Below, one piece after another: positions 1-64,000 of a stretch of 64,000 nt of DNA. Both the position numbers and the translations under genes were made by a program. How positions within the stretch are numbered: position 1 is the first letter of the stretch; every line of letters starts with the position of its first letter. The DNA comes from a virus. The DNA is taken from positions 186,001-250,000 of the IMG/VR virus record IMGVR_UViG_3300036770_004723. The stretch is one strand, 5' to 3'. A model generated the notes under the pieces. That model saw only the letters and a list, made by a program, of their open reading frames with translations, made no database searches and was not told the origin of the DNA.

Positions 1-500
1 CAGATGAATGTTTTGACTTGCTTTCAGACTTAAGACTGGCACGAAATGTCTTAGCTGTCGAAGGTGCTTTTAAAGATACTGTTGTGCAGGCGTGGATAAA
101 AAAATTTGAGATTGAGCCTCAACTAATAAATGTAACTCGTGTGGCAACAAAACAGAGTTTACTGCAAGCATCAAAAGAAAGAAATGTAAAAGCGAAAAAA
201 GCATTTAATGATTTGATGGATAAAGCAAAAGCAGTATCACAAGATCTAAAAAAGCAAAACTTAAAGAAGCTTAGTAAAGCAGTTATGACGTTCTCAGAAT
301 TGCTTGACTCTGAGCGTACATATTTGAGTAAGAGAGAGATTGAAAAATATGAAACACTAATAAAGTTGTTAAACATTGAAATCTCCTTAAACTCTGAAAA
401 CCTAGATGTTCAAGAGCGATCAGATTTACTCAAACAAAAGAGTTTAGTATTAGTGCGCTTTAGCAAACTTGACGGCATAAACCCATTTACTTTAATATAA
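1..500 (+). CDS. Hypothetical protein, 5'-truncated by the window edge
   Basis: The reading frame is open to the first base, with codons for D-E-C-F-D before the first possible TTG start at 18, so the gene very likely begins upstream of the window. The visible part (about 165 codons) is lysine-rich and mostly helical. Residues around KAKKAFNDLMDKAKAVSQD could form a coiled coil. I recognise no family. It opens a run of basic proteins ahead of the capsid genes, so an internal-head or other virion role is a contextual guess. The stop at 498-500 is followed 9 bases later by the next start. Confidence 0.7.
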   Translation, partial: DECFDLLSDLRLARNVLAVEGAFKDTVVQAWIKKFEIEPQLINVTRVATKQSLLQASKERNVKAKKAFNDLMDKAKAVSQDLKKQNLKKLSKAVMTFSELLDSERTYLSKREIEKYETLIKLLNIEISLNSENLDVQERSDLLKQKSLVLVRFSKLDGINPFTLI

Positions 501-509
501 GGCATGAAA

Positions 510-893
510 ATGAAAATTAAGGTTAGATTAATCTCTACTTCGGCATCTAATAGTAAAACTCCAGAAATTAAATCAAAAATATCTGAATTGGCTTCTTTGC
601 TTTTTGAGTCAAAAAATAAAATAATTAAAGAACTTAAAGTAACCAAGCCTTTAGTTAAATCTGTTGAATCACTAGGTTACGCTGTTCGATTGGCGCGTAA
701 GTCTCACGTAGCGCAGAATAAATTAGATGATCTTGCTTCTTTGCTTGGTGTTAATCCAGCACATTTAACATCTGCTGTAGATAAAACAGGTTATTGTCTT
801 CATTTCAGTTCAGGTGCTGCAACTAAAGCCATAGCTTCTTTAAAAAGAATGGCTAAGGCAGAATCTGTGGAGAGTTCTTCTAAAAAAGCCTAA
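510..893 (+). CDS. Small basic protein with late-block N-terminal tag
   Basis: I place the start at ATG 510 rather than 504 because the AAGG at 499-502 is 7 bases from 510 but only 1 base from 504. The product (127 aa) then begins MKIKVRLISTSASNSK, matching the M-K-hydrophobic-SxS signature of many other genes in this block. The body is helical with no family I recognise, and the C-terminus is Ser/Lys-rich (SVESSSKKA). A virion-associated role is inferred only from the tag and position. About 220 bases follow without a gene; I see no tRNA or clear terminator there. Confidence 0.7.
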   Translation: MKIKVRLISTSASNSKTPEIKSKISELASLLFESKNKIIKELKVTKPLVKSVESLGYAVRLARKSHVAQNKLDDLASLLGVNPAHLTSAVDKTGYCLHFSSGAATKAIASLKRMAKAESVESSSKKA

Positions 894-1114
894 TAGAGAG
901 TAACCTAAGAAAAGAATAAGATCTTTTAGATAAAGGACTTGAAATTGCGGCCAAATGAATTTGCTTTTGCTGATCGGGTAGAAACTTGTTGTTAAAAATT
1001 CTAAAACTCACGATGTAAAAAGCTTTAATTACTCCGGCAAAAACTATTACATATAACATCACAGAATCTGCGACTGCTCTCCCATTTAAACGACGTTAGT
1101 ATTAAGGAAGCACA

Positions 1115-1669
1115 ATGAAAATTTTCGTATCGCAATCAGCTGAAGTTACACAGCAAACTTTAAAACGTAAGATGAAAATCGGCGCTAAAGTACAATTACT
1201 TATGGTCGCTTCTCCTTCAGAAATAGGAACTTTAGGTCGAGGCAAAGCATCTGTAACAATAGCACATAATTATGTTGTTACAGATATTCAAACAACTAAA
1301 TCAGGTGACATTAAAAACTGTACACTTACAGTAAAAGGACCTAAGCCTTCACCGACATTAGGTTTAAAATCTGTTGAAGTACTAACCGCAACTACATTGG
1401 CTAAGTTGATGTCAACTAAACTTAATAAAGATTCAAAAGTTGGAACTAAATCTTTAAAGTTTGTCACGGTAAAATCTAAAGACACTGCTATGGGTAACGC
1501 TAAAGATTCCAAGTTAGCTCAACTTAAAGATAAAGTTAAAGAACTTGAATCTGCATATAAAAAGGCGATATCAGATTACCATAAAGCAGAAACTGCTGTT
1601 GATAAGGCAGATAATGCACTTGATAAAGCGAAACGTGCTTTAGATCTTTATATGAGTAAAACGCTGTAG
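1115..1669 (+). CDS. Tagged putative internal head protein, paralogue of the next gene
   Basis: The 184-aa product begins MKIFVSQSAE and has a good RBS (AAGGAAG). It is a paralogue of the gene at 2033. Both have the tag ending S-A-E, then a beta-rich region, then a matching stretch (LTATTLAKLMSTKL here, LSAAKLVKLLDTRI there), then a charged coiled coil (about residues 130-178). The SAE at residues 8-10 would fit an SxE-type maturation cleavage as known for phiKZ head proteins; that is inference. The function is unknown. Confidence 0.75.
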   Translation: MKIFVSQSAEVTQQTLKRKMKIGAKVQLLMVASPSEIGTLGRGKASVTIAHNYVVTDIQTTKSGDIKNCTLTVKGPKPSPTLGLKSVEVLTATTLAKLMSTKLNKDSKVGTKSLKFVTVKSKDTAMGNAKDSKLAQLKDKVKELESAYKKAISDYHKAETAVDKADNALDKAKRALDLYMSKTL

Positions 1670-2032
1670 GTGGTTTACTTCCCACTAAAGTTAAATTAAC
1701 TGACTCTATAAAGATCTCTGATCTTGATAAGGAATTCGAGTTTGTTGAGTTTAAAGCTTAATTGAAAACATGTGATTGCTGCAATTTAGATTCAGCAATT
1801 TTCTACATGTGACCATTTTATTTAAAAGAATTATCCACAAGGTAGGAGGTGATCCATATCTCGTGGTAACTACGCCACGTAAAAGATTGTAGTAGAGCAA
1901 TGGCTCGACTGCATAGCGCAGACAACTTCTTTCTATTAGAGGATTTGCCGTGAAAAACAATGTCAGTGGCGATGTAAGTAATTAAACGAGTGTGTGCGGT
2001 GTAAAAGCCGCACCTTTATAAAAGGGAAAACC
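1670..2032 (+). other. Intergenic 363 bases with RNA-like hairpins
   Basis: There is no gene of ordinary size here. Bases 1670-1760 carry a 30-codon open stretch out of frame with the preceding gene. A long hairpin follows near 1770-1808, with ACATGT on both sides of an ATTGCTG/CAGCAAT stem. A 13-base sequence at 1844-1856 is complementary to the 16S rRNA 3' end. A second stem (CGTGG/CCACG) lies near 1862-1880, and a GTGCGG/CCGCAC stem lies just before the next RBS. This could be a structured leader or a small non-coding RNA; I cannot match it to a known family. Confidence 0.4.
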
Positions 2033-2866
2033 ATGAAAGTCTTTATATCACATTCGGCAGAATTTTCTACTGCTATTAAAAAGAAATTGGTTGTAGGTAA
2101 TACTTTTATTCTTAATACCTTAATCCTAGAAAAACCTGAACCTAAGCGACCTTCAGTTGGATTTATTACTTCTGAAATTCGTGCAGAGTACGCTAAGAAA
2201 CCTGCGGTTGTTAAAATTGAAAAAACTGAATATTTTATTGCTGAAGTTGAAGAAACTAGAACAGGCACACTCAAAAGTATTACCGCTAACAGAGTCAGAG
2301 GTACAAAATCTTTTACTTCAATGCGTTCAGGTTATAATCCGCCTGCTGTTTTAAAGTTAAGTGCTGCCAAATTGGTTAAACTTCTTGATACCAGAATCAC
2401 AAAAACTGATTCAAAAGGTACGCAAAGCATTACACTTAAATCAGTGACAGGATCGAAATCTGAAAAACTTGCACCTTCTTCGGTTGACTCTAAAATAGCA
2501 AAACTTCGATCTCAAATTCAAGATCTGACAAATCAATTAAATGCCCTTGATAAAATTAAGAGTGCTGAACGGGCTAAGATCGAAGCAGAATCTAATAAAC
2601 GTGCTTTAGATAAATTGAAGGCCGACGGTTACACTTACATTCAAGAAATTGCAGGTAAACGTGTTAAGAAACGTACTTTAGTGGAAGCAAGAAACGTTAA
2701 TCCAGGTATAGGTAAATCTGCGGCTATTTATGCAGTTAAAGACGGTAAAGAGCAAAAAATACTAGTGTGGTCAGCAAAAGATCCGATAACAAAACGTATC
2801 TTTAAGGGCTATATGTGGTGGTTTACCACTAACACTGCTGAGAAAAAATTTAGCGCTGCTGTATAA
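2033..2866 (+). CDS. Tagged putative internal head protein
   Basis: The start is set at ATG 2033, with AAAGGG 6 bases upstream, not at the in-frame GTG 1994. The product (277 aa) then begins MKVFISHSAE like its paralogue at 1115. Order: tag (1-10), beta-rich part, conserved LSAAKLVKLLDTRI block, coiled coil, and an extra basic C-terminal domain of about 75 residues (IAGKRVKKRTLVEARN... ending MWWFTTNTAEKKFSAAV) that the paralogue lacks. No enzymatic motif is visible. A packaged, possibly DNA-binding virion protein is a plausible but untested role. Confidence 0.75.
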   Translation: MKVFISHSAEFSTAIKKKLVVGNTFILNTLILEKPEPKRPSVGFITSEIRAEYAKKPAVVKIEKTEYFIAEVEETRTGTLKSITANRVRGTKSFTSMRSGYNPPAVLKLSAAKLVKLLDTRITKTDSKGTQSITLKSVTGSKSEKLAPSSVDSKIAKLRSQIQDLTNQLNALDKIKSAERAKIEAESNKRALDKLKADGYTYIQEIAGKRVKKRTLVEARNVNPGIGKSAAIYAVKDGKEQKILVWSAKDPITKRIFKGYMWWFTTNTAEKKFSAAV

Positions 2867-2932
2867 TTAATTTCCAGATTTGGGTGCTGTATAAAAGCTG
2901 TACCCATTTATTTTCTTTATATAAGGGCACTT

Positions 2933-3277
2933 ATGAAGAAGCTTACCATTACATTAGTTTCTACATCAAAATCCGTTAATAGTATCCAACGTAATGGTAA
3001 GCATATTGAATATAATGGATTATTGTTTCCTGATTTTGATAAGCCTATTGAAATAAATGACAAACGATACAAACGTGCAGTGCTTGCACGTAAAGGCAAT
3101 GAATTCAAATTAATTCGTTATGGCCATGTTGATTACGAAGATTTTACTACACATAAAGATCCTGAACGTAGAGATCGTTTCAGGAAGAGGTTCCGTGGTA
3201 TATTAAAATCAGACGGTAAGCCAGCATACAAAGATAAGTGGCAAGCTGCTTATTGGGCGTATAACGATCTTTGGTAA
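2933..3277 (+). CDS. Small tagged protein with phage RRxxFRxR/YWxxxxLW-type domain
   Basis: The 114-aa product starts MKKLTITLVSTSKS (tag) after a strong RBS (AAGGG). The C-terminal half has a pattern I associate with small domains in giant phages and viruses: IRYGHVDY, then PERRDRFRKRFRG, then a YW...DLW end. The biochemical role of those domains is unknown to me. The tag suggests delivery to the virion. A weak GGGT...ACCC hairpin lies just upstream (about 2882-2907). Confidence 0.7.
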   Translation: MKKLTITLVSTSKSVNSIQRNGKHIEYNGLLFPDFDKPIEINDKRYKRAVLARKGNEFKLIRYGHVDYEDFTTHKDPERRDRFRKRFRGILKSDGKPAYKDKWQAAYWAYNDLW

Positions 3278-3294
3278 ATGTTTAAGGAAAATCT

Positions 3295-3915
3295 ATGAAA
3301 ATCACACTGGTCTCAACAAGCAAATCTAGTTTAGTAAGTGAATCAGCTAAAAAACCTAGTCTTACAAGTTGGTTTGATAAACTTTCAAAAGAAGCTCAAG
3401 AAGAATATTTGGAAGAGCATCCAAATAGTATTTATGCTAAGCATTCACTGCGTAAGGCAAATCACAAAGCGCGTAAATCCCGTACAGGATCTATGGCGGA
3501 AAATTTAGATCCAAGATTTGCAGAAGCCTCTAAGGGTTTAGATCCTAACTTGCTAAAAGAAGTTTCGAAATTAGATGAAGATCTACAACAAGCTTTCACA
3601 GAACATTTTTCTGGCTATATAGATGAACTTATGCTGGATTTTGATAGTGAACAGACTGATGACGCTTTAAAGGGACGTAAAGCTCGCGCTATAAAAGCTA
3701 AAAAAGAAGCAGACTCTAGCACAGATCCTAGATCTAAAAAGAAAGCTACGCAAGAGTTTAAGAGAGCCTTTGCTGATTATAAAGAATTAAAACTAGCACA
3801 ACAAAAAGCACAGGATATTATGAAAACTCCTGGTAAGCTTGAAAAATTTAAAAATGAATTAGGTAGAAAACTTTTAAGTAAAATGAGCAAAGTACAAGCG
3901 AATACTAGCGTGTAA
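3295..3915 (+). CDS. Tagged protein with SES site and YLxEHPxSxYAK motif
   Basis: The 206-aa product begins MKITLVSTSKSSLVSES; SES at residues 15-17 is a candidate maturation site. Next comes WFDKLSKEAQEEYLEEHP, then NSIYAK. The same motif is shared with the gene at 5332 and, as I recall, with other phage proteins as a short helical module near N-termini. The remainder is helical and highly charged. A head-packaged protein is my inference from the tag; no catalytic residues are visible. Confidence 0.75.
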   Translation: MKITLVSTSKSSLVSESAKKPSLTSWFDKLSKEAQEEYLEEHPNSIYAKHSLRKANHKARKSRTGSMAENLDPRFAEASKGLDPNLLKEVSKLDEDLQQAFTEHFSGYIDELMLDFDSEQTDDALKGRKARAIKAKKEADSSTDPRSKKKATQEFKRAFADYKELKLAQQKAQDIMKTPGKLEKFKNELGRKLLSKMSKVQANTSV

Positions 3916-3954
3916 TGCTTGTGAAAAATAAAAATTTATTAGGAAACATCAAAA

Positions 3955-5313
3955 ATGATTATTAGTATATCATCAAGAACTTCAGGTAAAGAAGTAAAAC
4001 CAGTTAAGATTCCAAAGAGTATTGCTTTCGCTGCTGAAAAAACAAAGTCTCGTATTGTTAAAGCAGTACCAGGCCGTTATATTCTTAAAAATCGCAAAGG
4101 TATGTTTGTTGTAGTAAGATTCAAAGACGAAACACGTTATACCGCAAGTGTTGGTACAAAACTTTTTTCTGCATCAAGCACTGAATCTGATGTAGAAGAT
4201 TATTTTGTTGTTGAATCTGAATCTAATCAGCCTGGTGCTCGTAATTCAGCGGCAGGAAATAAGTTGGGTAAGAAAAATCATGCTAAAGGCATGTTGGCAG
4301 CTGGTTGGTGGTTATTTGTAAAACGTGCAGATGGTAAAATGCAAAAGGCATATATAGGTGGTCGTATTAGTGGCCGTCGCCTATTAGGTTTATTAGATCC
4401 TTCAACAGTTAAAACTGAAGAACCGAAGAAACCTATCAAACCAAAAGCAAAAGCAGGTAAATTTAAAGTTGTTAAATTGAACGGTAGAAATTTATACGAC
4501 CTGAAGATAAAAGGTAAGAGTGCTGCTACTCTCAGTGCAACTCAAAAAGTTTCAAACATCAAATCTATGAAAAAATTAGGTCTTGATGATAAAGAGATTC
4601 AAGAAATTTTATCTCAACTTAAAACGGAACCACCTAAAACAGTGAAAGATTCATTAAAAGAACGTAAAGAAGAATCGAAGAGGAATGCAGACTCGCCACT
4701 GAAACAGAGAGTTAGACAACTTAATAAAGAACAGATGGCGCGTGACAAAGCTAATGAGAATTTCAGCAACAAAAAAGCACCAGAATTAAAGAACTACGGT
4801 ACGGATATGCGTACATTAGTAGATGCCATAGTAGTAGCAAGCGCTTCAAAAGATCCAAAAACACTCACTAAATATGTGAAAGAAATTGCTGCGAAAGCGC
4901 ATGAAGCTTGGGCTGCCCAATTTAGAAAAGATAATCCTGATCAAAAATCCCGCGTTAAAGCTACGAAAGATGCTGATTGGATTAAAGCAAATGGATCAGA
5001 TAAAGTTGACATTTTAAATACTAAATTTGATGACTTACCTTCTGACTGGCAAGCTGAAAATTTAAAAGGGGGTACAGCGTCACTTGCTGCTTTCATGAAA
5101 GCAGGTAAAGTGATCTCAAAAGATCCAAAAGCAGATATTTCAATACCTTTGGAAAAAGCTTCTGATGAAGTACATAAGAAGTGGCTGGAACGTAATGGAG
5201 CATGGGCGCAAGAAGATCAAAAAGTTTCATACGCTAAACTAAGTGAAACTGAGAAACAAAAAGATCGAGACTTCATTGCCAATACTATTAAAGTATTGTC
5301 GAAATACCGTTAA
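3955..5313 (+). CDS. Putative head-packaged protein with RyR-like C-terminal domains
   Basis: The 452-aa product begins MIISISSRTS. Residues 15-150 form a conserved domain shared with the gene at 5820: IPKSI, FAAEKTKSRI, PGRYIL, then ESNQPG, GNKLGKK, GWW, and KAYIGGRISGRRLL. An SES at 88-90 sits inside it. The middle (150-280) is lysine-rich linker. Residues 402-449 (VHKKWLERNGAW, then LSETEKQKDRDF, then IKVL) resemble the RyR domain (PF02026). Residues 313-380 (AHEAWAAQF, then LPSDWQAEN) look like a more divergent copy. RyR assignment is by motif only. What the domain would bind in a bacterium is not known to me. Confidence 0.7.
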   Translation: MIISISSRTSGKEVKPVKIPKSIAFAAEKTKSRIVKAVPGRYILKNRKGMFVVVRFKDETRYTASVGTKLFSASSTESDVEDYFVVESESNQPGARNSAAGNKLGKKNHAKGMLAAGWWLFVKRADGKMQKAYIGGRISGRRLLGLLDPSTVKTEEPKKPIKPKAKAGKFKVVKLNGRNLYDLKIKGKSAATLSATQKVSNIKSMKKLGLDDKEIQEILSQLKTEPPKTVKDSLKERKEESKRNADSPLKQRVRQLNKEQMARDKANENFSNKKAPELKNYGTDMRTLVDAIVVASASKDPKTLTKYVKEIAAKAHEAWAAQFRKDNPDQKSRVKATKDADWIKANGSDKVDILNTKFDDLPSDWQAENLKGGTASLAAFMKAGKVISKDPKADISIPLEKASDEVHKKWLERNGAWAQEDQKVSYAKLSETEKQKDRDFIANTIKVLSKYR

Positions 5314-5331
5314 ATTTTATAGGATACTTTC

Positions 5332-5715
5332 ATGAAAATCAAACTGTTCATAAGTGAATCTAATTGGTTTTCGGATCTAACTGAGAAAGCAAAAAAGCTT
5401 TATATAAAGGAACACCCTGAGAGTAAATATGCAAAACAATTAAGTGAACCTTCAGCTGCTAAACAAAGTGTACGTAAGATGGAAGTATACTTTATTAAAG
5501 ATGTAGACAGATTTGTTCAAATTGTGCGTATTGATCCTAAACTACTTTTTAAACACTTCTTTATGAAGCCATCGCCTCCTTATGATATGGAGTTGCATGA
5601 AGTAGTTAATGGTGTCACAAAAGGTAAAACTTTAGATCTTCCTAGATCCGCTTTAGATGCTGCACACAAAGAAAATTTAATAGGCACACGAGTTATGCTT
5701 GTTGAATTTAAATAA
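5332..5715 (+). CDS. Small tagged protein with ISES site and YLxEHPxSxYAK-type motif
   Basis: The 127-aa product starts MKIKLFISESNWFSDL, so the tag and the SES site (8-10) are nearly fused. The motif LYIKEHPESKYAKQ follows at about residues 23-36 and matches the gene at 3295. The C-terminal part (residues 45-127) is a compact beta-rich region of unknown function ending VMLVEFK. If cleavage occurs after ISE, only nine residues would be removed, much as in T4 internal proteins. An intrinsic terminator follows directly. Confidence 0.75.
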   Translation: MKIKLFISESNWFSDLTEKAKKLYIKEHPESKYAKQLSEPSAAKQSVRKMEVYFIKDVDRFVQIVRIDPKLLFKHFFMKPSPPYDMELHEVVNGVTKGKTLDLPRSALDAAHKENLIGTRVMLVEFK

Positions 5716-5745
5716 AGAAAAGCCGCTTAATTGCGGCTTTTTTGC
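5716..5745 (+). terminator. Intrinsic terminator
   Basis: An AAAGCCGC/GCGGCTTT stem with a short TTAATT loop is followed by a run of T. It closes the group of head-protein genes. The same stem core recurs in the convergent terminator near 41.47 kb. Confidence 0.85.
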
Positions 5746-5790
5746 TATCTACATGCTGAAAAGTATAATTTAAGTATGTAAGTTTATCTT
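5738..5790 (+). promoter_or_regulatory. Putative promoter after terminator
   Basis: TATAAT at 5764-5769 is part of the string TATAATTTAAGTATGTAAGT. A nearly matching string (TATAATTTATATAGGTAAGT) lies before the gene at 27348, also just after a terminator. Both have TTTTGC exactly 18 bases upstream of TATAAT. This could be a sigma70-like or phage-specific late promoter. Confidence 0.45.
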
Positions 5791-5819
5791 ACTATTTAAG
5801 CGCTTAAAAGGAACCTGTC

Positions 5820-7451
5820 ATGACTAAACCTGCTAATTCTGTTAAGCCTGTACGTGAAGGGCAGAAACAGAAAGATAAGAAGCCTGTGGTCATTCCAAAA
5901 AGTATTAAGTTTGCAGCTGAAAAAACTAAGAGTCGCATTTCATTTGCGATTCCTGGTCGCTACATTCTTCAAAACCGTAAAGGAATGTTCGCAATTGTTC
6001 GAATCAGTGAAGACACTAAAATGTCTCCGTCAATCGTCACCAAAGTATTCAAAGCAACTGCCAGTGACATTGATCTGACTGAAGATCAGATCTTTGCACT
6101 TGAGCCTGTTGAGTTAGATTCCTTATCAGAATCTAATCAACCTGGACCTAAAAATTCAAGTGTTGGCAATAAACTAGGTAAGAAAACACGGGCACCTAAT
6201 GTACTAGCTAAAGGCTGGTGGATGTTCCGTAAAGGCAAAGATGGTAAAACAGCTAAAGCCTATATCGGTGGTCGTATTAGTGGTCGTCGTTTACTTGCTT
6301 TGTTAGATCCAGCTCAAGCACCAAAACCTAAAACAGAAGTTGTTGATCAAATTGGTAAGAAACCAGTTGTCGATACAAAAAAGATTGCTGAACTCACTAA
6401 AATCTACAAAAAACTTGGTGAGGGTATTAAACAAGCTAAAGAACGTTTAACTACTTTAAAGCGCGCTACTTCTAAAATCAGTTTAAAAGCAAAGATTAAA
6501 GAAGCGATGGAAAAACGTAAAGAAATCGCGGATCAAATCAAAGCATTAAAGTCTGGTGTTAAAGTAGAAGCGAAACCTGCGGAAACAAAACCTAAAGTTG
6601 ACGCAAAACCTAAGGCTACACAGGTTAAAACAAAAGCAGATATATCTGCACTGTCCCCTAGCCAACAAGTTTCATTTAAAAAGTTAAAAACACAAGGCAC
6701 AGAACTAGTTAAAAAGATTAAAGAATTTCAGACAAAGATGGAATCTCTTAAATCAAAACCAGCTAAAGCAAAAGTTCAATCAGCTATTGATGAATTGATG
6801 AAGTTAAAGAACGCTATTGCTAAAAAACTTCAAATGTATTTAAAGAAAGCACGAGATAAAAATACTGAACCTAAAGAAGCAGCCGTTGTTAAAAAGCCAG
6901 AGCCTGCTAAAGCTGAACCTAAAGCTGTTAAGGTTAAACCAAAGGCACCTGCAAAAAAACCTGAACCTATGAGTCAGGAAAAGAAAGAAGCCAAGGCCGA
7001 AGTAAAAGATCGAGAGAGCAAAATTGATGTTCTCGTTGAGAAACATGATAGTCTTAAAGAAAAAATCGAAAAGATTAAAGACCCAAGACAGAAGGCGAAA
7101 CTTCAATCTGCAATTGATGCCATCAACAAACGGATTGAAATCAACGCCGCTAAAAAGTCTGGAGCCAATAGTCGTTTAAAATCTACAAGTGCTGAAGATA
7201 TTTATTTCCAAACTTATAGTGGTGCCGTTCAACATGCTGTGGATACCGCTACAAAAAAGGGTTACGGCTACGATCAAGATGATTATGACCGTATCGTAGC
7301 CAACAATAGTAAAAAACCTTCAGCAGGTAAAACAACTAAATTTATATTGCCTTTAATAAAAGAAGGTAAAAGGTCAGGGCTAACAGTGGCAGTTTACTGC
7401 ACTGACGCAAATACCCCAAAACCTTATGAACTCACTTACTATATACATTAA
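5820..7451 (+). CDS. Large lysine-rich virion protein, paralogue of the gene at 3955
   Basis: The 543-aa product has an N-terminal domain (24-150) shared with the gene at 3955: VIPKSIKFAAEKTKSRI, PGRYILQNRKGMF, SESNQPG with SES at 103-105, and AYIGGRISGRRLL. The centre (about 175-460) is a long Lys/Ala/Glu/Pro-rich series of coiled coils and linkers. The last 85 residues (SAEDIYFQTYSGAVQHA, GYDQDDYDRIV, KPSAGKT, YELTYYIH) form a compact domain of a type I recall from virion proteins of large phages. It has its own RBS and a promoter-like sequence upstream. It probably acts inside the capsid; a DNA-condensing role would suit the basic linker. Confidence 0.75.
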   Translation: MTKPANSVKPVREGQKQKDKKPVVIPKSIKFAAEKTKSRISFAIPGRYILQNRKGMFAIVRISEDTKMSPSIVTKVFKATASDIDLTEDQIFALEPVELDSLSESNQPGPKNSSVGNKLGKKTRAPNVLAKGWWMFRKGKDGKTAKAYIGGRISGRRLLALLDPAQAPKPKTEVVDQIGKKPVVDTKKIAELTKIYKKLGEGIKQAKERLTTLKRATSKISLKAKIKEAMEKRKEIADQIKALKSGVKVEAKPAETKPKVDAKPKATQVKTKADISALSPSQQVSFKKLKTQGTELVKKIKEFQTKMESLKSKPAKAKVQSAIDELMKLKNAIAKKLQMYLKKARDKNTEPKEAAVVKKPEPAKAEPKAVKVKPKAPAKKPEPMSQEKKEAKAEVKDRESKIDVLVEKHDSLKEKIEKIKDPRQKAKLQSAIDAINKRIEINAAKKSGANSRLKSTSAEDIYFQTYSGAVQHAVDTATKKGYGYDQDDYDRIVANNSKKPSAGKTTKFILPLIKEGKRSGLTVAVYCTDANTPKPYELTYYIH

Positions 7452-7554
7452 ATATTTGGTGAATTTATACTTTATTTAGTTGTATACCTTAATTTAATAA
7501 TATACGGATAATCGGTCTGTATAACATTAACCCTTAGTTCAGGAGTGTTCAAAG
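7452..7554 (+). promoter_or_regulatory. AT-rich leader of the capsid gene cluster
   Basis: This 103-base gap precedes the scaffold and capsid genes and has several TATA-like strings (TATACTTTA, GTATACC, TAATATAC). No hairpin terminator is evident. A promoter here is likely because the downstream products are needed in bulk, but the exact elements cannot be chosen by eye. It ends in a strong RBS (CAGGAGTG). Confidence 0.3.
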
Positions 7555-9843
7555 ATGACCATTAAAAAACGAGGCAAAAAACTGCCAATCGTTGTATATG
7601 GCAAGTCTGAGTCAGATGCTACTGGGTTGTACTCTGCTGTCGCTTCAGGCGATGGCGTCGTTTCACTTAGTAATGGTGTTCAATCAATTTTAACCCATGA
7701 AAGTTTAAGCGAAGCATTGTACAATCCTATGACAGGTCAAATCGATCTGGAAGAAGATGTAGAAATGACTGCAATGGCAAGCACAGCGCAACCATTAACA
7801 GGTACTGTTAGTATTTTCAGTGCAGAATGTTCTGATGGGTGCGGTAATCATATTATCAGCGACATCAATTTATCTTTCTGTCCTTCATGTTCCGCAGACC
7901 TTCCTGAAGATGAAGAAGAATCTGAAGTTGATTTAGTTGACGAAGAAGATTCAGATCTTGACGAAGAAGATTCAGACATCGACGACGATTCAGACATCGA
8001 CGACGATTCAGACATCGACGAAGATTTAGACATCGACGAAGATTTAGAATCTGAATCTAATGAAAGTATGATTGTTGTTGCAGCGGATTCATTGGCTGAA
8101 GCGGTAGCTCAGTTTCGCCAAGTAGCCAGCCAACAAGATCGTAAAATTTTTGCATCTGAGTCTGGTTCATTTGTTTCGCATTCAAATTCTGAAGTGAATT
8201 ACGATCCAATCACCAGCGATTTTGCGGAAGAAGTTGAAGGCGATGTTACTATTGTCAGCGAATCTTCTACATCCGATGAAATCGAAGCAGATCATTTAGT
8301 TTGTTCTGGTTGTAACGCACACCACATCAGTACAAGTTCTGCAATTGTAAATTGTATTCGTTGTGGTGAAGGCTTAATCGAATCCGAAAGTGCTGATCTT
8401 GATGAAGATGACTCCGAATCTGAATTGGCTTCTTTAGCTTCTGAAATTGAAGAATTAGAAGCTGAATTAGACCTCGATGAAGATGAAGATTTTGATCTGG
8501 ATGACGACGATCTAGAATCAGAATCTAGTGATGAAGACGATCTTGATATTGATTCTTTGCTATCTGAAGCTAGCGATCTTCTTGAAGAGTTTGAGGACAT
8601 CGAATTTAATTCTGAATCCTCAGATGATCTGGATGAAGATTTAAGCGATTATGATATGGATCAAGAAGAAGACCTTGATGCAGATGATTTGCTTGAATCC
8701 GAATCTTTTGCTGAAGGTAACGAATTTGGATCTTGTTCATCAGATGACGAAGATATTGATTTAGATATTCTAGATGAAGAAATTTCAGCTTTGGATTCTG
8801 ACGACTTGGAATCTGAAAGTGCCGATTTTGAACTGGATGAAGATTTAATTGATCTGCTTTCTGAGTCAAGTGACGACGAAGACGAAGACGAAGACGAAGA
8901 AGATTTTAGCCTCGAAGATTTAGATACAGATATGCCGGAAGACGAAGACGAAGACGAAGACGATTCTGACATTGAAGGCTTCGACATTGAAGATAGCTTA
9001 GATGAAAAAGAAATGGCGTCTGAATCTATGTCTTTCGATGTAGATCTACTGAAAGCATTATCTGCTACTGAAGATCTGGATGTTAAAAAATTCCATGTTG
9101 CTCACTGTGGTAGTATTGAAGGCCAGTCCACTTGGACAGCATTCTACGGTAAATTCCCAGTAGCCATGTGTTCAGAATCTAACGTCAACGAAAACACGGC
9201 ACTGAAAAATATTTTCGAAAGCGCTAAATTCGGTGAAGCGGTTAAGGCACATGCTAATGCTTCAGGTATTGACGATGCACTTACACAATTCAAGTTTGAA
9301 AGAATTAATCCTGAACTTGAAGTCGATGCAATTGTATCACAAGAACTGGTTTCACAATGTGAAGCTCGTGTGAATGAAGCAAATGAAGCATTGAATGCTG
9401 CGTTGGCCGGTGTAGATGCTGCTAAAGATCAGGAAGTTGAACAACAACTTGATCGTGTTATGGAAGCACTGTCTGCAAGTTCATTAGGTATCAACCGTGG
9501 CGTATTTGTAGGATCTTCAAATCCAATTGCAATGCGTCTAATTTCGGCATTAAGTGCTGCTGGTATTAATCCAGACAACGCAGCTGATTTAGTAAATGAT
9601 GCTTTCACTCAAGCTGGTGATACTTATGCAGAACAACTGTTAAGTCATGCACGTAGCTTGTTGGAAAAACCTGAAGATGTTGCTCAAGCAGTAATCGAAC
9701 AAATTGTTGCTACCGCTAATAATCGCATTGTTATTCCAAAAACACATGTTGAAGTAAGTGACAAGAAAACTCAGCCGATGCAATCTGAATCTTCTTCAAA
9801 AGCTTCAGCTTCTAATCACTTCCTTGCTATCCTTGAAAATTAA
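7555..9843 (+). CDS. Acidic scaffold-like prohead core protein with 14 SES sites
   Basis: The 762-aa product lies just before the head accessory and capsid genes, where scaffold or core genes usually sit. It starts with a basic leader ending KSES (17-20). Two tandem copies of a module of about 100 residues follow, each ending in a zinc-ribbon-like Cys set (C92/C96/C109/C112 and C250/C253/C267/C270). They are separated by, and followed with, long Asp/Glu/Ser runs (118-168 and 280-490). The C-terminal 270 residues are a more ordinary helical domain. SES occurs 14 times, mostly inside the acidic runs. I infer a core protein cut into small acidic peptides at maturation, like T4 gp22. No protease motif is seen. 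Confidence 0.65.
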   Translation: MTIKKRGKKLPIVVYGKSESDATGLYSAVASGDGVVSLSNGVQSILTHESLSEALYNPMTGQIDLEEDVEMTAMASTAQPLTGTVSIFSAECSDGCGNHIISDINLSFCPSCSADLPEDEEESEVDLVDEEDSDLDEEDSDIDDDSDIDDDSDIDEDLDIDEDLESESNESMIVVAADSLAEAVAQFRQVASQQDRKIFASESGSFVSHSNSEVNYDPITSDFAEEVEGDVTIVSESSTSDEIEADHLVCSGCNAHHISTSSAIVNCIRCGEGLIESESADLDEDDSESELASLASEIEELEAELDLDEDEDFDLDDDDLESESSDEDDLDIDSLLSEASDLLEEFEDIEFNSESSDDLDEDLSDYDMDQEEDLDADDLLESESFAEGNEFGSCSSDDEDIDLDILDEEISALDSDDLESESADFELDEDLIDLLSESSDDEDEDEDEEDFSLEDLDTDMPEDEDEDEDDSDIEGFDIEDSLDEKEMASESMSFDVDLLKALSATEDLDVKKFHVAHCGSIEGQSTWTAFYGKFPVAMCSESNVNENTALKNIFESAKFGEAVKAHANASGIDDALTQFKFERINPELEVDAIVSQELVSQCEARVNEANEALNAALAGVDAAKDQEVEQQLDRVMEALSASSLGINRGVFVGSSNPIAMRLISALSAAGINPDNAADLVNDAFTQAGDTYAEQLLSHARSLLEKPEDVAQAVIEQIVATANNRIVIPKTHVEVSDKKTQPMQSESSSKASASNHFLAILEN
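7945..8049 (+). repeat. 18-bp tandem repeats encoding DSDIDD
   Basis: Several copies of an 18-base unit (GATTCAGACATCGACGAC and close variants) encode an Asp-rich hexapeptide inside the scaffold-like gene. The near identity at DNA level suggests recent slippage expansion. A second, shorter GACGAAGAC-type run lies at about 8873-8962. Confidence 0.8.
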
Positions 9844-9861
9844 GTTCAATCGGAGAATACT

Positions 9862-10554
9862 ATGTTAACTATTAACAGTCGTTACTTTAAAAGTGTAGAC
9901 CGTACAATGCTTGAAGGTTCTGATGTAAAAGGTGACGGTCAGATCTTAGTTCTTGTAAATGAAAACGGTGTAACTTGTGCCCGTCCATCTACAGGTGTAG
10001 GTAAAGAAATTTTTGGCGGTATTTTGATTAGTTCTCAATTACCGCAAACCCACGGTTCAAACGTTGAAGAATTTAAAATCACAAGTTCTTCAGTTCGTTT
10101 AGCCCGTAAACCTGAATCAAGTCAGTTACTGGTACGTGTGGACGGCAGTAAGAAAACAGTTACTACCGGAACAGCTGCACCTGTTGATGCAACTAAAGTA
10201 ACATTGACACCTAACGGTGAATTAATGTTCCACGCTGACCACTTGAATAAAGCAGGTTTCGTTCAATATCACTATGAATTAACTGCAAGTGAAGCCCGTG
10301 CTTTAACCGGCGATTATTTCGCAGGCGTACACAATACACCAGTATATTCTACAGGCGTTGCGGCTGCCGGTGTTGAAGGTACGTACCAAACAGATATGTT
10401 CGATGCTTCAGCAGATTGGTCGGGTATCATTCACCCATTTATTGGTGCTGATGGCCGTTTTGCTGCTGACGGTGATACAGAATTAACTAACGTAAAAATC
10501 ATGGAATCACCTAACTCAGGTTCTCCATTCTTGACTGTTGAAGTCGGCAATTAA
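9862..10554 (+). CDS. Probable head decoration or accessory protein
   Basis: The 230-aa beta-rich protein is encoded 18 bases after the scaffold-like gene and 41 bases before the major capsid gene, with its own RBS (CGGAG). This is the usual place of a decoration protein. The N-terminal half has short strands and turns (ILVLVNENGVTCARPSTG, GGILISSQLPQT). The C-terminal half carries an FIGADGRFAADG loop. No Cys-rich or catalytic motif is present. I do not recognise a specific family, so the assignment rests on position and composition. Confidence 0.55.
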   Translation: MLTINSRYFKSVDRTMLEGSDVKGDGQILVLVNENGVTCARPSTGVGKEIFGGILISSQLPQTHGSNVEEFKITSSSVRLARKPESSQLLVRVDGSKKTVTTGTAAPVDATKVTLTPNGELMFHADHLNKAGFVQYHYELTASEARALTGDYFAGVHNTPVYSTGVAAAGVEGTYQTDMFDASADWSGIIHPFIGADGRFAADGDTELTNVKIMESPNSGSPFLTVEVGN

Positions 10555-10595
10555 TTTTAATTTTCCAATTCTGAAATTCGCTGGAGCATAAAAGT

Positions 10596-11684
10596 ATGAG
10601 TAATTTAGTCAAAGGTAAAACTTTCAGTCTGCGTAACGGCGCACCGGTGACAGATCTGAAATTCAAAGGCAGCAACATGACTGCTCTTTCAAGTAACGGT
10701 GAAGTGAACGCAAATGACAATCGCGATCTGATGCACAAAATCGGCCAGCTGTTACAGTCTGTATCATCTGGTGAAATTGTTCAACAAAATGTAGGTGCAT
10801 TTGCTTCTTTATCAAATTCAGATAAAGTAAATTTGATCGCTGTTGCAAATTCTGATAAAGATAAATGGGCTGCTTTAGGTGCATCTATCGCACAAGAAGT
10901 ACGTGAACAGCAAACTCGTCAAGGTTTTTTACGCAGCATGACTGTTGTTGAAAACATGAAACAAGGCGAAGTAATGCGAGTTCCTATGCCTAAGCATGGC
11001 GGACGCGCTATTGTTGCAACTGGCCCAACTGCATTGCAGTATCAGTTAATTAATGATCGTTACTTTACACCTAGCCCGTTTGAATTAAAAGCTTCGGTAC
11101 GTGTAAGTAAGTTAGAAATGGTGCAGGCAACGCACGATTTATTAGACCATGCTTACAATGAAGCTGTTGAAGGTATGGTAACTGCCGGTGATCGTATTTG
11201 GAAAAGCGCTGCTGATCGTACTGTTGGTAAATCAAACAATTTGGTTGGTTTTAGCGGTGCTTTAACTCCGGCAGTTATTTCTCGTGCTGCTTCACGAATT
11301 CGTGAATGGAATCTTCCTGTATCTCGTGCAGTTATTGCTGCAAGTTTTTGGGAAGATATCCAATCTGAAAGTTCATGGGCAACTGCACTGACTCCAGTGT
11401 CACAGTACGAATTACTGTTAACTGGTAAGATTGCAACTATCTTCGGTCTGGATCTGATGACTGATGGTTTCCGTCCTGAAAACCAACGTGTGTTGACACG
11501 TAACGATGCTTATATTGTTGCTGATTCTGAATATCACGCTACTATGGGTTCGTTTGGTGGTATTGAAAGTACTCCAACTGATGGCTCCAACAACGGTGAA
11601 ACTACCAAAGGTTGGTTACTGTCTGAAGTAATGTCTTTCGTTATTCCTAACACACGTTCAGTTATCAAACTGCAACGTATCTAA
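10596..11684 (+). CDS. Major capsid protein
   Basis: The 362-aa product is taken as the HK97-fold coat subunit. It follows the scaffold-like and decoration-like genes and precedes the tail genes. The order fits the fold: an N-terminal arm (1-105) with an amphipathic helix, then strands and a long helix (TPSPFELKASVRVSKLEMVQATHDLLDH), a P-domain-like centre, and a C-terminal A-domain end (SFVIPNTRSVIKLQRI). Codon choice and RBS (CTGGAG) suit high expression. An N-terminal arm removed by a prohead protease is possible, but no obvious site is visible. Structural prediction would settle the fold. Confidence 0.75.
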   Translation: MSNLVKGKTFSLRNGAPVTDLKFKGSNMTALSSNGEVNANDNRDLMHKIGQLLQSVSSGEIVQQNVGAFASLSNSDKVNLIAVANSDKDKWAALGASIAQEVREQQTRQGFLRSMTVVENMKQGEVMRVPMPKHGGRAIVATGPTALQYQLINDRYFTPSPFELKASVRVSKLEMVQATHDLLDHAYNEAVEGMVTAGDRIWKSAADRTVGKSNNLVGFSGALTPAVISRAASRIREWNLPVSRAVIAASFWEDIQSESSWATALTPVSQYELLLTGKIATIFGLDLMTDGFRPENQRVLTRNDAYIVADSEYHATMGSFGGIESTPTDGSNNGETTKGWLLSEVMSFVIPNTRSVIKLQRI

Positions 11685-11802
11685 TGATTAAAATGTCGGC
11701 TTAAATTAAAAATCCTTATTACTCTCCCTTAATATCGCCGACTAAGTACTGAGCTAGAAAAACTCTCACTTTCTAATTAAACTCGGTAAATTAATCACAA
11801 GA

Positions 11803-11840
11803 ACCCGTATCGAGATATTCTTGGTACGGGTTTTCTTGTT
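11803..11840 (+). terminator. Intrinsic terminator after the capsid operon
   Basis: An ACCCGTA/TACGGGT stem (11803-11809, 11825-11831) is followed by TTTCTTGTTT. It lies in the 169-base gap after the capsid gene. A weaker GTCGGC/GCCGAC pairing is upstream in the same gap. Confidence 0.75.
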
Positions 11841-11853
11841 TAAGGATCTTATA

Positions 11854-12534
11854 ATGGAAATTCAAAACTATATACTTGCGGATGATGCAGACTACGATCA
11901 ATTTTCAGGTACTTTAGTAGGTATATCTGTAATAACTGCTAAATTAAAGCAGTTGTTTAAATTTAAACATATTCCATTAGTATTAAATGATAACTGGCAA
12001 GGTGCATTAACGAAAGCTTATGGTATTGCAGATAATATTGAAAAAAAATTGCCGGATCCTTATTGCTATCTAAAAGTAAGTTCTTTTGGTGTTCGTGACG
12101 ACGCACATAACTTAAACCAGTCTATGCGGAATGGTACTGGATTTAATACACGAGGATCTGATACTGGTGATTTAAGTAATGCCTTACTTGATATGCAGTA
12201 TTTTGCTTGGGCCAAAGTTAACATAGAGCTTTGTGTTGGTTTCAGAAATCCAATTGCTTTTTTTGCTTTCTGCGAAAAATTGAGTATTGCTATACGCGCA
12301 CGTAGATTAAGTGCGTCCGCAAATTTTGATGGAAACGTTTTTGATGTATATGCAGATCCACAGCAAAGCGAAATATCTCCAACTATGATGACAACCGATG
12401 ATGCAACTACTGCTGGTTGGTTAACGTTAAATCATGCCCTTACCGTACACACCCAATTCGGTACATCTATCGCAGTCGCTAAACTTAATAATGAAGGAAT
12501 TATAACTAACAATGTAGAGGTGATCCGTGAATAA
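11854..12534 (+). CDS. Neck or tail-completion candidate
   Basis: The start is ATG 11854 (RBS AAGGA), not the in-frame position at 11821, which lies inside the terminator. The product (226 aa, MEIQNYILADDADYD) falls between the capsid and sheath genes, where neck, tail-terminator and head-completion genes usually lie. It has mixed alpha/beta character, with a central AWAKVNIELCVGFRNP strand region and a C-terminal LTVHTQFGTSIAV. I do not recognise a family. Its last bases also hold the RBS of the next gene. Confidence 0.6.
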   Translation: MEIQNYILADDADYDQFSGTLVGISVITAKLKQLFKFKHIPLVLNDNWQGALTKAYGIADNIEKKLPDPYCYLKVSSFGVRDDAHNLNQSMRNGTGFNTRGSDTGDLSNALLDMQYFAWAKVNIELCVGFRNPIAFFAFCEKLSIAIRARRLSASANFDGNVFDVYADPQQSEISPTMMTTDDATTAGWLTLNHALTVHTQFGTSIAVAKLNNEGIITNNVEVIRE

Positions 12535-12919
12535 AAATTCAAGAATATCTCAATTGAGACAAACAGGAAGAACCTTAACCACGTCCTTTGCTGTTGTATC
12601 TACAACTATAAACACAAAAGATACTAAAATTCGAGGGGACGACAGTGTTAGAATAACCGTAAGCGATAGACTAGTAGAGCAAGAAATTGCCTTATCTGTT
12701 TCAACTGAATTTGAGTTACCTATAAATTGCGTTAGTAAAATACTGGCTATAACTTCTGCACATAAATTTAAAATATTTTACAGAGCTGTTGAAACACAAG
12801 ACTATATATTTTTTGCGGTCTGCGATAAACAGTTTTTATTTAATGGTGCCTTACTCGGTCAATTTAAGATTGTAGGTGAGTACGATATTGAAACCTTAAT
12901 CAAAATTATTTACGCTTAG
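12527..12919 (+). CDS. Small putative neck/tail protein, GTG start
   Basis: The 130-aa product starts at GTG 12527. It overlaps the preceding gene by 8 bases and is preceded directly by GAGGTGATCC, an extended match to the anti-Shine-Dalgarno region. It is a beta-rich protein between capsid and sheath genes with no family I can name. A connector or tail-terminator role is possible from position alone. Confidence 0.6.
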   Translation: MNKNSRISQLRQTGRTLTTSFAVVSTTINTKDTKIRGDDSVRITVSDRLVEQEIALSVSTEFELPINCVSKILAITSAHKFKIFYRAVETQDYIFFAVCDKQFLFNGALLGQFKIVGEYDIETLIKIIYA

Positions 12920-12926
12920 TAAGAAT

Positions 12927-12965
12927 GTCTCTAATTTATACTAGAGACTGAAAAAACGCTTTTTA
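12927..12965 (+). terminator. Hairpin between neck-region gene and sheath gene
   Basis: GTCTCTA/TAGAGAC arms at 12927-12933 and 12942-12948 form a stem. It is followed by a second AAAAA/TTTTT pairing rather than a clean T run, so termination may be partial or the hairpin may protect the sheath transcript. Confidence 0.45.
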
Positions 12966-12977
12966 GGAGCAAAACAC

Positions 12978-14597
12978 ATGATAGCGCCCAACAATCCAAG
13001 CGCTGGTGTCTATACATCTGAAATAGTTATTCCTGAACGTAGTACATCAACTTCTGTATCAACAGGTGTTATTGTAACTGCTGCTACACGCGGCAGAGTT
13101 ATGGAAAGAACGTTTTTAGGTGATAAAGGCGATCTGCGTAATAAATTCGGACCTAAAGTACCAAAACTTACTAAAGCACTTAATTGTGCTGAGCATTTTT
13201 TGAAAGAAAGTAATTCTCTTTATTTGACTCGTGTGGCAAGAAATGCCTTATATGCAGGACTGCTTGTTCGCACGTCTTCGAATTTTGCTACAACAGTTAA
13301 AATAAGTTCAGGTGTAGTTGATCCTAATGTAGTAGGCATGACTGAAGCAGATATCATGTTTATATACGCGGATAACCAAGGTAAATGGGGCAACGATGTT
13401 TATGTTGTACTTTATCCTGACACCACAGATGTAGATGGACATCAATTTATTTTAGAGGTATATGAAGGAATTTCTACAGTGCCTGTAGAAAGATACTCAT
13501 GTACTTCCTTCTATAAAAAAAGTGATAATGGTTCGCAGCTTTTTGTGGATGATGTTGTCAATTCTAAATCAACACGTATCAAAGTAAGATCAAACCAAAA
13601 TCATTTTGCTTTCGGTAGTAATTCTACTCCATTATTGATCAATGCTATTATAGGTGGTCCTTATGATAGAACAACTGGAAAATACAACGGCCAGTTATTT
13701 GGCGGTACTGATGGAGACCCTATTACAGTAGGCGATTTGATTCGTGGTTGGGATTTATATGCTGACTATGAAAAAGTTGATATTGATATTTTAATGTCAG
13801 CTGGCTATACCGATTTAGCTATAATGCACAAAATGAATGACATCGCTGCACAGCGTTTAGATTGTATTGCTGTATTTGATGCACCTGAAAGTTTAACAGG
13901 TGCAAGTGAGTTAGTAAATTTCAGACGTAATATCTTGAACATGAATAGTAGTAGTTCTGCTATTTATACACCACACGTTAAAGCTTTTGATAGTGATAAT
14001 AGCTTAAGTTACTTCGTACCTCCGTCTGGTATGGTTGGTGGTGTTTTTGCAAAAACTACAGAAATCGCAAGATCTTGGTTTGCACCTGCTGGCTTAAATC
14101 GAGCTATTTTAACAGATGTTCAAGAGTTAGCTGCTTATTATGATCAAGGTGATCGTAATATGCTTACACAAAATCAGATAAACTTCATCATTGAAAAGTC
14201 TGGCCAAGGTAATGTGATTTGGTTAGCAGATACTTTGTACGGTGGAGGCGGCGCAATGCAAGATATCGGTGTACGTCGATTACTTGCAATATTGCACCGT
14301 ATTGTACGTAGAGCGCAGTTAAGATCGATTTTTCAACCTAACGACGACTTTTTACGTAGACAGATCAGAGATGAAATGGTTGCCTTATTAGATCCTATAC
14401 AACGTGATCGTGGCCTAGATTGGTACGATGTTGTATGCTCTAAACAAAATAATTCAAATGACGGAATTGCGAACGGAGATTTAGTTTGCGATGTTTATCT
14501 TGATCCTACACGTTATACAAAACGTATTCACTTAAATGCTATCATTCCTAAGAAAGGTCAGATTTCATTTGCTGAAACTATAGGAGATAGACCTTAA
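12978..14597 (+). CDS. Contractile tail sheath protein (gp18-like)
   Basis: The 539-aa product has features of myovirus sheath proteins. The N-terminus is NNPSAGVYTSEIVIPERSTS with a following GVIVTAATRGR. There are NSLYLTRVA and a variable central domain, then the conserved C-terminal part: RRLLAILHRIVRRAQLRS, DDFLRRQIRDEM, and a final beta extension ending KGQISFAETIG. It polymerises around the tail tube and contracts at infection. It is followed by a small gene and the tube gene. Its RBS is GGAG. I am confident of the family. Confidence 0.9.
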   Translation: MIAPNNPSAGVYTSEIVIPERSTSTSVSTGVIVTAATRGRVMERTFLGDKGDLRNKFGPKVPKLTKALNCAEHFLKESNSLYLTRVARNALYAGLLVRTSSNFATTVKISSGVVDPNVVGMTEADIMFIYADNQGKWGNDVYVVLYPDTTDVDGHQFILEVYEGISTVPVERYSCTSFYKKSDNGSQLFVDDVVNSKSTRIKVRSNQNHFAFGSNSTPLLINAIIGGPYDRTTGKYNGQLFGGTDGDPITVGDLIRGWDLYADYEKVDIDILMSAGYTDLAIMHKMNDIAAQRLDCIAVFDAPESLTGASELVNFRRNILNMNSSSSAIYTPHVKAFDSDNSLSYFVPPSGMVGGVFAKTTEIARSWFAPAGLNRAILTDVQELAAYYDQGDRNMLTQNQINFIIEKSGQGNVIWLADTLYGGGGAMQDIGVRRLLAILHRIVRRAQLRSIFQPNDDFLRRQIRDEMVALLDPIQRDRGLDWYDVVCSKQNNSNDGIANGDLVCDVYLDPTRYTKRIHLNAIIPKKGQISFAETIGDRP

Positions 14598-14902
14598 TGG
14601 CCAAGAACACTGAAATTTTAGATTTACCTATTAGATTAAAAAATCTATTGGAGATCGGTAAAAAATCAGAGCAAGCTTATTCACAATATATTCTAAAGGC
14701 CACCAAAAAACCTTTAACCAATGTTCAAAAATCAAGAATGATGGTACATACTAAAAGGATTGGTGAGATTGTCTTGGAATTAAATGAATTTGTTAAAAGT
14801 CAAGGCTACAGTATTTCAGGTCTTGATCTACTTCTAATTTCAGGTGAGTATGTTAAAATTTCTTCATCTGGATCTTATAAAACAATTTATGTTCTGAGGT
14901 AA
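14597..14902 (+). CDS. Small hypothetical protein between sheath and tube genes
   Basis: The 101-aa product overlaps the sheath stop by one base (TAATG). It is helical and basic at the N-terminus, with a short beta end (SGEYVKISSSGSYKTIYVLR). No family is recognised. It is probably co-translated with sheath and tube, so an assembly factor or minor tail protein is plausible. Confidence 0.65.
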   Translation: MAKNTEILDLPIRLKNLLEIGKKSEQAYSQYILKATKKPLTNVQKSRMMVHTKRIGEIVLELNEFVKSQGYSISGLDLLLISGEYVKISSSGSYKTIYVLR

Positions 14903-14905
14903 ACC

Positions 14906-15457
14906 ATGTCTAAGGTTACACTTAATGAAATGACAAGCATTGGAGATCCTTTGCTTTCTGATGCGTTTGAAATAATTATCCCTAATTTGCCTGCTGGCAT
15001 TAACAGTCAAGGTGGTAGATATTTCAGATTACAATGTAAAACATTTACAAAGCCAGGTGCTACACTTGAAGAAGTATTGCAAGAAGCCTATGGCCATACT
15101 TTAAGATTTGCAGGTAAGAAAACTTTCAGCGGATCTATTAGCGCTGAATTTAACGAAAACAGTCAATTGAGAATGTACACCATTCTTGAAGACTGGGTTA
15201 ACGTTACTCGATCTACAGAGTTTCAGCTAGGTCTATTTAAAAGTGAATACTCTGTTACTGCCACAATCAACATCTTTGATCAAAAAGGCGCGATCAAATA
15301 CGCAGGTGAGTTGCGTGGCTTCTTCCCTAAAGGGCTTCAGGATATAACTTTTGATGGTACAGCAGCAGCAGTACCAGTTAACTGTGATTTTAGTTACGAT
15401 TATTTCTATCGTACAATTCCAGCTACTGTGAATCCTTCAGGCGTACCAGCCTCTTAA
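14906..15457 (+). CDS. Tail tube protein (gp19-like)
   Basis: The 183-aa product matches the size and layout of myovirus tube subunits: an N-terminal DPLLSDAFEIIIPNLP strand, FRLQCKTFTKPG, a KKTFSGSISAEFNE strand, YTILEDWVNV helix, SVTATINIFDQKG, and GFFPKGLQDITFDGTAA near the end. Hexameric rings of this protein form the conduit inside the sheath. A strong palindrome follows. A second tube-fold gene lies at 16914. Confidence 0.88.
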   Translation: MSKVTLNEMTSIGDPLLSDAFEIIIPNLPAGINSQGGRYFRLQCKTFTKPGATLEEVLQEAYGHTLRFAGKKTFSGSISAEFNENSQLRMYTILEDWVNVTRSTEFQLGLFKSEYSVTATINIFDQKGAIKYAGELRGFFPKGLQDITFDGTAAAVPVNCDFSYDYFYRTIPATVNPSGVPAS

Positions 15458-15464
15458 TATTACT

Positions 15465-15500
15465 AATTGGGGCTTCAATTGAAGCCCCAATTTCATTCAG
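15465..15500 (+). terminator. Terminator-like perfect palindrome after the tube gene
   Basis: A perfect 28-base palindrome (15465-15492, arms of 14, core GGGGCTTC/GAAGCCCC) is followed by TCATTC. The stem is strong but the T run is short. It may attenuate read-through or stabilise the abundant sheath-tube mRNA. Confidence 0.65.
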
Positions 15501-15512
15501 GGAACACACATT

Positions 15513-15854
15513 ATGAAACGTGTTGCTTTTAATCTGGAAAGTAAATCAGTTGACTACAAAGATATTAATAGTACTACTCCAGTTTTAAAATTTCGACGGC
15601 CAAAACGACGAATGAAGCTCAGAGTAAAAAGACCTAAACCTAATACAACAATAGGAATACTACGTAAAAAACTGGCCAGCATTAGAAGTAAAATAGTTAA
15701 ACGTTTAGATGACACTAAATTCAGATTAGGCAATAAAGCTTTATTACCTAAAAAGAAAATGGAAGCAAATAAGTTTTACAATCAGTATAAAACATTAAAG
15801 ATGCGACTAGATAAATTGCAGTCTATAAAGAAAAATCCACAAAAATTAATGTGA
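15513..15854 (+). CDS. Small very basic tagged protein
   Basis: The 113-aa product begins MKRVAFNLESKSVDY, close to MKRIRVNLESISAL of the gene at 39141, so the two share an N-terminal tag variant. The rest is extremely Lys/Arg-rich (RRPKRRMKLRVKRPKP). A nucleic-acid-binding packaged protein is likely from composition. It lies inside the tail cluster but does not look like a tail component. Confidence 0.7.
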   Translation: MKRVAFNLESKSVDYKDINSTTPVLKFRRPKRRMKLRVKRPKPNTTIGILRKKLASIRSKIVKRLDDTKFRLGNKALLPKKKMEANKFYNQYKTLKMRLDKLQSIKKNPQKLM

Positions 15855-15864
15855 GAACACTATT

Positions 15865-16512
15865 ATGCTGATTTCTATAAGCGTTACACCTAGTTATGCT
15901 TGGTATAGCTATGTGTTAAAACGCAAATTAAGCTACGGTAATGCACACAAAGAATATGTTCTGGAGTTAAATGAAGGTGATATATTCGGTGTCCGTAAGG
16001 CAGGACGTGTCTTTTATTTAATTGTTAAAGACTATACTGACATAGTTTTTAAGCTGACTACAGAAGAAGCAGAAGACCTTATAAAAAAATGTAAAGGTTG
16101 GTCAGGAAAGATTGATAAAAAAATAGTTTCAGCTGGAATTGGAGGCAAAGATTTAAGAGTAAGGCCGTCTGTAGCAGAAACTAAAATCAAAGCCCCTAGA
16201 ACATCAGGAAATAGTGGTGAAAATAAAGAGTTGACTGCTACTCTAAAGAAACTGCGTATTAAAGGTATAGCAGACATAAAATTCTTACATAAAGAATCTT
16301 TTTTACCTAATGAAATAACTTATTACTACGATATAACATCTTTATACAACGCTTACGCTATATCAAAGCGTTTTGACTCTAAGCCTAAAACTTGGGGAGA
16401 TGCTATAGAGGAAATGATTGAAAAATTAATTTCTAACCTTGATGTGGAGTGTGGTACTGTAAATTACTTAGGTAAGCCTACTAAATTAATGTCGGTATTA
16501 GTGTTGGAGTAA
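15865..16512 (+). CDS. Tagged hypothetical protein
   Basis: The 215-aa product starts MLISISVTPSYAW, a variant of the late-block tag. It has a beta-rich N-terminal part (VLELNEGDIFGVRKAG), a linker (about residues 100-130), and a mostly helical C-terminus. No family is recognised. It sits with two other unfamiliar genes between the tube and a second tube-fold gene. Confidence 0.65.
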   Translation: MLISISVTPSYAWYSYVLKRKLSYGNAHKEYVLELNEGDIFGVRKAGRVFYLIVKDYTDIVFKLTTEEAEDLIKKCKGWSGKIDKKIVSAGIGGKDLRVRPSVAETKIKAPRTSGNSGENKELTATLKKLRIKGIADIKFLHKESFLPNEITYYYDITSLYNAYAISKRFDSKPKTWGDAIEEMIEKLISNLDVECGTVNYLGKPTKLMSVLVLE

Positions 16513-16517
16513 TTTTT

Positions 16518-16913
16518 ATGTTAGTATTTGTTACAGGCACTCATGTAGGTATGCGGAATGGTAAATTTTATTTGTCCGTAAATAAAGTTATCAGTAGATT
16601 AGATAATGTTAAAATCCCTAGAGTATTAGCAGAGCAACTTTATAAGATTTCAAAACATTCTCAAGTAGATGCTTGGAAAAAAGAAGCTGCTTTTATGTTA
16701 TGTTGTTTAAGTGGAGATAATGGCACTTTAATGAACGAGTTTAGAAATAACCGTGACAATATTATTGAAGTTATTTCCATGCGTTTTGATGCGACTGTTA
16801 ATAGAAAAGTTAATAACAAAGCAAATAATTTTAAAAAATTAAGCCTATCCAAGATCTTTGAAGAAGGCGCTAAAGAAATGGTTTATAGTTATTTTCCTTT
16901 TGAGGTAGATTAA
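16518..16913 (+). CDS. Hypothetical protein in tail cluster
   Basis: The 131-aa product is mainly helical and basic, with a beta start (MLVFVTGTHVGMRNGKFYLS) and a Lys/Asn-rich centre. It has an RBS (TTGGAG), and its stop is adjacent to the next ATG. I see no known domain. A chaperone or minor baseplate part is possible from location only. Confidence 0.6.
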   Translation: MLVFVTGTHVGMRNGKFYLSVNKVISRLDNVKIPRVLAEQLYKISKHSQVDAWKKEAAFMLCCLSGDNGTLMNEFRNNRDNIIEVISMRFDATVNRKVNNKANNFKKLSLSKIFEEGAKEMVYSYFPFEVD

Positions 16914-17432
16914 ATGTCTATATCCATTGACAAGTTAATTGATGAACGTAGTGGAGATCGTGAACCTTTATTGAGTTTCTTTTGGTTACTACAAAAATTC
17001 CCTATGATAGGTGGGTATACATTACCTAGCAGTTATTGTTTATCCCTGACTTTGCCTTTTCCTGCTTTTAATACCCAGCAAAAAGAATTAGCTGGTACAA
17101 CAATTACATTCCCAGGTAATACAAGCATAGATAGTTTTGAAATGACTTTATATGTTGATAGTGTTGCAAGCTCTATAGTATACATTCAAGATTGGCAATC
17201 GCTTATACAAAATCCTTTAACAGGTGGCTATAGGACACCTTCACATTATTGGAAAGACTTAAACGTAAATTTACACAACACTAAAGGTAAAACAACTGTA
17301 GAGTCAAGTATAAAAAATGTGTGGCCTATTTCTATATCTTCACCTCAATTAAACCAAGACACAAATAACATGGAAGCTAACGTACAATTTGCATGTACTG
17401 CTCAAATTTTTAAACCTACAAAAAGAATATAA
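16914..17432 (+). CDS. Second tail-tube-fold protein (tube-initiator candidate)
   Basis: The 172-aa product has the strand pattern of tube proteins: LSLTLPFPAFNTQQ, TTITFPGNTSIDSFEMTLYVD, a YIQDWQSLIQNPLTGGYR segment, DLNVNLHNTKGK, and a final NVQFACTAQIFK strand. In T4, gp54 and gp48 share this fold and seed the tube on the baseplate, and a gp48-like gene lies at 21603. I therefore read this as the gp54 equivalent. That role is inferred. Confidence 0.6.
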   Translation: MSISIDKLIDERSGDREPLLSFFWLLQKFPMIGGYTLPSSYCLSLTLPFPAFNTQQKELAGTTITFPGNTSIDSFEMTLYVDSVASSIVYIQDWQSLIQNPLTGGYRTPSHYWKDLNVNLHNTKGKTTVESSIKNVWPISISSPQLNQDTNNMEANVQFACTAQIFKPTKRI

Positions 17433-17444
17433 GGTAAATAATGT

Positions 17445-18299
17445 ATGGAATACCAAATTGATTGTCAAGATTTGCCCAGCAGAGGAACATCTTACCCAAA
17501 CAAACAGATTAATATTAAGCCACTGGATTTCGAACAATTATTAAATATCTCTGAAAGTGATGCGACAGGTGATGATCTGCTTTACGTTATAGCAATAAAA
17601 GAATGCACCGATCTGCCTGAAGGTGTATTTTTAGATGTTTCAGATTTTTATTTAGTTTCCTCAATTGTCAGACTTATCTCTTTTGATGAAATGCCGGTTA
17701 CTATGAAATGGAACTGCGCAGAACGTCATTTAAAACTAAAATTGTTAGATTCTAATGAAAAAATCTGCGAAATGCTTACAGCTAAAGGTTTTCATGTATC
17801 TGATGACATTTGGACAAAGTTTTCTGTAAGTGAAAAAGAATATACTGAATTAAATACATTGTTAGATGGTAAGGCTGAAGGTTCTTGGTATACATGCGGC
17901 ACAACAAATACTTTTGATCTAACACCTGATCATTTAATGAAACATGTAAAACAGTTACCTAAAGAAATCGATCTAGCATCTGGATTTAAACTACCTAATT
18001 CAATTGACATACCTGAATATAAAACTTTAGGAAAAGATTTACGCATTGCAAAACTTTTACGTGTTTGTATGTGGTTAGACCCTAAAGAATTCGGATCAAA
18101 CTTAATAGATAGATTTAATTATCTAAAATCTGCTGAAAATTCAGTTGCAATGTCATTGATACAAAAAGCTTTGAAATACGATCAAACATATAAAGCAGGA
18201 TTATCAAAAATTATTCTTAGTTCGGGCTGTTCTTGCTGTGGTTCAGCCACACATAGCTCGGTTTTATCTATTAGCCCTAAAATGTTTTTTACAGGATAA
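17445..18299 (+). CDS. Baseplate hub/assembly protein, gp26/gp51-like (first copy)
   Basis: The 284-aa product begins MEYQIDCQDLPSRGTSYP and contains a helical adaptor-like region. A WNCAERHLKLKL block and a C-terminal Cys cluster (SSGCSCCGSATHSS) follow. The downstream gene has the same layout. The layout resembles the T4 gp26/gp51 baseplate family, which helps assemble the hub around the tape measure. The paired Cys suggest a small metal site. ATG 17445 is used after AAGG. Confidence 0.6.
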   Translation: MEYQIDCQDLPSRGTSYPNKQINIKPLDFEQLLNISESDATGDDLLYVIAIKECTDLPEGVFLDVSDFYLVSSIVRLISFDEMPVTMKWNCAERHLKLKLLDSNEKICEMLTAKGFHVSDDIWTKFSVSEKEYTELNTLLDGKAEGSWYTCGTTNTFDLTPDHLMKHVKQLPKEIDLASGFKLPNSIDIPEYKTLGKDLRIAKLLRVCMWLDPKEFGSNLIDRFNYLKSAENSVAMSLIQKALKYDQTYKAGLSKIILSSGCSCCGSATHSSVLSISPKMFFTG

Positions 18300-18303
18300 A
18301 AAG

Positions 18304-19245
18304 ATGTTCTGGAATATAGGCGGATTACCTTCTAACTATAAATGGTACGATTTTAAAGTAGTCAAAGTACGCGATATCCTCATACAAGATCTAAATCCTT
18401 TAGAGTTGGCTCGTTTGCAATCTAGAGTTGCAGATCTAGTATCTGTTCTATCTTCCATAACAAATTTAACTGAAGAAAACACTTACTGTTTGACTTTAGG
18501 TGATGCTGTTTATATAATGGCCTACTTAAGAAAAGCTTGTTACACAGAAAGTCATTTGACCTTAACTTGGGATTGCAATGCTTCTACCGTAAAAAACAGT
18601 AAAGGCATTGTTTTCCCTGAGTATCAGGATTTAAATGATAAAGAACTAAAGATCCTTAAACTACATAGAGACTTCTGTGGAACTAAGAATACAAATCTAG
18701 TTTATTCTTATCAGTATAAATTTAAGCCTGTAATTCCAGATTGGACGCAAATAACTATACCTAATAATTGCCATGTGCCTACTTTAAAAGATTTGCACAT
18801 TTTAGAAGAATGGCAAGACACAGATCCAAAGCTTTACATAAAATATGAACGCTTTTTCAATCAACTTCTGTGCCTTAATGGTAATACTGTAGATGAAAAA
18901 ATTTGTTCTTTCAAGCAAGCTTTTGACCTTAAGCAATTAAATCTTATTAAGAAATTTCATGATGATTCTTATCACGGAATTGATCTGATGTATGATCTGC
19001 AATGTAACTGCTGTCATAATAAACCTACTGTTACACAAAGCCTTACAGCCCATGAAGTTTTACCTAATATATCTAGCAGTTCCGTAATGAACATGCAGTA
19101 CAATTTAATGCAAACTATGAACTCTATTATAGCAGAAAACACTCCAATAAAAAAATTGCTGTATTGGCATAGTACACATCAAAAACACGAGCAAGAACGC
19201 GCACAAAAACGTGCCGCTCTTAAAAATACTCGTAGGAGAAGATAA
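18304..19245 (+). CDS. Baseplate hub/assembly protein, gp26/gp51-like (second copy)
   Basis: The start is ATG 18304 (MFWNIGGLPSNYKWYDF), 4 bases after the previous stop. The earlier in-frame codons lie inside the upstream gene. The 313-aa product repeats that gene's plan: a WDCNAST block, then PNNCHVPTLKDL, and a Cys cluster (LQCNCCHNKPT), followed by an extra helical tail ending in poly-Arg (RRRR). The two genes look like diverged tandem duplicates and may form a hetero-complex at the hub. Confidence 0.6.
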   Translation: MFWNIGGLPSNYKWYDFKVVKVRDILIQDLNPLELARLQSRVADLVSVLSSITNLTEENTYCLTLGDAVYIMAYLRKACYTESHLTLTWDCNASTVKNSKGIVFPEYQDLNDKELKILKLHRDFCGTKNTNLVYSYQYKFKPVIPDWTQITIPNNCHVPTLKDLHILEEWQDTDPKLYIKYERFFNQLLCLNGNTVDEKICSFKQAFDLKQLNLIKKFHDDSYHGIDLMYDLQCNCCHNKPTVTQSLTAHEVLPNISSSSVMNMQYNLMQTMNSIIAENTPIKKLLYWHSTHQKHEQERAQKRAALKNTRRRR

Positions 19246-19247
19246 AC

Positions 19248-21602
19248 ATGGAAACCAAAGAAATTGAAAATAGTGAAGTACAAAATCTGCTAGATATTCT
19301 TGATAACTATGTTCCAGACTCTTCTCTGGTTAACCAAGATAATTCCTCCGATTATATTATAGATCCTTCAGATTTTGCTTCTGACCTAACAGATAAAAAT
19401 ATTGAGTCTTATGTTACAGTTACTTCAGAAGCTATTAATGTGGAAAACACTGATATAGTAGATGATTCAGATCAAAACACTATACAGATAACAGACAACA
19501 CTGAAGTAGTTGAAAGCGTTACTGAACTACAGGAAACTACTGAGAACGTAGTTGATCTTATAGAAGAAGGTAATAAAGAACAATCCACTTTACTGAATAG
19601 CATTGATGATACTTTAAAAGATCAGTTTGAGGCACAAGAAAGAGATCGTAGAAAAGCCGCTATTATAAATGAAACAACTCCATTTGACCATTTTGTCAAC
19701 GCACAGAATACTAGAGACGCTGACGTAAATCAAAATAACGGAGGTGGTTTATTAGGTGGACTTATTCCTCCGTTTGGGGGCGGTGCAAAAGATCGCAAAG
19801 ACAAAGATAAAAAATGGAAAGATAAGACTAAAGGTGAGAAATTTAAAACAGGTCTTGCTACTACAGGTAAATATGCTGCTATCGCTACGTTACTAGGTCT
19901 TGTAGGTTTAACCGCAAAGGATAAATTATTTCCAGAAGGAATGCCTGATTGGATGCCTTTTGTAGGTGAAGATGAAGATGGTAATAGTGATAGTCCTATA
20001 AGTGACGCAGTTGCTACAGTAGGATTGGCCGGTGCAGGTTATTACGGAGCTAAGAAAGCAGGACAAGCTGTTTTTGGTAACGACGTTAAAATCAGTGACG
20101 TCGATTCAAAAGTAGATGTTAATGATTTAGATCCAGACTCTAAAAATACAAAAGCTATATCAGATAACACAAAAGATTTGGATACAGATAAAAACAAATC
20201 CAGTTGGTTTAAATCTTTAGGTAAAAAGTTTAGTGATAGCCCTGAAGACATAGATCCTAAAGATTCCAAATTTAAGTTTTCAGGAAAAGGAATGGCTGCA
20301 ATTACTGTGCTGGCTTCTGGCATAAATGCTTATCAGCAAGTTTCTGAAATAAACAAAGATGAAGATCTTACGGAAGAAGATAAAAATAAAAAAATTGCAA
20401 ACCTAGCTGGAACAACAGCTGTTGACACTACAGCACAACTTGCTGGAGGATTAGCTGGTGCTAAAGCTGGTGCTGCGTTAGGTGCCACTATAGGTACTCT
20501 TGTATTTCCAGGTATTGGTACTGCGGTAGGTGGTGCGATAGGTGGCATTGCAGGATCTATTGGTGGATCTATGGCAGGATCTATGATTATGGACACCTTA
20601 GGTTTTACTGAAGCAGGCGGCGAAGTTGCAACTGCTGCCTACGAAACAGTTGCAGATATTTCAGACACCGCAAGTAAAATGTATGATAATGCAGAAAAAA
20701 TTTATGTGGATACTGTAGAATCAGGTAAAAAATTAGCAGATGCTGCTACAACTTCTATATCTAAATATGTAAGCGGTTTGTTTAGTTATACAGATTCCAC
20801 TGCTAGTTCCATCAAAAATAATACAGATGAATCTGCAAATTTGATCACTGAGAGTACAGCATATTTCAATACTAAAACAGGCGAACTATTAAATCCTGAA
20901 TCAAAAAATGCAAACTCTATAGGGCAAACAGTTTCCTTGATGTCGCAATGGCCTATGATGTTTGCCCCTATACTAGGGCTTGTTGGTACAGACATGCAAA
21001 AGCTTTTTGGGGAGTTTGGTTCAACAATTACCGATAGTATAAATACGTTAACTGAAGAATTAGGTGAACTAGGGGATTTACTTTGGGATAATCTTGTAAA
21101 TGTTTTTGAAGGTGATGATGAAACAGATCGTGCTCTAGAAGATGCGAAGAAAAAATTTAACGGGAATTCTTCGGATCAAGAAACAGGTTTCTTCAAAAAT
21201 CTTTTCGGAAATAATAAGCCAAAAAACAATATTATTGTAGTACCTAATTCATCTTCAGGTAACGTGCCTGCACCAAAAGTTCCTAACTATAGACCTAATT
21301 CATTTAAATCTCCTGAGATAAAATCAGATATAATGGATTCAGGTATGAACGTGCAAGCTGTAGATAATGTTCAGGTAGTACCTATGGAAACTCAATCTCC
21401 ATTTAAAGAAACAGTTAATAATTATTATGGTTCGAATAGTGTTAAACCTAAAGCAGATAAACCTGTTATGAAAATGGTTCCTAGAAGAGAAATGAAGAAA
21501 GCAGAAAACAATGGAATTTCATTTGCGGCACCTTCACTGGATAATACTCCAAACACAGTACAGGATGCTACTTTAGGGTTATTAAATATAGGGGTTTTGT
21601 AA
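19248..21602 (+). CDS. Tape-measure-like hub protein
   Basis: The 784-aa product lies between the hub-chaperone-like genes and the tube-cap gene, the usual place of a tape measure (T4 gp29). The N-terminal 150 residues are acidic and helical, followed by a Gly-rich link (GGGLLGGLIPPFGGG) and hydrophobic stretches at about 205-225 and 250-265. A long Gly/Ala membrane-like segment (about 400-445: LAGGLAGAKAGAALGATIG, then GGAIGGIAGSIGGSMAGS) follows. The C-terminus is low-complexity. The hydrophobic segment would suit insertion into the host membrane. The gene is short for a long tail. Confidence 0.65.
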   Translation: METKEIENSEVQNLLDILDNYVPDSSLVNQDNSSDYIIDPSDFASDLTDKNIESYVTVTSEAINVENTDIVDDSDQNTIQITDNTEVVESVTELQETTENVVDLIEEGNKEQSTLLNSIDDTLKDQFEAQERDRRKAAIINETTPFDHFVNAQNTRDADVNQNNGGGLLGGLIPPFGGGAKDRKDKDKKWKDKTKGEKFKTGLATTGKYAAIATLLGLVGLTAKDKLFPEGMPDWMPFVGEDEDGNSDSPISDAVATVGLAGAGYYGAKKAGQAVFGNDVKISDVDSKVDVNDLDPDSKNTKAISDNTKDLDTDKNKSSWFKSLGKKFSDSPEDIDPKDSKFKFSGKGMAAITVLASGINAYQQVSEINKDEDLTEEDKNKKIANLAGTTAVDTTAQLAGGLAGAKAGAALGATIGTLVFPGIGTAVGGAIGGIAGSIGGSMAGSMIMDTLGFTEAGGEVATAAYETVADISDTASKMYDNAEKIYVDTVESGKKLADAATTSISKYVSGLFSYTDSTASSIKNNTDESANLITESTAYFNTKTGELLNPESKNANSIGQTVSLMSQWPMMFAPILGLVGTDMQKLFGEFGSTITDSINTLTEELGELGDLLWDNLVNVFEGDDETDRALEDAKKKFNGNSSDQETGFFKNLFGNNKPKNNIIVVPNSSSGNVPAPKVPNYRPNSFKSPEIKSDIMDSGMNVQAVDNVQVVPMETQSPFKETVNNYYGSNSVKPKADKPVMKMVPRREMKKAENNGISFAAPSLDNTPNTVQDATLGLLNIGVL

Positions 21603-22397
21603 TTGAACTATTTAATGTTGGACAATAGAAATCTTCCTGGTGTTCGCGGAATAAATGCGTCAAAACCTGCTGTAGTAAAAGGAATAAATGTAAATCCTAT
21701 ATATAGAACATCCATAAGGAATAGAACAGGTACACTGGCTTTTAATGGGTACGTTCCTACAGATTTTCAAATCGCATTATCTAGCGGATGGGCACCTATA
21801 TATTCAGGTACTTTCGCTGATTTTATGGCACAGTCTGGAGCAGTTTCTGGAGGTGTAGCTTCTGGAACTAATGCACTTGCAGGTTTAGCTGGCGGATCTA
21901 CACGAATTAAAGCTATGACAGCGCAATCTTGGACAGAGCCTGCCTATTTACAGCTAAGTTTACCTATACAAGTTCATGCGTATTCCGATACAAATAAAGA
22001 AGTAATACAGCAGATGATAAAAATCAGTAGACTTACCACACCTTCAGAAAAAGGTAATGCTGCTGATACAGGAATTAACGTTAACTTAGGTGCCTTATCT
22101 CCGCCAGGTCCCGCTGCTGCTTCAAGTATGTTGCAGGAATTCGGAAACTCTAATTTCACTATTGATGATGAATTTGAATTTATTTGCCAGATAGGTAAAT
22201 TTTTTAGAATGTCTCCTTGTATAATAACTAACGTAGTCGGCGCTTTTGATGGCCAACTTGAAGACCAAACAGGCAATCCCTTAGGTGTTGAATTCAATAT
22301 AGAGGTGAGTTCTTATTTTGCGGTAACACAGCAAGATATACAAAAGTGGTTTGCCGGAAACTTTGGTAATGAATTTAGTGAAGGCGACAATGTATGA
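21603..22397 (+). CDS. Baseplate tube cap (gp48-like), TTG start
   Basis: The 264-aa product starts at TTG 21603, directly after the previous stop codon. SWTEPAYLQLSLPIQVHAYSD at about 105-125 matches the conserved region of gp48-like proteins, which cap the baseplate and nucleate the tube. The preceding segment (GGVASGTNALAGLAGG) and the C-terminal PLGVEFNIEVSSYFAV also fit. Its stop overlaps the next start (ATGA). Confidence 0.7.
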   Translation: MNYLMLDNRNLPGVRGINASKPAVVKGINVNPIYRTSIRNRTGTLAFNGYVPTDFQIALSSGWAPIYSGTFADFMAQSGAVSGGVASGTNALAGLAGGSTRIKAMTAQSWTEPAYLQLSLPIQVHAYSDTNKEVIQQMIKISRLTTPSEKGNAADTGINVNLGALSPPGPAAASSMLQEFGNSNFTIDDEFEFICQIGKFFRMSPCIITNVVGAFDGQLEDQTGNPLGVEFNIEVSSYFAVTQQDIQKWFAGNFGNEFSEGDNV

Positions 22398-22705
22398 AAG
22401 ATATTATTTTAGGTATCGATCAACATGGATTGGATCCTTTTAAGAATGATTTAATGGATGAAATCTTTAATATAACTGAGTGTGATACTGTTACTGTTGG
22501 TGCAAAATATGTCAGTAATCCACAGCTAATGAGTTATGACTACTTAGGTAATGTTGAACTTTACTTTATTATTCTTATGTATAACGGTCTAGGCAATAGC
22601 TTTAAACTAGAGCGGGACATGACTATACTCGTACCTAAGGTTGAAAGAGTTAAAGAAATTTTAAGTAGGCGAACTGTAGCGAAAATTCAAAGGATAAGTA
22701 TATGA
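22394..22705 (+). CDS. Baseplate wedge protein, gp53-like
   Basis: The 103-aa product contains YDYLGNVELYFIILMYNGLG followed by a short strand ending ILVPKVERVKEIL. This matches the layout of gp53/LysM-like baseplate proteins, in which a loop with N precedes a hydrophobic IP strand. It has four-base ATGA overlaps with both neighbours, so it is translationally coupled to the gp48- and gp27-like genes. It is shorter than T4 gp53. Confidence 0.6.
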   Translation: MKDIILGIDQHGLDPFKNDLMDEIFNITECDTVTVGAKYVSNPQLMSYDYLGNVELYFIILMYNGLGNSFKLERDMTILVPKVERVKEILSRRTVAKIQRISI

Positions 22706-24615
22706 TCGGGCAAAGCAACAGCGGTGTACGTGTAAGAATTAAAATAAATGATAAAGACCTGCCGCCTGCTAATGATTTCTTTCATAGTTTTTATATTTAT
22801 TATGGCTTTGGTTATAAAGTTCCGACACTTTCACTTACAGTCATAGACAAAAATAAATTGCTGACTGGCCCATTTTCTTTAGTTGATGGATCCAAAATAA
22901 CACTTATCTACGGTGTTTCCTCAAAGCCAGATCGTGAATTATCTTTTAGTTTGATCTCGGCTAAGCCTACACAATCAGATTCTGGTGTAATATTTAATAT
23001 TATTGCTGTAATGGGTAAGCCGAATTATATTTTCGGTGCCCAGCAAGAAAGTAAGCGCGGGACAAGTGTAAACGCTATTAAGCAAATCGTTGAAGCTAGC
23101 GGTATGGTATATGACGGAGATGTTCAAACTGATGATAGCATGACATGGCTTAACGTAGGTAAAAGCCGTATGTTATGGATTCAGGACATACTCGCTAAAT
23201 CATACAAAGACGACAATAGTTTAGTTGTAGGTATGCAAGATCTGGATAACACGTTTAAAGTACGTGAAATGTTTGAACTTGCCCAATCCAAAGAACAATA
23301 TGAAGTATTTATAGGTGATTTTCCTCAGAAGAAATTTAAAGTCAATGAATTTTTTGCCTCACAGTACAAACCATTTAACTACTCGGGTATTTCAAATTTA
23401 CTATTTAATTATGGGCATGTACGTACTCAGCAAAAAATTGACGGCACTATTGATAAGTATGATACAGTCAATCCACCTGTTTTAGGCGATGGCCTTTCCA
23501 TTAATCAAAGTATTCGTGATAGTTTTACCTATAGTTCTAGCCGTACATCTAAATACTACGATAGCGGCATAAGTGAAAAACTTAATGGATCTAATGCTCA
23601 TAAAAAATACTATGAAGCAGCTGTACTGAATAATCGCTATCTTACCCTTTTTAATTCAGGTATTCAGATTAATATAATGGGGCAAGTTGAAATTCCTTTA
23701 TTCAGTGTGATCAAGGTCAATGCTGTAAATCAATACCAAACACTAGAAACCCAAGAAAATTTAAATGGTAATTATATAATAGGATCTGGAATAGTTGCGT
23801 GTGTAGGAAAAGAGTATAGAGAATTTTATAGTTTATACCGACACTATGTAAACGAAAGCGGCAACACTCCACTGTTAGGATCTAAAAATGCGGATCCTAA
23901 CAGTAAAAAACCTGCTATGGAAAAAGCTAATAGTGTTGTAGACTACTCTGACCCAGTGAAAGATCAATCATTGAGCAAGCAAGCAGCTAGCTTAGCTTCT
24001 GGCGTAAATAACGCAGCACAGAATTTAGTTCAAGGACAGGACAATATAAAAAGTGGATTTGATAAATTTATAGACACAGCTATGCAGCAGATTTCAGATC
24101 TTGAAAAATCTTTTGAAGCAGAATCTAGTTCTTTTGGTTTTGCAGAACTTGCAGCTAAATACACAGCAGGCAAAGACCAGCTTATGAATTTATTAAATGA
24201 ATTCAGCTTTGCCAAAAGTATTTTAGAGAATTGTGGCAAACTGAACCCTTTAGAAAGTTTGGTTATTGATCTGGTTAAATTAAATTTAAATGGACTAGTC
24301 GATTTGATTGTAGATCGTATAGGTCGAGTAGAAGGTTTGCAAGCTAAACTGCTAAATGAAATAAATAGTTTGCTTGCTTTAGGTGATTTGAATGGAGGTT
24401 ATTTGAGTGCGCCTCAGCTTAATGTTAGCTGCCGTACTTTTGCACAAGACCATTTGAATGCTGCACTTAGGGATCTATATCCAGATCAGTGCATTGATAA
24501 TTTTAACATGAATAGATTAAGATTCCCTTTTAATAAATTGACTAGACTTCGACGACTGCTGATGTCTTTATTAAGAGATCTTTTATGTGCCTTAGGTGAG
24601 AATTCAGAAATATGA
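22702..24615 (+). CDS. Baseplate central hub (gp27-like)
   Basis: The 637-aa product begins with a VRVRIKINDKDLPPAND tube-like domain. It has a SRMLWIQDILAKSYKDDNS segment (about 150-168) and FKVREM typical of gp27/VgrG-type hub folds, a second beta domain near 340-390, and then an added helical C-terminal domain (about 400-637). The hub forms a trimer connecting tube and spike. The following gene encodes the spike, overlapping by four bases. The helical extension is not part of T4 gp27. Confidence 0.7.
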   Translation: MIGQSNSGVRVRIKINDKDLPPANDFFHSFYIYYGFGYKVPTLSLTVIDKNKLLTGPFSLVDGSKITLIYGVSSKPDRELSFSLISAKPTQSDSGVIFNIIAVMGKPNYIFGAQQESKRGTSVNAIKQIVEASGMVYDGDVQTDDSMTWLNVGKSRMLWIQDILAKSYKDDNSLVVGMQDLDNTFKVREMFELAQSKEQYEVFIGDFPQKKFKVNEFFASQYKPFNYSGISNLLFNYGHVRTQQKIDGTIDKYDTVNPPVLGDGLSINQSIRDSFTYSSSRTSKYYDSGISEKLNGSNAHKKYYEAAVLNNRYLTLFNSGIQINIMGQVEIPLFSVIKVNAVNQYQTLETQENLNGNYIIGSGIVACVGKEYREFYSLYRHYVNESGNTPLLGSKNADPNSKKPAMEKANSVVDYSDPVKDQSLSKQAASLASGVNNAAQNLVQGQDNIKSGFDKFIDTAMQQISDLEKSFEAESSSFGFAELAAKYTAGKDQLMNLLNEFSFAKSILENCGKLNPLESLVIDLVKLNLNGLVDLIVDRIGRVEGLQAKLLNEINSLLALGDLNGGYLSAPQLNVSCRTFAQDHLNAALRDLYPDQCIDNFNMNRLRFPFNKLTRLRRLLMSLLRDLLCALGENSEI

Positions 24616-25415
24616 GACCTACTTCAGAATTATTAAGATCTTTAGAACGTAAAGGACTAGATCCTACAACTCCACACAAGGCAATTGTAGTAGATAATAA
24701 CGATCCTGATAAACTATTCAGGATCAAAGCACGTATTCCAATATTGCAGGATGCAATTGAAGATAATGATCTACCTTGGTTGATTCCAGAAGATAACATA
24801 CATCCGAGAGGTCTAACTGGCGGTGTGTTAGGTCATTCAGCAAGTGTTTGGGGTACTCCAAAACGTGGATCTTGGGTCAGTGTTTATTATCGGCATGACG
24901 GAGATCCGCATAATGGATCTTATTCTGTTCGTGTTCCATTTGACAAAGAAACACTGGCTGAAGAATTCGAAGTAAACTATCCAGATAGATTAGGCTATGT
25001 ATTACCTAGCGGCATGTATTTTGTAGTCGATGAAAGAACAAAAGAAGTTTTTGTTAACTTTCCAGGTGATTATCACATGACTGTTTTTGGTGATGTTTTC
25101 CAATCTGTTATAGGTAACTACCAAGTACATGTAGCGAAAGATGTAAGTGCTATACCAGATTACTTAAAAGATAATGTAAGTAGTCTTCTTGAAAGCTTAG
25201 GGCCTCAGGCTAAAAAGCGCATTAAATTTAAAGGATTGGGTAAAACAGACAGCGGCAACATGCACTTTACTGTTGAAGGTGATTATACGCAAAAAGTCTT
25301 GGGCGATCATATACTTCAAATACAAGGTAAACAACGTGTCGAAGTACGTGGTAGTGTGGACTACGAAGCACAGTCACAATTCAAGATAAACGGTTCACGT
25401 ATTGATCTGGCTTAA
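24612..25415 (+). CDS. Central spike (gp5-like OB fold plus beta-helix, no lysozyme)
   Basis: The 267-aa product has an OB-like domain at about 20-110 (HKAIVVDNNDPDKLFRIKARIP, WLIP, RGSWVSVYYRHDGDPHNGSY), as in gp5 and VgrG. It ends in repeating short strands (GDYHMTVFGDVFQSVIGNYQVHV, then GDYTQKVLGDHILQIQGKQRVEV) that form a triple-stranded needle, with final SRIDLA. Unlike T4 gp5 there is no lysozyme insert, and no other lysozyme appears in the window. It pierces the outer membrane at contraction. Confidence 0.75.
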   Translation: MRPTSELLRSLERKGLDPTTPHKAIVVDNNDPDKLFRIKARIPILQDAIEDNDLPWLIPEDNIHPRGLTGGVLGHSASVWGTPKRGSWVSVYYRHDGDPHNGSYSVRVPFDKETLAEEFEVNYPDRLGYVLPSGMYFVVDERTKEVFVNFPGDYHMTVFGDVFQSVIGNYQVHVAKDVSAIPDYLKDNVSSLLESLGPQAKKRIKFKGLGKTDSGNMHFTVEGDYTQKVLGDHILQIQGKQRVEVRGSVDYEAQSQFKINGSRIDLA

Positions 25416-25425
25416 GGAATTAATT

Positions 25426-26199
25426 ATGAAGTTACTTGAAACCACATTTAAAATTAATGTATTTGAAACTATAGGTGAACCTGCTGGTATCTTCATGGAA
25501 TTTCCATATCAACCTGCTAAAACAGCTGAATACTTTAGGCAGTACGTTATTTTACCTGCTTTAAATGTATATGAACGTATTGAAGTTGACTTAGGCGATA
25601 TAGCTTATTCTGCAAGTTGGTTAATAGAGGCTTTTGCTGGCTTAATAAACTATGGAATACTTACACTTGAAGAATTTAAAAGAAAAGTATTTATTACTTG
25701 TCAAGGGCACCATTTCTATTCTGTACAAATCAATCAATACGTAGCACAAGCCATTTATAATTCTAAAATTTATATTGAACGGAACAAAATAAATTTTGAT
25801 TTAGGTACTACATCTAAATGTAATCTTTTTACCGATACATTAAAAGAATCAAAAGAAACCGTTGTATTAGTATACGAGAATTTTGAAATACCTAACCCAA
25901 ACTTAAATATTTTATGTTTAGAGCTATGTGGTTCAGTTACGGCTTTACGGCAATTAGTCGATGAAAACGATGTTTTAGTTTATCCCTTACGTGCTAGTTT
26001 GCGCAGCATATACAGCTTAGAGAATAAGGATTTTCGAGAATTAATGTGTAGATCTGGAATGACATTTAACATGTTTAGCTGTGATCGAGATAACGTAGAA
26101 CAAGAACTAAATGAAATCTGTACGCACACAGATCACAGAGTTCGGGTGTTACGTAGATTGCTGCGCACTCCTGAATTAACTATCTTCGATGAAAAATGA
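25426..26199 (+). CDS. STAS-like (DUF4325-type) protein
   Basis: ATG 25426 is used (RBS AAGGAATTAATT); an earlier frame start would run into the spike gene. In the 257-aa product, residues 50-90 read RIEVDLGDIAYSASWLIEAF, then GLINYGILTLEEFKRKVFI. This resembles STAS-like DUF4325 domains (DLxxV...SSxLxEAFGGL). The family is often tied to signalling or unknown roles. The C-terminal half is not recognised. Finding it directly after the spike is unexpected. Confidence 0.5.
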   Translation: MKLLETTFKINVFETIGEPAGIFMEFPYQPAKTAEYFRQYVILPALNVYERIEVDLGDIAYSASWLIEAFAGLINYGILTLEEFKRKVFITCQGHHFYSVQINQYVAQAIYNSKIYIERNKINFDLGTTSKCNLFTDTLKESKETVVLVYENFEIPNPNLNILCLELCGSVTALRQLVDENDVLVYPLRASLRSIYSLENKDFRELMCRSGMTFNMFSCDRDNVEQELNEICTHTDHRVRVLRRLLRTPELTIFDEK

Positions 26200-26542
26200 T
26201 ATGTATTTAGATATAGCTATAATAACCACGGAACCCACTGAACTTCAGTGTTTAAACAAAAAGATTGATAGTGCCTTAAAATTAGAAGGACTTAATTGGG
26301 GTGCTTCCAGAATATTCATATTAAACACTGACCCAAGTATGTTGAATGTAACGCAAAAATTTCACAGGACAGAATTTGCAGGAATAGTTTGGGCCAAAGA
26401 TATAAAACAATTATATTCTTGCACCTATTTTCTATACGCAAGTAGTATAAAAGACAGACATAAATTTAATGCCTTGAAAAAGAAATTTAAAAATTTAAAA
26501 CGCTCTAAGTTTTTAAATTTATCCGACACTAATTTAAGCTAA
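26189..26542 (+). CDS. Hypothetical protein
   Basis: The 117-aa product overlaps the previous gene by 11 bases; an alternative ATG at 26201 lies just past that stop. The N-terminal half looks like an alpha/beta start (YLDIAIITTEPTE) and the C-terminus is strongly basic (KKKFKNLKRSKF). No domain is recognised. Confidence 0.6.
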   Translation: MKNDMYLDIAIITTEPTELQCLNKKIDSALKLEGLNWGASRIFILNTDPSMLNVTQKFHRTEFAGIVWAKDIKQLYSCTYFLYASSIKDRHKFNALKKKFKNLKRSKFLNLSDTNLS

Positions 26543-26567
26543 TGTTGGATTTTATAGGTATAGATTT

Positions 26568-26915
26568 ATGACCAGAGTAGAATTAAACGATTTCTGCTTG
26601 TTGTTGGTCAACAAGTCACTTGATGATTGCACAAACTTTAAAGGAATATCCTTACTGCATTACGCTAGTAATTTTAATGGGTATGATTATGGATGCCATA
26701 TTCATTATTATGGAAAATACAATGTTGTTGAATTCACTTGTGATGGCGTTGATGCTGATACAGTATATTTTGAATATGATCGAAACGAGTATGATCAGGC
26801 TCTAAAACATTTCATGGATATCATTGCAAACTATGAATCTGACTTAGATACCATTTACATCAGAAATCAAATATCTTGCTTATATGATAAGGAAGTTTTT
26901 GATGCAAGATCCTAA
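26568..26915 (+). CDS. Hypothetical acidic protein
   Basis: The 115-aa product has an NGYDYGCHIHYYGKYNVVEF strand region and an acidic helical C-terminus. No family is recognised. It overlaps the start of the GNAT gene by 14 bases, so the two are probably co-translated. Confidence 0.6.
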   Translation: MTRVELNDFCLLLVNKSLDDCTNFKGISLLHYASNFNGYDYGCHIHYYGKYNVVEFTCDGVDADTVYFEYDRNEYDQALKHFMDIIANYESDLDTIYIRNQISCLYDKEVFDARS

Positions 26916-27267
26916 TGTAGATCATTTTATATCGAAAATGCGAAAGCACAGAGAAGTATGTCTTATGGACATAATGCCTTCTTACCTAAGGCAAGTTAAT
27001 GGAGTGTTCTATAAAAGCTGTGTACTTGAAAGAATATATGTTCAACCTAAATTTAGATGTAAAGGTGTAGGCAAGGCTATGATTTTTCGCCTTGCCTCTT
27101 TTGCAGATAAAAACCAATTCCTTGTCCTATTAAATGATTCGACAGCTTACGGATCAGACCCTAAGAGATTAAGAAAATTTTACATTGATATGGGATTTGT
27201 GTTGGCAAAAAATCTAGGTATACACGATTACACTCTATGCAGAATACCTATTAAAAGGCAGCAGTAA
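26902..27267 (+). CDS. GNAT-family N-acetyltransferase
   Basis: ATG 26902 fits the RBS (AGGA, 8 bases away) better than 26884. The 121-aa protein has the GNAT acetyl-CoA site at residues 48-60 (VQPKFRCKGVGKAM, with RxxGxG) and the downstream RKFYIDMGFVLAKN pattern of motif B. It transfers an acetyl group from acetyl-CoA to an unknown target. Phage GNATs may modify host proteins or counter defences, but nothing here identifies the substrate. Its stop lies within a terminator. Confidence 0.75.
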   Translation: MQDPNVDHFISKMRKHREVCLMDIMPSYLRQVNGVFYKSCVLERIYVQPKFRCKGVGKAMIFRLASFADKNQFLVLLNDSTAYGSDPKRLRKFYIDMGFVLAKNLGIHDYTLCRIPIKRQQ

Positions 27268-27281
27268 TGCTGCTTTTTGCG
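27254..27281 (+). terminator. Intrinsic terminator overlapping the GNAT stop
   Basis: A GCAGCA/TGCTGC stem (27258-27263, 27268-27273) with a GTAA loop is preceded by A's and followed by TTTTT. The stop codon (27265-27267) is in the loop region. Confidence 0.8.
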
Positions 27282-27326
27282 TTTGTACAGTATAAAACTA
27301 TAATTTATATAGGTAAGTACGAAACT
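27275..27326 (+). promoter_or_regulatory. Putative promoter, copy of the one near 5764
   Basis: TATAAT at 27299-27304 lies in TATAATTTATATAGGTAAGT. It matches the string upstream of the gene at 5820, including the TTTTGC 18 bases upstream and the terminator directly before. Its recurrence makes it a likely late promoter. Confidence 0.5.
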
Positions 27327-27347
27327 TATAACCAAGAGGATTTTTAG

Positions 27348-28256
27348 ATGAACACACCTTATTTAGACAGTTTGAGTGCAGGCAATTCTTATTTATCTGC
27401 GGACGGCCTCGCTAATATCGAGAACATTGCAGAGTTAAGAAAAGATATTGTTTCATATGTAAAGACCATGAAGCCTCAGGCAGTTGTTAAAAAAGCTGCT
27501 GGTGGTTTTGCAGTTACTATTGTTGTGCCTGTTAAACAACGCAAAGAAGTAACTACTTTAATGGCAGTAGTAAAGCCATTTGCTACAGGTAAAATTGCTG
27601 TAGCTGGTGAAGCAGGTAAATTCACAATGAGTTTTGTTTGTGAAGATAAAGCCACTGCTGAAAAAGCTGTTGAAACTTACGGCCGTTCTGCTAAAGTTGT
27701 CTCACCTATTATGTACTACACTGTACCAAAACGTAGTAAGGCAGTTAAATATAGTGCAGTAAAAACAAAAGCTAAAGAACCGGCTTATATGAAAAAACGC
27801 GCTATTAATATTAGCGAACGGACTTCAGTAAGCGAAGCCGTTACACAATTGCTTCCTGTTTATGCTAAAGGAGTTCTGTCGGCGGCTCTTGAAAAGAAAA
27901 TGATGACAGCTGTTTCTGCGTTAAAAAGTCATATTAACAAAGTACCAAAAGTCAAAGAAACTGCTGGTGCCCAAGCTGATAAAAATCGCGCAGTTAAACA
28001 AAAAGAATATGCAGGTTTAGCTAAAGAAGTTCGTGCCTTGTTAGAAGAATCCGGTATTAAAGCCGCTAATATTGTATTAGGTACTTCAATTGCAGGTCAA
28101 ACACTTTACGTTAAATTGGCATCAGGTAAAGTAATGACGGTTGGACTTTCTTCTGTAGAGAACTTCAACAAAGCTAAAAAAGCTGCCGCTGAAGCTTATA
28201 CTGAAGATGAACTGGATGATGCAGATGAAAAACCTGCACGTCGCCGTCGTAGTTAA
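27348..28256 (+). CDS. Probable virion protein with basic C-terminus
   Basis: The 302-aa Ala/Lys/Val-rich protein follows its own terminator-promoter pair and ends in a hairpin, so it is a transcription unit of its own, consistent with a well-expressed structural protein. It has two beta-rich regions (FAVTIVVPVKQR; ANIVLGTSIAGQTLYVKL), a central helical part with SVSEA, and an acidic-then-basic tail (EDELDDADEKPARRRRS). The family is unknown. Confidence 0.65.
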   Translation: MNTPYLDSLSAGNSYLSADGLANIENIAELRKDIVSYVKTMKPQAVVKKAAGGFAVTIVVPVKQRKEVTTLMAVVKPFATGKIAVAGEAGKFTMSFVCEDKATAEKAVETYGRSAKVVSPIMYYTVPKRSKAVKYSAVKTKAKEPAYMKKRAINISERTSVSEAVTQLLPVYAKGVLSAALEKKMMTAVSALKSHINKVPKVKETAGAQADKNRAVKQKEYAGLAKEVRALLEESGIKAANIVLGTSIAGQTLYVKLASGKVMTVGLSSVENFNKAKKAAAEAYTEDELDDADEKPARRRRS

Positions 28257-28265
28257 TTAAATATA

Positions 28266-28296
28266 GAGGTCACTGTATTTACCGTCCAGTGACCTC
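28266..28296 (+). terminator. Strong hairpin after the 302-aa gene
   Basis: A perfect 10-bp stem, GAGGTCACTG/CAGTGACCTC (28266-28275, 28287-28296), has an 11-base loop. The following GACTCGTTTATT is not a clear T run, so it may be a processing or stability element rather than a terminator. Confidence 0.5.
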
Positions 28297-28317
28297 GACT
28301 CGTTTATTGAGGTAAAA

Positions 28318-28770
28318 ATGAAGCTTAATATACATTTATGTGGTTTTATTTCTGTTTCTCAAGGAAGTAATATTGATGTAAGTTACGCATTTAAAAAAGC
28401 AATAAAAGCTTATATTAATAACCAAAGAATTTTACCTTCGAAAATTGAAAATGGATTAGAGGCAGATGCTGAAGATACTTTAGTCTTAGGTATTTTAAAA
28501 TGTATTCCATACGTCTTACAAGATATTAATTCAAAGATTGTTATTTTTGAAACAAAAGACGGAACTAAACTTAAATCTTGCGTTATATCTGACTCACGTA
28601 TTGTATATGACAATGCAAGTGCTTTCCGTATAGTACCTAAGAACGATGTAATTACACAAGAAAACAAGCCTTTTGTTTATAAAGGCTTAGGTAACAAGAG
28701 CAGTATCTACTTTCCTTATGTTTCTTTTACACATCAAACTTTAGAAAAACATATTAAAAAAATAAGCTGA
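28318..28770 (+). CDS. Hypothetical protein with late-type N-terminus
   Basis: The 150-aa product begins MKLNIHLCGFISVSQGS, a longer variant of the tag. The rest is alpha/beta, with YVLQDINSKIVIFETKDG and an Ile/Val-rich beta core. It has a good RBS (TTGAGG). No family is recognised. Confidence 0.6.
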   Translation: MKLNIHLCGFISVSQGSNIDVSYAFKKAIKAYINNQRILPSKIENGLEADAEDTLVLGILKCIPYVLQDINSKIVIFETKDGTKLKSCVISDSRIVYDNASAFRIVPKNDVITQENKPFVYKGLGNKSSIYFPYVSFTHQTLEKHIKKIS

Positions 28771-28780
28771 GGTAGATAGA

Positions 28781-29545
28781 ATGGATAAGCTTGCTGCCAT
28801 TAAATTTATTATTAACGGTATTACCGGAAATAAAGAATGTTTACCTGATTACACAAAAGATTTGGATACTCAATTTTTAGAGTTTACGGTCAAGGCTTTA
28901 ATAGAAAATGACCACAGGAAACTTAATGTGTTTCTAAATCTGGATAATGATAGTGTAGTCGGTTCTTCTGTAGTTCAAGAGTACGATGCAGCATGTGAAA
29001 ATATGTTTTTACTTGACTCAAATCGTATATTAGATTTAATGTCAGATCCAGAATACGCTTATCCTAAATTTTTTACACAACTTCATCTTAATAATGTACC
29101 AATTAAGTCAGATCAACATTTATATAAAGTTTTAAGAACCTGTGTTTGCTTATACCGACACGAATGTAGTGATGTACTGCATACACTTGGCTCAGGTAAA
29201 TATTTAAATCAAAATGCTTTAGATGTATTTAATATTCTCAATACAATAACATCTGATATTCGTACACTAATAGATTTATCCTTAGAACATGGATACTCTG
29301 TATCTGTTTATGAGCTTATAGACAATGATTCAGACTATGACCGTTATGTTGTTTGGCCTACCTGTAATAACATGCGTATGGTAGAGCAAAATGGTAAAGG
29401 TTATCTATATTCTATGGATAAAAATTCTGAAATATTTGATTTCAGGAACTTTGGAAAAGAAGTCTTTAGGCATTCAGTTCCAGCAAAATATAAAGAAGTA
29501 CAAAGATACTTTCTTTCAGAAATATTAACATTACTATCTTATTAG
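28781..29545 (+). CDS. Hypothetical protein
   Basis: The 254-aa helical protein has a Cys-rich patch near the middle (LRTCVCLYRHECSD) and an acidic N-terminus. No known domain is recognised. It is the first of a short series (this gene, the Acb1-like gene, the MmcB-like gene) with close spacing that may be one accessory module. Confidence 0.6.
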   Translation: MDKLAAIKFIINGITGNKECLPDYTKDLDTQFLEFTVKALIENDHRKLNVFLNLDNDSVVGSSVVQEYDAACENMFLLDSNRILDLMSDPEYAYPKFFTQLHLNNVPIKSDQHLYKVLRTCVCLYRHECSDVLHTLGSGKYLNQNALDVFNILNTITSDIRTLIDLSLEHGYSVSVYELIDNDSDYDRYVVWPTCNNMRMVEQNGKGYLYSMDKNSEIFDFRNFGKEVFRHSVPAKYKEVQRYFLSEILTLLSY

Positions 29546-29556
29546 GAGAATCAAAC

Positions 29557-30057
29557 ATGTCAGGAACATACTTAGCAGTAAAGCCTACAGCACTTTCACT
29601 CAATGACATTAAGAAAATTCAATTAGCCATTAATATTCAAGATCCTATCCCTAAAGAAGAAATTCATTGTACTCTCATGGCCAGCAAAGAAAAAACAGGT
29701 TCAGGTTATTCACCTAATCCAGATATTGTATATTCTGCTTCTGTAACAGGTTGTGATATTTTAGGTGAGAAAGGTTCAGGTTGGCAAGCCTTGATATTAA
29801 AGTTGCACTGTCCTGCATTACAAAGACGCTTTAATTTGGCGAAACACCGAGGCATGGAACACAGTTACCCTGAATTTCTGCCGCATGTAAGTTTAGCCTA
29901 TGAAAAAGATAATGATCTTGAAGGCTACTTGGTAGAGCTTCGAGAATATCTTCAAAAGTCTCCGCAGTTAACTATTGAATTAAGTTACGAGTATATGGAG
30001 CCATTTAACGATACTTGGATCGAAGACGAGATCAAAAAAGATGAATCGAAAGTCTGA
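29557..30057 (+). CDS. Acb1-like 2H phosphoesterase (anti-CBASS candidate)
   Basis: The 166-aa product has two 2H-type motifs: H37-x-T39 (EIHCTLMAS) and H110-x-S112 (LPHVSLAYE), about 73 residues apart. The FLPHVSLAYE end and the later IELSYEYMEPFNDTW resemble what I recall of T4 57B/Acb1, which hydrolyses cyclic oligonucleotides to disarm CBASS defence. The alternative is another 2H member (2'-5' RNA ligase-like). It has a good RBS (TAGGAG) and overlaps the next gene by 17 bases. The family is fairly certain; Acb1 activity is inferred. Confidence 0.7.
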   Translation: MSGTYLAVKPTALSLNDIKKIQLAINIQDPIPKEEIHCTLMASKEKTGSGYSPNPDIVYSASVTGCDILGEKGSGWQALILKLHCPALQRRFNLAKHRGMEHSYPEFLPHVSLAYEKDNDLEGYLVELREYLQKSPQLTIELSYEYMEPFNDTWIEDEIKKDESKV

Positions 30058-30676
30058 GACACTTCGAATTAAAAACGCTGCAACTTATTACATGGTGGAT
30101 AAGAACTACTCAGTTTATGATGAAGTAGGTTTGAAATCTTGTAATAAGTCTAGCAGATTAAGAGCAGACTTAATAGGCTTAAATATAAAAGCTGATATTT
30201 TACTGATTGAAGTTAAAAGCTGTTGGCAAGATTTCGTTACCGATACTAAGTGGGAAAACTATTTAAGTTTCTGCAATAAAATGTACTTTGCTTTATCAGA
30301 AAGTCTTTATGAAAGTAAGCATAAAGACTTTCTACGAAAAAGACTTTCTGAATTTGGCATAGGTATTCTGTTGGTTAATTCCAAGGGAAATGTTAAAGTC
30401 GTTCTAAACGCTAAGAAAAGAAAAGTAGATGGTAAGACACGGCGCTGGCTAGTAACCAAGCTTGCTTGGCGTGGTGGGTATTGCAAAGCTACTTCAGATA
30501 GATCTATGCGATTTAATACGAATCTTACAGATGATAACTCTAGCCTTTTAGAATTTTTGACTTGGCCTAAATCAGCTAGAGCAATCTATGTCAGTAAATA
30601 CCCTAAATGCGGTTACAAAAAATATATTAACTACCCAATTCTTGACGATAAGTTTATAGTTGGTTCTGTGGAGTAA
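30041..30676 (+). CDS. MmcB-like PD-(D/E)XK nuclease-family protein
   Basis: The 211-aa product carries the MmcB signature at 41-83: RADLIGL (D43), IEVKSCWQDF (E57-V-K59, D64), DTKWENYLSFCNKMYFAL. MmcB-family proteins belong to the PD-(D/E)XK nuclease superfamily and are linked to DNA repair. In a phage it could act on host or own DNA. The rest (90-211) is a basic domain. Overlap with the Acb1-like gene suggests coupled expression. The RBS is weak. Confidence 0.75.
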   Translation: MNRKSETLRIKNAATYYMVDKNYSVYDEVGLKSCNKSSRLRADLIGLNIKADILLIEVKSCWQDFVTDTKWENYLSFCNKMYFALSESLYESKHKDFLRKRLSEFGIGILLVNSKGNVKVVLNAKKRKVDGKTRRWLVTKLAWRGGYCKATSDRSMRFNTNLTDDNSSLLEFLTWPKSARAIYVSKYPKCGYKKYINYPILDDKFIVGSVE

Positions 30677-30678
30677 GT

Positions 30679-31062
30679 ATGAAAACAGTTGATGTTAGTG
30701 GTCAAAATTTCCTAAGAAGTCAATTTAAACAGTTGCAAAATATTAGTTTTATTTCGGTATACGGTAATAAAGTAATGGACTCCAGCATTTTGTCTGAGTT
30801 TAGGGGGAAAATACTTTTATTCGTTCCGTGTGTTCCAACAGCAGAAATAAAACAACTTACTAACTATGTTAAAAAACAAAACTTAATAAAAGATAAAAGC
30901 AAAATCCAGCTACCAGAAACAAAGAATCATGATCTGGATAAGATTTGCAGTAAATTCCAAAGAAATTCCGTATTCGAGATCATGGTTTTTATTGAAAAGT
31001 ATTCAGAAGACTTAGGTGACTACCAAGAATACCTATTTACAATTATGCTCAGGAAAAATTGA
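30679..31062 (+). CDS. Hypothetical basic protein
   Basis: The 127-aa alpha/beta protein has a hydrophobic strand (GKILLFVPCVPTAEIKQL) and a basic centre. No domain is recognised. It has an RBS GGAG and is directly followed by the next ATG. Confidence 0.6.
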   Translation: MKTVDVSGQNFLRSQFKQLQNISFISVYGNKVMDSSILSEFRGKILLFVPCVPTAEIKQLTNYVKKQNLIKDKSKIQLPETKNHDLDKICSKFQRNSVFEIMVFIEKYSEDLGDYQEYLFTIMLRKN

Positions 31063-31611
31063 ATGAAAATCTTAATTAGCCTATCAAACGAAAAAATAAA
31101 TAAGAGTAGCGCAACGTTCGGTCCACTTACTGTAGTAGCGAATTTTGCTAACAAAAATATGTACAGTTGTACATGGGCAAATAAGATGAAAAATTCATCT
31201 ACTATATTGACCAAACTTGGATTTAAAAGCTATAGTGTCGTAGTAACTGGTCCAAATTTGCCTGAAAGTTCTCAAGCTTTTAAAGATTTAACTTCAGCTG
31301 CTTTAGGTTTCTTTAGTAATTGCAGTACAGTGCGTTTAGAAGACCTTAATATTGTTAATGGCAGGAAATGGGCAGCGGATTGGATCAAAAACGTAGAAAA
31401 TGTTTCTACGTTAAATGTACGTCTTGACATTAGAAGTAGAGAGCGCGACAATCTTCATATTCCTGTAACTGTAGGAACTGATGTTAAACGGCGCGGTGTA
31501 TTACTGTCTATTACTGAAATGAGTGCTAAATGCCGTGTAATGTTATTAAATGCGGATGGCAGCAATGGTAATGTTCTTGAATTGCCAAAAGATCAAATTT
31601 GGATTGAATAA
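31063..31611 (+). CDS. Tagged hypothetical protein
   Basis: The 182-aa product begins MKILISLSNEKINKSS, a clear example of the tag. The body is beta-rich (ATFGPLTVVANFA; IPVTVGTDVKRRGVLLSI). No known family. The tag suggests a virion-packaged protein. Confidence 0.65.
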   Translation: MKILISLSNEKINKSSATFGPLTVVANFANKNMYSCTWANKMKNSSTILTKLGFKSYSVVVTGPNLPESSQAFKDLTSAALGFFSNCSTVRLEDLNIVNGRKWAADWIKNVENVSTLNVRLDIRSRERDNLHIPVTVGTDVKRRGVLLSITEMSAKCRVMLLNADGSNGNVLELPKDQIWIE

Positions 31612-31620
31612 GGAATAGCT

Positions 31621-34428
31621 ATGTTTCCTATGGTGCAGCAGTACTTAAAAATAGTAAATGATTTAGGATTAGTTCCTTTCGTTTCTTTAAATACCTCTAA
31701 TCAAACTTCAGTTAGTGAAGTAAATTCTGTTAATAGATTGACCTCTGTAGAAAAAGACTCTAATAGTCTTTCATTTATACCTCAACTGTGTATCGATCAA
31801 GATACTGGATACATGAAAGATGATGTTACAGGCGTTTATTATACTTTAAATAGGCTTTATATAGGAACACGGCCTGTAACAGTTTTCTTAAAAGCTTTAG
31901 ATATAGATCCAGAACTAGCTTTACCTAGTCATTTAGTTTGCTCTGTCGGGTACAGTAAAAAACTAAATGAATGGGTTGCTTGGAATTTGACAGGTGCCGA
32001 TTCTTTTTGCAGTCGTGAGGCAGCAGTTTCCTGGGTAAATGAAACATCCAACGTAAACATTGATCGTTATTGTAGTCTTGATAAAATGTTTGCTAGTGCT
32101 GTAATCACATCTAGAGTATTTTTTAAAGCCTTGGATTGCTATTTTGGTAACATTACAGAATCCTTACCTGTAGCCGAATATAAAGAGCAGAATCTAGATA
32201 AAATTTTTGAACACATAGATCTCGATCTAGATAAAATTTTTGAAAACTGTAACGAAAAAGATTCAGGCGCGTTCAATGAAATGGTCGAGCCTTTACTAGC
32301 TTTATTTAAACAAAAAGACGTAGAAAAATCTAAATTTATCTCAGATACTGCTAGGTCTGCAAATCCATTGTACTACCGTATAAGTGGAGAACATAGACAA
32401 CATAATAGAAATATGCCTAAACAAGCTTTGACTGGTCAAAGACACAGCGGCGCACATTATCAACATAATGTACCAACTGATTCAAACCTAACCAAACCAC
32501 ATACTGGAATAAAAATAGGAATTAAAAGAAGTGGTGATCATGTCCAACATAATCATACTGGACCTACTTTTAGTTCTTTGAATAATGAAAGTTTTGTATC
32601 AGAAAGTGCCGAAGATCCAACCAAATATGAATGGTATCGTTATGTTCCAGTTAATGGCCGTAGTATTAGCCTTAAAGGATATCATAAAGAATTTGATCAG
32701 GCCAGTATAGATGATACAGAAGTTTACGGTATTAGACAAATTCGAGGCAAAGAAGAATTCTACTTGACCTTTGGTAATGCTCAAGATTTCGGTATACTTT
32801 TCAGGGTTCCTACTGCTTTGGTTAATCGCGCTATAAAAAATAGCAAAACATATAAAGGTAAGGTTCCTTTAGGTAGAGCAGTAAAGCCTGTTGATGTAAA
32901 AGAAGTGAAGCCTTCTCAGGTTAAAGAAAAAGTAAATAAAATAGTACCAAAAACTGAAAAGCCTTTAACTATAAAAGAACGTCGTGAGGCAGAAAGGCAA
33001 AGACTTTTAGAAGAATCTAAAAATAAGCGACTTCAACCTCAAGTACGCGACCAAGTTATACGTCCCGATGGCAAGATTAATTTAAGTGACATTGATGCCA
33101 TTAATGTTAAATCGCGCGATGTTACATATTTAGGTCTTTACCAACAAAGCATATTCTCAGACGATTACCATGTAGTAATTAATGACGAACGCGATGAATT
33201 ATATTCAAACATAATGAGTGAAATAACTCGCGGTAAGAATAGTAATCCTATAGCGTATTTATTTCGCGTTAGAACAAGTCAAGATTGGGTAGCCCCATAT
33301 CTAGGTGTATCCGCTAATAAGATGCGTATGAACAGTGCTATTGTTAAACGGATAATTGCTTCAAATAAACACGAAGTAATTAAAGGCATTAAAAACGTAG
33401 CAAACTTTGATGAAAAGCCTGAGCTACCTAAAGCAAGTAAGTTCAAACGTGCTGAACCTATTTATTACGGCAATAACTTTGCCGTACTTTCTGAAATAAA
33501 ATCTGCGATTCTCCAAGGCTATTTCACTAAAGCATTCAAAGTAACCGATATTAAAAATCGCAAATCTGTTACTATTGACGATGAAAAAGCCAAGAACGAT
33601 CCGCACTTTGGTATTGAGTCTACGGATACAGATGAATTTATGTTAGTGCTTTCTGCACAAAACAATAATCCGTTCTATCAACATGAAGCAGACGAGATAC
33701 TACAAAGACTTTCACGTATTTATGGACCTACTATTAGAACTGTAGTAAAAGAAAGTAAAACAAGTGAAGGTAAGTTAATGATGTTCGTGGTTATACGTTT
33801 GGCCTTGAAAAAGGTCAGCGATGAACACTTACATAGAAGTAAAGCACTGCATGATCTTGTAAGAAATAATCTAAACAATAAACAGCAAGTGCAGAAAGGC
33901 AGCGATTTTGTTGAAAAACTGGACACATTAAAATCTGAATTCAACAAACTTTACAAGAAATATGAACAAGAAAAGATTCAGGTATCTGCAAAACGAAGCC
34001 ATGAAGAATTGAACTTAAAAACTGAGATCGACAAACTTAAGTTACAACTTCAAGCCAAAGGCACAGCTAATGTAAGACCTATTCTGGATAAGCACGATAA
34101 ACTTGTTCAACAATTAAGTAAATTGCCTGCTAAATACGACGACATGTTAAAAACGGTTGAAGACATTTATTCGGAAGAAATATCTAGGCACCAGCGAGAG
34201 ATTCGTGTTTTAACAAAATCACATTCGTTGAACTTTAAAAATCAATTGATCTTTAATATGCCTGTATACAAAGCCAAATTTGGCCAAACCTTGGTTAGTG
34301 TGGAGGTTGTTGACTACAATATACCTGACGGCACTGTCGGAGTTCGTATTGTACGTGGCGGTGATAGAACAGTCCATTATATAACAAACTTATATTCATT
34401 TTTCGATGAAGAAAAAGTTTTCCCTTAA
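31621..34428 (+). CDS. Large putative virion protein with SGxHxQHN repeats and an SES junction
   Basis: The 935-aa product has an N-terminal domain (1-245). Three copies of SG-x-H-x-QHN follow at 255-262, 276-283 and 304-311, then FVSES at 325-329. A basic domain, a linker (about 410-480), and a long coiled coil near 760-870 come after, and the C-terminus is a beta domain. LDKIFE occurs twice (192-197, 203-208). If cleaved at FVSES, the His-rich N-terminal part would be separated from the rest. The histidine repeats might bind metal. No known family; position suggests a head or tail component. Confidence 0.6.
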   Translation: MFPMVQQYLKIVNDLGLVPFVSLNTSNQTSVSEVNSVNRLTSVEKDSNSLSFIPQLCIDQDTGYMKDDVTGVYYTLNRLYIGTRPVTVFLKALDIDPELALPSHLVCSVGYSKKLNEWVAWNLTGADSFCSREAAVSWVNETSNVNIDRYCSLDKMFASAVITSRVFFKALDCYFGNITESLPVAEYKEQNLDKIFEHIDLDLDKIFENCNEKDSGAFNEMVEPLLALFKQKDVEKSKFISDTARSANPLYYRISGEHRQHNRNMPKQALTGQRHSGAHYQHNVPTDSNLTKPHTGIKIGIKRSGDHVQHNHTGPTFSSLNNESFVSESAEDPTKYEWYRYVPVNGRSISLKGYHKEFDQASIDDTEVYGIRQIRGKEEFYLTFGNAQDFGILFRVPTALVNRAIKNSKTYKGKVPLGRAVKPVDVKEVKPSQVKEKVNKIVPKTEKPLTIKERREAERQRLLEESKNKRLQPQVRDQVIRPDGKINLSDIDAINVKSRDVTYLGLYQQSIFSDDYHVVINDERDELYSNIMSEITRGKNSNPIAYLFRVRTSQDWVAPYLGVSANKMRMNSAIVKRIIASNKHEVIKGIKNVANFDEKPELPKASKFKRAEPIYYGNNFAVLSEIKSAILQGYFTKAFKVTDIKNRKSVTIDDEKAKNDPHFGIESTDTDEFMLVLSAQNNNPFYQHEADEILQRLSRIYGPTIRTVVKESKTSEGKLMMFVVIRLALKKVSDEHLHRSKALHDLVRNNLNNKQQVQKGSDFVEKLDTLKSEFNKLYKKYEQEKIQVSAKRSHEELNLKTEIDKLKLQLQAKGTANVRPILDKHDKLVQQLSKLPAKYDDMLKTVEDIYSEEISRHQREIRVLTKSHSLNFKNQLIFNMPVYKAKFGQTLVSVEVVDYNIPDGTVGVRIVRGGDRTVHYITNLYSFFDEEKVFP

Positions 34429-34432
34429 AATA

Positions 34433-34460
34433 GTGGGGAATTAATTCCCCACAAATCTTT
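34433..34460 (+). terminator. Terminator-like palindrome before the HDOD gene
   Basis: A perfect 20-base palindrome (34433-34452, GTGGGGAATT and its complement) just after the stop codon is followed by AAATCTTTTC. It likely reduces read-through from the 935-aa gene. Confidence 0.6.
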
Positions 34461-34475
34461 TCAGGAATTACTGCT

Positions 34476-35255
34476 ATGCCTGAGTCTTCTTTATTGCATA
34501 TACTATACACAAAAATAGAAAATAAAACTTTAACTTTACCTACTTTGCCTGATGTTGCTGTTAAAGTAATGTCTATTATTGACGCACCTGAAATAAATTC
34601 TAGCGATCTGTGTCGTGCTATAAGTAGAGACAGTGGCATATCCATTAGACTGATAAAGCTTGCCAATTCCGCACATTTCGGCCGCAGCATTAAGATAACT
34701 ACACTACAGCAAGCTGTAGTTCGTTTAGGTTTCAGGCAAGTAAGATCTCTGGTGATTGCTATGGCTATGGAGCAATTATTTATAAGTACAGACTCTGTTA
34801 TACATAACAAATTGCAAAGTATATGGCATGATTCAATTAGAATTACTTCTACAGCAATGGCCTATGATTTTATAATGCACAGAGGTAAATACAGCGATAC
34901 TCTTATGCTGTTAGGTACTACATGCAGACTTGGTATGCTTACTGTACTAACTGAAATCGAAAAAACATTTAGCGCCGATATATTCCCAAAGGTTGATTAT
35001 ACAAATTTAACTATTATTGAAAAACCTATACTTCTATCTCTATTTAAGCATTGGGAATTTCCTCAAGAACTAATTAATATACTAGTTAGTTATTTTGACC
35101 GTGCTGCTGTTTGTCCGCAATCTTGTGGTTTAATTTATGCAGATAAATTTGGAGATAAAAAATTTGAAGAATGTTCTGAGTTGGTTGAATTAGATAAAGA
35201 TATATTTGATAAGATATCAGAACTAGCTAAACAATTTAATAGTATTTTGAGGTAA
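34476..35255 (+). CDS. HDOD-domain protein
   Basis: The 259-aa product matches the HDOD domain from about residue 18: TLPTLPDVAVKVMSII, then LCRAISRDSGISIRLIKLAN, SAHFGRSIKITTLQQAVVRLG, and RQVRSLVIAMAMEQLF. HDOD is a metal-free relative of the HD domain, common in bacterial signalling and usually without phosphodiesterase residues. It lacks the late-block tag. Its role in a phage is unknown; interference with a host second-messenger circuit or virion assembly are both open. It is followed 2 bases later by the topoisomerase gene. Confidence 0.8.
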   Translation: MPESSLLHILYTKIENKTLTLPTLPDVAVKVMSIIDAPEINSSDLCRAISRDSGISIRLIKLANSAHFGRSIKITTLQQAVVRLGFRQVRSLVIAMAMEQLFISTDSVIHNKLQSIWHDSIRITSTAMAYDFIMHRGKYSDTLMLLGTTCRLGMLTVLTEIEKTFSADIFPKVDYTNLTIIEKPILLSLFKHWEFPQELINILVSYFDRAAVCPQSCGLIYADKFGDKKFEECSELVELDKDIFDKISELAKQFNSILR

Positions 35256-35257
35256 CT

Positions 35258-36928
35258 ATGAAAAGCAATTTACTGTCTATTTCCGCAGTATCAAAACAAT
35301 CCACATTAGCATTTATTAAAATTATTTCCGCTGCTTCTGTTGCATTTATGGAAAATTCGCCTTTATCTTCTTCTATTAAGTCTGATTTAAGATCGTGGAA
35401 TGCTGATGCTTCTGAATTCATCAAAAGATTTAATTTAGATAAAAAAGCTTTCTCCCGTATCATATCACAGCTGCAACTCGATAAAGTTAATCTTGTTGAT
35501 GAAATAGGTGACGTAATGGTAGGTGTGCGTGAAGCACATAGATCAAAAGAACTTATCAAAGAACTAGATCTGAGTAAGCTTCATTTGGATTTTTTAAAAT
35601 GCTTGATAAGTGTTACTTTAGGCGGCAGTGAAACAGCTGTTAAGAACTTATATAAGAATATAAGTAAGTTAGGTGATCCGAAGTTAAGTGCTTTATTTAT
35701 GCAGGAAACTGAATTAGATCAAAGTGATTTAGTTGCAGAACTCTCAAGATTTTGTAAAAATGTTTTCAAAAAGCCCGAACAAGATCTTAATGTAGAAGAT
35801 AAGAATAAGTTAAAGGCTAAAAATCCTGAACTCTATAAAGAATATTTAAAATTGTTACGTGATATTAATGAAGTAACCAAACAAGCTGTTAGTCAATTTG
35901 TACGTAACTCTGGCCAGCAATTAGTAAAAGCCACGGAACTCGTTAGATATTTGAAGACTAATAAAATCCGATCTAAAGTACCTGAAGGCTTTAATGGCTG
36001 GATAGATGAAACAGGTGCTTATTACAACACAAATAAAGTAAAGCTAGAAGGTGCCATTACAGGCAGATTGGAAGCAAATCCAAAATATGATCCTACAACA
36101 GATGATACATACGTATTCTTGCATTATCCACTATTTGGATCAGGGCAGCCTCAACGTATCTACACTGTTAATTACAGAAAAGGTAAAGTGAGTAAAAAAT
36201 TTAATGCTGTAGGTGCATTAATTAAAGATTTACCTGCGGCACGTAAAAAATGGTTACATGAGTTAAAAACTGGAAAACACAATGAAGCAGATACTGTTGC
36301 AGCCTTAATTCTTGAATTGATTTATGAAACTTCTGCACGTATCGGAACAGCAGGACAAAGCGGTCAAGGTATTAGTACACTATTAGTCAAAAACTACACA
36401 GGTAGAGGCCAAGGTTATTTTACACTTAATTATTTAGGTAAGAGTGGTGTAAAACAGAATCATAAAATTCTGACTAATCGCATTGAAACCAAACTTTTAA
36501 AAGAACTGTTAGAATCATTGACTACAGGTAAAAAACCTAATGATTTGATCATGACTGTGAATAAAGGAAGAACCGAAAAACACATTAACGGTACTTACGT
36601 TAATAAATACCTTAGATCTTTAGGTGTTGATCCAAGTGTTACCCTTCACAAATTCCGCCATGCCCGAGGATCTATTGTTGCTCAAGCTCAATTAGATAAG
36701 GCTCCGTCATTCAAAAATGCTTCGGAAGCAGAAGTAAATAAATGGTTTATTGAAGCAATGAAGAAAGTCGGATCTGAGTTAGGTCATGTTAGCGGCGATA
36801 AAGTCACTGCCACTACTGCAATCCAAAACTATATTGATCCGCAGTTAATTAAAGATTGGTTTGATAAAGTTGGTGTAAGACCAGGCAGTGTTATTCAAAA
36901 TGCACTTAATAAGGCAGGTAAGGATTAA
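35258..36928 (+). CDS. Type IB topoisomerase-like protein with tag
   Basis: The 556-aa product has the catalytic set expected of type IB topoisomerases and tyrosine recombinases in order: R361 (ETSARIGT), K395 (YLGKSGV), R467 (HKFRHARGS), H510 (SELGH) and nucleophile Y525 (QNYIDP). The spacing and the KSGV turn favour topoisomerase IB over an integrase. The N-terminal 230 residues are helical and unfamiliar, starting MKSNLLSISAVSKQS like other tagged proteins. It would relax supercoils without ATP. The tag suggests it may travel in the virion. A palindrome overlaps the stop codon. Confidence 0.75.
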   Translation: MKSNLLSISAVSKQSTLAFIKIISAASVAFMENSPLSSSIKSDLRSWNADASEFIKRFNLDKKAFSRIISQLQLDKVNLVDEIGDVMVGVREAHRSKELIKELDLSKLHLDFLKCLISVTLGGSETAVKNLYKNISKLGDPKLSALFMQETELDQSDLVAELSRFCKNVFKKPEQDLNVEDKNKLKAKNPELYKEYLKLLRDINEVTKQAVSQFVRNSGQQLVKATELVRYLKTNKIRSKVPEGFNGWIDETGAYYNTNKVKLEGAITGRLEANPKYDPTTDDTYVFLHYPLFGSGQPQRIYTVNYRKGKVSKKFNAVGALIKDLPAARKKWLHELKTGKHNEADTVAALILELIYETSARIGTAGQSGQGISTLLVKNYTGRGQGYFTLNYLGKSGVKQNHKILTNRIETKLLKELLESLTTGKKPNDLIMTVNKGRTEKHINGTYVNKYLRSLGVDPSVTLHKFRHARGSIVAQAQLDKAPSFKNASEAEVNKWFIEAMKKVGSELGHVSGDKVTATTAIQNYIDPQLIKDWFDKVGVRPGSVIQNALNKAGKD

Positions 36929-36938
36929 TCCTTACCTG
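36915..36938 (+). repeat. Perfect 24-base palindrome over the topoisomerase stop codon
   Basis: Arms CAGGTAAGGATT and its complement span 36915-36938 and include the TAA stop. No T run follows, and the next gene starts 10 bases later with a weak RBS. It may therefore act as a translation or processing control, or as a protein-binding site. Confidence 0.5.
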
Positions 36939-36948
36939 AGTATAAACT

Positions 36949-37215
36949 ATGAAACTAACCTCTATTTCTTTTACAAAAAAATCCACTATTTCCTTAGATG
37001 CTAAAACATTAATGACGGAAATTGATCGCGCACTAGCACGAGTTGATAAGAATATAGCCGTAGAAAGAAGAAAAATGCAGATATTGAAATCAAAATCGGA
37101 AGTGAGCGATTCAGCTAATTTATCTTTGCATGAATTGCTTGGTAACAAACAAGTTCTTTTAAGTGTTAAACTGGCCATTGAGAAAAATGATTTTAAAGAT
37201 TTAAAATCTATATAA
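36949..37215 (+). CDS. Small tagged coiled-coil protein
   Basis: The 88-aa product begins MKLTSISFTKKSTIS (tag) and is otherwise a charged helix (IDRALARVDKNIAVERRKMQ). It lacks a clear RBS; a hairpin lies just upstream, so translation may depend on coupling to the topoisomerase gene. The function is unknown. Confidence 0.6.
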   Translation: MKLTSISFTKKSTISLDAKTLMTEIDRALARVDKNIAVERRKMQILKSKSEVSDSANLSLHELLGNKQVLLSVKLAIEKNDFKDLKSI

Positions 37216-37235
37216 GGATCTTATAAGGTAAATCT

Positions 37236-37727
37236 ATGCACACTCTTGGAACTAATACTGTATCTTCTGCTGTTTCTATTGCATTAAGGACATCAAATAA
37301 CATAACTGTGGCCACTAATAACGCAGTTCCTATAGTTTGGGGAGAGCGTGATGGTAAACCTGATTTAAAAAGATTCACACATTCCTTGGGATCATTTACT
37401 GTAAGTGTTAATCGTAAAGGTAAATATAAAATAAGTGTGAAACTTAACGGCAGGCTTACAGGCAGTTCATTGAGTGTGCAGAACAGAACGGACAATGTTG
37501 TTGTTTTCTTAGCAATCAATAATCGGACATACAAACCTTCTTATCTATATGCAAGTCCTTACCAACAAAGTGGTGGATATTTTACTGTGAACGGAGTCAT
37601 TGATGAAATAAGTTTGAATGCCGGTGATTTCGTTGCACTTTATATATACCGTCTTGTAACAACAGGAACAATATCAATTGCAGCTTCTGAAGCTGTGATG
37701 TCAATAGAGCAGACTTCAGAGGAATAA
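37236..37727 (+). CDS. C1q/TNF-like beta-sandwich virion protein (candidate)
   Basis: The 163-aa product has the layout of C1q-like heads in phage fibres: GKYKISVKLNGRL, then VVVFLAINNRTYKP, then LNAGDFVALYIYRLVTTGTISI and a final MSIEQ strand. Such domains form trimers at tips of head or tail fibres and bind surface ligands. There is no shaft or attachment segment, so it might join another protein. The assignment rests on pattern only. Confidence 0.45.
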   Translation: MHTLGTNTVSSAVSIALRTSNNITVATNNAVPIVWGERDGKPDLKRFTHSLGSFTVSVNRKGKYKISVKLNGRLTGSSLSVQNRTDNVVVFLAINNRTYKPSYLYASPYQQSGGYFTVNGVIDEISLNAGDFVALYIYRLVTTGTISIAASEAVMSIEQTSEE

Positions 37728-37730
37728 GAA

Positions 37731-38423
37731 TTGATTTCAATAAAAAATAGCTTTACGCAAACTGTTAGATCTGTTCCTTTAAATGTAGCTGTACCGAAAC
37801 CTGAGGCAGACATCACAGTAGATGGCAGACCTGACTTACCTAACTACGTTGAAACAATAAATTGGAAATTTCCTAACCTTAATGTATACAGCACAGGCGA
37901 TGAATATACTGATATTGTATTTCCACACAGTCAAATCATAAACAAAGCAGTGTTAGATCAGTACCGACTTCACTACGCAAAACTGCTTTATATTAAACGT
38001 AGTTTCGAGCAAGCTAATTTAATGCAGCAAGAAGCAACTGGCTACCATACAATTTCTGACACTACTACATTAATACAAAAAGATGTTTACAGGATGAAGT
38101 ATGATGATGCCATTGAATACGCAATTAGATACGAACAGGCACAAAGTGTAAATGGAGATGTAAGCGAGGTATATGTACCTGAACTACTTGCTAACGAAAG
38201 TTCACTGGTAAATCAAGATCCTTACGAGTTAGCTATTTCAATTATTTCGAATTACAATGCCAGTGATAGTAGCCTAAGATCTTATTTTGGTAAAATTGAG
38301 GGCATTAGACGTTTGTTGAAACGTAGAATCTTAGCTGCTGAAACTTTAGATCAGCTAAAAATCATTGAATGGGCGGATTGGCCTATCTATGAACCTACAG
38401 CACTTGTAGATATGGAAGGTTAA
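37731..38423 (+). CDS. Hypothetical protein, TTG start
   Basis: The 230-aa product starts at TTG 37731 (RBS CAGAGG), 3 bases after the previous stop. It has an N-terminal PLNVAVPKPEADITVDG loop, a PNYVETINWKFPNLN segment and a helical C-terminus. No known family. Pairing with the C1q-like gene suggests a minor virion component. Confidence 0.55.
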   Translation: MISIKNSFTQTVRSVPLNVAVPKPEADITVDGRPDLPNYVETINWKFPNLNVYSTGDEYTDIVFPHSQIINKAVLDQYRLHYAKLLYIKRSFEQANLMQQEATGYHTISDTTTLIQKDVYRMKYDDAIEYAIRYEQAQSVNGDVSEVYVPELLANESSLVNQDPYELAISIISNYNASDSSLRSYFGKIEGIRRLLKRRILAAETLDQLKIIEWADWPIYEPTALVDMEG

Positions 38424-38424
38424 A

Positions 38425-38772
38425 ATGAAAATCTTTGTTTCTACATCAAATAATGCACATGAACAAGCTGGTAAAAATGTCAAAGTAGCTGTTGCATTTG
38501 CTTATAACAAAACAAATAATAAAGAATTGGATATAGTAGTTAATTTACGTAATGAACTCACTATCTACGTTCAGTTTCTTACAACAAACAAAAACATTCA
38601 GAGCAATCTTACTAATTACGTTCTTAAGAAAACAGTCGCTGATGAACTTAATGAAAAATTTGGTTCTGATTTTGATGAAGGCTTTATATCAAGTGGCGGT
38701 CCTGAAGGTGTGTCTGTTCAATACACAGCACGTACAACCTTAGGAAAGTTATTGAATAAGCAAGGACAATAG
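38425..38772 (+). CDS. Small tagged protein
   Basis: The 115-aa product begins MKIFVSTSNNAHEQAGK, nearly the same tag as the gene at 1115. A small alpha/beta domain (VKVAVAFAYNKTN; LTIYVQFLTTN) and a C-terminal YTARTTLGKLL follow. The function is unknown; packaging is inferred from the tag. Confidence 0.65.
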   Translation: MKIFVSTSNNAHEQAGKNVKVAVAFAYNKTNNKELDIVVNLRNELTIYVQFLTTNKNIQSNLTNYVLKKTVADELNEKFGSDFDEGFISSGGPEGVSVQYTARTTLGKLLNKQGQ

Positions 38773-38775
38773 GTT

Positions 38776-39144
38776 ATGTATATTTGGATGTCTGCTATCT
38801 TAGCTTCTTTGTGTGTGCAAATACCGAATGTATTAGCTATATCAAAATACGGTAACGGTATAATATTAAAAGAGGCAATTACATTATCTTTATTGTGCCT
38901 ACCCTTTACTTTCGTAGCCTGTATATGCTACATGTATTTTTATTCGAATATCGCATTGAAGATCAGCTACCCTTCAGCTATTTTAATTCTGTACGCACTG
39001 AATTTATTGATAGCTACTTTAGTGCAAGGCTTTATACTAAAAACAAAATCTATGTATTTGGTGGATTACATATCAGTCAGTTTGATTTTAGTGGGATTAG
39101 TTTTAACAGTATTAAGAGAGCAGATTAAAGGATACTTTTCATGA
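38776..39144 (+). CDS. Small four-helix membrane protein
   Basis: The 122-aa protein is almost entirely hydrophobic, with four predicted membrane segments near 3-23, 32-54, 62-84 and 93-113. The layout is like small multidrug-resistance or DMT-type half transporters, but no clear signature is present. It could also be a holin-like or membrane-modifying protein. Its stop overlaps the next start by four bases. Confidence 0.65.
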   Translation: MYIWMSAILASLCVQIPNVLAISKYGNGIILKEAITLSLLCLPFTFVACICYMYFYSNIALKISYPSAILILYALNLLIATLVQGFILKTKSMYLVDYISVSLILVGLVLTVLREQIKGYFS

Positions 39145-40925
39145 AACGTATTAGAGTAAATTTGGAGAGTATAAGTGCTTTAAAGCCTTCTCAGTATAGA
39201 CAATTTGTACGTGGTTGGAAGCCAAGTCAAGATTTTTTAACCATATTTAGAAGAGAATCCAAAGGCAAGTCTCCATTTCGTGTACTAATAAGCCCAGAGC
39301 AAAACGCCATTAACTTAAAATCTATTATACCTAAAGAACTAATGGAATACTTGTTAAAAAATAACTATAATATGGACCTTATAGGTTACGTGACGGGCTA
39401 TGTAAATGATAAATATGGACGAAAACAAAAGTTAGGTAAAGTAATAGCGGATCATCCGAATCTTTTAAATCCCTTTAACTCCGACGAAAGCCGCAAAAAA
39501 GATTTGATGGAATTAAATAAAGAAAGTTTTGTCGTTGCCATAAGTCACCACCCCTATGACATAGCAGGTATGAGTACAGATCGCGGATGGACAAGTTGCA
39601 CTAATCTATTAGGTGAGTATGAAAAATCTGCACCTATGAAAGTACAACCTGAAATAGATAACAAAAGTATAATAGCCTATTTAGTACGTAGATCAGATAT
39701 TAATATAAATAAGCCTGTGGCCAGAGCTATAGCTAAAAAATTTGTAAGTGATGCAGGTTCCGAGAAATATGTAATTGACGCTGTTTATCCTGATAGAAAC
39801 CCTTCTCTTATAAATACTTTCCAAAAATGGCTAGATAAAAACATAAATTCAGGTCTGAAAAAAGTCCCGAATGATTTTTCAATGTACACTTTGCCTTTCG
39901 GTATGTATTCTGACGGATTTTCTGACACCGAAATTGTTAACGGGTTTTCTGAAACAGCTGACGAAGAACAACTATTAAATTTGTTTCAGGGCATAGAATA
40001 CTTACCTTCATACTCTAATATGTCAGCTTTTGTATCCGCCCATTACAATAATAAAAAAGCTTTGTCCAAGATAAAGAATGATGATATGTATAGGTCTCAA
40101 TTAATAACGTATTGTCTGAGATTTTTAGACTTATTTGACACAAACAAGCTTAACAAATTCATAGTAAATTTGTTAACAGATATGTACGATAATCGCTATC
40201 CATTTGAGGCCGCTGTATTAATAGCTAAATATTTACCTAGACGCAAAATTACAATACTGTCTCTAGATGAATCAAATAAATTACTTGATAATATGTTTAA
40301 AAGTCGAGAAGCCAAAGATTCTATTAACTACGCAAAGCTGCATGGTGGATCTGCCATTAACCTATTTAAAATAGGACTTTTGGCCTTTTTATCTTATGAA
40401 ACGAAGCCTTTGAATTGTTTTTCACGGTTATATGCAAACTGCCTTAACCCAGAAGATATTTTGACGCCAATGTTAGATAAAAGTTTTGAAATAACAAAAG
40501 AGTACGGAAGATTTTTAGCTGCGGCTATAATGGCACAATCTCCTTACGTAGATAAGAAAAAACTATATATTAAACTGTTTCAAGATCCTAAAATAAACTT
40601 TAACTGGGCCGATGAATATTCAGTTGTTTTGTTACATAGATCACAGCCTAAAGAAAGCAAGCTAGGTGTAGAACTTACTATCATGACAAATTTATTGAAT
40701 GACGTGAATGTTAATGTATTAAATGTATACACGGATGTTTTGATAAAATGTATAAAAGAACTTGAGTCGCTTCTTTCGGATAAAACTACAAACGTATTTA
40801 AGTACAATCAAAGGTATCTTCAAAATAATCTTAATAGGTTAGAGGTGCTTGGTGATATTGAAGGTTTGGCCTTTCTTAATCTTGTTATCAATCAATGCCC
40901 TAAGGTTGACTATTGGCTAAACTGA
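39141..40925 (+). CDS. Large hypothetical protein with STDRGWTSC motif
   Basis: The 594-aa product begins MKRIRVNLESISALKPS, the same tag variant as the gene at 15513. At about 135-155 it has HHPYDIAGMSTDRGWTSCTN, a Cys-containing motif I recall from other large-phage proteins of unknown function. The rest is helical, resembling repeated helical hairpins. No catalytic assignment is possible. The tag and location suggest a virion protein. Confidence 0.6.
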   Translation: MKRIRVNLESISALKPSQYRQFVRGWKPSQDFLTIFRRESKGKSPFRVLISPEQNAINLKSIIPKELMEYLLKNNYNMDLIGYVTGYVNDKYGRKQKLGKVIADHPNLLNPFNSDESRKKDLMELNKESFVVAISHHPYDIAGMSTDRGWTSCTNLLGEYEKSAPMKVQPEIDNKSIIAYLVRRSDININKPVARAIAKKFVSDAGSEKYVIDAVYPDRNPSLINTFQKWLDKNINSGLKKVPNDFSMYTLPFGMYSDGFSDTEIVNGFSETADEEQLLNLFQGIEYLPSYSNMSAFVSAHYNNKKALSKIKNDDMYRSQLITYCLRFLDLFDTNKLNKFIVNLLTDMYDNRYPFEAAVLIAKYLPRRKITILSLDESNKLLDNMFKSREAKDSINYAKLHGGSAINLFKIGLLAFLSYETKPLNCFSRLYANCLNPEDILTPMLDKSFEITKEYGRFLAAAIMAQSPYVDKKKLYIKLFQDPKINFNWADEYSVVLLHRSQPKESKLGVELTIMTNLLNDVNVNVLNVYTDVLIKCIKELESLLSDKTTNVFKYNQRYLQNNLNRLEVLGDIEGLAFLNLVINQCPKVDYWLN

Positions 40926-40941
40926 ATTTATAGGCTAAAAT

Positions 40942-41457
40942 ATGCGAATATTTATATCACTTAGCTCAAGTATTTACTTTCGAGGTTTGACAGAAAAATT
41001 CTCTAAAGCATATCAAGACAAATCTCATATTATTTGGGTAACACCTGACAAAAGCTACGCACAGAACTACACAGAGGCCGAAGGAAGTTTGTTGACATAC
41101 GATCTTAAACTAGGCACTGCGTTTAACTTTGGATTTAGATCGTTAGATACTAGCGTTAAAATACAAGAAGTTTTGTCCCGCGTACAGCGTGGTATATTGT
41201 CTGCTTTCAGAGAAAAGATTATTGATCGTGATTTAGCAATGAAGCTAAATGATGAAGTAATAGATCTAATTGAGAAACATGAGAAAAGTAATAAATATAT
41301 GAAGGTATGGGAATGGTACTCTAAGGAGAAGAACATTTCTAGCATTTTGTTACGTGCTAAATTTACTCACATAGATGCAATGGAAGGTATTGATAACAAT
41401 ATAAAAACTATTGGCATTCTTGATAGAAACATTATTAAGAAAATACAGATGATATAA
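40942..41457 (+). CDS. Tagged protein with possible ADP-ribosyltransferase fold
   Basis: The 171-aa product begins with the tag MRIFISLSSS and continues IYFRGLTEKF. It then has IIWVTPDKSYAQNYTEAEGSLLTYDL. An early R in a YxRG turn (R14) and a VTP..xYAxxY strand are typical of ADP-ribosyltransferase-like folds. A clear catalytic Glu motif is not visible, so this could be an inactive or unrelated protein. T4 packages ARTs (Alt) in its head using a capsid-targeting peptide, which makes the tag relevant. It is the last gene of the + block. Confidence 0.4.
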   Translation: MRIFISLSSSIYFRGLTEKFSKAYQDKSHIIWVTPDKSYAQNYTEAEGSLLTYDLKLGTAFNFGFRSLDTSVKIQEVLSRVQRGILSAFREKIIDRDLAMKLNDEVIDLIEKHEKSNKYMKVWEWYSKEKNISSILLRAKFTHIDAMEGIDNNIKTIGILDRNIIKKIQMI

Positions 41458-41495
41458 TAGAAAAAGCCGCTTAAATTGCGGCTTTTTCTATTATA
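41453..41495. terminator. Bidirectional terminator between convergent blocks
   Basis: A perfect 18-bp stem (41453-41470 with 41478-41495) and a 7-base loop has A's on one side and T's on the other, so it works on both strands. It overlaps the end of the last + gene and lies 40 bases before the end of the first - gene. The central AAAGCCGC/GCGGCTTT is shared with the terminator at 5716. Confidence 0.9.
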
Positions 41496-41534
41496 CAACT
41501 GAGTAAACTATACTGTAACTTCTTTTAATGAACC

Positions 41535-41870
41535 TTACACTTTCTTACCTATCCACATTGAAGTAAAGCCTGGTAAATCTATTGAAAACTGTTTAGGTAA
41601 AAATTCCTTATTCAAAGAATTTTTAAAGTCTTCTCTTTTTTGTTCTGTATCTGCTTTCACAAAATCACCATAAAACAGAATAAGTGAAAGATCTTCAATT
41701 GACTGCCTATCTGTCACATAGTTCATATATGAATCATCTAGCATACGTTTTAAAACTAACTCAGGGTGATCTGATGAAAAAACAGTACGGTGGATATCCT
41801 TATAAGTTTCCATTAACTTCGGTAGGCGTAAGTGAGGTAGATTCGGCATTCCTACAAAATACATTTTCAT
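41535..41870 (-). CDS. Hypothetical protein
   Basis: The 111-aa product is the most downstream gene of the - strand block. It begins MKMYFVGMPNLPHLRLPKL with a good RBS (AAGGAT), and its start overlaps the previous stop (ATGA). No domain is recognised. Confidence 0.6.
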   Translation of the reverse strand: MKMYFVGMPNLPHLRLPKLMETYKDIHRTVFSSDHPELVLKRMLDDSYMNYVTDRQSIEDLSLILFYGDFVKADTEQKREDFKNSLNKEFLPKQFSIDLPGFTSMWIGKKV

Positions 41871-42118
41871 TTTCTATCCTTCCATTTTGCGAAGTCGTCA
41901 ATTTGTTTGAATATTTGGTCAGCACTAAAGTCAAATTCTTTGGAAGGTATTATGATAGTTCCCATTGATGTAGCTAAAGGATCTGCTTCATAGAAAGGTA
42001 TGAAAAGTCGTGCCTCTTTCTCATACATAACTATCATAAAAACATTAGAACTTAATCTACCTTTAAACCTGCTTTCTATCAGGCTTTTAAGTTTGTTTAA
42101 CTCTAATAATATACTCAT
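41867..42118 (-). CDS. Hypothetical protein
   Basis: The 83-aa product is joined by four-base overlaps to both neighbours, including the DHH gene upstream. It has a small mixed alpha/beta composition with SNVFMIVMYEKEARLFIPF. No family is recognised. Confidence 0.6.
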   Translation of the reverse strand: MSILLELNKLKSLIESRFKGRLSSNVFMIVMYEKEARLFIPFYEADPLATSMGTIIIPSKEFDFSADQIFKQIDDFAKWKDRK

Positions 42119-43260
42119 GATTCGCCCTTGTTAATCAAGTCTACTCGATCCATTAGATCTTGGGCTATTTCTTCAGCATCGTTATCATTTAACATTGAGT
42201 CCAGTGTCGAACAGAAATCATGAATTTCGTACACAAGGTCATCAAATTTATTATTTGTTTCGTCAAAATTAAAACATGAAATGTGTGCTTCAAATCCGGC
42301 AGCTTGTGGGTGGCCACCTCCGCCCATGTCAATTGCAATTGTATTAATTACAACATCATTCTTAGATCGTAAGCTTACTTTACACATGCCTTCACTTAGT
42401 ATGGTAATGGCTGCACCTATATGATTAGTTTCCGTGAATAGAATATTACAGGCTTCGGATCTAAATGATTGAGGTAAATTTACACAAGGAATTGTGTAGG
42501 TATTTCCCGATGTTTTACCTTTGAATGTAAGTAAAAATTTATTTTCAAGTGCTTCATTTAAAAAGCTTTGACGTATTTCTCTGGAAATAGTGCCCCTATC
42601 GAATAATTTAACAAATTTCTGATCTAAACTATTCATGTTTACTGTGGCAGCAGCTTCTTCTATTGTGAAAATAGTTTCATAGAAGCCCAACATGATTTCA
42701 TCTGTACCCAACATCTTTCTATGCCACAAATCTCTGTCTTGTGCGTGACGAATCATTCTAGGTAGGTGATCTAAATAATATTTTATATTAAAATATCTTG
42801 TTGCTTTTTCTGAATTAGTGTAGGCATTGAAAAAAGCAAAAGCTAATGCACAGCCACTGTATTCGGTATCAAGAATTCCCCAAATCTTTTTCTCTTGTAT
42901 AAGATGATTTAATTCCAGAACTCTAGGTTCATGGTGATCAATCAAACAGATTTTAACACCTGTCTCTAGAAGTGACTCAATTGTTTGTAGGTCAAAAGAA
43001 AAATCAACAAGGATAAGTAAATCACCTTTACCTAATTTCTTAGGTATCATTCCATATTTGTACGCAACATACTCAATTGGAATAGTTGATATTAGTGTAG
43101 TATGCTTCTCAGCAATTAAATCACTTTTTCCTGAATGCCATAGGTAAACACATGCAGCTGAAAGTAAACCATCAGTACAATCGGCATGATAATAAACACT
43201 AATATCAGTAACATCGTTCAACATACCTGATTTAATATTAATATTGTTGTTGGTATTCAT
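42115..43260 (-). CDS. DHH-family phosphoesterase
   Basis: The 381-aa product has the full DHH set: YHADCTDG (H25, D27, D30), LVDFSFD near 85-90, IDHH at 107-110, DTEYSGCA, and the C-terminal DHHA1 glycine motif GGGGHPQAAG (313-322). Members are metal-dependent phosphodiesterases such as nanoRNases, pAp phosphatases, RecJ-like exonucleases and cyclic-dinucleotide hydrolases. Size fits a nanoRNase/c-di-nucleotide type better than RecJ. The substrate is not determined. It is coupled to the gene below by ATGA overlap. Confidence 0.85.
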   Translation of the reverse strand: MNTNNNINIKSGMLNDVTDISVYYHADCTDGLLSAACVYLWHSGKSDLIAEKHTTLISTIPIEYVAYKYGMIPKKLGKGDLLILVDFSFDLQTIESLLETGVKICLIDHHEPRVLELNHLIQEKKIWGILDTEYSGCALAFAFFNAYTNSEKATRYFNIKYYLDHLPRMIRHAQDRDLWHRKMLGTDEIMLGFYETIFTIEEAAATVNMNSLDQKFVKLFDRGTISREIRQSFLNEALENKFLLTFKGKTSGNTYTIPCVNLPQSFRSEACNILFTETNHIGAAITILSEGMCKVSLRSKNDVVINTIAIDMGGGGHPQAAGFEAHISCFNFDETNNKFDDLVYEIHDFCSTLDSMLNDNDAEEIAQDLMDRVDLINKGES

Positions 43261-43261
43261 T

Positions 43262-43729
43262 CTATTTTCCTTTTCTCCGATTATCCCTCAAACGATATAA
43301 ATCATTTTCCAGACTTTTCTTTCTAGTTCTTAGGATCTTAATTTCAGATCTTAGTTCTTTCAAAGTTTTTTCATTAGCACTATTAAACAAATTGACTGTA
43401 TCCTTCAACTTATTTAATTGTGCTAATGTACAAGCTCGATGATAAGAATCTGCATTATCATGAGCAAAAAGATCTAATGTGCATAGTGCTGATCCTGATT
43501 CTTCTTTAATCAAAGAACAGTCTATAATAGACTTTAGTTGTTTATAAGATCCTCCTCTCCTTGCCTCAACTGAAAGCACATTAAGGTCCCCAAAATTGGA
43601 AAAGAATCTGTGGTATATATCATAAGCCGCCTTTATATTTTCGGTATCTAATTTGGCTTCATTAGAGACAACAGAATAACCTAAAAGGTTTAGAAATTTA
43701 GATATTAAACTTACAATAACTGCTTTCAT
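43262..43729 (-). CDS. Helical protein with hydrophobic N-terminus, related to the gene at 54469
   Basis: I choose ATG 43729 (MKAVIVSLISKFLNLLGYS), with GAGGA 6 bases upstream, over 43765, which lies inside the preceding small ORF. The product (155 aa) has a hydrophobic first 20 residues and a Lys-rich coiled coil at the end. Its central SALCTLDLFAHD stretch resembles SALYTLNLFVHD in the 376-aa gene at 54469, so both may belong to one expanded family. The function is unknown. Confidence 0.6.
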   Translation of the reverse strand: MKAVIVSLISKFLNLLGYSVVSNEAKLDTENIKAAYDIYHRFFSNFGDLNVLSVEARRGGSYKQLKSIIDCSLIKEESGSALCTLDLFAHDNADSYHRACTLAQLNKLKDTVNLFNSANEKTLKELRSEIKILRTRKKSLENDLYRLRDNRRKGK

Positions 43730-43748
43730 TTTTATCCTCAAAGCATTT

Positions 43749-43901
43749 TTATTTAGGGTTTTCATTTGTTGCTTGCCTAATGCGATCTTGCATCTGCATT
43801 TGTATCTGAAAATCGAAACATGTCTTCAGTTCTTTGATCAGGCTATCTATAAGTTTCTGCCTGTAGTCTTTAAACTTATAAATGGTATGTGAATTCACCA
43901 T
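43749..43901 (-). CDS. 50-codon ORF filling a gap, overlapping the HAD gene end
   Basis: ATG 43901 opens a 50-codon frame (MVNSHTIYKFKDYRQKL... ending IRQATNENPK) and stops at 43749. It overlaps the HAD gene's last 26 bases and ends 20 bases before the next start. It fills a gap in an otherwise gap-free block, and its helical composition is normal. There is no clear RBS, so translational coupling is needed. Confidence 0.5.
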   Translation of the reverse strand: MVNSHTIYKFKDYRQKLIDSLIKELKTCFDFQIQMQMQDRIRQATNENPK

Positions 43902-44487
43902 TTAGAAAAGAATCAAAATCTTTCTGCACTTTTAACGCATTTAAACCATTTGCGAATGATGTATTTATTACTCCCAATATTTGGAAGATTTTTTCAAAGT
44001 CACAGTTACCTATTCCATACCGTCCATGCACATGGACAAAATTTAACTGAACATCATAGTAAGGCTTGTTCTTAAAGAATTTATGATCTAAGTGATGTTG
44101 GCTATTATAGTAATCTCCGTCGTCAACTACACACCAATAAACTGGATTATGTTCGACAACATAATCTAGTATGGCTTTACATCGCCCTTTCCATCCTCCG
44201 GTATCGGTCACTACATCTTCGATCTTTAATCCTGTTTCCTTGAATATGCGATCAAATAGAACTGAGTTCTTTTCATGTCTGTGTGAACTGAACCAACTGC
44301 TACAGCCAACAACTTTAATAGGTGCGCCTTTATTATGTGCATTGCGTAGTGATCTAGCCAAGTATTTAACTACATCGACATCGACAACATCACCAGGAAT
44401 AATTCCAACATTAACATTAGTGGCCATTCCATATTGCTTATTAAATACACCATCTATGTCAATAAACAATAATCTTAAGTTTTTCAT
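43876..44487 (-). CDS. HAD-superfamily hydrolase-like protein
   Basis: The 203-aa product has HAD motifs: FIDIDGV (D10, D12), GCSSWFSSHR (S63/S64), and VVDDGDYY (D122, D123). A conserved Lys (K100) between them would be motif III. HAD members dephosphorylate small molecules or nucleotides; the phage type may be a nucleotide phosphatase or PNKP-like 3' phosphatase. No kinase part is present. It is coupled by ATGA overlap to the gene upstream. Confidence 0.7.
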   Translation of the reverse strand: MKNLRLLFIDIDGVFNKQYGMATNVNVGIIPGDVVDVDVVKYLARSLRNAHNKGAPIKVVGCSSWFSSHRHEKNSVLFDRIFKETGLKIEDVVTDTGGWKGRCKAILDYVVEHNPVYWCVVDDGDYYNSQHHLDHKFFKNKPYYDVQLNFVHVHGRYGIGNCDFEKIFQILGVINTSFANGLNALKVQKDFDSFLNGEFTYHL

Positions 44488-44741
44488 TCAACTATCTCGG
44501 CTTTAATTGAAATATTATCTCCGAGTATAACGGTTTTGCCGTTATGGTGATGCGCTTCAACAGCCCTAGCACCATCAATATCAAAAACAATTTGAAGCCT
44601 ATGTTTTCCAGTCATAAACTTTTCTATTTGTTCAGGCTTTAATATGGTACTCATTTCAATTTTTGTACGTACTCGGTTAATTATTAAATGTCTAAATTCT
44701 TCTTCTACTTCTGTAATATAGTGAAAAGATTGCAATTCCAT
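44484..44741 (-). CDS. Hypothetical protein
   Basis: The 85-aa acidic protein has a good RBS (TAGGAG). Its C-terminal half has a small beta pattern (HRLQIVFDIDGARAVEAHHH). It is not recognised. It is coupled to the HAD gene. Confidence 0.6.
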   Translation of the reverse strand: MELQSFHYITEVEEEFRHLIINRVRTKIEMSTILKPEQIEKFMTGKHRLQIVFDIDGARAVEAHHHNGKTVILGDNISIKAEIVE

Positions 44742-44750
44742 AATAATCTC

Positions 44751-45086
44751 CTAAGTCATTTGAGCAAGACCTGATATATTAGGTTGTACTTCTTTTTTCT
44801 GCTCTGCAATAACGTGCTGATTTCGTGCTTGAGTTTCTGTATATATTAAAGGTCTTTCTTGATTTTCATTGTAACGTGTAGCCAGTTCACGTAAGTCAAG
44901 ACCGTAGTAATCTGCTACCAGCAAAGCATCCAGCTTTTCATTACCTACCAGTGCAATAAACTTATCACCGCCCGACCAAGCTATACGCACGGCAACTTTT
45001 TCAATTTGCGTCATACGAAAAAGCTGGTCTGTACGACGTTCAACTACTGTTGAGAAAACAATTTTTGGATCTAAGAAACTAAACAT
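44751..45086 (-). CDS. Hypothetical protein
   Basis: ATG 45086 (MFSFLDPKIVF) is preferred over the upstream GTG at 45098. The product (111 aa) is alpha/beta, with VAVRIAWSGGDKFIALVGNEK and a Gln-rich tail. No domain is known. Confidence 0.6.
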   Translation of the reverse strand: MFSFLDPKIVFSTVVERRTDQLFRMTQIEKVAVRIAWSGGDKFIALVGNEKLDALLVADYYGLDLRELATRYNENQERPLIYTETQARNQHVIAEQKKEVQPNISGLAQMT

Positions 45087-45130
45087 TTTGATTCTCACTT
45101 ATATTAGGTTATAGCATTCAAGTATAAACG

Positions 45131-46231
45131 CTATCTTTTAATCCAGTGCCAAACAGGTTCTACGAATATTCCGCTTTTATCACTTGCACTACCTACTCGT
45201 TTCGCCATTCTGTATCCAAAATGGTGGCCTTGCTTTGCACCTAATTTAATTAGGTATTCATTCATAGGATCGCACAATTTATTTACGGTGTGTCCAGAAT
45301 AAACGTCACTTATATTAACACATAAATGACCACCTACTTTAAGACTAGCATACGATTTTTCCACCAAAGGAATTAAAAACTTTTTTACCCAAGTACTGCA
45401 ATCTTTATAGCGCAAATAACTTTGGTCCTCGTCTTTACTATAACGTTCAATATTGAAATACGGAGGACTAGTAAAGGCGATATCAAAATGATTGGAAGGA
45501 AGATCTGCTTTTTCAAAACCACTAAAATAAATATTAGCTTTTTGATCCTGCCGTATATATCTACGTATTTGTTTTCTGTAGTTTTCGTGTAGATGAATGT
45601 TAGGATCGAAACCTACGTATTCAACTGCACTACTCGCTAAAAATCCTTCAAGCCTGTCACCCCAACCACTACACATGTCTAAAACAGAGCCTTCACGGGC
45701 ATAGCGATCATATAGTGCTTTAGCCGCACTTGGCCTGAATTGACTAGCTATGTATTTACGCATGGCGATACAACTGGATAATACTTTACTATCAACATGG
45801 CTGTTCTTAAGACTAAATATTGCTTTTAACATACTGGCACGAAATTTAGGTGTGTGCCAAACTCTCATAGGGCTTGGACTATTTACACTATCACAAAACA
45901 TTCGTGCCTGATGGTGGAAGTGGTTTGAAGCTGCATTGCCAACATTAGAGCTTTCTATATATCTGTCTGATAGTATAAACTTTTCACTTGGGTAGCGTGT
46001 AACAACTTGACCTAGTTTTAGAAGTTTTTTGGTATTCAAGTCCACTAATTGTTGGTGTGCATCATCTGCATCTTGAAGTGAGGGAGCTTTTAAAGGAAGT
46101 GCCAGATTATAACTATCAATTAAATCACTTATAAAAGTAATAGATCCTTCGACTCCGTACTTATCAACTAATCTAATTAAATTTTTGTGATCTATATTAA
46201 GTTCGCCGTCATTTATTTGATAATGCTTCAT
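45131..46231 (-). CDS. DNA methyltransferase (TSPPY type)
   Basis: The 366-aa protein has an AdoMet-binding motif VLDMCSGWGDR (183-193), GFDPN near 207-211 and catalytic TSPPYF (254-259), followed by LKVGGHLCVNISDVY. TSPPY is typical of N4-cytosine or N6-adenine amino-methyltransferases of the beta group. The N-terminal 170 residues are an unfamiliar helical domain that might recognise DNA. No restriction gene is adjacent. It probably protects phage DNA. Confidence 0.75.
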   Translation of the reverse strand: MKHYQINDGELNIDHKNLIRLVDKYGVEGSITFISDLIDSYNLALPLKAPSLQDADDAHQQLVDLNTKKLLKLGQVVTRYPSEKFILSDRYIESSNVGNAASNHFHHQARMFCDSVNSPSPMRVWHTPKFRASMLKAIFSLKNSHVDSKVLSSCIAMRKYIASQFRPSAAKALYDRYAREGSVLDMCSGWGDRLEGFLASSAVEYVGFDPNIHLHENYRKQIRRYIRQDQKANIYFSGFEKADLPSNHFDIAFTSPPYFNIERYSKDEDQSYLRYKDCSTWVKKFLIPLVEKSYASLKVGGHLCVNISDVYSGHTVNKLCDPMNEYLIKLGAKQGHHFGYRMAKRVGSASDKSGIFVEPVWHWIKR

Positions 46232-46296
46232 TATATTTTCTTATAGGATTCTCTTAACCTTAATTTACAGTTTAATCTGCTTTACCAATGGAAAAG

Positions 46297-46887
46297 CTAC
46301 CTGCCTTTAAATAGGTTAGAACTGACTTTATTTGAAATTTCTTCTACATCGATCTTTATGTAACCCATTACAAGGTCTTCTTGGTAGTCGTTTGCGAATT
46401 TACCTCCTATAACACTGATATTTTTTGCTAAGTATCCAGATACAGGCTTCAAAATATATTTCTCTCCCCAAAGATCTGGTATAAAAAACAAATAATGGCC
46501 TCTATCTAATTCAGACAAGTGTTTTCTGTTTAACCACTTTACTTCTGTACCTAATTCTTTAATACTAGGTAATGTTTCAATGATTACATCTATTTCTTTT
46601 ATTTTACTGTACTGAATACATACTTTAACCGAATATAATGTATTTAGATTTTTATTTTTATGTATTACACTAACAAACTCACTTAATTCTGTGAACAGTG
46701 TTTTATTAAATTCATAAGTGGAGACAGATTCGTATATTTCAAGTACACGACTCTTTATTTTTTCTATTAAATCTGTTTCAGGCATTTCTGAATAAATTTT
46801 ACACAGTTGGCCGTTTTCTAAAATCTTACCTTCACCGGTTAAACACTTAGGGACTATATTCATTTTAAAGGATTCTACTCGATACAT
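46297..46887 (-). CDS. Hypothetical protein
   Basis: The 196-aa mixed alpha/beta protein overlaps the previous gene by 13 bases. It has a YLAKNISVIGG segment and ends in NKVSSNLFKGR. An alternative ATG is at 46863. No family is recognised. Confidence 0.55.
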   Translation of the reverse strand: MYRVESFKMNIVPKCLTGEGKILENGQLCKIYSEMPETDLIEKIKSRVLEIYESVSTYEFNKTLFTELSEFVSVIHKNKNLNTLYSVKVCIQYSKIKEIDVIIETLPSIKELGTEVKWLNRKHLSELDRGHYLFFIPDLWGEKYILKPVSGYLAKNISVIGGKFANDYQEDLVMGYIKIDVEEISNKVSSNLFKGR

Positions 46888-47063
46888 TTTTCAAGATCCT
46901 TGATTGGTGTTGTGTGTCCGTAACATTTACGATAATTCTCTATTAAAAGAGCATCTAATTCTTTTCCCTTCTTTTCTTTTAGAAGAGTCGCGGCCTTACT
47001 CTCTGCCTGTAAAAAGATCTCACCTACTACACTATGGACATAACGGACAGTATTTTTATTCAT
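46875..47063 (-). CDS. Small hypothetical protein
   Basis: The 62-aa helical, basic product starts one base after the stop of the peptidase-like gene. It is probably translated with its neighbours. No domain is recognised. Confidence 0.55.
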   Translation of the reverse strand: MNKNTVRYVHSVVGEIFLQAESKAATLLKEKKGKELDALLIENYRKCYGHTTPIKDLEKCIE

Positions 47064-47480
47064 TTAAAGTACCTCGAACCATTTACATTGATCATAAGAA
47101 GTATCAGACATCTTGACCCATGAATAACCTAAATCAGTTAATTCTGACTTGGTTTTAATACTATTGAATCTATTGTCAAGTATATATGTACCTTTGTCCG
47201 TTTCTGTTGCTACCACACAATGCAATTCTTTTTCTTCGGTATGACAAATGATTAATCTAGAGGAATGTCCTTGATCGTGTATTAATTTGCGTAAAGCAAG
47301 TGCAAAGTCTTCACAGTCTCCGCTGAAAGATTGAGTTCCATCATAATCATCATCTGGCAGTACCCACTTTTCTAATATTCCATATTTTTCTACATCACAT
47401 ACATAAGTAAAGCCTTGTTTAACCTTACCGAACAGTTGAATTAACTCATGTTTAGCAATTGGCCTTTTTGTTTGTTCCAT
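47064..47480 (-). CDS. Transglutaminase-like cysteine peptidase fold (BTLCP-type)
   Basis: The 138-aa product has an arranged Cys-His-Asp set: C56 in FSGDCEDFALALRKL, H87 in ELHCVVA, D102 in YILDNRF. It matches the bacterial transglutaminase-like cysteine peptidase family (BTLCP), usually periplasmic. No signal peptide is visible, so a cytoplasmic role or release at lysis is open. It overlaps the small lipoprotein gene by 29 bases. Confidence 0.7.
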   Translation of the reverse strand: MEQTKRPIAKHELIQLFGKVKQGFTYVCDVEKYGILEKWVLPDDDYDGTQSFSGDCEDFALALRKLIHDQGHSSRLIICHTEEKELHCVVATETDKGTYILDNRFNSIKTKSELTDLGYSWVKMSDTSYDQCKWFEVL

Positions 47481-47631
47481 TTTTCTTGTTCTCTATCTCT
47501 ATTTGTTTTTTAAGTAAAGTACATCCAGCAGGTGAAACTACTTCTTTACCTGTTTTAAATTCATTATCGGGTGATGTACCTGAGGTTGTTGCACACCCAC
47601 ATAATAGTATACTAAATACAAATGTCTTCAT
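47452..47631 (-). CDS. Small lipoprotein (o-spanin-like candidate)
   Basis: The start is ATG 47631. The 59-aa product is a short signal followed by a lipobox: MKTFVFSILLCGCATTSG, with C13 preceded by Gly. The mature part is only about 46 residues. Together with the upstream 49-aa membrane protein it resembles the Rz/Rz1 spanin arrangement, with overlapping genes encoding an inner-membrane protein and an outer-membrane lipoprotein. The inner part is short for a spanin, so this remains a guess. Confidence 0.6.
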   Translation of the reverse strand: MKTFVFSILLCGCATTSGTSPDNEFKTGKEVVSPAGCTLLKKQIEIENKKNGTNKKANC

Positions 47632-47761
47632 CAATTAGATTCCAATTTTTACGGATTTCAGTGAAAAAAGTTTTTAGTATCTTTAGCAAGACAAAGAACA
47701 CTACAACACTTATTAAGATAATCACTATCTTACCTGTTGTTAATTCATTTAAATGGATCAT
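47612..47761 (-). CDS. 49-aa single-pass membrane protein
   Basis: The product is MIHLNELTTGKIVIILIS... with one membrane segment at about 11-28, then a basic and acidic cytoplasmic or periplasmic tail (FFTEIRKNWNLIDEDICI). It starts in ATGA overlap with the upstream gene and overlaps the lipoprotein gene by 20 bases, indicating coupling. It is probably an i-spanin- or holin-like protein. Confidence 0.6.
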   Translation of the reverse strand: MIHLNELTTGKIVIILISVVVFFVLLKILKTFFTEIRKNWNLIDEDICI

Positions 47762-48012
47762 GTTAATTCTACCACTACATTATTTATATCAACGTTCAGT
47801 GCTTTGGCTATAGTTTCAACCATCAAAGTTTTTGCTGCCTCATAGACATAAGGATTTAAATCTAGTTCATTGTTTTCCTGAACTTTTTCACGATATCCAT
47901 TATCGATCATTATGGATTTTACTCGTGATTTTTCAAAGCACACTTTTATTTTATGAGGTTCTGCTTCAATTTCTTCTGTTAAAAGAAGTTTTATACTAGC
48001 GTTATCTAACAT
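47758..48012 (-). CDS. Hypothetical acidic protein
   Basis: The 84-aa product has a good RBS (AAGGT). It has two helices and a beta end (NVVVELT). The stop overlaps the start of the 49-aa membrane protein. No domain is recognised. Confidence 0.55.
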   Translation of the reverse strand: MLDNASIKLLLTEEIEAEPHKIKVCFEKSRVKSIMIDNGYREKVQENNELDLNPYVYEAAKTLMVETIAKALNVDINNVVVELT

Positions 48013-48020
48013 ATTTTACC

Positions 48021-48230
48021 TTAAACTTTATTTAATACTGTTATATTGCTAAGGGCTAAGACTATTCCATTATCGAAGTCGTTAAACTCGCCAAAATCTT
48101 TAGCTTCACTTATTTTAGCTTGCAAAGATTCTATTGTTTCAGTTTTATCGTATAAAAGAGAAGTCATTGCGAAAGCAAAGCCATTACGTTCGTGCCTTTT
48201 CTTTCTTTTCTCTCGCCATTTACCGAACAT
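48021..48230 (-). CDS. Small basic hypothetical protein
   Basis: The 69-aa product begins with a Lys/Arg-rich segment (MFGKWREKRKKRHERNG) followed by a helical domain. The RBS is AGGAG. It overlaps the preceding C39-like gene end by 11 bases. The function is unknown. Confidence 0.55.
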   Translation of the reverse strand: MFGKWREKRKKRHERNGFAFAMTSLLYDKTETIESLQAKISEAKDFGEFNDFDNGIVLALSNITVLNKV

Positions 48231-48696
48231 TAATTTTCTCCTGATCTACATAAGATTGTTTAACATCTGACATTTTTACTCTTAGAGTTGGAGCATAACC
48301 TTTTATAAGTTCAGACATTTCATCTTCGCAATCTGGATCTAGTGTATACCAAAACTTATCGGCGCGTCCTTTGTTAGGATCTAGAACAACAAGCTTATCG
48401 TCTTTATCCAAATACATTATTACGCTGTGATTTCCTGCTACAGTATTTAATGAAGGCACTGTACATAAGTAAAAATATCCATCGTCAATATAATCAACTA
48501 TTGGATTAAGTAGCTCATGCTCGATACCTAAAGATTTTAAAAAAGTATGCTCATTTACCTTATAGCAATTCTTTTTAAAATCTTGATGAAAGACTTCAGT
48601 TATTTTATCAATGTGAATGCCTGTAAGCATGGATAAACTGGCAGACACACAGTTATCACTTAAAGTTTGAATAACGTGTTTTATACGGAAGTCCAT
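48220..48696 (-). CDS. C39-like papain-fold cysteine peptidase
   Basis: The 158-aa product carries C16 in SDNCVSASLSMLTG, H90 in GNHSVIMY, and D106 in VVLDPN. Together these resemble C39-like peptidases, which normally cleave double-glycine leaders but in phages appear as small standalone proteins. There is no ABC transporter. Its target may be a host or phage protein. The RBS is weak. Confidence 0.6.
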   Translation of the reverse strand: MDFRIKHVIQTLSDNCVSASLSMLTGIHIDKITEVFHQDFKKNCYKVNEHTFLKSLGIEHELLNPIVDYIDDGYFYLCTVPSLNTVAGNHSVIMYLDKDDKLVVLDPNKGRADKFWYTLDPDCEDEMSELIKGYAPTLRVKMSDVKQSYVDQEKINVR

Positions 48697-48700
48697 AAAA

Positions 48701-49147
48701 TTAAATCCATTTTTCTTCTGTTATAGAATAGGCGAGTACATTACTGCCTGTACAGATGTCTCGGGTTGCCGTATATTTTATGGCCTCAATGGCGTTCTTG
48801 CCGTGATCTAATGCAGCTAGTGCAAAATGTTCTCCTGAACCTAAAGTTACACTGCAAGCTAACTTACAGCCATACGGCTGATTTTTGTCTGATGTTCTAT
48901 GGTAGACTTCTTTGGTTTTCTTATCAAAGTATAATGCAGCACATTCAATAGAGGATTCAACTTGTTCACCATTAAAAATCTGCACCAACTTATTATAGTC
49001 AGCTAATTTACCACAAAAGAACCATATACCGTCTTGTGTTTCCACAAATTTGTCCACAGACTCGTCTGTTAGAATTACAGTTTCTAATAGTACTCTTTGA
49101 TCCACTGCTAATATTTTTGATTTATGATCATACACAACAGTTGTCAT
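48701..49147 (-). CDS. Proteasome/HslV-like Ntn hydrolase
   Basis: The 148-aa product begins MTTVVYDHKSKILAVDQR, where T2 would become the N-terminal nucleophile after Met removal. The later GSGEHFALAALDHGKNAIEAI pattern is typical of the beta-subunit fold. HslV and proteasome beta subunits degrade unfolded proteins as rings. Phage copies lack the regulatory ATPase in the window, so the activity may be self- or host-directed. It has a good RBS (AAAGGT). Confidence 0.65.
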   Translation of the reverse strand: MTTVVYDHKSKILAVDQRVLLETVILTDESVDKFVETQDGIWFFCGKLADYNKLVQIFNGEQVESSIECAALYFDKKTKEVYHRTSDKNQPYGCKLACSVTLGSGEHFALAALDHGKNAIEAIKYTATRDICTGSNVLAYSITEEKWI

Positions 49148-49159
49148 CTTATTTACCTT

Positions 49160-50032
49160 TTAGTAGTTCTTTACAATTACTTCAACAGTGTTATTGAGTT
49201 TGTTGTCTACAGCACGGTTAAGAGTGTAGGCTTCACCTTTTGTTCTGAATTCTGGATAAATAACTTTATATTGCTTCATCCACTTAGCCAGTTCTTTATT
49301 TTTGTGCCCACGGTGTTGAACACAATTACTTAGGATCCATCGAATACCTAAACCGTCTAGATAATCCAACATACTAAACAACTTTAGATCGTTATCTTTA
49401 TTCCAATTGCCTTCATAGACATTATCGCCGCTAGCAGAATACGGAGGATCGAAATAAAAAACGTGATTTTTGTCAATTTTCTTAATTGCCTTCTTAACAT
49501 ACTGAAGGTAACAAAGATTATGTAATTTTATATTCTGCAAACGATTCCATATCTCTGTAATATGGGCATCACGCGAATTAGATGGATTTGACGTCCTGAA
49601 TCCGAAAGGTAAATTAAACTCACCTTCTGCATTAAATCTGATTAAACTGCTAAAGCTATGTTTACTTAATACCCAAAGTCGATCAGGTGTCATGTTTTTG
49701 TTACATCGTTGGCGGTAACGATAATAAGCATCTTCATCTTGTGCTTCACGACCTAGCTTGTTTCTCTTTATCTCTGTATTTAAAAGCTTAATAAGCTTGT
49801 CTGATTCAGATGTAGTTTTAATGAATTCCATTATACTAAATACATTTTTATCGTATTCATTGTAATGTACTTTCTTACCTTGACCTAAAGCATTAAGTGC
49901 TATTACTCCAGAACCTCCAAACACATCATGCAAAACTTTATATTCACCTAATAGACTTTTAATCTGATCAACTAGCTTAAACTTGCTTCCTTGATATGCT
50001 ATAGGTCCACGAATTATTTTAAAAGCGTCCAT
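49160..50032 (-). CDS. Dam-type DNA adenine methyltransferase
   Basis: The 290-aa product has the D12-class motifs: GPIAYQGSK (AdoMet region), DVFGGSG (36-42), and catalytic DPPYSASG (195-202) with later SNCVQHRG. It should methylate adenine, most likely in GATC like other Dam enzymes, protecting phage DNA from restriction or changing transcription. It is the second methyltransferase in the block and has a strong RBS (AAGG). Confidence 0.85.
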   Translation of the reverse strand: MDAFKIIRGPIAYQGSKFKLVDQIKSLLGEYKVLHDVFGGSGVIALNALGQGKKVHYNEYDKNVFSIMEFIKTTSESDKLIKLLNTEIKRNKLGREAQDEDAYYRYRQRCNKNMTPDRLWVLSKHSFSSLIRFNAEGEFNLPFGFRTSNPSNSRDAHITEIWNRLQNIKLHNLCYLQYVKKAIKKIDKNHVFYFDPPYSASGDNVYEGNWNKDNDLKLFSMLDYLDGLGIRWILSNCVQHRGHKNKELAKWMKQYKVIYPEFRTKGEAYTLNRAVDNKLNNTVEVIVKNY

Positions 50033-50076
50033 CGGTTAAAACCTTAAACAGTTATTTTATGTTCTTTTAAATTAGG

Positions 50077-50124
50077 TTTATTAGAACCTTACGGTACAAT
50101 GTTTACTATTTAGTTTCTAATAAA
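50077..50124. repeat. 10-bp inverted repeat in an intergenic gap
   Basis: Arms TTTATTAGAA (50077-50086) and TTCTAATAAA (50115-50124) flank 28 bases between the micro-ORF and the Dam gene. It could be an operator or mRNA hairpin that controls the Dam gene downstream. Confidence 0.35.
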
Positions 50125-50133
50125 TTAAAATAT

Positions 50134-50223
50134 CTACACGGTCAAACCTAATACAATAAACATAATTCCTACAATTAGAATAGCTAAAACTTTAATATAC
50201 GGATATTTAGATTGATTATCCAC
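50134..50223 (-). CDS. 29-aa membrane micro-protein, GTG start
   Basis: GTG at 50223 is preceded by GAGG with 5-base spacing. The product is a single hydrophobic helix (YIKVLAILIVGIMFIVLGL) with a polar start (MDNQSKYP). It fills a gap of about 260 bases between genes. The size and features match single-span micro-proteins, and the clean RBS makes it likely to be translated. The function is unknown, possibly a regulator of membrane proteins. Confidence 0.6.
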   Translation of the reverse strand: MDNQSKYPYIKVLAILIVGIMFIVLGLTV

Positions 50224-50298
50224 TGGAACCTCATATTGCTTTATATGAAAATTTAAGCATCTGGAGAACTGATACCTATTAATTTATTTTACTTCAGA

Positions 50299-50787
50299 TT
50301 ATTTATTTCCAGACCAATCATCTAAGCCTACAGTAATTGTATTGCCTTTTAAGGAAAGGTGACTGTCGCTCAATGGTTGAAATTCAATTTCGTATTCTAG
50401 CAGGTCTGATTTTGTAACCTCATACTTTGCACCAATAGAAAAAGTTTTAAATTTACCGTGAACAATACTGTCCAATAAGGCAGAAGCTTGCAAAACATTT
50501 ACACTAGGTAGCCAGAAAACTTGAATACGGTTTTTATCGACCTTACCAATCTTTACGAATACGCGACGCCAATATTGATCCATGTAACTTGATCTGTCTT
50601 TTCTCCATTTAGATTTACGTACAGAAATGCCGAATGTTCTGTAAACAAGAATTACAACCCTATCGTTAGTATCAAGTGCTTTCTTTAAAGCACTTGGATC
50701 AGGCAAACCACAAAATGATACGGTCTTTGGCATTGGTACAGAATCTAATTGATTCTTCCAATTGCGGATAGCAGTATTAATCGACAT
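50299..50787 (-). CDS. Hypothetical protein, paralogue of the gene at 53357
   Basis: The 162-aa product shares a long core with the 128-aa gene at 53357: SFCGLPDPSALKKAL, then VVILVYRTFG, then RKSKWRKDRSS, then QYWRRVFVKIGKVDKNRI. This copy has an extra 60-residue C-terminal part. The core is basic and could bind nucleic acid. No family name is known to me. Confidence 0.65.
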   Translation of the reverse strand: MSINTAIRNWKNQLDSVPMPKTVSFCGLPDPSALKKALDTNDRVVILVYRTFGISVRKSKWRKDRSSYMDQYWRRVFVKIGKVDKNRIQVFWLPSVNVLQASALLDSIVHGKFKTFSIGAKYEVTKSDLLEYEIEFQPLSDSHLSLKGNTITVGLDDWSGNK

Positions 50788-51201
50788 TTAGTTCTCCAAA
50801 TAAAGTTTAACATTAAGGAGGTAGTGCATTTTATGTTTGATAGTTACCTGTGTAAATCGAACAGTTTTACGATTTAATTTGACTTGAAGTTTTAATTGTT
50901 TAGCTAGCTGTTTGCTTGCATGATCCAAACTTAAATGTTCAGCACTGGCCGTATAAACTTTTTTACCTTTAGGTGCTTTTACATCTAACCCGCCATTTTT
51001 ACAACCAAGCAAAATACACAGTGCATTAGTTAAATGTTGCACTGTCTTTTCTGAACTATGTACCAAGTTACTTGCGTTAAAAGTGCGTAGAGGATCTGCA
51101 AAGTTATTGAATACACTCTCAAATTCGTTTTCGTTTTTAACTTCAATAATGGCCTGAGACTCATTATCAATGGTTACAGGAATTTTATTAGATTTCTTCA
51201 T
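50788..51201 (-). CDS. Hypothetical protein
   Basis: The 137-aa product overlaps the upstream gene by four bases. It is alpha/beta with basic C-terminal strands (KLQVKLNRKTVRFTQVTIKHK). It is not recognised. Confidence 0.55.
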   Translation of the reverse strand: MKKSNKIPVTIDNESQAIIEVKNENEFESVFNNFADPLRTFNASNLVHSSEKTVQHLTNALCILLGCKNGGLDVKAPKGKKVYTASAEHLSLDHASKQLAKQLKLQVKLNRKTVRFTQVTIKHKMHYLLNVKLYLEN

Positions 51202-51917
51202 TTAATTTTGATTCCATTCGATTTCCTACGTGACAATATGTTGTAAGCTGCTTGCGCGGCCTGTTCAATTTCTTTTGCTACAGTGTGTCCACCTACCGCA
51301 GTAGCATAAACATTTTGACCTGCATATACCAGTACGTCCAATACTTCTATAGGAACTAATTCGTATCCTTTTGGAATTAAACCACTGGCACGTAAGGCTG
51401 AAGGACTGTAACCTATACTTCGCAGTGGATGATTGACGCTCTTGTAATCTGCACGTTCAACACGAGTAAACTTGTACTGTTTACGTAAACGTTCTTCTTC
51501 ATCTGCAATTCGTTTGCGTTGTGCCTGATCAGTAAGCTTTGCGTAAATTGATTCAAACTCAGCGGCCCTTCCATACACAAGACCTAGTACATCGCGTAAA
51601 GCACCTTCAGTAACATTCAAGTAAATTGAATCTTGAATTTGATCTATGTGACTGCAATTGAAATCCATAAATGGCATACGTAGTAAAGGAAATTCGTATG
51701 CGGCTTGCCTAAGTACATCAAACCAAATTTCTTCTATCTGCGCTTTTAGACTTACAGTTATAGCTTCGTGCATTAAAGAAGCAGTACGTTTGGTTATATT
51801 TGATGATACAAACATTACGATTGCCGATTGTTCTTTATACGCATTAATAACAACAAGATCGTCTTCGGTAGCCAGTTCAATATCTGAATTACATATTAAC
51901 TTCGGTTTACTGAACAT
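51198..51917 (-). CDS. Hypothetical protein
   Basis: The 239-aa product has an N-terminal alpha/beta region (DDLVVINAYKEQSAIVMFVSS), an EERLRKQYKFTRVERAD helix, and a C-terminal segment with AAQAAYNILSRR. The RBS is CGGAG. No domain is recognised. Confidence 0.6.
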   Translation of the reverse strand: MFSKPKLICNSDIELATEDDLVVINAYKEQSAIVMFVSSNITKRTASLMHEAITVSLKAQIEEIWFDVLRQAAYEFPLLRMPFMDFNCSHIDQIQDSIYLNVTEGALRDVLGLVYGRAAEFESIYAKLTDQAQRKRIADEEERLRKQYKFTRVERADYKSVNHPLRSIGYSPSALRASGLIPKGYELVPIEVLDVLVYAGQNVYATAVGGHTVAKEIEQAAQAAYNILSRRKSNGIKIK

Positions 51918-51919
51918 AC

Positions 51920-52228
51920 TTATTCTCCGCTAGTACAGTTACCTACTACAACTGTATAAGTTTCACTATATCCAGCTTGTGTTATATGGAACTCTATATT
52001 TTCAATTTTTTGTAGTACATTGAATACAGCTACAAGTTTACCCTTTACACAAACTTCCGTTATTAACTCAGCACGATCTTTTAAAGAGGATTCTTTAATA
52101 GGTGGCTCAGGAAAACCAAGTAGATCCATAGTGAAATACGAAGCAGTAGCAATACCTAGTACGAAAAGAAGCATATAGAAAAAGCCACTAAACATACTCT
52201 TTATATCTTTAGTCGTGATTTGTGACAT
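51920..52228 (-). CDS. Small membrane protein
   Basis: The 102-aa product has one membrane segment at about 13-35 (FSGFFYMLLFVLGIATASYF), then a soluble domain with beta strands. Orientation is probably N-in with an outer C-domain. Its start overlaps the preceding gene by 20 bases. No homologue is recognised. Confidence 0.6.
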   Translation of the reverse strand: MSQITTKDIKSMFSGFFYMLLFVLGIATASYFTMDLLGFPEPPIKESSLKDRAELITEVCVKGKLVAVFNVLQKIENIEFHITQAGYSETYTVVVGNCTSGE

Positions 52229-52781
52229 CTAAGCTTCTCCAATTACGTGACATTGGAATTAATTCATGTTCAATAATACTTTTAATATTTGACAGAATTG
52301 CACCTAGACTATCAATGCCACCAACTTCGTGCGAGTGTAATCGAATCTTTTGCTTGCAAGATGCAAATTCGAAAACACAGATAGGTACTTTTGAAGGCGT
52401 TTCACCAATTTTATAATAAACACTACCTGAAAATGGTGTATCTTCATCATTTATCATTACGTATTTAGTTATAAAGCTTTCTGCTTTTACGCACGAGAAA
52501 AAATGCTCTATTGCGTTAACTACTCGCAGGCATTTTTCTTCAAACTTAGCTTGACCTGTTTCTCCATGTTCCCCATAACTATGAATACCTATAACACAGC
52601 TACCCCAAGCAATTGTAAATTTTCCATAGAAATGGTGAGGTATTAAAAAGTGAGGATTGAATCTGTGTTCTACTTGCCAGCTAATTGCATTGAGTGAAGG
52701 ACTAGCCTGCAAAAAACTTCTATTTGAATATTGATTCATTTTGAAACCTCTATTTGAATATTGATAAATTTCGTTACTCAT
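52209..52781 (-). CDS. Hypothetical protein with in-frame N-terminal duplication
   Basis: The 190-aa product begins with a duplicated motif (YQYSNRGFK then NQYSNRSF) caused by a DNA duplication. The rest is alpha/beta with HSYGEHGETGQAKFEEK. No family is recognised. It has a good RBS (AAGG), although a second in-frame ATG within the repeat is an alternative start. Confidence 0.6.
   Translation of the reverse strand: MSNEIYQYSNRGFKMNQYSNRSFLQASPSLNAISWQVEHRFNPHFLIPHHFYGKFTIAWGSCVIGIHSYGEHGETGQAKFEEKCLRVVNAIEHFFSCVKAESFITKYVMINDEDTPFSGSVYYKIGETPSKVPICVFEFASCKQKIRLHSHEVGGIDSLGAILSNIKSIIEHELIPMSRNWRSLDVTNHD
52719..52765. repeat. 17-base direct repeat, 30 bases apart, in frame
   Basis: TCTATTTGAATATTGAT occurs at 52719-52735 and 52749-52765 (on the + strand). 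The 30-base period inserts ten codons into the gene, duplicating a QYSNR segment and possibly a start region. Confidence 0.85.
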
Positions 52782-53379
52782 AAGGTGTTGTTTCCTTGTG
52801 TGGAGGCATTTTACGAATTCGTTCCGTTACTTTTTCACAGTGCCTACGTGCCGCTAAAAATCCTTTAGTGTAGTGCATTCCGTTATTATAGCAAACATTG
52901 TCAATAAAGAATGTTCTACCTGGTCTCATAACTATGTTGTACAATAGATGTGAGTAGATGTGATCACGATGTACGTAATTGCTTTTCCACATACCTTGTG
53001 GAGTGTATCCAGATCTTCGTGTGTATAAATTTGGATAGACACCTACAGAAACATAGAAGTTTTGATCTGGTAAACGGAAACCAAACTCTTCGTATAGCCG
53101 TTTTGCCATACGATCATTTAGTTCTTTGGCATTTGCTTTATTGTCAGCACAAACATCTTTGTAGATCTCAAGACAATTATCTCTAAATTCTTTTGACCAA
53201 GCAGGAACTATTGGCGTGGCCCATTTAACAAATAGAGTATGACGTTCATGTAATTTGCCTTTACTGTCTTTCCAGTCAACTAGGGTTACATAGCTAATGT
53301 TGTACGCTTTGTCTTCTTGTCGTTCAACGTATTTACGTACAACAGTATTCCCTGATCTAAATGGGATTGGTTGATACAT
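52774..53379 (-). CDS. Hypothetical protein
   Basis: ATG 53379 (MYQPIPFRSG) is chosen for its AAGGA RBS; the earlier in-frame start lies inside the preceding gene. The 201-aa product has a YVTLVDWKDSKGKLH strand, HTLFVKWATP, and a Cys/Tyr-rich end. It overlaps the preceding paralogue gene by 23 bases. The function is unknown. Confidence 0.6.
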   Translation of the reverse strand: MYQPIPFRSGNTVVRKYVERQEDKAYNISYVTLVDWKDSKGKLHERHTLFVKWATPIVPAWSKEFRDNCLEIYKDVCADNKANAKELNDRMAKRLYEEFGFRLPDQNFYVSVGVYPNLYTRRSGYTPQGMWKSNYVHRDHIYSHLLYNIVMRPGRTFFIDNVCYNNGMHYTKGFLAARRHCEKVTERIRKMPPHKETTPYE

Positions 53380-53743
53380 CAATATTTCCTTTATCAAAAC
53401 CTGCTGTAGGACACCAAACATCTGGTACAAAAGACCTAGTGCCGTTATACTTTTGTTTATCTAGTTTCTGGACAGGTAAATAAAATACTTTGATTCGATT
53501 TTTATCTACTTTACCGATCTTTACGAATACGCGACGCCAATACTGAACAAGATGGCTGCTTCGATTTTTTCTCCATTTGCTTTTGCGTCCGCTGGTGCCG
53601 AAATTACGATAAACCAAAATAAGTGCAGTACCGTTGTTTTCAAGTGCTTGACCTAGTTTGATTGGATCAGGCAAACCAAAGAATGAAGTCACTTTAGGTA
53701 CATTCTCTTTTTTACAATCCTCAATATATTTTTCAAAATTCAT
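53357..53743 (-). CDS. Hypothetical protein, paralogue of the gene at 50299
   Basis: The 128-aa product shares the core described for the 162-aa copy (FFGLPDPIKLGQAL, then ALILVYRNFG, then RKSKWRKNRSS, then QYWRRVFVKIGKVDKNRI) but has a different, short tail. The near-identical RRVFVKIGKVDKNRI stretch implies recent duplication or strong constraint. The RBS is GGAG. Confidence 0.65.
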   Translation of the reverse strand: MNFEKYIEDCKKENVPKVTSFFGLPDPIKLGQALENNGTALILVYRNFGTSGRKSKWRKNRSSHLVQYWRRVFVKIGKVDKNRIKVFYLPVQKLDKQKYNGTRSFVPDVWCPTAGFDKGNIDVSTNPI

Positions 53744-53765
53744 TTTTGTCTCCAGAATTAAAGTC

Positions 53766-54404
53766 TTATCTGATTATAAGATGTTTTTGGCACAAAGTAT
53801 GGTCCTGTAGATATGGATGGTGCTTATCTATTGTAATGGCTGTGTTGTCACAAGCAGAACACTTTATTCCTTTATCTTTAGCATGTTCTTTATAAATAAT
53901 TTTGTAAGGCACATATTCATTTTCTAACATAACACAGTTAGATAAAATTCTAGTATAGCCGGATGTTTTAATAGAAAAAGGCTTTAATCTATCTTCTGAT
54001 ATATCAATACGTTTCATGAAATTTCGAAATTTATTTAAAGCCAGTTCGTCTTGCCTTGAACTGTATGAACCTACAAAAAGAGCTACCACAGTATTTTTGT
54101 TTGTGGTGTAGTGTGCTATATGGTCATTAAGACATATAACATCCCCCTTAATTATGTTTACTGAACTATCCTCTGATATAAGTAACCCATCAGAATGTAA
54201 CGGTAGCACATATACAAAACCAGTATTATCTATGTGTTTACCTACATTAGGTTTCCAGCCATAGATTTCAACTATTTTACTGTTCTCTGTGCCTACTACA
54301 GGGCCTTTAACTCTGTTTAGTCTTTGACACATATAATGATATCTTAGGCTGGAATAAATTTTATCTGATACTTTAATGTTTCCGACAATTTCCAAACTTA
54401 ACAT
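53766..54404 (-). CDS. Possible Fe(II)/2OG- or cupin-like protein with zinc knuckle
   Basis: The start is ATG 54404, not the TTG that lies in the terminator upstream. The 212-aa product has KHIDNTG (H57, D59) and DHIAHYT (H98), separated by a beta barrel-like region with IIKGDVICLND. This matches the HxD...H metal site of Fe(II)/2OG oxygenases or cupins. The C-terminus has CSACDN and a CQKH, which could bind zinc. The substrate is unknown. The call is tentative. Confidence 0.4.
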   Translation of the reverse strand: MLSLEIVGNIKVSDKIYSSLRYHYMCQRLNRVKGPVVGTENSKIVEIYGWKPNVGKHIDNTGFVYVLPLHSDGLLISEDSSVNIIKGDVICLNDHIAHYTTNKNTVVALFVGSYSSRQDELALNKFRNFMKRIDISEDRLKPFSIKTSGYTRILSNCVMLENEYVPYKIIYKEHAKDKGIKCSACDNTAITIDKHHPYLQDHTLCQKHLIIR

Positions 54405-54406
54405 AG

Positions 54407-54444
54407 AGACACCTAAAGAAAAAGGCAAGAGAATCTCTTGCCTT
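54407..54444 (-). terminator. Strong intrinsic terminator on - strand
   Basis: A perfect palindrome with 11-bp arms, AAGGCAAGAGA/TCTCTTGCCTT at 54422-54444, is followed on the - strand by TTTTTCTTT. It ends the transcript of the 376-aa gene just before the next start. Confidence 0.85.
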
Positions 54445-54468
54445 ATATTTACAGTTTAATCAAGTACA

Positions 54469-55599
54469 CTAAATTGAATAGTCTTTGATTAATTCTTCAA
54501 GTTTTTTATCAAACATTTTTAAGCAGTTTCGAATCTTTTTGGCTTTTGCCTTAGGTTCGTCTTTAGATGCGAGAATTTGACAAACTCTTCGTTTCTTGGC
54601 CAAAAGTTTCTCAAGTTCTTCCATCTTGTATAAACTATTCAAAGCATTGAAATGACCTACAGTAGTGTTTTTTGGATCTAGTTCTCTATATCTGTAGGTT
54701 AACCTTAGGTCTTGCGTGTATCTGTTTACAGACATTTTATGTATTTTTACGCAATCGACTTTTAAATCCAATGAATTTGCGCGTATTTGCATTGATTGTA
54801 CAATAGAATTCAATAAACTTAAAAAGTATTTATCTGTGTGTAATTTGCTAAAATCAAACTCTGAATTCTCTAGACCTGAAGCGTAAACTTCTAGAACTAT
54901 TTCTTTCGCCGTATTTATGGATGTACGGATAACATGACCTAAAATTGTTAGAATGTTAACCATATCCGTAACAGTATTTGTTGCGAATAGAGTTTGCGCA
55001 GGATCCCAATCTTTCCAATCCGATTTTTGAAGAAACCAGTTAATCACACCTAAATCTTTTACAGATAAAAGCCAACTATTTTCTACGACTACCTTACATA
55101 TTTCCAGTAAAACCTTATAAAATTTTCTAGCTCTGTCAATGAATGCTGCTGTAATAGGCTGTCCTTCATCAATTTTTAAAAAAATTGCCATTTCAGCAAT
55201 TGCCTTTTGTGTATGGCTATTAACGTCGATCAAGCGTTCAAGATCATGAACAAAAAGATTTAATGTGTATAATGCTGACCATGTTTGTTTTTGTTGTACG
55301 CTCGATAATTGCGTCACCAAAAGATTTTTGGACATTCCTTTGAAAAAGGAAACGTTGCTTCCTTCTAAGGTACTAACGACATTATTATATAAATTTCCAC
55401 GTAAACGATAAATACCTACATTCAAGTAATCATCATTTATTAGTGGAAAGCTTAAATCAGTATTTTTCACAGCATCTTCAGTCAAGTATTTACTATCATA
55501 CTTGTTAGACATCTCTATAAACAATTTTGAGAAAGATTTAGTTTCGCCTGCACACTTAGCTTTATATGTTTCTTCAAAAACTTTCAGGAAGATATCCAT
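54469..55599 (-). CDS. Large helical protein of an expanded family
   Basis: The 376-aa product is helical throughout. At its centre SALYTLNLFVHDLERLID resembles the gene at 43262. It has basic patches near its end (KKRRVCQILASKDEPKAKAKK). Similar amphipathic repeats occur in the genes at 60516 and 62073. The function is unknown. The RBS is CGGAG. Confidence 0.6.
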   Translation of the reverse strand: MDIFLKVFEETYKAKCAGETKSFSKLFIEMSNKYDSKYLTEDAVKNTDLSFPLINDDYLNVGIYRLRGNLYNNVVSTLEGSNVSFFKGMSKNLLVTQLSSVQQKQTWSALYTLNLFVHDLERLIDVNSHTQKAIAEMAIFLKIDEGQPITAAFIDRARKFYKVLLEICKVVVENSWLLSVKDLGVINWFLQKSDWKDWDPAQTLFATNTVTDMVNILTILGHVIRTSINTAKEIVLEVYASGLENSEFDFSKLHTDKYFLSLLNSIVQSMQIRANSLDLKVDCVKIHKMSVNRYTQDLRLTYRYRELDPKNTTVGHFNALNSLYKMEELEKLLAKKRRVCQILASKDEPKAKAKKIRNCLKMFDKKLEELIKDYSI

Positions 55600-56138
55600 T
55601 ATTGGTCTCCGTTTGAACTATCTAAAGGATCTATATAATCTACACCATTAACATGATAAATCTCTTGATTACCAGAAAACCTAGATCTATGTTCTGTCCA
55701 GCTGTTTATAAGATGTTGGTAATCTGCTCTTGTTCTTAAACGTTTAAATCGTGCCTGATCAATTCTTTGTAAAGCACATGATTTGTCAGGGAAAATCAAA
55801 AATCTTTCTTTAGAGTCTGTATGTTCAATTAAATATACTTTGTCAGTACCGCAAAAACGCTCACTAATTAAATTGAATCCATTAGGTTTGGCAAGAACAT
55901 ATTCTAATCTATGCGAAACCATATTAGACATTTTAGAATAATCTACGTTGCCGTCTGGTAAATTTAAAAATACATCTAAGGAGTGAGACTCGACGACGGC
56001 TAAGCGATACACAAAGTATGGTATATTATCACTTGTAAACTTCAGATCAAGTTTTGCATAGCCTGAAAATTCTGTTTGAAGAAATTCGTAAATGTCTTCC
56101 TGTTCATTAAGTAAGGTAGATCTAAAATTAATTAACAT
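55599..56138 (-). CDS. Hypothetical protein, possibly related to the gene at 56719
   Basis: The 179-aa product contains KVYLIEHTDSKERFLIFPDKSCALQ, which matches in pattern the IDLWARKSNGEQFIIIPSKSYAIS of the gene at 56719. Both then have a helix with Q/R. The two may be diverged duplicates. It overlaps the next gene by one base. Confidence 0.6.
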   Translation of the reverse strand: MLINFRSTLLNEQEDIYEFLQTEFSGYAKLDLKFTSDNIPYFVYRLAVVESHSLDVFLNLPDGNVDYSKMSNMVSHRLEYVLAKPNGFNLISERFCGTDKVYLIEHTDSKERFLIFPDKSCALQRIDQARFKRLRTRADYQHLINSWTEHRSRFSGNQEIYHVNGVDYIDPLDSSNGDQ

Positions 56139-56139
56139 A

Positions 56140-56613
56140 CTACATTCCTTGTGGTGGAATACGGATTCGGATTTTCAAAGGACCTTGCATTAAATTGTGT
56201 TCATTACTACCAACTTCTTCTGCAAGAAATCCTCTACGTTTTATTTCTTCGATAGTTTGGCGAGGTAATAGAGCTTTACCTTTTACTTTTATCACAGGGA
56301 AATTTAGCTCCACCCCTTTTTTAAGATCATGAATAAAAGCTTTTTCACGTAACCAAATATCTATTTCAGTCGGCTCAATTTTAACTTTAACTTTACTATC
56401 TAAATAACTAGATACATCTGATAAAATTGGATCACCTTCATTTTCTTGGTATTCAGCTTTGGAAATCTTATCACCTACTGATTCAAGTGCCAAAACTATT
56501 TTATTGAAAAAGTCGCATTCTTTGCCTGAGATAATATCAGCGTACTCACGGCGATCAATGACGCCGTTTTCATGTAACGCAGATGCCATGATTGATCTGT
56601 CGTATATTTTCAT
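56140..56613 (-). CDS. Hypothetical protein
   Basis: The 157-aa acidic protein has a DRREYADIISGKECDFFNK helical region, a Lys-rich beta part (VIKVKGKALLPRQTIEEIKRRG) and a C-terminal KIRIRIPP strand. It is not recognised. The RBS is AGGTGAG. Confidence 0.6.
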   Translation of the reverse strand: MKIYDRSIMASALHENGVIDRREYADIISGKECDFFNKIVLALESVGDKISKAEYQENEGDPILSDVSSYLDSKVKVKIEPTEIDIWLREKAFIHDLKKGVELNFPVIKVKGKALLPRQTIEEIKRRGFLAEEVGSNEHNLMQGPLKIRIRIPPQGM

Positions 56614-56650
56614 ATTCTCACCTATTACATTAGTTAATGTTCACCAATAA

Positions 56651-56668
56651 GCTGGCATTTATGCCAGC
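56651..56668. repeat. Short perfect palindrome between genes
   Basis: GCTGGCAT and its complement ATGCCAGC around a two-base centre (56651-56668) lie in the 105-base gap. On the - strand it is followed by TTATTGG, a poor terminator tail, so it may be an mRNA stability element. Confidence 0.45.
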
Positions 56669-56718
56669 CTATGCTGTCAAAAATCGAAGCAACACTGATC
56701 TATTTAAATGTTATTCCA

Positions 56719-57369
56719 TTAATCTTTAGAATATTCAGGCTCTACGAGATCTAATTGACCTTCACTAGTAAAGCTTGCTAGTTGTTCAACAGTTGCCAAG
56801 GAAATAGCGTATGATTTACTTGGAATAATAATGAATTGTTCGCCATTACTTTTACGTGCCCAAAGATCAATGTAGTTACCTACTACATTCTTATAATCTA
56901 AGCCTTCAAAACCTTTTGGTTGTTCAATAGTTAGAACACGCTTAAACTTTACTTTGTCACCGTATTTAGCTAACAGTTGTCTGTACTCCAATGATTCGTC
57001 ATCTAAATCATATTGGTGCTGTACTTCACTATCGATCTCTAACACAAGTTTGTGTGCGCCGCGTTCATTGACAATTGTTTCCAGTTTTACGATAGGATGT
57101 TCAACAATTACAACAGCTAAACTCCAAACGTAAAGTGGTGATTTTGTACCGCGACCTAAGAAAAAAGAAGATAATATACTTGAAGGATCTTGCTGGTCCC
57201 AACCGACACCACTCTTGATCTCGCTTGCTTCAACACTGTCTACATGCAGCATGAAGTTATATAAAGCTTGGCGGTATTGTTGTTCGGTTTCGTCTTTTAA
57301 AGGTTGACGAAAATTACGGCCTGTTGCGCAATTACGCAAACTTTCAAATGTTGGAAAACTCATTGGCAT
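56719..57369 (-). CDS. Hypothetical protein
   Basis: ATG 57369 (MPMSFPTFESLRN) follows GAGGGA. The longer upstream frame start overlaps the HAD gene and is not preferred. The 216-aa product has SLAVVIVEHPIVKLETIV and a beta/helix C-terminus with GEQFIIIPSKSYAIS. It is possibly related to the gene at 55599. The function is unknown. Confidence 0.6.
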   Translation of the reverse strand: MPMSFPTFESLRNCATGRNFRQPLKDETEQQYRQALYNFMLHVDSVEASEIKSGVGWDQQDPSSILSSFFLGRGTKSPLYVWSLAVVIVEHPIVKLETIVNERGAHKLVLEIDSEVQHQYDLDDESLEYRQLLAKYGDKVKFKRVLTIEQPKGFEGLDYKNVVGNYIDLWARKSNGEQFIIIPSKSYAISLATVEQLASFTSEGQLDLVEPEYSKD

Positions 57370-57379
57370 AATAATTCCC

Positions 57380-57670
57380 TCAGATAATTGATTCTGGACT
57401 GTCATCAATCCAGATATTAAAATTGTAATCAAGTGATTGGCAGAAAGCACGTTTTTGTTTCATGCCACAATAGATTACACTAATGTTTTTACGATCACAT
57501 AGATCAGTAATATCACTGTTATCATCCGACCCTAAACAATCTTGACGATCATGACGGGCAGTAACTATTACAATGCTATGTCCTGCCAGTTTCACACTAT
57601 CAATGAAATTGTCCCATACTTCAGGCATTGCAGTATATGTTTCATCGAAATCTAATGCGATCATTACCAT
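57380..57670 (-). CDS. Small HAD-like hydrolase
   Basis: The 96-aa product has DFDETYT (D7, D9, T11), IVTARHD (T36-R38), and WIDDSPE (D88, D89), the standard order of HAD motifs I, II and IV. It is close to the minimum size of the fold, so it has no cap domain. It may be a nucleotide or pyrophosphate phosphatase. The start is ATG 57670 with AAGGA. Confidence 0.75.
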   Translation of the reverse strand: MVMIALDFDETYTAMPEVWDNFIDSVKLAGHSIVIVTARHDRQDCLGSDDNSDITDLCDRKNISVIYCGMKQKRAFCQSLDYNFNIWIDDSPESII

Positions 57671-57681
57671 AAACTTTTTCC

Positions 57682-58407
57682 TTAATTTCTTTTCATTCTA
57701 CCAAATTGTTGTTGATAGTCACCCATTCTGCATTCGGTTGTATATTCTGTAGTTACACCTTGAACTTTTGGTTGTCCTGATTCACCACACTCCACAGAAT
57801 AATCTACTTCAGTTCTGAGCATTCTTAAATCTGTATTCTTGACTAATGGAACCTCTACACTTATATGCGCAGGAACGGAATTAATTCGGTGCCAAGAAGC
57901 TAAAATTATTTCATCTTTTGCACAAACTGTTTCAGCTTCTATCCAAAATAACGTATCAATCTTACCCATTAAATAGGCAACTAGATCGCATGTAAAAGAC
58001 TTTTTGTTTTTAGTGTTCCAACCAACAGACATGAACGTAACACGCGACCAATTAATTGTTGTCTTGGATTCAACATACTTGCGTAATTGCTTCAAACTAT
58101 TTGGTTTAGATGCTGAATATTTAGGAACTAATATAATCAGATCTTTAGTTCCATATAGTTTGTTAATGTCTAAGCGGTTGAGTACACGCACTTCTTTGTT
58201 TTCAAAAGCAATAACTGAATCGAAATCAATAAAGTCTGCAATGTCGTCAGCTTGATCATTTTGAAGAGCAGTCCACTGACGTTGTAATTCATCGGCCATA
58301 GCACTAGAAAATGCCTTAGTCGATCTGTTCAGTTTAAGATTATTGGTAAATGTTTGATCAACTAGCCGTTTAATCTGGTTTAATATAAGGGTTTCAAGTT
58401 TGTTCAT
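57682..58407 (-). CDS. Hypothetical protein
   Basis: The start is ATG 58407 (MNKLETLILNQI), 4 bases past the previous stop, with GGAG. The 241-aa product is alpha/beta, with AFSSAMADELQRQWTAL and IILVPKYSASKPNSL. The C-terminal part is Cys/Thr-rich. No domain is recognised. Confidence 0.6.
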   Translation of the reverse strand: MNKLETLILNQIKRLVDQTFTNNLKLNRSTKAFSSAMADELQRQWTALQNDQADDIADFIDFDSVIAFENKEVRVLNRLDINKLYGTKDLIILVPKYSASKPNSLKQLRKYVESKTTINWSRVTFMSVGWNTKNKKSFTCDLVAYLMGKIDTLFWIEAETVCAKDEIILASWHRINSVPAHISVEVPLVKNTDLRMLRTEVDYSVECGESGQPKVQGVTTEYTTECRMGDYQQQFGRMKRN

Positions 58408-58411
58408 TAAC

Positions 58412-58621
58412 CTACTCCAAGTCAATACGGTTTGTTTTTTGATCTACAGGCAACGAATATTCAAAATAACCACTTTCATCACAACGACCATAACCCGCAG
58501 TAGTTAGTTCGCAGATACCTTGACTAAAAGTTGGTTTTTTACCTTGCTTGTACCATTCAATTGCCTGTAATTTATTTTGTTGCCAAACCTCTTCAGGAAT
58601 ATCGCAGATTGAAAATGTCAT
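58412..58621 (-). CDS. Small hypothetical protein
   Basis: The 69-aa product has a Cys/Gly-rich end (ICELTTAGYGRCDESGYFEYS). It has a good RBS (TGAGG). It is not recognised. Confidence 0.55.
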   Translation of the reverse strand: MTFSICDIPEEVWQQNKLQAIEWYKQGKKPTFSQGICELTTAGYGRCDESGYFEYSLPVDQKTNRIDLE

Positions 58622-58628
58622 ACATGCC

Positions 58629-59864
58629 TCACAAATCTTTTACAGCCGACCTTGAAATATAAATCAATGCAACTGACGCAATGGCCTTAATTCTTTTCCA
58701 TGTTTTAGATAACATCTGAAAAGTTAAAAAGTTTAGAACGTAAAAGGGCCAAGAAATAAAGAAGTTGCAGATAAACCATTTATTATCTTTAGGCTTTAAT
58801 GCCAATGAAGTTCTTAGATTTTCAACCAACGAATTAATTGCTTCTTCATCTGTAGATCTCTCTTTGTACGGAGTCAAGTAATCAATACTTTCCCCCAACA
58901 CAATGCAATAAATATTTAGCTTAAGTAGTTGCCGCCTTAAGTTATCGGCGGCTTCTAGGCCAAGAAATGTTTTCGTTCCAACAGCTTCAGGACTATAAAG
59001 AAGTTTAGACAGATCTATATTTGACTGCGAAAATACAATCATAGGAATTATAACTTCTGTTATATCATTTTCCATCTGACCTGCTCTGTCTTTAATGAAC
59101 AGTACGTCAAAATTTAAATTTCTTGTAGAGTGTTCAGGCCATAAGCCAACAAACTTTTCATTTAGAAAGCAGCGAATTCTATATTTATTGCCTGAGATAA
59201 AGTTTGCTATGTCCAATTCAAGACCATTATGTAGACCTAGATAATCGACGTATTTGTTTTTGTCACTATCTAAAACTTCTCTCAATTGTAACTGCATTGC
59301 ATTTTCTGAATCAAGATACGGATGGCAAGAACAAAACTTAGCAAATTCTGGCGTTAGTTTAGAATACAATTCGTTTAACATAAAGCGTATGGCAGTGACT
59401 AGCTTGACATCTACTTTTGTACGGGACTTAAAGAAACTATTTAATAGGTCAGAATAGCTTTTAGCGTAGTCCATATTTAAACGGAACCAATTAATTAAAG
59501 TGCTGGCAATCGCTACGCCAATACAAACAGATAAGACTGTAAAATCTGTTGCATTATACTTATGTAGTAGGGAGTAGACAAGTAAGTAGAATAAAGTGGC
59601 CCAAATTACAATAATTGGATGTACCCCCTCATTCAATGTCACACGAATCATAGGATATTTTAATTTTATTTTACCATAAAATAACTTATCCTCTTCACTT
59701 ACATTAATGATTTTATTTATGTGATCGCTAATATTACCTACAGTAAAGCAACCAAATAAAGTAATAATTCCAAGCAGTATCCAAGTTACTGAAAGTGACA
59801 TTAGATCTGAGAAGGCTACAAGTAAGCCAATAAATGTTGTGTACGCTAAATTAAAAATTTCCAT
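58629..59864 (-). CDS. Membrane protein with large soluble domain
   Basis: The 411-aa product has four hydrophobic segments near the start (about 6-26, 28-45, 80-100, 106-125), a soluble domain of about 230 residues with ITEVIIPMIVFSQSNID, and a C-terminal hydrophobic segment near 365-385. There is no transporter motif. It might remodel the host membrane. The RBS is GGAG. Confidence 0.65.
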   Translation of the reverse strand: MEIFNLAYTTFIGLLVAFSDLMSLSVTWILLGIITLFGCFTVGNISDHINKIINVSEEDKLFYGKIKLKYPMIRVTLNEGVHPIIVIWATLFYLLVYSLLHKYNATDFTVLSVCIGVAIASTLINWFRLNMDYAKSYSDLLNSFFKSRTKVDVKLVTAIRFMLNELYSKLTPEFAKFCSCHPYLDSENAMQLQLREVLDSDKNKYVDYLGLHNGLELDIANFISGNKYRIRCFLNEKFVGLWPEHSTRNLNFDVLFIKDRAGQMENDITEVIIPMIVFSQSNIDLSKLLYSPEAVGTKTFLGLEAADNLRRQLLKLNIYCIVLGESIDYLTPYKERSTDEEAINSLVENLRTSLALKPKDNKWFICNFFISWPFYVLNFLTFQMLSKTWKRIKAIASVALIYISRSAVKDL

Positions 59865-59866
59865 AT

Positions 59867-60157
59867 TTACTCCATTGATTTATGGTGTTCTATACACTGT
59901 TTTTCTGTATCAAAGATTAGATCACGGCCTTGCAGTTGCAAATCTACTTCTAAGCAACTTGCTAATCTTACATAAGCATTGTCCTTACCTTTAAGAAGCA
60001 TGTGGCCTGCGCATTGTTTCTTATTCTTTCGGTGTTTATGGCAAACGAAAGAATCTTGTTCAAGAATCAAATCTATCGAGTTATCTAGCCAACCACCTAA
60101 AGAATCTTTTCTAAAGGGGCAATTCGCACAAGGCGCTTTACAGTGAGTTGCTTTCAT
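59867..60157 (-). CDS. DUF6283-like cysteine-rich protein
   Basis: The 96-aa product starts MKATHCKAPCANCPFRKDSLGGW, matching the PCxxCPFRK start of DUF6283, and continues FVCHKHRKNKKQCAGHML. The Cys/His set likely binds zinc or an iron-sulfur cluster. DUF6283 is widespread in phages and of unknown role. Confidence 0.7.
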   Translation of the reverse strand: MKATHCKAPCANCPFRKDSLGGWLDNSIDLILEQDSFVCHKHRKNKKQCAGHMLLKGKDNAYVRLASCLEVDLQLQGRDLIFDTEKQCIEHHKSME

Positions 60158-60162
60158 TGTAA

Positions 60163-60516
60163 TTACTCCAGCAAAGATTTACATACAATCTCTTTTTGTT
60201 CCCACGTTATTTTAAATTTTTGATTGTATTCAGTATAGTCCATAGGATTTTCTACTTTAGTAGATCCGTCCCATAGCTGCCTATTGAATTGATTGTGCCA
60301 TCCTTGTGTTCTAGGTTTATTGTCACGATAAATGTGACGATATTTACCATCAACAAACTTATCTGGAGCACAAGCAGAACAAAGCGCCATTCCATTAGGA
60401 AATGGTTTGTTAGTAACTGGATTAACAGCTAGTCTATTATTTGTGTCACGTACCCACCAATTACCAAGTGCTGTATTTTCTACGCAACCACAATTTTCGC
60501 AAATATACATAGCCAT
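60163..60516 (-). CDS. Small zinc-ribbon-like protein
   Basis: The 117-aa product has CENCGC at the start and LCSACAP at about 45-51, two CxxC units that could bind zinc. It then has a Trp/His-rich segment (TQGWHNQFNRQLWDG). It may bind DNA or RNA. The RBS is CAGGA. Confidence 0.65.
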   Translation of the reverse strand: MAMYICENCGCVENTALGNWWVRDTNNRLAVNPVTNKPFPNGMALCSACAPDKFVDGKYRHIYRDNKPRTQGWHNQFNRQLWDGSTKVENPMDYTEYNQKFKITWEQKEIVCKSLLE

Positions 60517-61307
60517 CAGTAGTTATCCTGCAAACGTTGACGTTCAAAAGGTTCATAGTAGTCCGTAATAAACGTGCTAATATAACGACTACGTGCCGCT
60601 TTAAGATCATTTACGTAATTGGCAGGACGTAGCTCTAACGCACTTACGTAAAATTCAGTATTGTATTTTCCTTCCGTTGTTTTTATTTGTGTTATATCAA
60701 ACTTTTTGAAAACACGTTGAAAGAATGTAGCAGTTTGCGTACTGTAACAATCGTTTGCAAAAGGAGTCAACTTTGTGTGATTTGTAATGGTATCAGATTT
60801 AGAGCCATGCGATCTAACACATTTAAAATAAAGAATTGGCCAACCGGTTATACGGTATGTAAGATCCAAGCAATAAGCTTCACGTAGTGCAGCAACAGTA
60901 ACGTGTACGTCAATATCACCCAACACATACATCATCAATACAATACTTACGGCCGGACCGCAAACTGTATCAACACAATTAATTAAAAAAGTCTCATGCA
61001 GGTCTAGTTCGGCTTCACTTGATTTTGTATCAAGGAACTCGAAGATTTTAAACTCACGTTTCTTTCCAGTGCCATTTTGGCCATAAGATTCTTTTAGACA
61101 AGGCTGAAGAACTTTAATGTTATCCAGCGTATAAAGAATAAGTGCGTTAATCTTAACAAGCAAAATGAATGAATCAATTTCATCAACTTTACTATCGCCG
61201 TATGATACTTGTACCTGTACATTACGAAGAGTATTTAATTCAGTTAAACACACATTTAATAAAGATTGTTTAGCGATTTCCAACTTATTAACTGAGACTA
61301 ACTTCAT
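60516..61307 (-). CDS. Helical protein, paralogue of the gene at 62073
   Basis: The 263-aa product shares with the gene at 62073 the core LINCVDTVCGPAVSIVLMMY, then VLGDIDVHVTVAALREAYC, and an upstream LVKINALILYTLDNIKVL helix. The same plan, helical repeats plus a central LINCxDT motif, defines a family of at least two genes. The function is unknown. Confidence 0.65.
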   Translation of the reverse strand: MKLVSVNKLEIAKQSLLNVCLTELNTLRNVQVQVSYGDSKVDEIDSFILLVKINALILYTLDNIKVLQPCLKESYGQNGTGKKREFKIFEFLDTKSSEAELDLHETFLINCVDTVCGPAVSIVLMMYVLGDIDVHVTVAALREAYCLDLTYRITGWPILYFKCVRSHGSKSDTITNHTKLTPFANDCYSTQTATFFQRVFKKFDITQIKTTEGKYNTEFYVSALELRPANYVNDLKAARSRYISTFITDYYEPFERQRLQDNY

Positions 61308-61513
61308 GGCTGCTCCTGTATTGTTCTGCCTGTGTAACGTTCAAAATGACCTTGGTTCATTATTAAAATAACATGCTGATTATATTTACGTATTAGCGGT
61401 AAGCTTTTGGTAAGCACCTCAAGTATCTGAATTACATCAAAATATGATTCAATTCCATGAACAGAATTCAACTGAAAGACATTCGGCCTTAGTTCTAATG
61501 ATTTTACAAACAT
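61304..61513 (-). CDS. Small hypothetical protein
   Basis: The 69-aa product covers a stretch that otherwise has no gene (61308-61448). The RBS AGGAAG is 12 bases from ATG 61513, somewhat far. It overlaps its upstream neighbour by 65 bases and shares an ATGG with the next gene. No domain is known. Confidence 0.5.
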   Translation of the reverse strand: MFVKSLELRPNVFQLNSVHGIESYFDVIQILEVLTKSLPLIRKYNQHVILIMNQGHFERYTGRTIQEQP

Positions 61514-61877
61514 TAGTCAGACGGACTTCCTGATTGTCGATAAGACCTTGTATTGTTAAACGACAAAACAACATAAATACATCAATAGCCATTTTTTCAT
61601 CGTGGCCTTTTGCTAAAAGATGTAAGAATATTTTCTGATCCATTTTCAAGATACCTACACGTCTTTTTCTTAAAGACGTTAGTAAGATTCCGCCAGAGTT
61701 TAAATACGATACATAACCTGACCGATAAGGCTTGTGTATGAATTCACCTAAATTCTCTACATATAAATCATCTTTGTTATCTTTTAGGTAATCCAATAAA
61801 TCAGTAACTGCCTTAACTATTAAAGGTTTTGAATGTTTTGATTCACGTACAAGTGTTGAAATTAATTGCTTTTTCAT
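61449..61877 (-). CDS. HU-like DNA-binding protein (tentative)
   Basis: The 142-aa product begins MKKQLISTLVRESKHSKPL, then KAVTDLLDYLKDNKDDLYVENLGEF. This resembles the N-terminal half of HU/IHF (a two-helix start then VxxxGFGxF). The arm region is basic (TSLRKRRVGI). Beyond about residue 75 it does not match HU. It might be a small nucleoid-type phage protein. Confidence 0.4.
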   Translation of the reverse strand: MKKQLISTLVRESKHSKPLIVKAVTDLLDYLKDNKDDLYVENLGEFIHKPYRSGYVSYLNSGGILLTSLRKRRVGILKMDQKIFLHLLAKGHDEKMAIDVFMLFCRLTIQGLIDNQEVRLTNVCKIIRTKAECLSVEFCSWN

Positions 61878-62071
61878 TTTTCACCTTCTTTAATCTTAGG
61901 TAAAGATCCGTCAGCTGCAAGTAAGGCATGTAGATCCAGATAAAGTTTTTGCAGTAACGGCCTTAATGTAGGTGTCAAATTATTTTGAAAGGTTGCACTG
62001 TTCGTCTTTAATGCGTTGGATGTTTTTGCTTTGGTCAGCAAAAAAGTTTTCAACAAGTTATCTATAGCCAT
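61874..62071 (-). CDS. Small hypothetical protein
   Basis: The 65-aa helical basic product overlaps the previous start by four bases. It has a good RBS (AAAAGG). No domain is known. Confidence 0.6.
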   Translation of the reverse strand: MAIDNLLKTFLLTKAKTSNALKTNSATFQNNLTPTLRPLLQKLYLDLHALLAADGSLPKIKEGEK

Positions 62072-62072
62072 T

Positions 62073-62819
62073 TTAATCAGACCTTTTGGTTAATCGACTT
62101 AATGGGATATAATACTCGGATTCGAAGTTTTCCAAATATTCTTGTTTGCATTTTTTAAGCTTATGTTCATATACATAGCTATTCTCACTTTCCAAAACGC
62201 TTCTTAGATAGCTTTCGTAAGGTACACCTTGAAAAGCACCTGTACCCAGTAAATCAAGAAAGTCATTTGAAGGCGTCATGCAGTCAAATTCTTTAAAGCA
62301 CTTTTGAAAAAACAAGGAAGTGATTATAGAGAACGTATCTGTTTCGAAACTTTTCAAAATGAATGGCTGCTTAGTATACTGAATATCAAAACCTTGTTCT
62401 CGGTAAATATTGTCGTAGAAGTAGGCTTCCGCCAGTGCATCTACTGCCACATCACTTTCTATGTCACCCAAAACAAATAAGATTATTACAATACTTGCCA
62501 TAGGGCTGTGCAAGGTATCAACACAATTTATCAAATGTATCTCAGCCAAATTAAGATCAGGCAAAGAGGCTTTTGATTTTGAGGCCAAAAGATTGCAGAT
62601 TTTAGGTAAAGATTTGTTTGATATGAGATGATGTAACTCAGTTACCTTTTCCAGCGTATGAAATATAAGGCATTGTACTTTCAGTAATATTAACAGGTCT
62701 GAACCCGATATTGCCGGACTTTGATTATATTCTTTACGTGCTTGGTTGAACAGCATTTGAATATCCACAGATTTTAATTCATTTTTAAAATCTGCAAATA
62801 CATTATTGATTACTTTCAT
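62073..62819 (-). CDS. Helical protein, paralogue of the gene at 60516
   Basis: The 248-aa product shares the central HLINCVDTLHSPMASIVI, VLGDIESDVAVDALAEAYF and YREQG with the gene at 60516. The rest is helical. Two copies so close suggest local duplication. The function is unknown. The RBS is AGAGGT. Confidence 0.65.
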   Translation of the reverse strand: MKVINNVFADFKNELKSVDIQMLFNQARKEYNQSPAISGSDLLILLKVQCLIFHTLEKVTELHHLISNKSLPKICNLLASKSKASLPDLNLAEIHLINCVDTLHSPMASIVIILFVLGDIESDVAVDALAEAYFYDNIYREQGFDIQYTKQPFILKSFETDTFSIITSLFFQKCFKEFDCMTPSNDFLDLLGTGAFQGVPYESYLRSVLESENSYVYEHKLKKCKQEYLENFESEYYIPLSRLTKRSD

Positions 62820-63415
62820 GGTCTACCTCTTTTTGATCTGTCTTTGAATCCAGTGTAATCGTGACACTGTAACCTGAGAAAATTGATAACTTTTAATCTT
62901 AGCCTGTTGTGGGTAAACTCTTTACCTACTTTACTGTAGAAATATCCGTGAAACCAACTTACCTTTGCATCAACGTTAAAGAAAATTTCAGCAAAGGTTC
63001 TTTTTTCGAAGAATAGTACTTTGTCGCGTTTTTCAAAAGTGTCTTCAATTTGAGTAGTACGGCTAAAACAATTTATTAGATTTATTTGGTAGCTATTACT
63101 ATCTGTCTGAAAGAAATCAATGCCTTCACAAATGAATTCAATAAAAGGCAAAACTATACCACTAGAGCTTAGATGTAAACAAGTTCTTTTCCAGACATCG
63201 AAAAATTCCACAACACCCAGTTCAGTTTGAATTGAAGCAAACTCTAACCTTTTTTCGCTTTTCAAACCACAAAAATATTTACTATGGTTTTTACTTTCAA
63301 TGTGTCCATCCACATTGAATTCGAAATCATTTATGGCAACAACACCTATAAATGAATCGCCGTCAAAAAGTTTGATTGAATAACCTAGATCGGTTTTTTC
63401 TATGTTAACGTGCAT
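62816..63415 (-). CDS. Hypothetical protein
   Basis: The 199-aa product has a beta-rich start (IKLFDGDSFIGVVAINDFEF) and a helical middle with INLINCFSRTTQIEDTF, weakly like the neighbouring family. The end is Lys/Arg-rich (FKDRSKRGRP). The RBS is TGAGG. Confidence 0.55.
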   Translation of the reverse strand: MHVNIEKTDLGYSIKLFDGDSFIGVVAINDFEFNVDGHIESKNHSKYFCGLKSEKRLEFASIQTELGVVEFFDVWKRTCLHLSSSGIVLPFIEFICEGIDFFQTDSNSYQINLINCFSRTTQIEDTFEKRDKVLFFEKRTFAEIFFNVDAKVSWFHGYFYSKVGKEFTHNRLRLKVINFLRLQCHDYTGFKDRSKRGRP

Positions 63416-63422
63416 ACTTACC

Positions 63423-64000
63423 TCAAAAACTTACCTTGAATCCAGCTAAATACCTTGATAGGTATTTTTCAGAAAGAAACATACCAATATCCTCTTTTAT
63501 CATGTTATGTATATCGAATATAGGGATAGTTAATTCAGATTTTCGCAAAGAATCTGAATTTAAACATTCATTAATATGAATCCATTCACCTGGGATAATA
63601 CAGTCTAAATGTATTGCCAGTAAGTTTACTTCTTCCAAGTTATTACAGTTGTCTACCATAGTAGCAAAAGTTTTACGTGCTACATAAAGTTCATCTTCAT
63701 ATAGGACAGACAAACTGTTAGCTAAAGCAGGTAAGAACGTTTTATTATTGATGATTGAATCGATCAATTCAGCCAATGAAAGCACTCGCATAAATAACTC
63801 AGCAGCAAGCACTAAAACTTTTTTGGCTATTTTTAGATCGGTTTCAGGAGAAAACAGCTCTAAATTTTTTGGTTCATCTAAATTTTTTGGGTGATTTTTT
63901 TGGTCTACAGGTGAAGAAGCTTCACCTGTAATTGCATCTACTGGGACTTTACAATAGAAGCCGCTGACCAAGTAAGGCGGGTATTCTGAAGAAAATGTGA
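63423..64000 (-). CDS. Hypothetical protein, 5'-truncated by the window edge
   Basis: The frame stays open from the TTG at 63971 to the right edge, coding SSEYPPYLVSGFYCKV before it, so the real start lies beyond the window. The visible part is helical with a central LYVARKTFATMVDNCNN region. It may belong to the same family of helical proteins as its neighbours. No function is known. Confidence 0.6.
   Translation of the reverse strand, partial: TFSSEYPPYLVSGFYCKVPVDAITGEASSPVDQKNHPKNLDEPKNLELFSPETDLKIAKKVLVLAAELFMRVLSLAELIDSIINNKTFLPALANSLSVLYEDELYVARKTFATMVDNCNNLEEVNLLAIHLDCIIPGEWIHINECLNSDSLRKSELTIPIFDIHNMIKEDIGMFLSEKYLSRYLAGFKVSF

Follow-up and report, generated by a model that had tools for sequence, protein, structure and literature searches.

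The proteases that mature the heads of T4, phiKZ and SPN3US cut after Glu, at L/I-x-E, S-x-E and A-x-E, respectively (PMC5694885, PMC10052503, PMC9026906). In T4, an internal protein is targeted into the prohead by its first ten residues, which gp21 then removes, and the protease has a site near its own N-terminus, LIE-9 (PMC9026906).

The locus described here resembles T4 in the gene order protease, scaffold, capsid, in an acidic scaffold full of sites ([LI]xE in gp22), in an N-terminal capsid piece of similar size, in N-terminal tags of about ten residues that end at a protease site on unrelated proteins, and in a site close to the protease N-terminus. It differs in P1, which from sequence would be Ser (or Ala) here and is Glu in T4, in the extra feature of a hydrophobic P5, in a protease without recognisable sequence homology that carries a C-x2-C...C-x-H insert, in many more tagged genes, and in an extra 230-aa gene between the scaffold and capsid genes. 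With phiKZ and SPN3US it has in common that the head protease of a giant phage follows a short P3-x-P1 rule, that P3 is Ser or Ala, and that the rule varies between relatives; nevertheless, S-x-E| and A-x-E| are cut after Glu (the bar marks the cut), whereas P1 here is probably Ser or Ala, and the propeptides of SPN3US mostly exceed 100 residues and are not short tags. The herpesvirus assemblin, which cuts [VIL]-x-A|S, is similar in its small P1 and its role in scaffold maturation, and resembles the A-x-A|S of the Lu11 relatives, but it has few sites per scaffold, another P3 and no N-terminal cargo tags.

The phage and its head-gene module

The window, a stretch of 64,000 nucleotides, covers positions 186001-250000 of a virus record that is 286,584 bases long; gene starts were assigned by rule in all ORF-based results. 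The capsid protein groups the phage with the jumbo myophages NCTB, Lu11 and PaBG and with Dickeya, Erwinia and Yersinia relatives (40-49% identity). The succession acidic protein, 230-aa virion protein, capsid protein was found in 15 of the 15 relatives compared, and a few genes before it the head maturation protease is often encoded; the gene of the acidic protein is the second one upstream of that for the capsid protein (Table 1). PaBG gp81 is a virion band (PMC7412058). A candidate for the prohead protease gene that the original prediction had supposed to lie elsewhere in the genome was found in the same module. At about 41,500-42,000 of the window, GC skew and gene direction flip jointly, at the border between the forward structural module and a reverse-strand block.

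The position and composition of the 762-aa acidic protein suggest a scaffold or core protein. It matches phrog_20988, labelled 'ATPase' in that library, a label for which the Pfam search gave no support; both names given in databases, 'ATPase' and '60S ribosomal-like protein L2-A', look wrong. Its N-terminal third contains two Cys-rich, zinc-ribbon-like stretches (CSDGCGNHIISDINLSFCPSC and CSGCNAHHISTSSAIVNCIRC), which recur in the scaffolds of relatives.

Table 1. Features of the head-gene module; positions refer to the window unless given as genome positions, and the bar marks the predicted cut.
Feature	Position	Strand	Site and remarks
Tagged gene	504..893	+	LISTS|A
Tagged gene	1115..1669	+	MKIFVSQS|A
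Tagged gene	2033..2866	+	MKVFISHS|A; ATG at 2033 preferred over GTG at 1994
Tagged gene	2933..3277	+	LVSTS|K; weaker tag in G001 orthologue (VSLCTS)
Tagged gene	3295..3915	+	Two sites, LVSTS|K and LVSES|A
Tagged gene	3955..5313	+	IISIS|S; inter-domain site VESES|N; 3rd in genome for hxSxS enrichment
Tagged gene	5332..5715	+	FISES|N
Untagged paralogue of 3955	5820..7451	+	Inter-domain site LDSLS|E; [LM]DSLS conserved in G001
Acidic 762-aa protein (putative scaffold/core)	7555..9843	+	14 SES, of which 12 h.SES
230-aa virion structural protein, conserved block	9862..10554	+	phrog_16710; orthologue of PaBG gp81
Major capsid protein	10596..11684	+	Predicted cut FASLS|N after aa 73; phrog_2522, HK97 fold
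Codons of capsid site FASLS	10800..10814	+
Tagged gene	15513..15854	+	LESKS|V; SxS|V kept in G001 and NCTB, upstream residues differ
Tagged KMPT-N protein	15865..16512	+	LISIS|V; PF20294; NCTB and JA29 orthologues tagged
Tagged gene	27348..28256	+	LDSLS|A; G001 orthologue not clean SxS (VSLNA)
Tagged gene	28318..28770	+	FISVS|Q
Tagged gene	31063..31611	+	LISLS|N
935-aa protein	31621..34428	+	Inter-domain site FVSES|A (aa 325-329); G001 931-aa protein has LRSQS at 337
Tagged topoisomerase IB-like protein	35258..36928	+	LLSIS|A; PF01028 1.6e-17; G001 IISIS|A, PaBG TSLS|A
Tagged gene	38425..38772	+	MKIFVSTS|N
Tagged gene	39141..40925	+	LESIS|ALKPSQYR; JA29 SIS|ALQPSQYR, Lu11 AVA|AVPLSIAR
Tagged gene	40942..41457	+	MRIFISLS|S
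Head maturation protease	genome 184059-184853 (L010:13059-13850), just upstream of window		phrog_18299, E=1.1e-90

The S-x-S motif and its likely cut position

The original prediction regarded SES as a probable maturation-protease site, cut after SE in a manner close to the T4 LxE and phiKZ SxE rules, and allowed that part of its count in the 762-aa protein might come from composition. The 14 occurrences were confirmed, at residues 18, 166, 201, 235, 277, 287, 322, 353, 382, 420, 436, 489, 540 and 744, and the elements listed for other proteins are all present, namely LVSES (gene at 3295), FISES (5332), SESNQPG (3955 and 5820) and FVSES (residues 325-329 of the 935-aa protein). The 762-aa protein contains 218 D+E (29%) against 32 K+R, and is also Ser-rich; the expected number of SES is 1.82±1.33 in whole-protein shuffles and 1.94±1.35 in shuffles of 20-residue blocks, and 14 was reached in 0 of 2000 shuffles of either kind, so that Asp/Glu/Ser richness does not explain the count. 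With a hydrophobic residue (h) two positions before the first Ser, 12 h.SES stand against 0.5 in shuffles. The last site, MQSES|S (aa 742-746), lies about 16 residues before the C-terminus, and in most S-x-S relatives the C-terminal site of the scaffold is about 15-25 residues from the end. The 762-aa protein ranks first in the genome for hxSxS enrichment (15 vs 3.5). The second rank is held by a 274-aa protein at genome 142559-143383 (6 vs 1.3 expected), which may be another core protein. Over the whole proteome, 56 SES were counted, 42 of them outside the scaffold, with 33 in total expected from composition; outside the scaffold SES is thus only mildly over-represented, the general element being hxSxS and SES the form favoured in the acidic scaffold.

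Where the original prediction placed probable cleavage sites, in the scaffold and at the named junctions, it holds, but the motif is really [F/L/I/M]-x-S-x-S, in which the two serines matter and Glu is optional. Counted over 13 scaffolds, h.SES exceeds expectation 16-fold and h.S[^E]S 3.8-fold, whereas h.SE not followed by Ser falls to 0.42 of expectation and h.[^S]ES stands at 0.83. The hydrophobic preference was assessed on 54 S[EQ]S sites from seven related scaffolds, picked regardless of neighbouring residues: the residue two before the first Ser (P5) is F/L/I/V/M/Y at 45 of them (83%) vs a background of 24% (p=1e-19), and no other flanking position of these sites shows a comparable peak. 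Only this scaffold test is unbiased with regard to P5, because the N-terminal tag logo was built from sites selected with a hydrophobic P5. In an unbiased ranking of 1,600 spaced residue pairs, S.S comes first in JA29, Alexandra, fHe-Yen9-02, Yoloswag and Afa-NA1 and second in this phage, A.A comes first in HRDY3 and the metagenomic relatives L101 and L054, and neither is near the top in NCTB or L029; as a control, the known L.E of T4 gp22 is ranked second by the same scan ([LI].E, 16 vs 5.75 expected).

With respect to the cleaved bond, the sequences point to the one after the second Ser (S-x-S|), or after the last Ser or Ala in relatives, as the most likely, and not to the one after SE, since h.SE lacking the next Ser is depleted and SxS|F aligns with ATA|F and SIS|A with AVA|A. 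Aligned N-terminal sites of the protease read SxS|F, ATA|F, AMA|F and ALG|F, capsid sites include IAVA|NHREIL in L036 and EVIA|SHREIL in L049, and an aligned tag site is LESIS|ALKPSQYR here, SIS|ALQPSQYR in JA29 and LAVA|AVPLSIAR in Lu11; all of these fit a cut after the last Ser or Ala, while a cut after SE needs a Glu that is absent from them. P1 would thus not be Glu, and for that reason the rule is not read as a variant of those of T4 and phiKZ, contrary to the closeness proposed originally.

The protease, the capsid site and their joint change across relatives

The N-terminus of the head maturation protease reads MLNKKIDLNFKSSS|FDLS, and SxS|F is found at the same place in relatives. The name 'head maturation protease' is the PHROGs library's label for phrog_18299, matched by all 19 members of protease set A3, and none of these members matched a Pfam peptidase family. 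PF03420 (S77, T4 gp21) had no match in the phage's own genome, PF04586 (S78) had none there or in four relatives, and hhalign of the protease against T4 gp21 gave a probability of 0.3-0.4%; in the absence of Pfam S77/S78 matches and of a profile match to gp21, the protease is not placed in S77 or S78. A model of a relative's protease (L065, pLDDT 75) matched in BFVD proteins that carry the names prohead serine protease (9.3e-6) and T4 prohead protease (9.2e-4); a PDB fold search at E<=0.001 returned no solved structure for the model, and a sequence search of solved structures yielded nothing beyond zinc-finger hits and others attributable to chance. E-H and Y-S-x-G, 57 residues apart, are invariant in set A3 and also present in distant relatives, and the conserved His and Ser are putatively catalytic. 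The best reading of these sequences is a prohead-type protease with small-x-small specificity, which would work like a prohead protease, with no claim to family-level membership. The family also has an invariant, zinc-finger-like C-x2-C...C-x-H insert right after the S-x-G motif of the putative catalytic Ser, and among its distant relatives are uncharacterised proteins of Mycobacterium and Gordonia phages and a protein of Bacillus phage G. An HExxH metallopeptidase-like gene (genome 184855-185802), with a weak SprT-like match, follows immediately on that of the protease.

The model of the capsid protein gave 337 PDB matches at E<=0.001, the best being HK97. In this predicted structure the site occupies a loop (64-73) between a delta-domain helix (42-58) and helix 74-86, a placement between the delta-domain and the shell domain according to the model. 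At the same place, relatives have EVSES|H, VHSTS|A, QVSES|Q, VHSNS|G or VHSES|S, and Lu11 has VATA|S; the NCTB-like capsid proteins lack a clean SxS. The cut would remove a predicted 19.6% of the mass here and 18.8% at the aligned PaBG site, and the PaBG capsid protein loses about 20% on maturation; PaBG gp80, gp81, gp191, gp213 and gp215 were each seen in several gel bands (PMC7412058). A relative with mapped cleavage sites was not found, nor was a report of the motif in PaBG, Lu11 or the Erwinia or Dickeya relatives in the open-licence library searched.

Among about 30 distinct jumbo phages, the scaffold bias, the capsid site and the N-terminal site of the protease mostly agree in being S-x-S or A-x-A. 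All three are S-x-S in AfaNA1, L092, Yoloswag, Alexandra, JA29, fHe-Yen9-02 and this phage, and A-x-A or A-x-G in L040, L054, L036, HRDY3 and Lu11; PaBG, L062, L085, L097 and L056 have mixed forms, and several mixed relatives combine an SxS in the protease with an A-x-A scaffold. An SxS-rich scaffold occurs in 14 of 15 phages with an SxS capsid site and in 0 of 10 with AxAS, counts that are given without a p-value since the relatives are not phylogenetically independent lineages.

N-terminal tags, alternative readings and implications

N-terminal tags, 6-15 residues long, take the form MK, hydrophobic residues and SxS (MKIFVSQS|A, MKVFISHS|A, MKILISLS|N). Of the 57 plus-strand genes in the region 175-228 kb, 20 carry one; elsewhere the figure is 18 of 315 (p=9e-9), and shuffled N-termini of the 57 module genes gave 4.8 tags on average and 12 at most. 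Over all 372 ORFs the excess is modest (37 vs 19.9), the signal being diluted by proteins that do not belong to the head module. In most orthologues the tag is preserved and the linker behind it differs, although a few tags are not clean in orthologues. At the 5820 junction, LDSLS|E of this phage corresponds to MDSLS|A in the relative G001; SxS is therefore kept and SES is not, and conservation in homologues, also raised by the original prediction, applies there to [LM]DSLS and not to SES. Whole-genome tag searches gave only a few A-x-A tags in Lu11, HRDY3 and G003 and virtually no excess in PaBG; to judge from the few tags in the first three, it is mainly the S-x-S branch that has a large set of tags. 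The tagged genes include the topoisomerase IB-like protein, KMPT-N proteins and a 2022-aa helicase, whose PaBG orthologue gp202 (221 kDa) is band 1, the largest virion band (PMC7412058). A small domain, WFxxL...YLxxHPxS, is repeated after the tag in the genes at 3295-3915, 5332-5715 and genome 181920-183515, and also in relatives. The N-terminal part of the 935-aa protein matches weakly the type I Thoeris inhibitor Tad6 (E=2e-5, just below the cut-off), and on this basis the protein may act in counter-defence.

Motif enrichment, placement, conservation and joint change, together with the protease in the same module, argue that the hxSxS elements, including SES in the 762-aa protein, are very probably recognition sites of the phage's own head maturation protease; cleavage itself, the bond that is cut and a function of the tags in packaging are inferred. 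That SES is a composition artefact has practically no weight: the protein is indeed rich in acidic residues and Ser, but global and block shuffles fail in 2000 of 2000 cases, and composition leaves the hydrophobic P5 signal aside. A cut by the same protease at SE|S, which would place Glu at P1 in the manner of T4 and phiKZ, agrees with the Glu found in the middle of 43 of the 54 S[EQ]S scaffold sites and with the habit of the studied giant-phage proteases of cutting after Glu; it is nevertheless improbable, given the depletion of h.SE and the enrichment of h.S[^E]S reported above, the middle residue of the tags, mostly L, I, E or T, and the ATA|F and AMA|F of orthologous proteases. More improbable still is that the scaffold SES are a repeated acidic motif, serving phosphorylation or binding of basic cargo or arising by repeat expansion, with the tags as a separate signal that contains SxS by chance. 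The scaffold is of low complexity, D.D is over-represented in it too (pair scan), and S-E sites generally resemble acidic kinase sites; the element, however, also occurs in the non-acidic capsid protein, the protease and the tags, where cuts are expected, and becomes A-x-A in relatives. A reading by phosphorylation or repeats only was rejected on these grounds, and the change to A-x-A rules out Ser phosphorylation as a general role.

The tags may also be merely trimming sites, or unused, and play no part in head targeting, while the scaffold, capsid and protease sites are real. The scarcity of tags in Lu11-like phages and G003 alike speaks for this possibility, but it is judged unlikely in view of the strong concentration of tags in the head-gene module, their conservation across orthologues, the presence of PaBG gp202 in the virion and the T4 precedent (PMC9026906). 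By analogy with T4, and in view of one PaBG virion protein, the tags probably bring about 20 proteins into the core.

Under the preferred reading, that of recognition by the phage's own protease, the acidic scaffold would form the prohead core, into which about 20 N-terminally tagged proteins would be drawn, like the T4 internal proteins by their capsid-targeting sequences. The protease would then remove its own N-terminal peptide at SxS|F, shred the scaffold at many sites, cut off the 73-residue N-terminal domain of the capsid protein at FASLS|N, and trim the tags, freeing the cargo. Cleavage would follow the second Ser, with Ser at P3 and P1, a hydrophobic P5 and a small P1'.

In summary, small-x-small appears to be a recognition rule different from those of the best-known phage head proteases, whose cut follows Glu. 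With somewhat less confidence than the recognition sites themselves, it is considered likely that the jumbo clade of PaBG, Lu11, NCTB and the Erwinia, Dickeya and Yersinia relatives has a small-x-small head protease whose rule drifts between A-x-A| and S-x-S| through mixed intermediates with tens of substrate sites, and that in the S-x-S branch this led to a general tag of 6-15 residues which loads the head with about 20 proteins that may act in host takeover and counter-defence. If true, this would be a new specificity class for head maturation proteases, and the natural series of S-x-S, mixed and A-x-A forms would let the co-evolution of a protease with tens of substrates be traced. The short tag would be testable for loading proteins into phage heads, and the cut site would make it possible to predict, with no more than the sequence, which unknown proteins among the hundreds that these giant phages encode are packed into the head and probably enter the bacterium.
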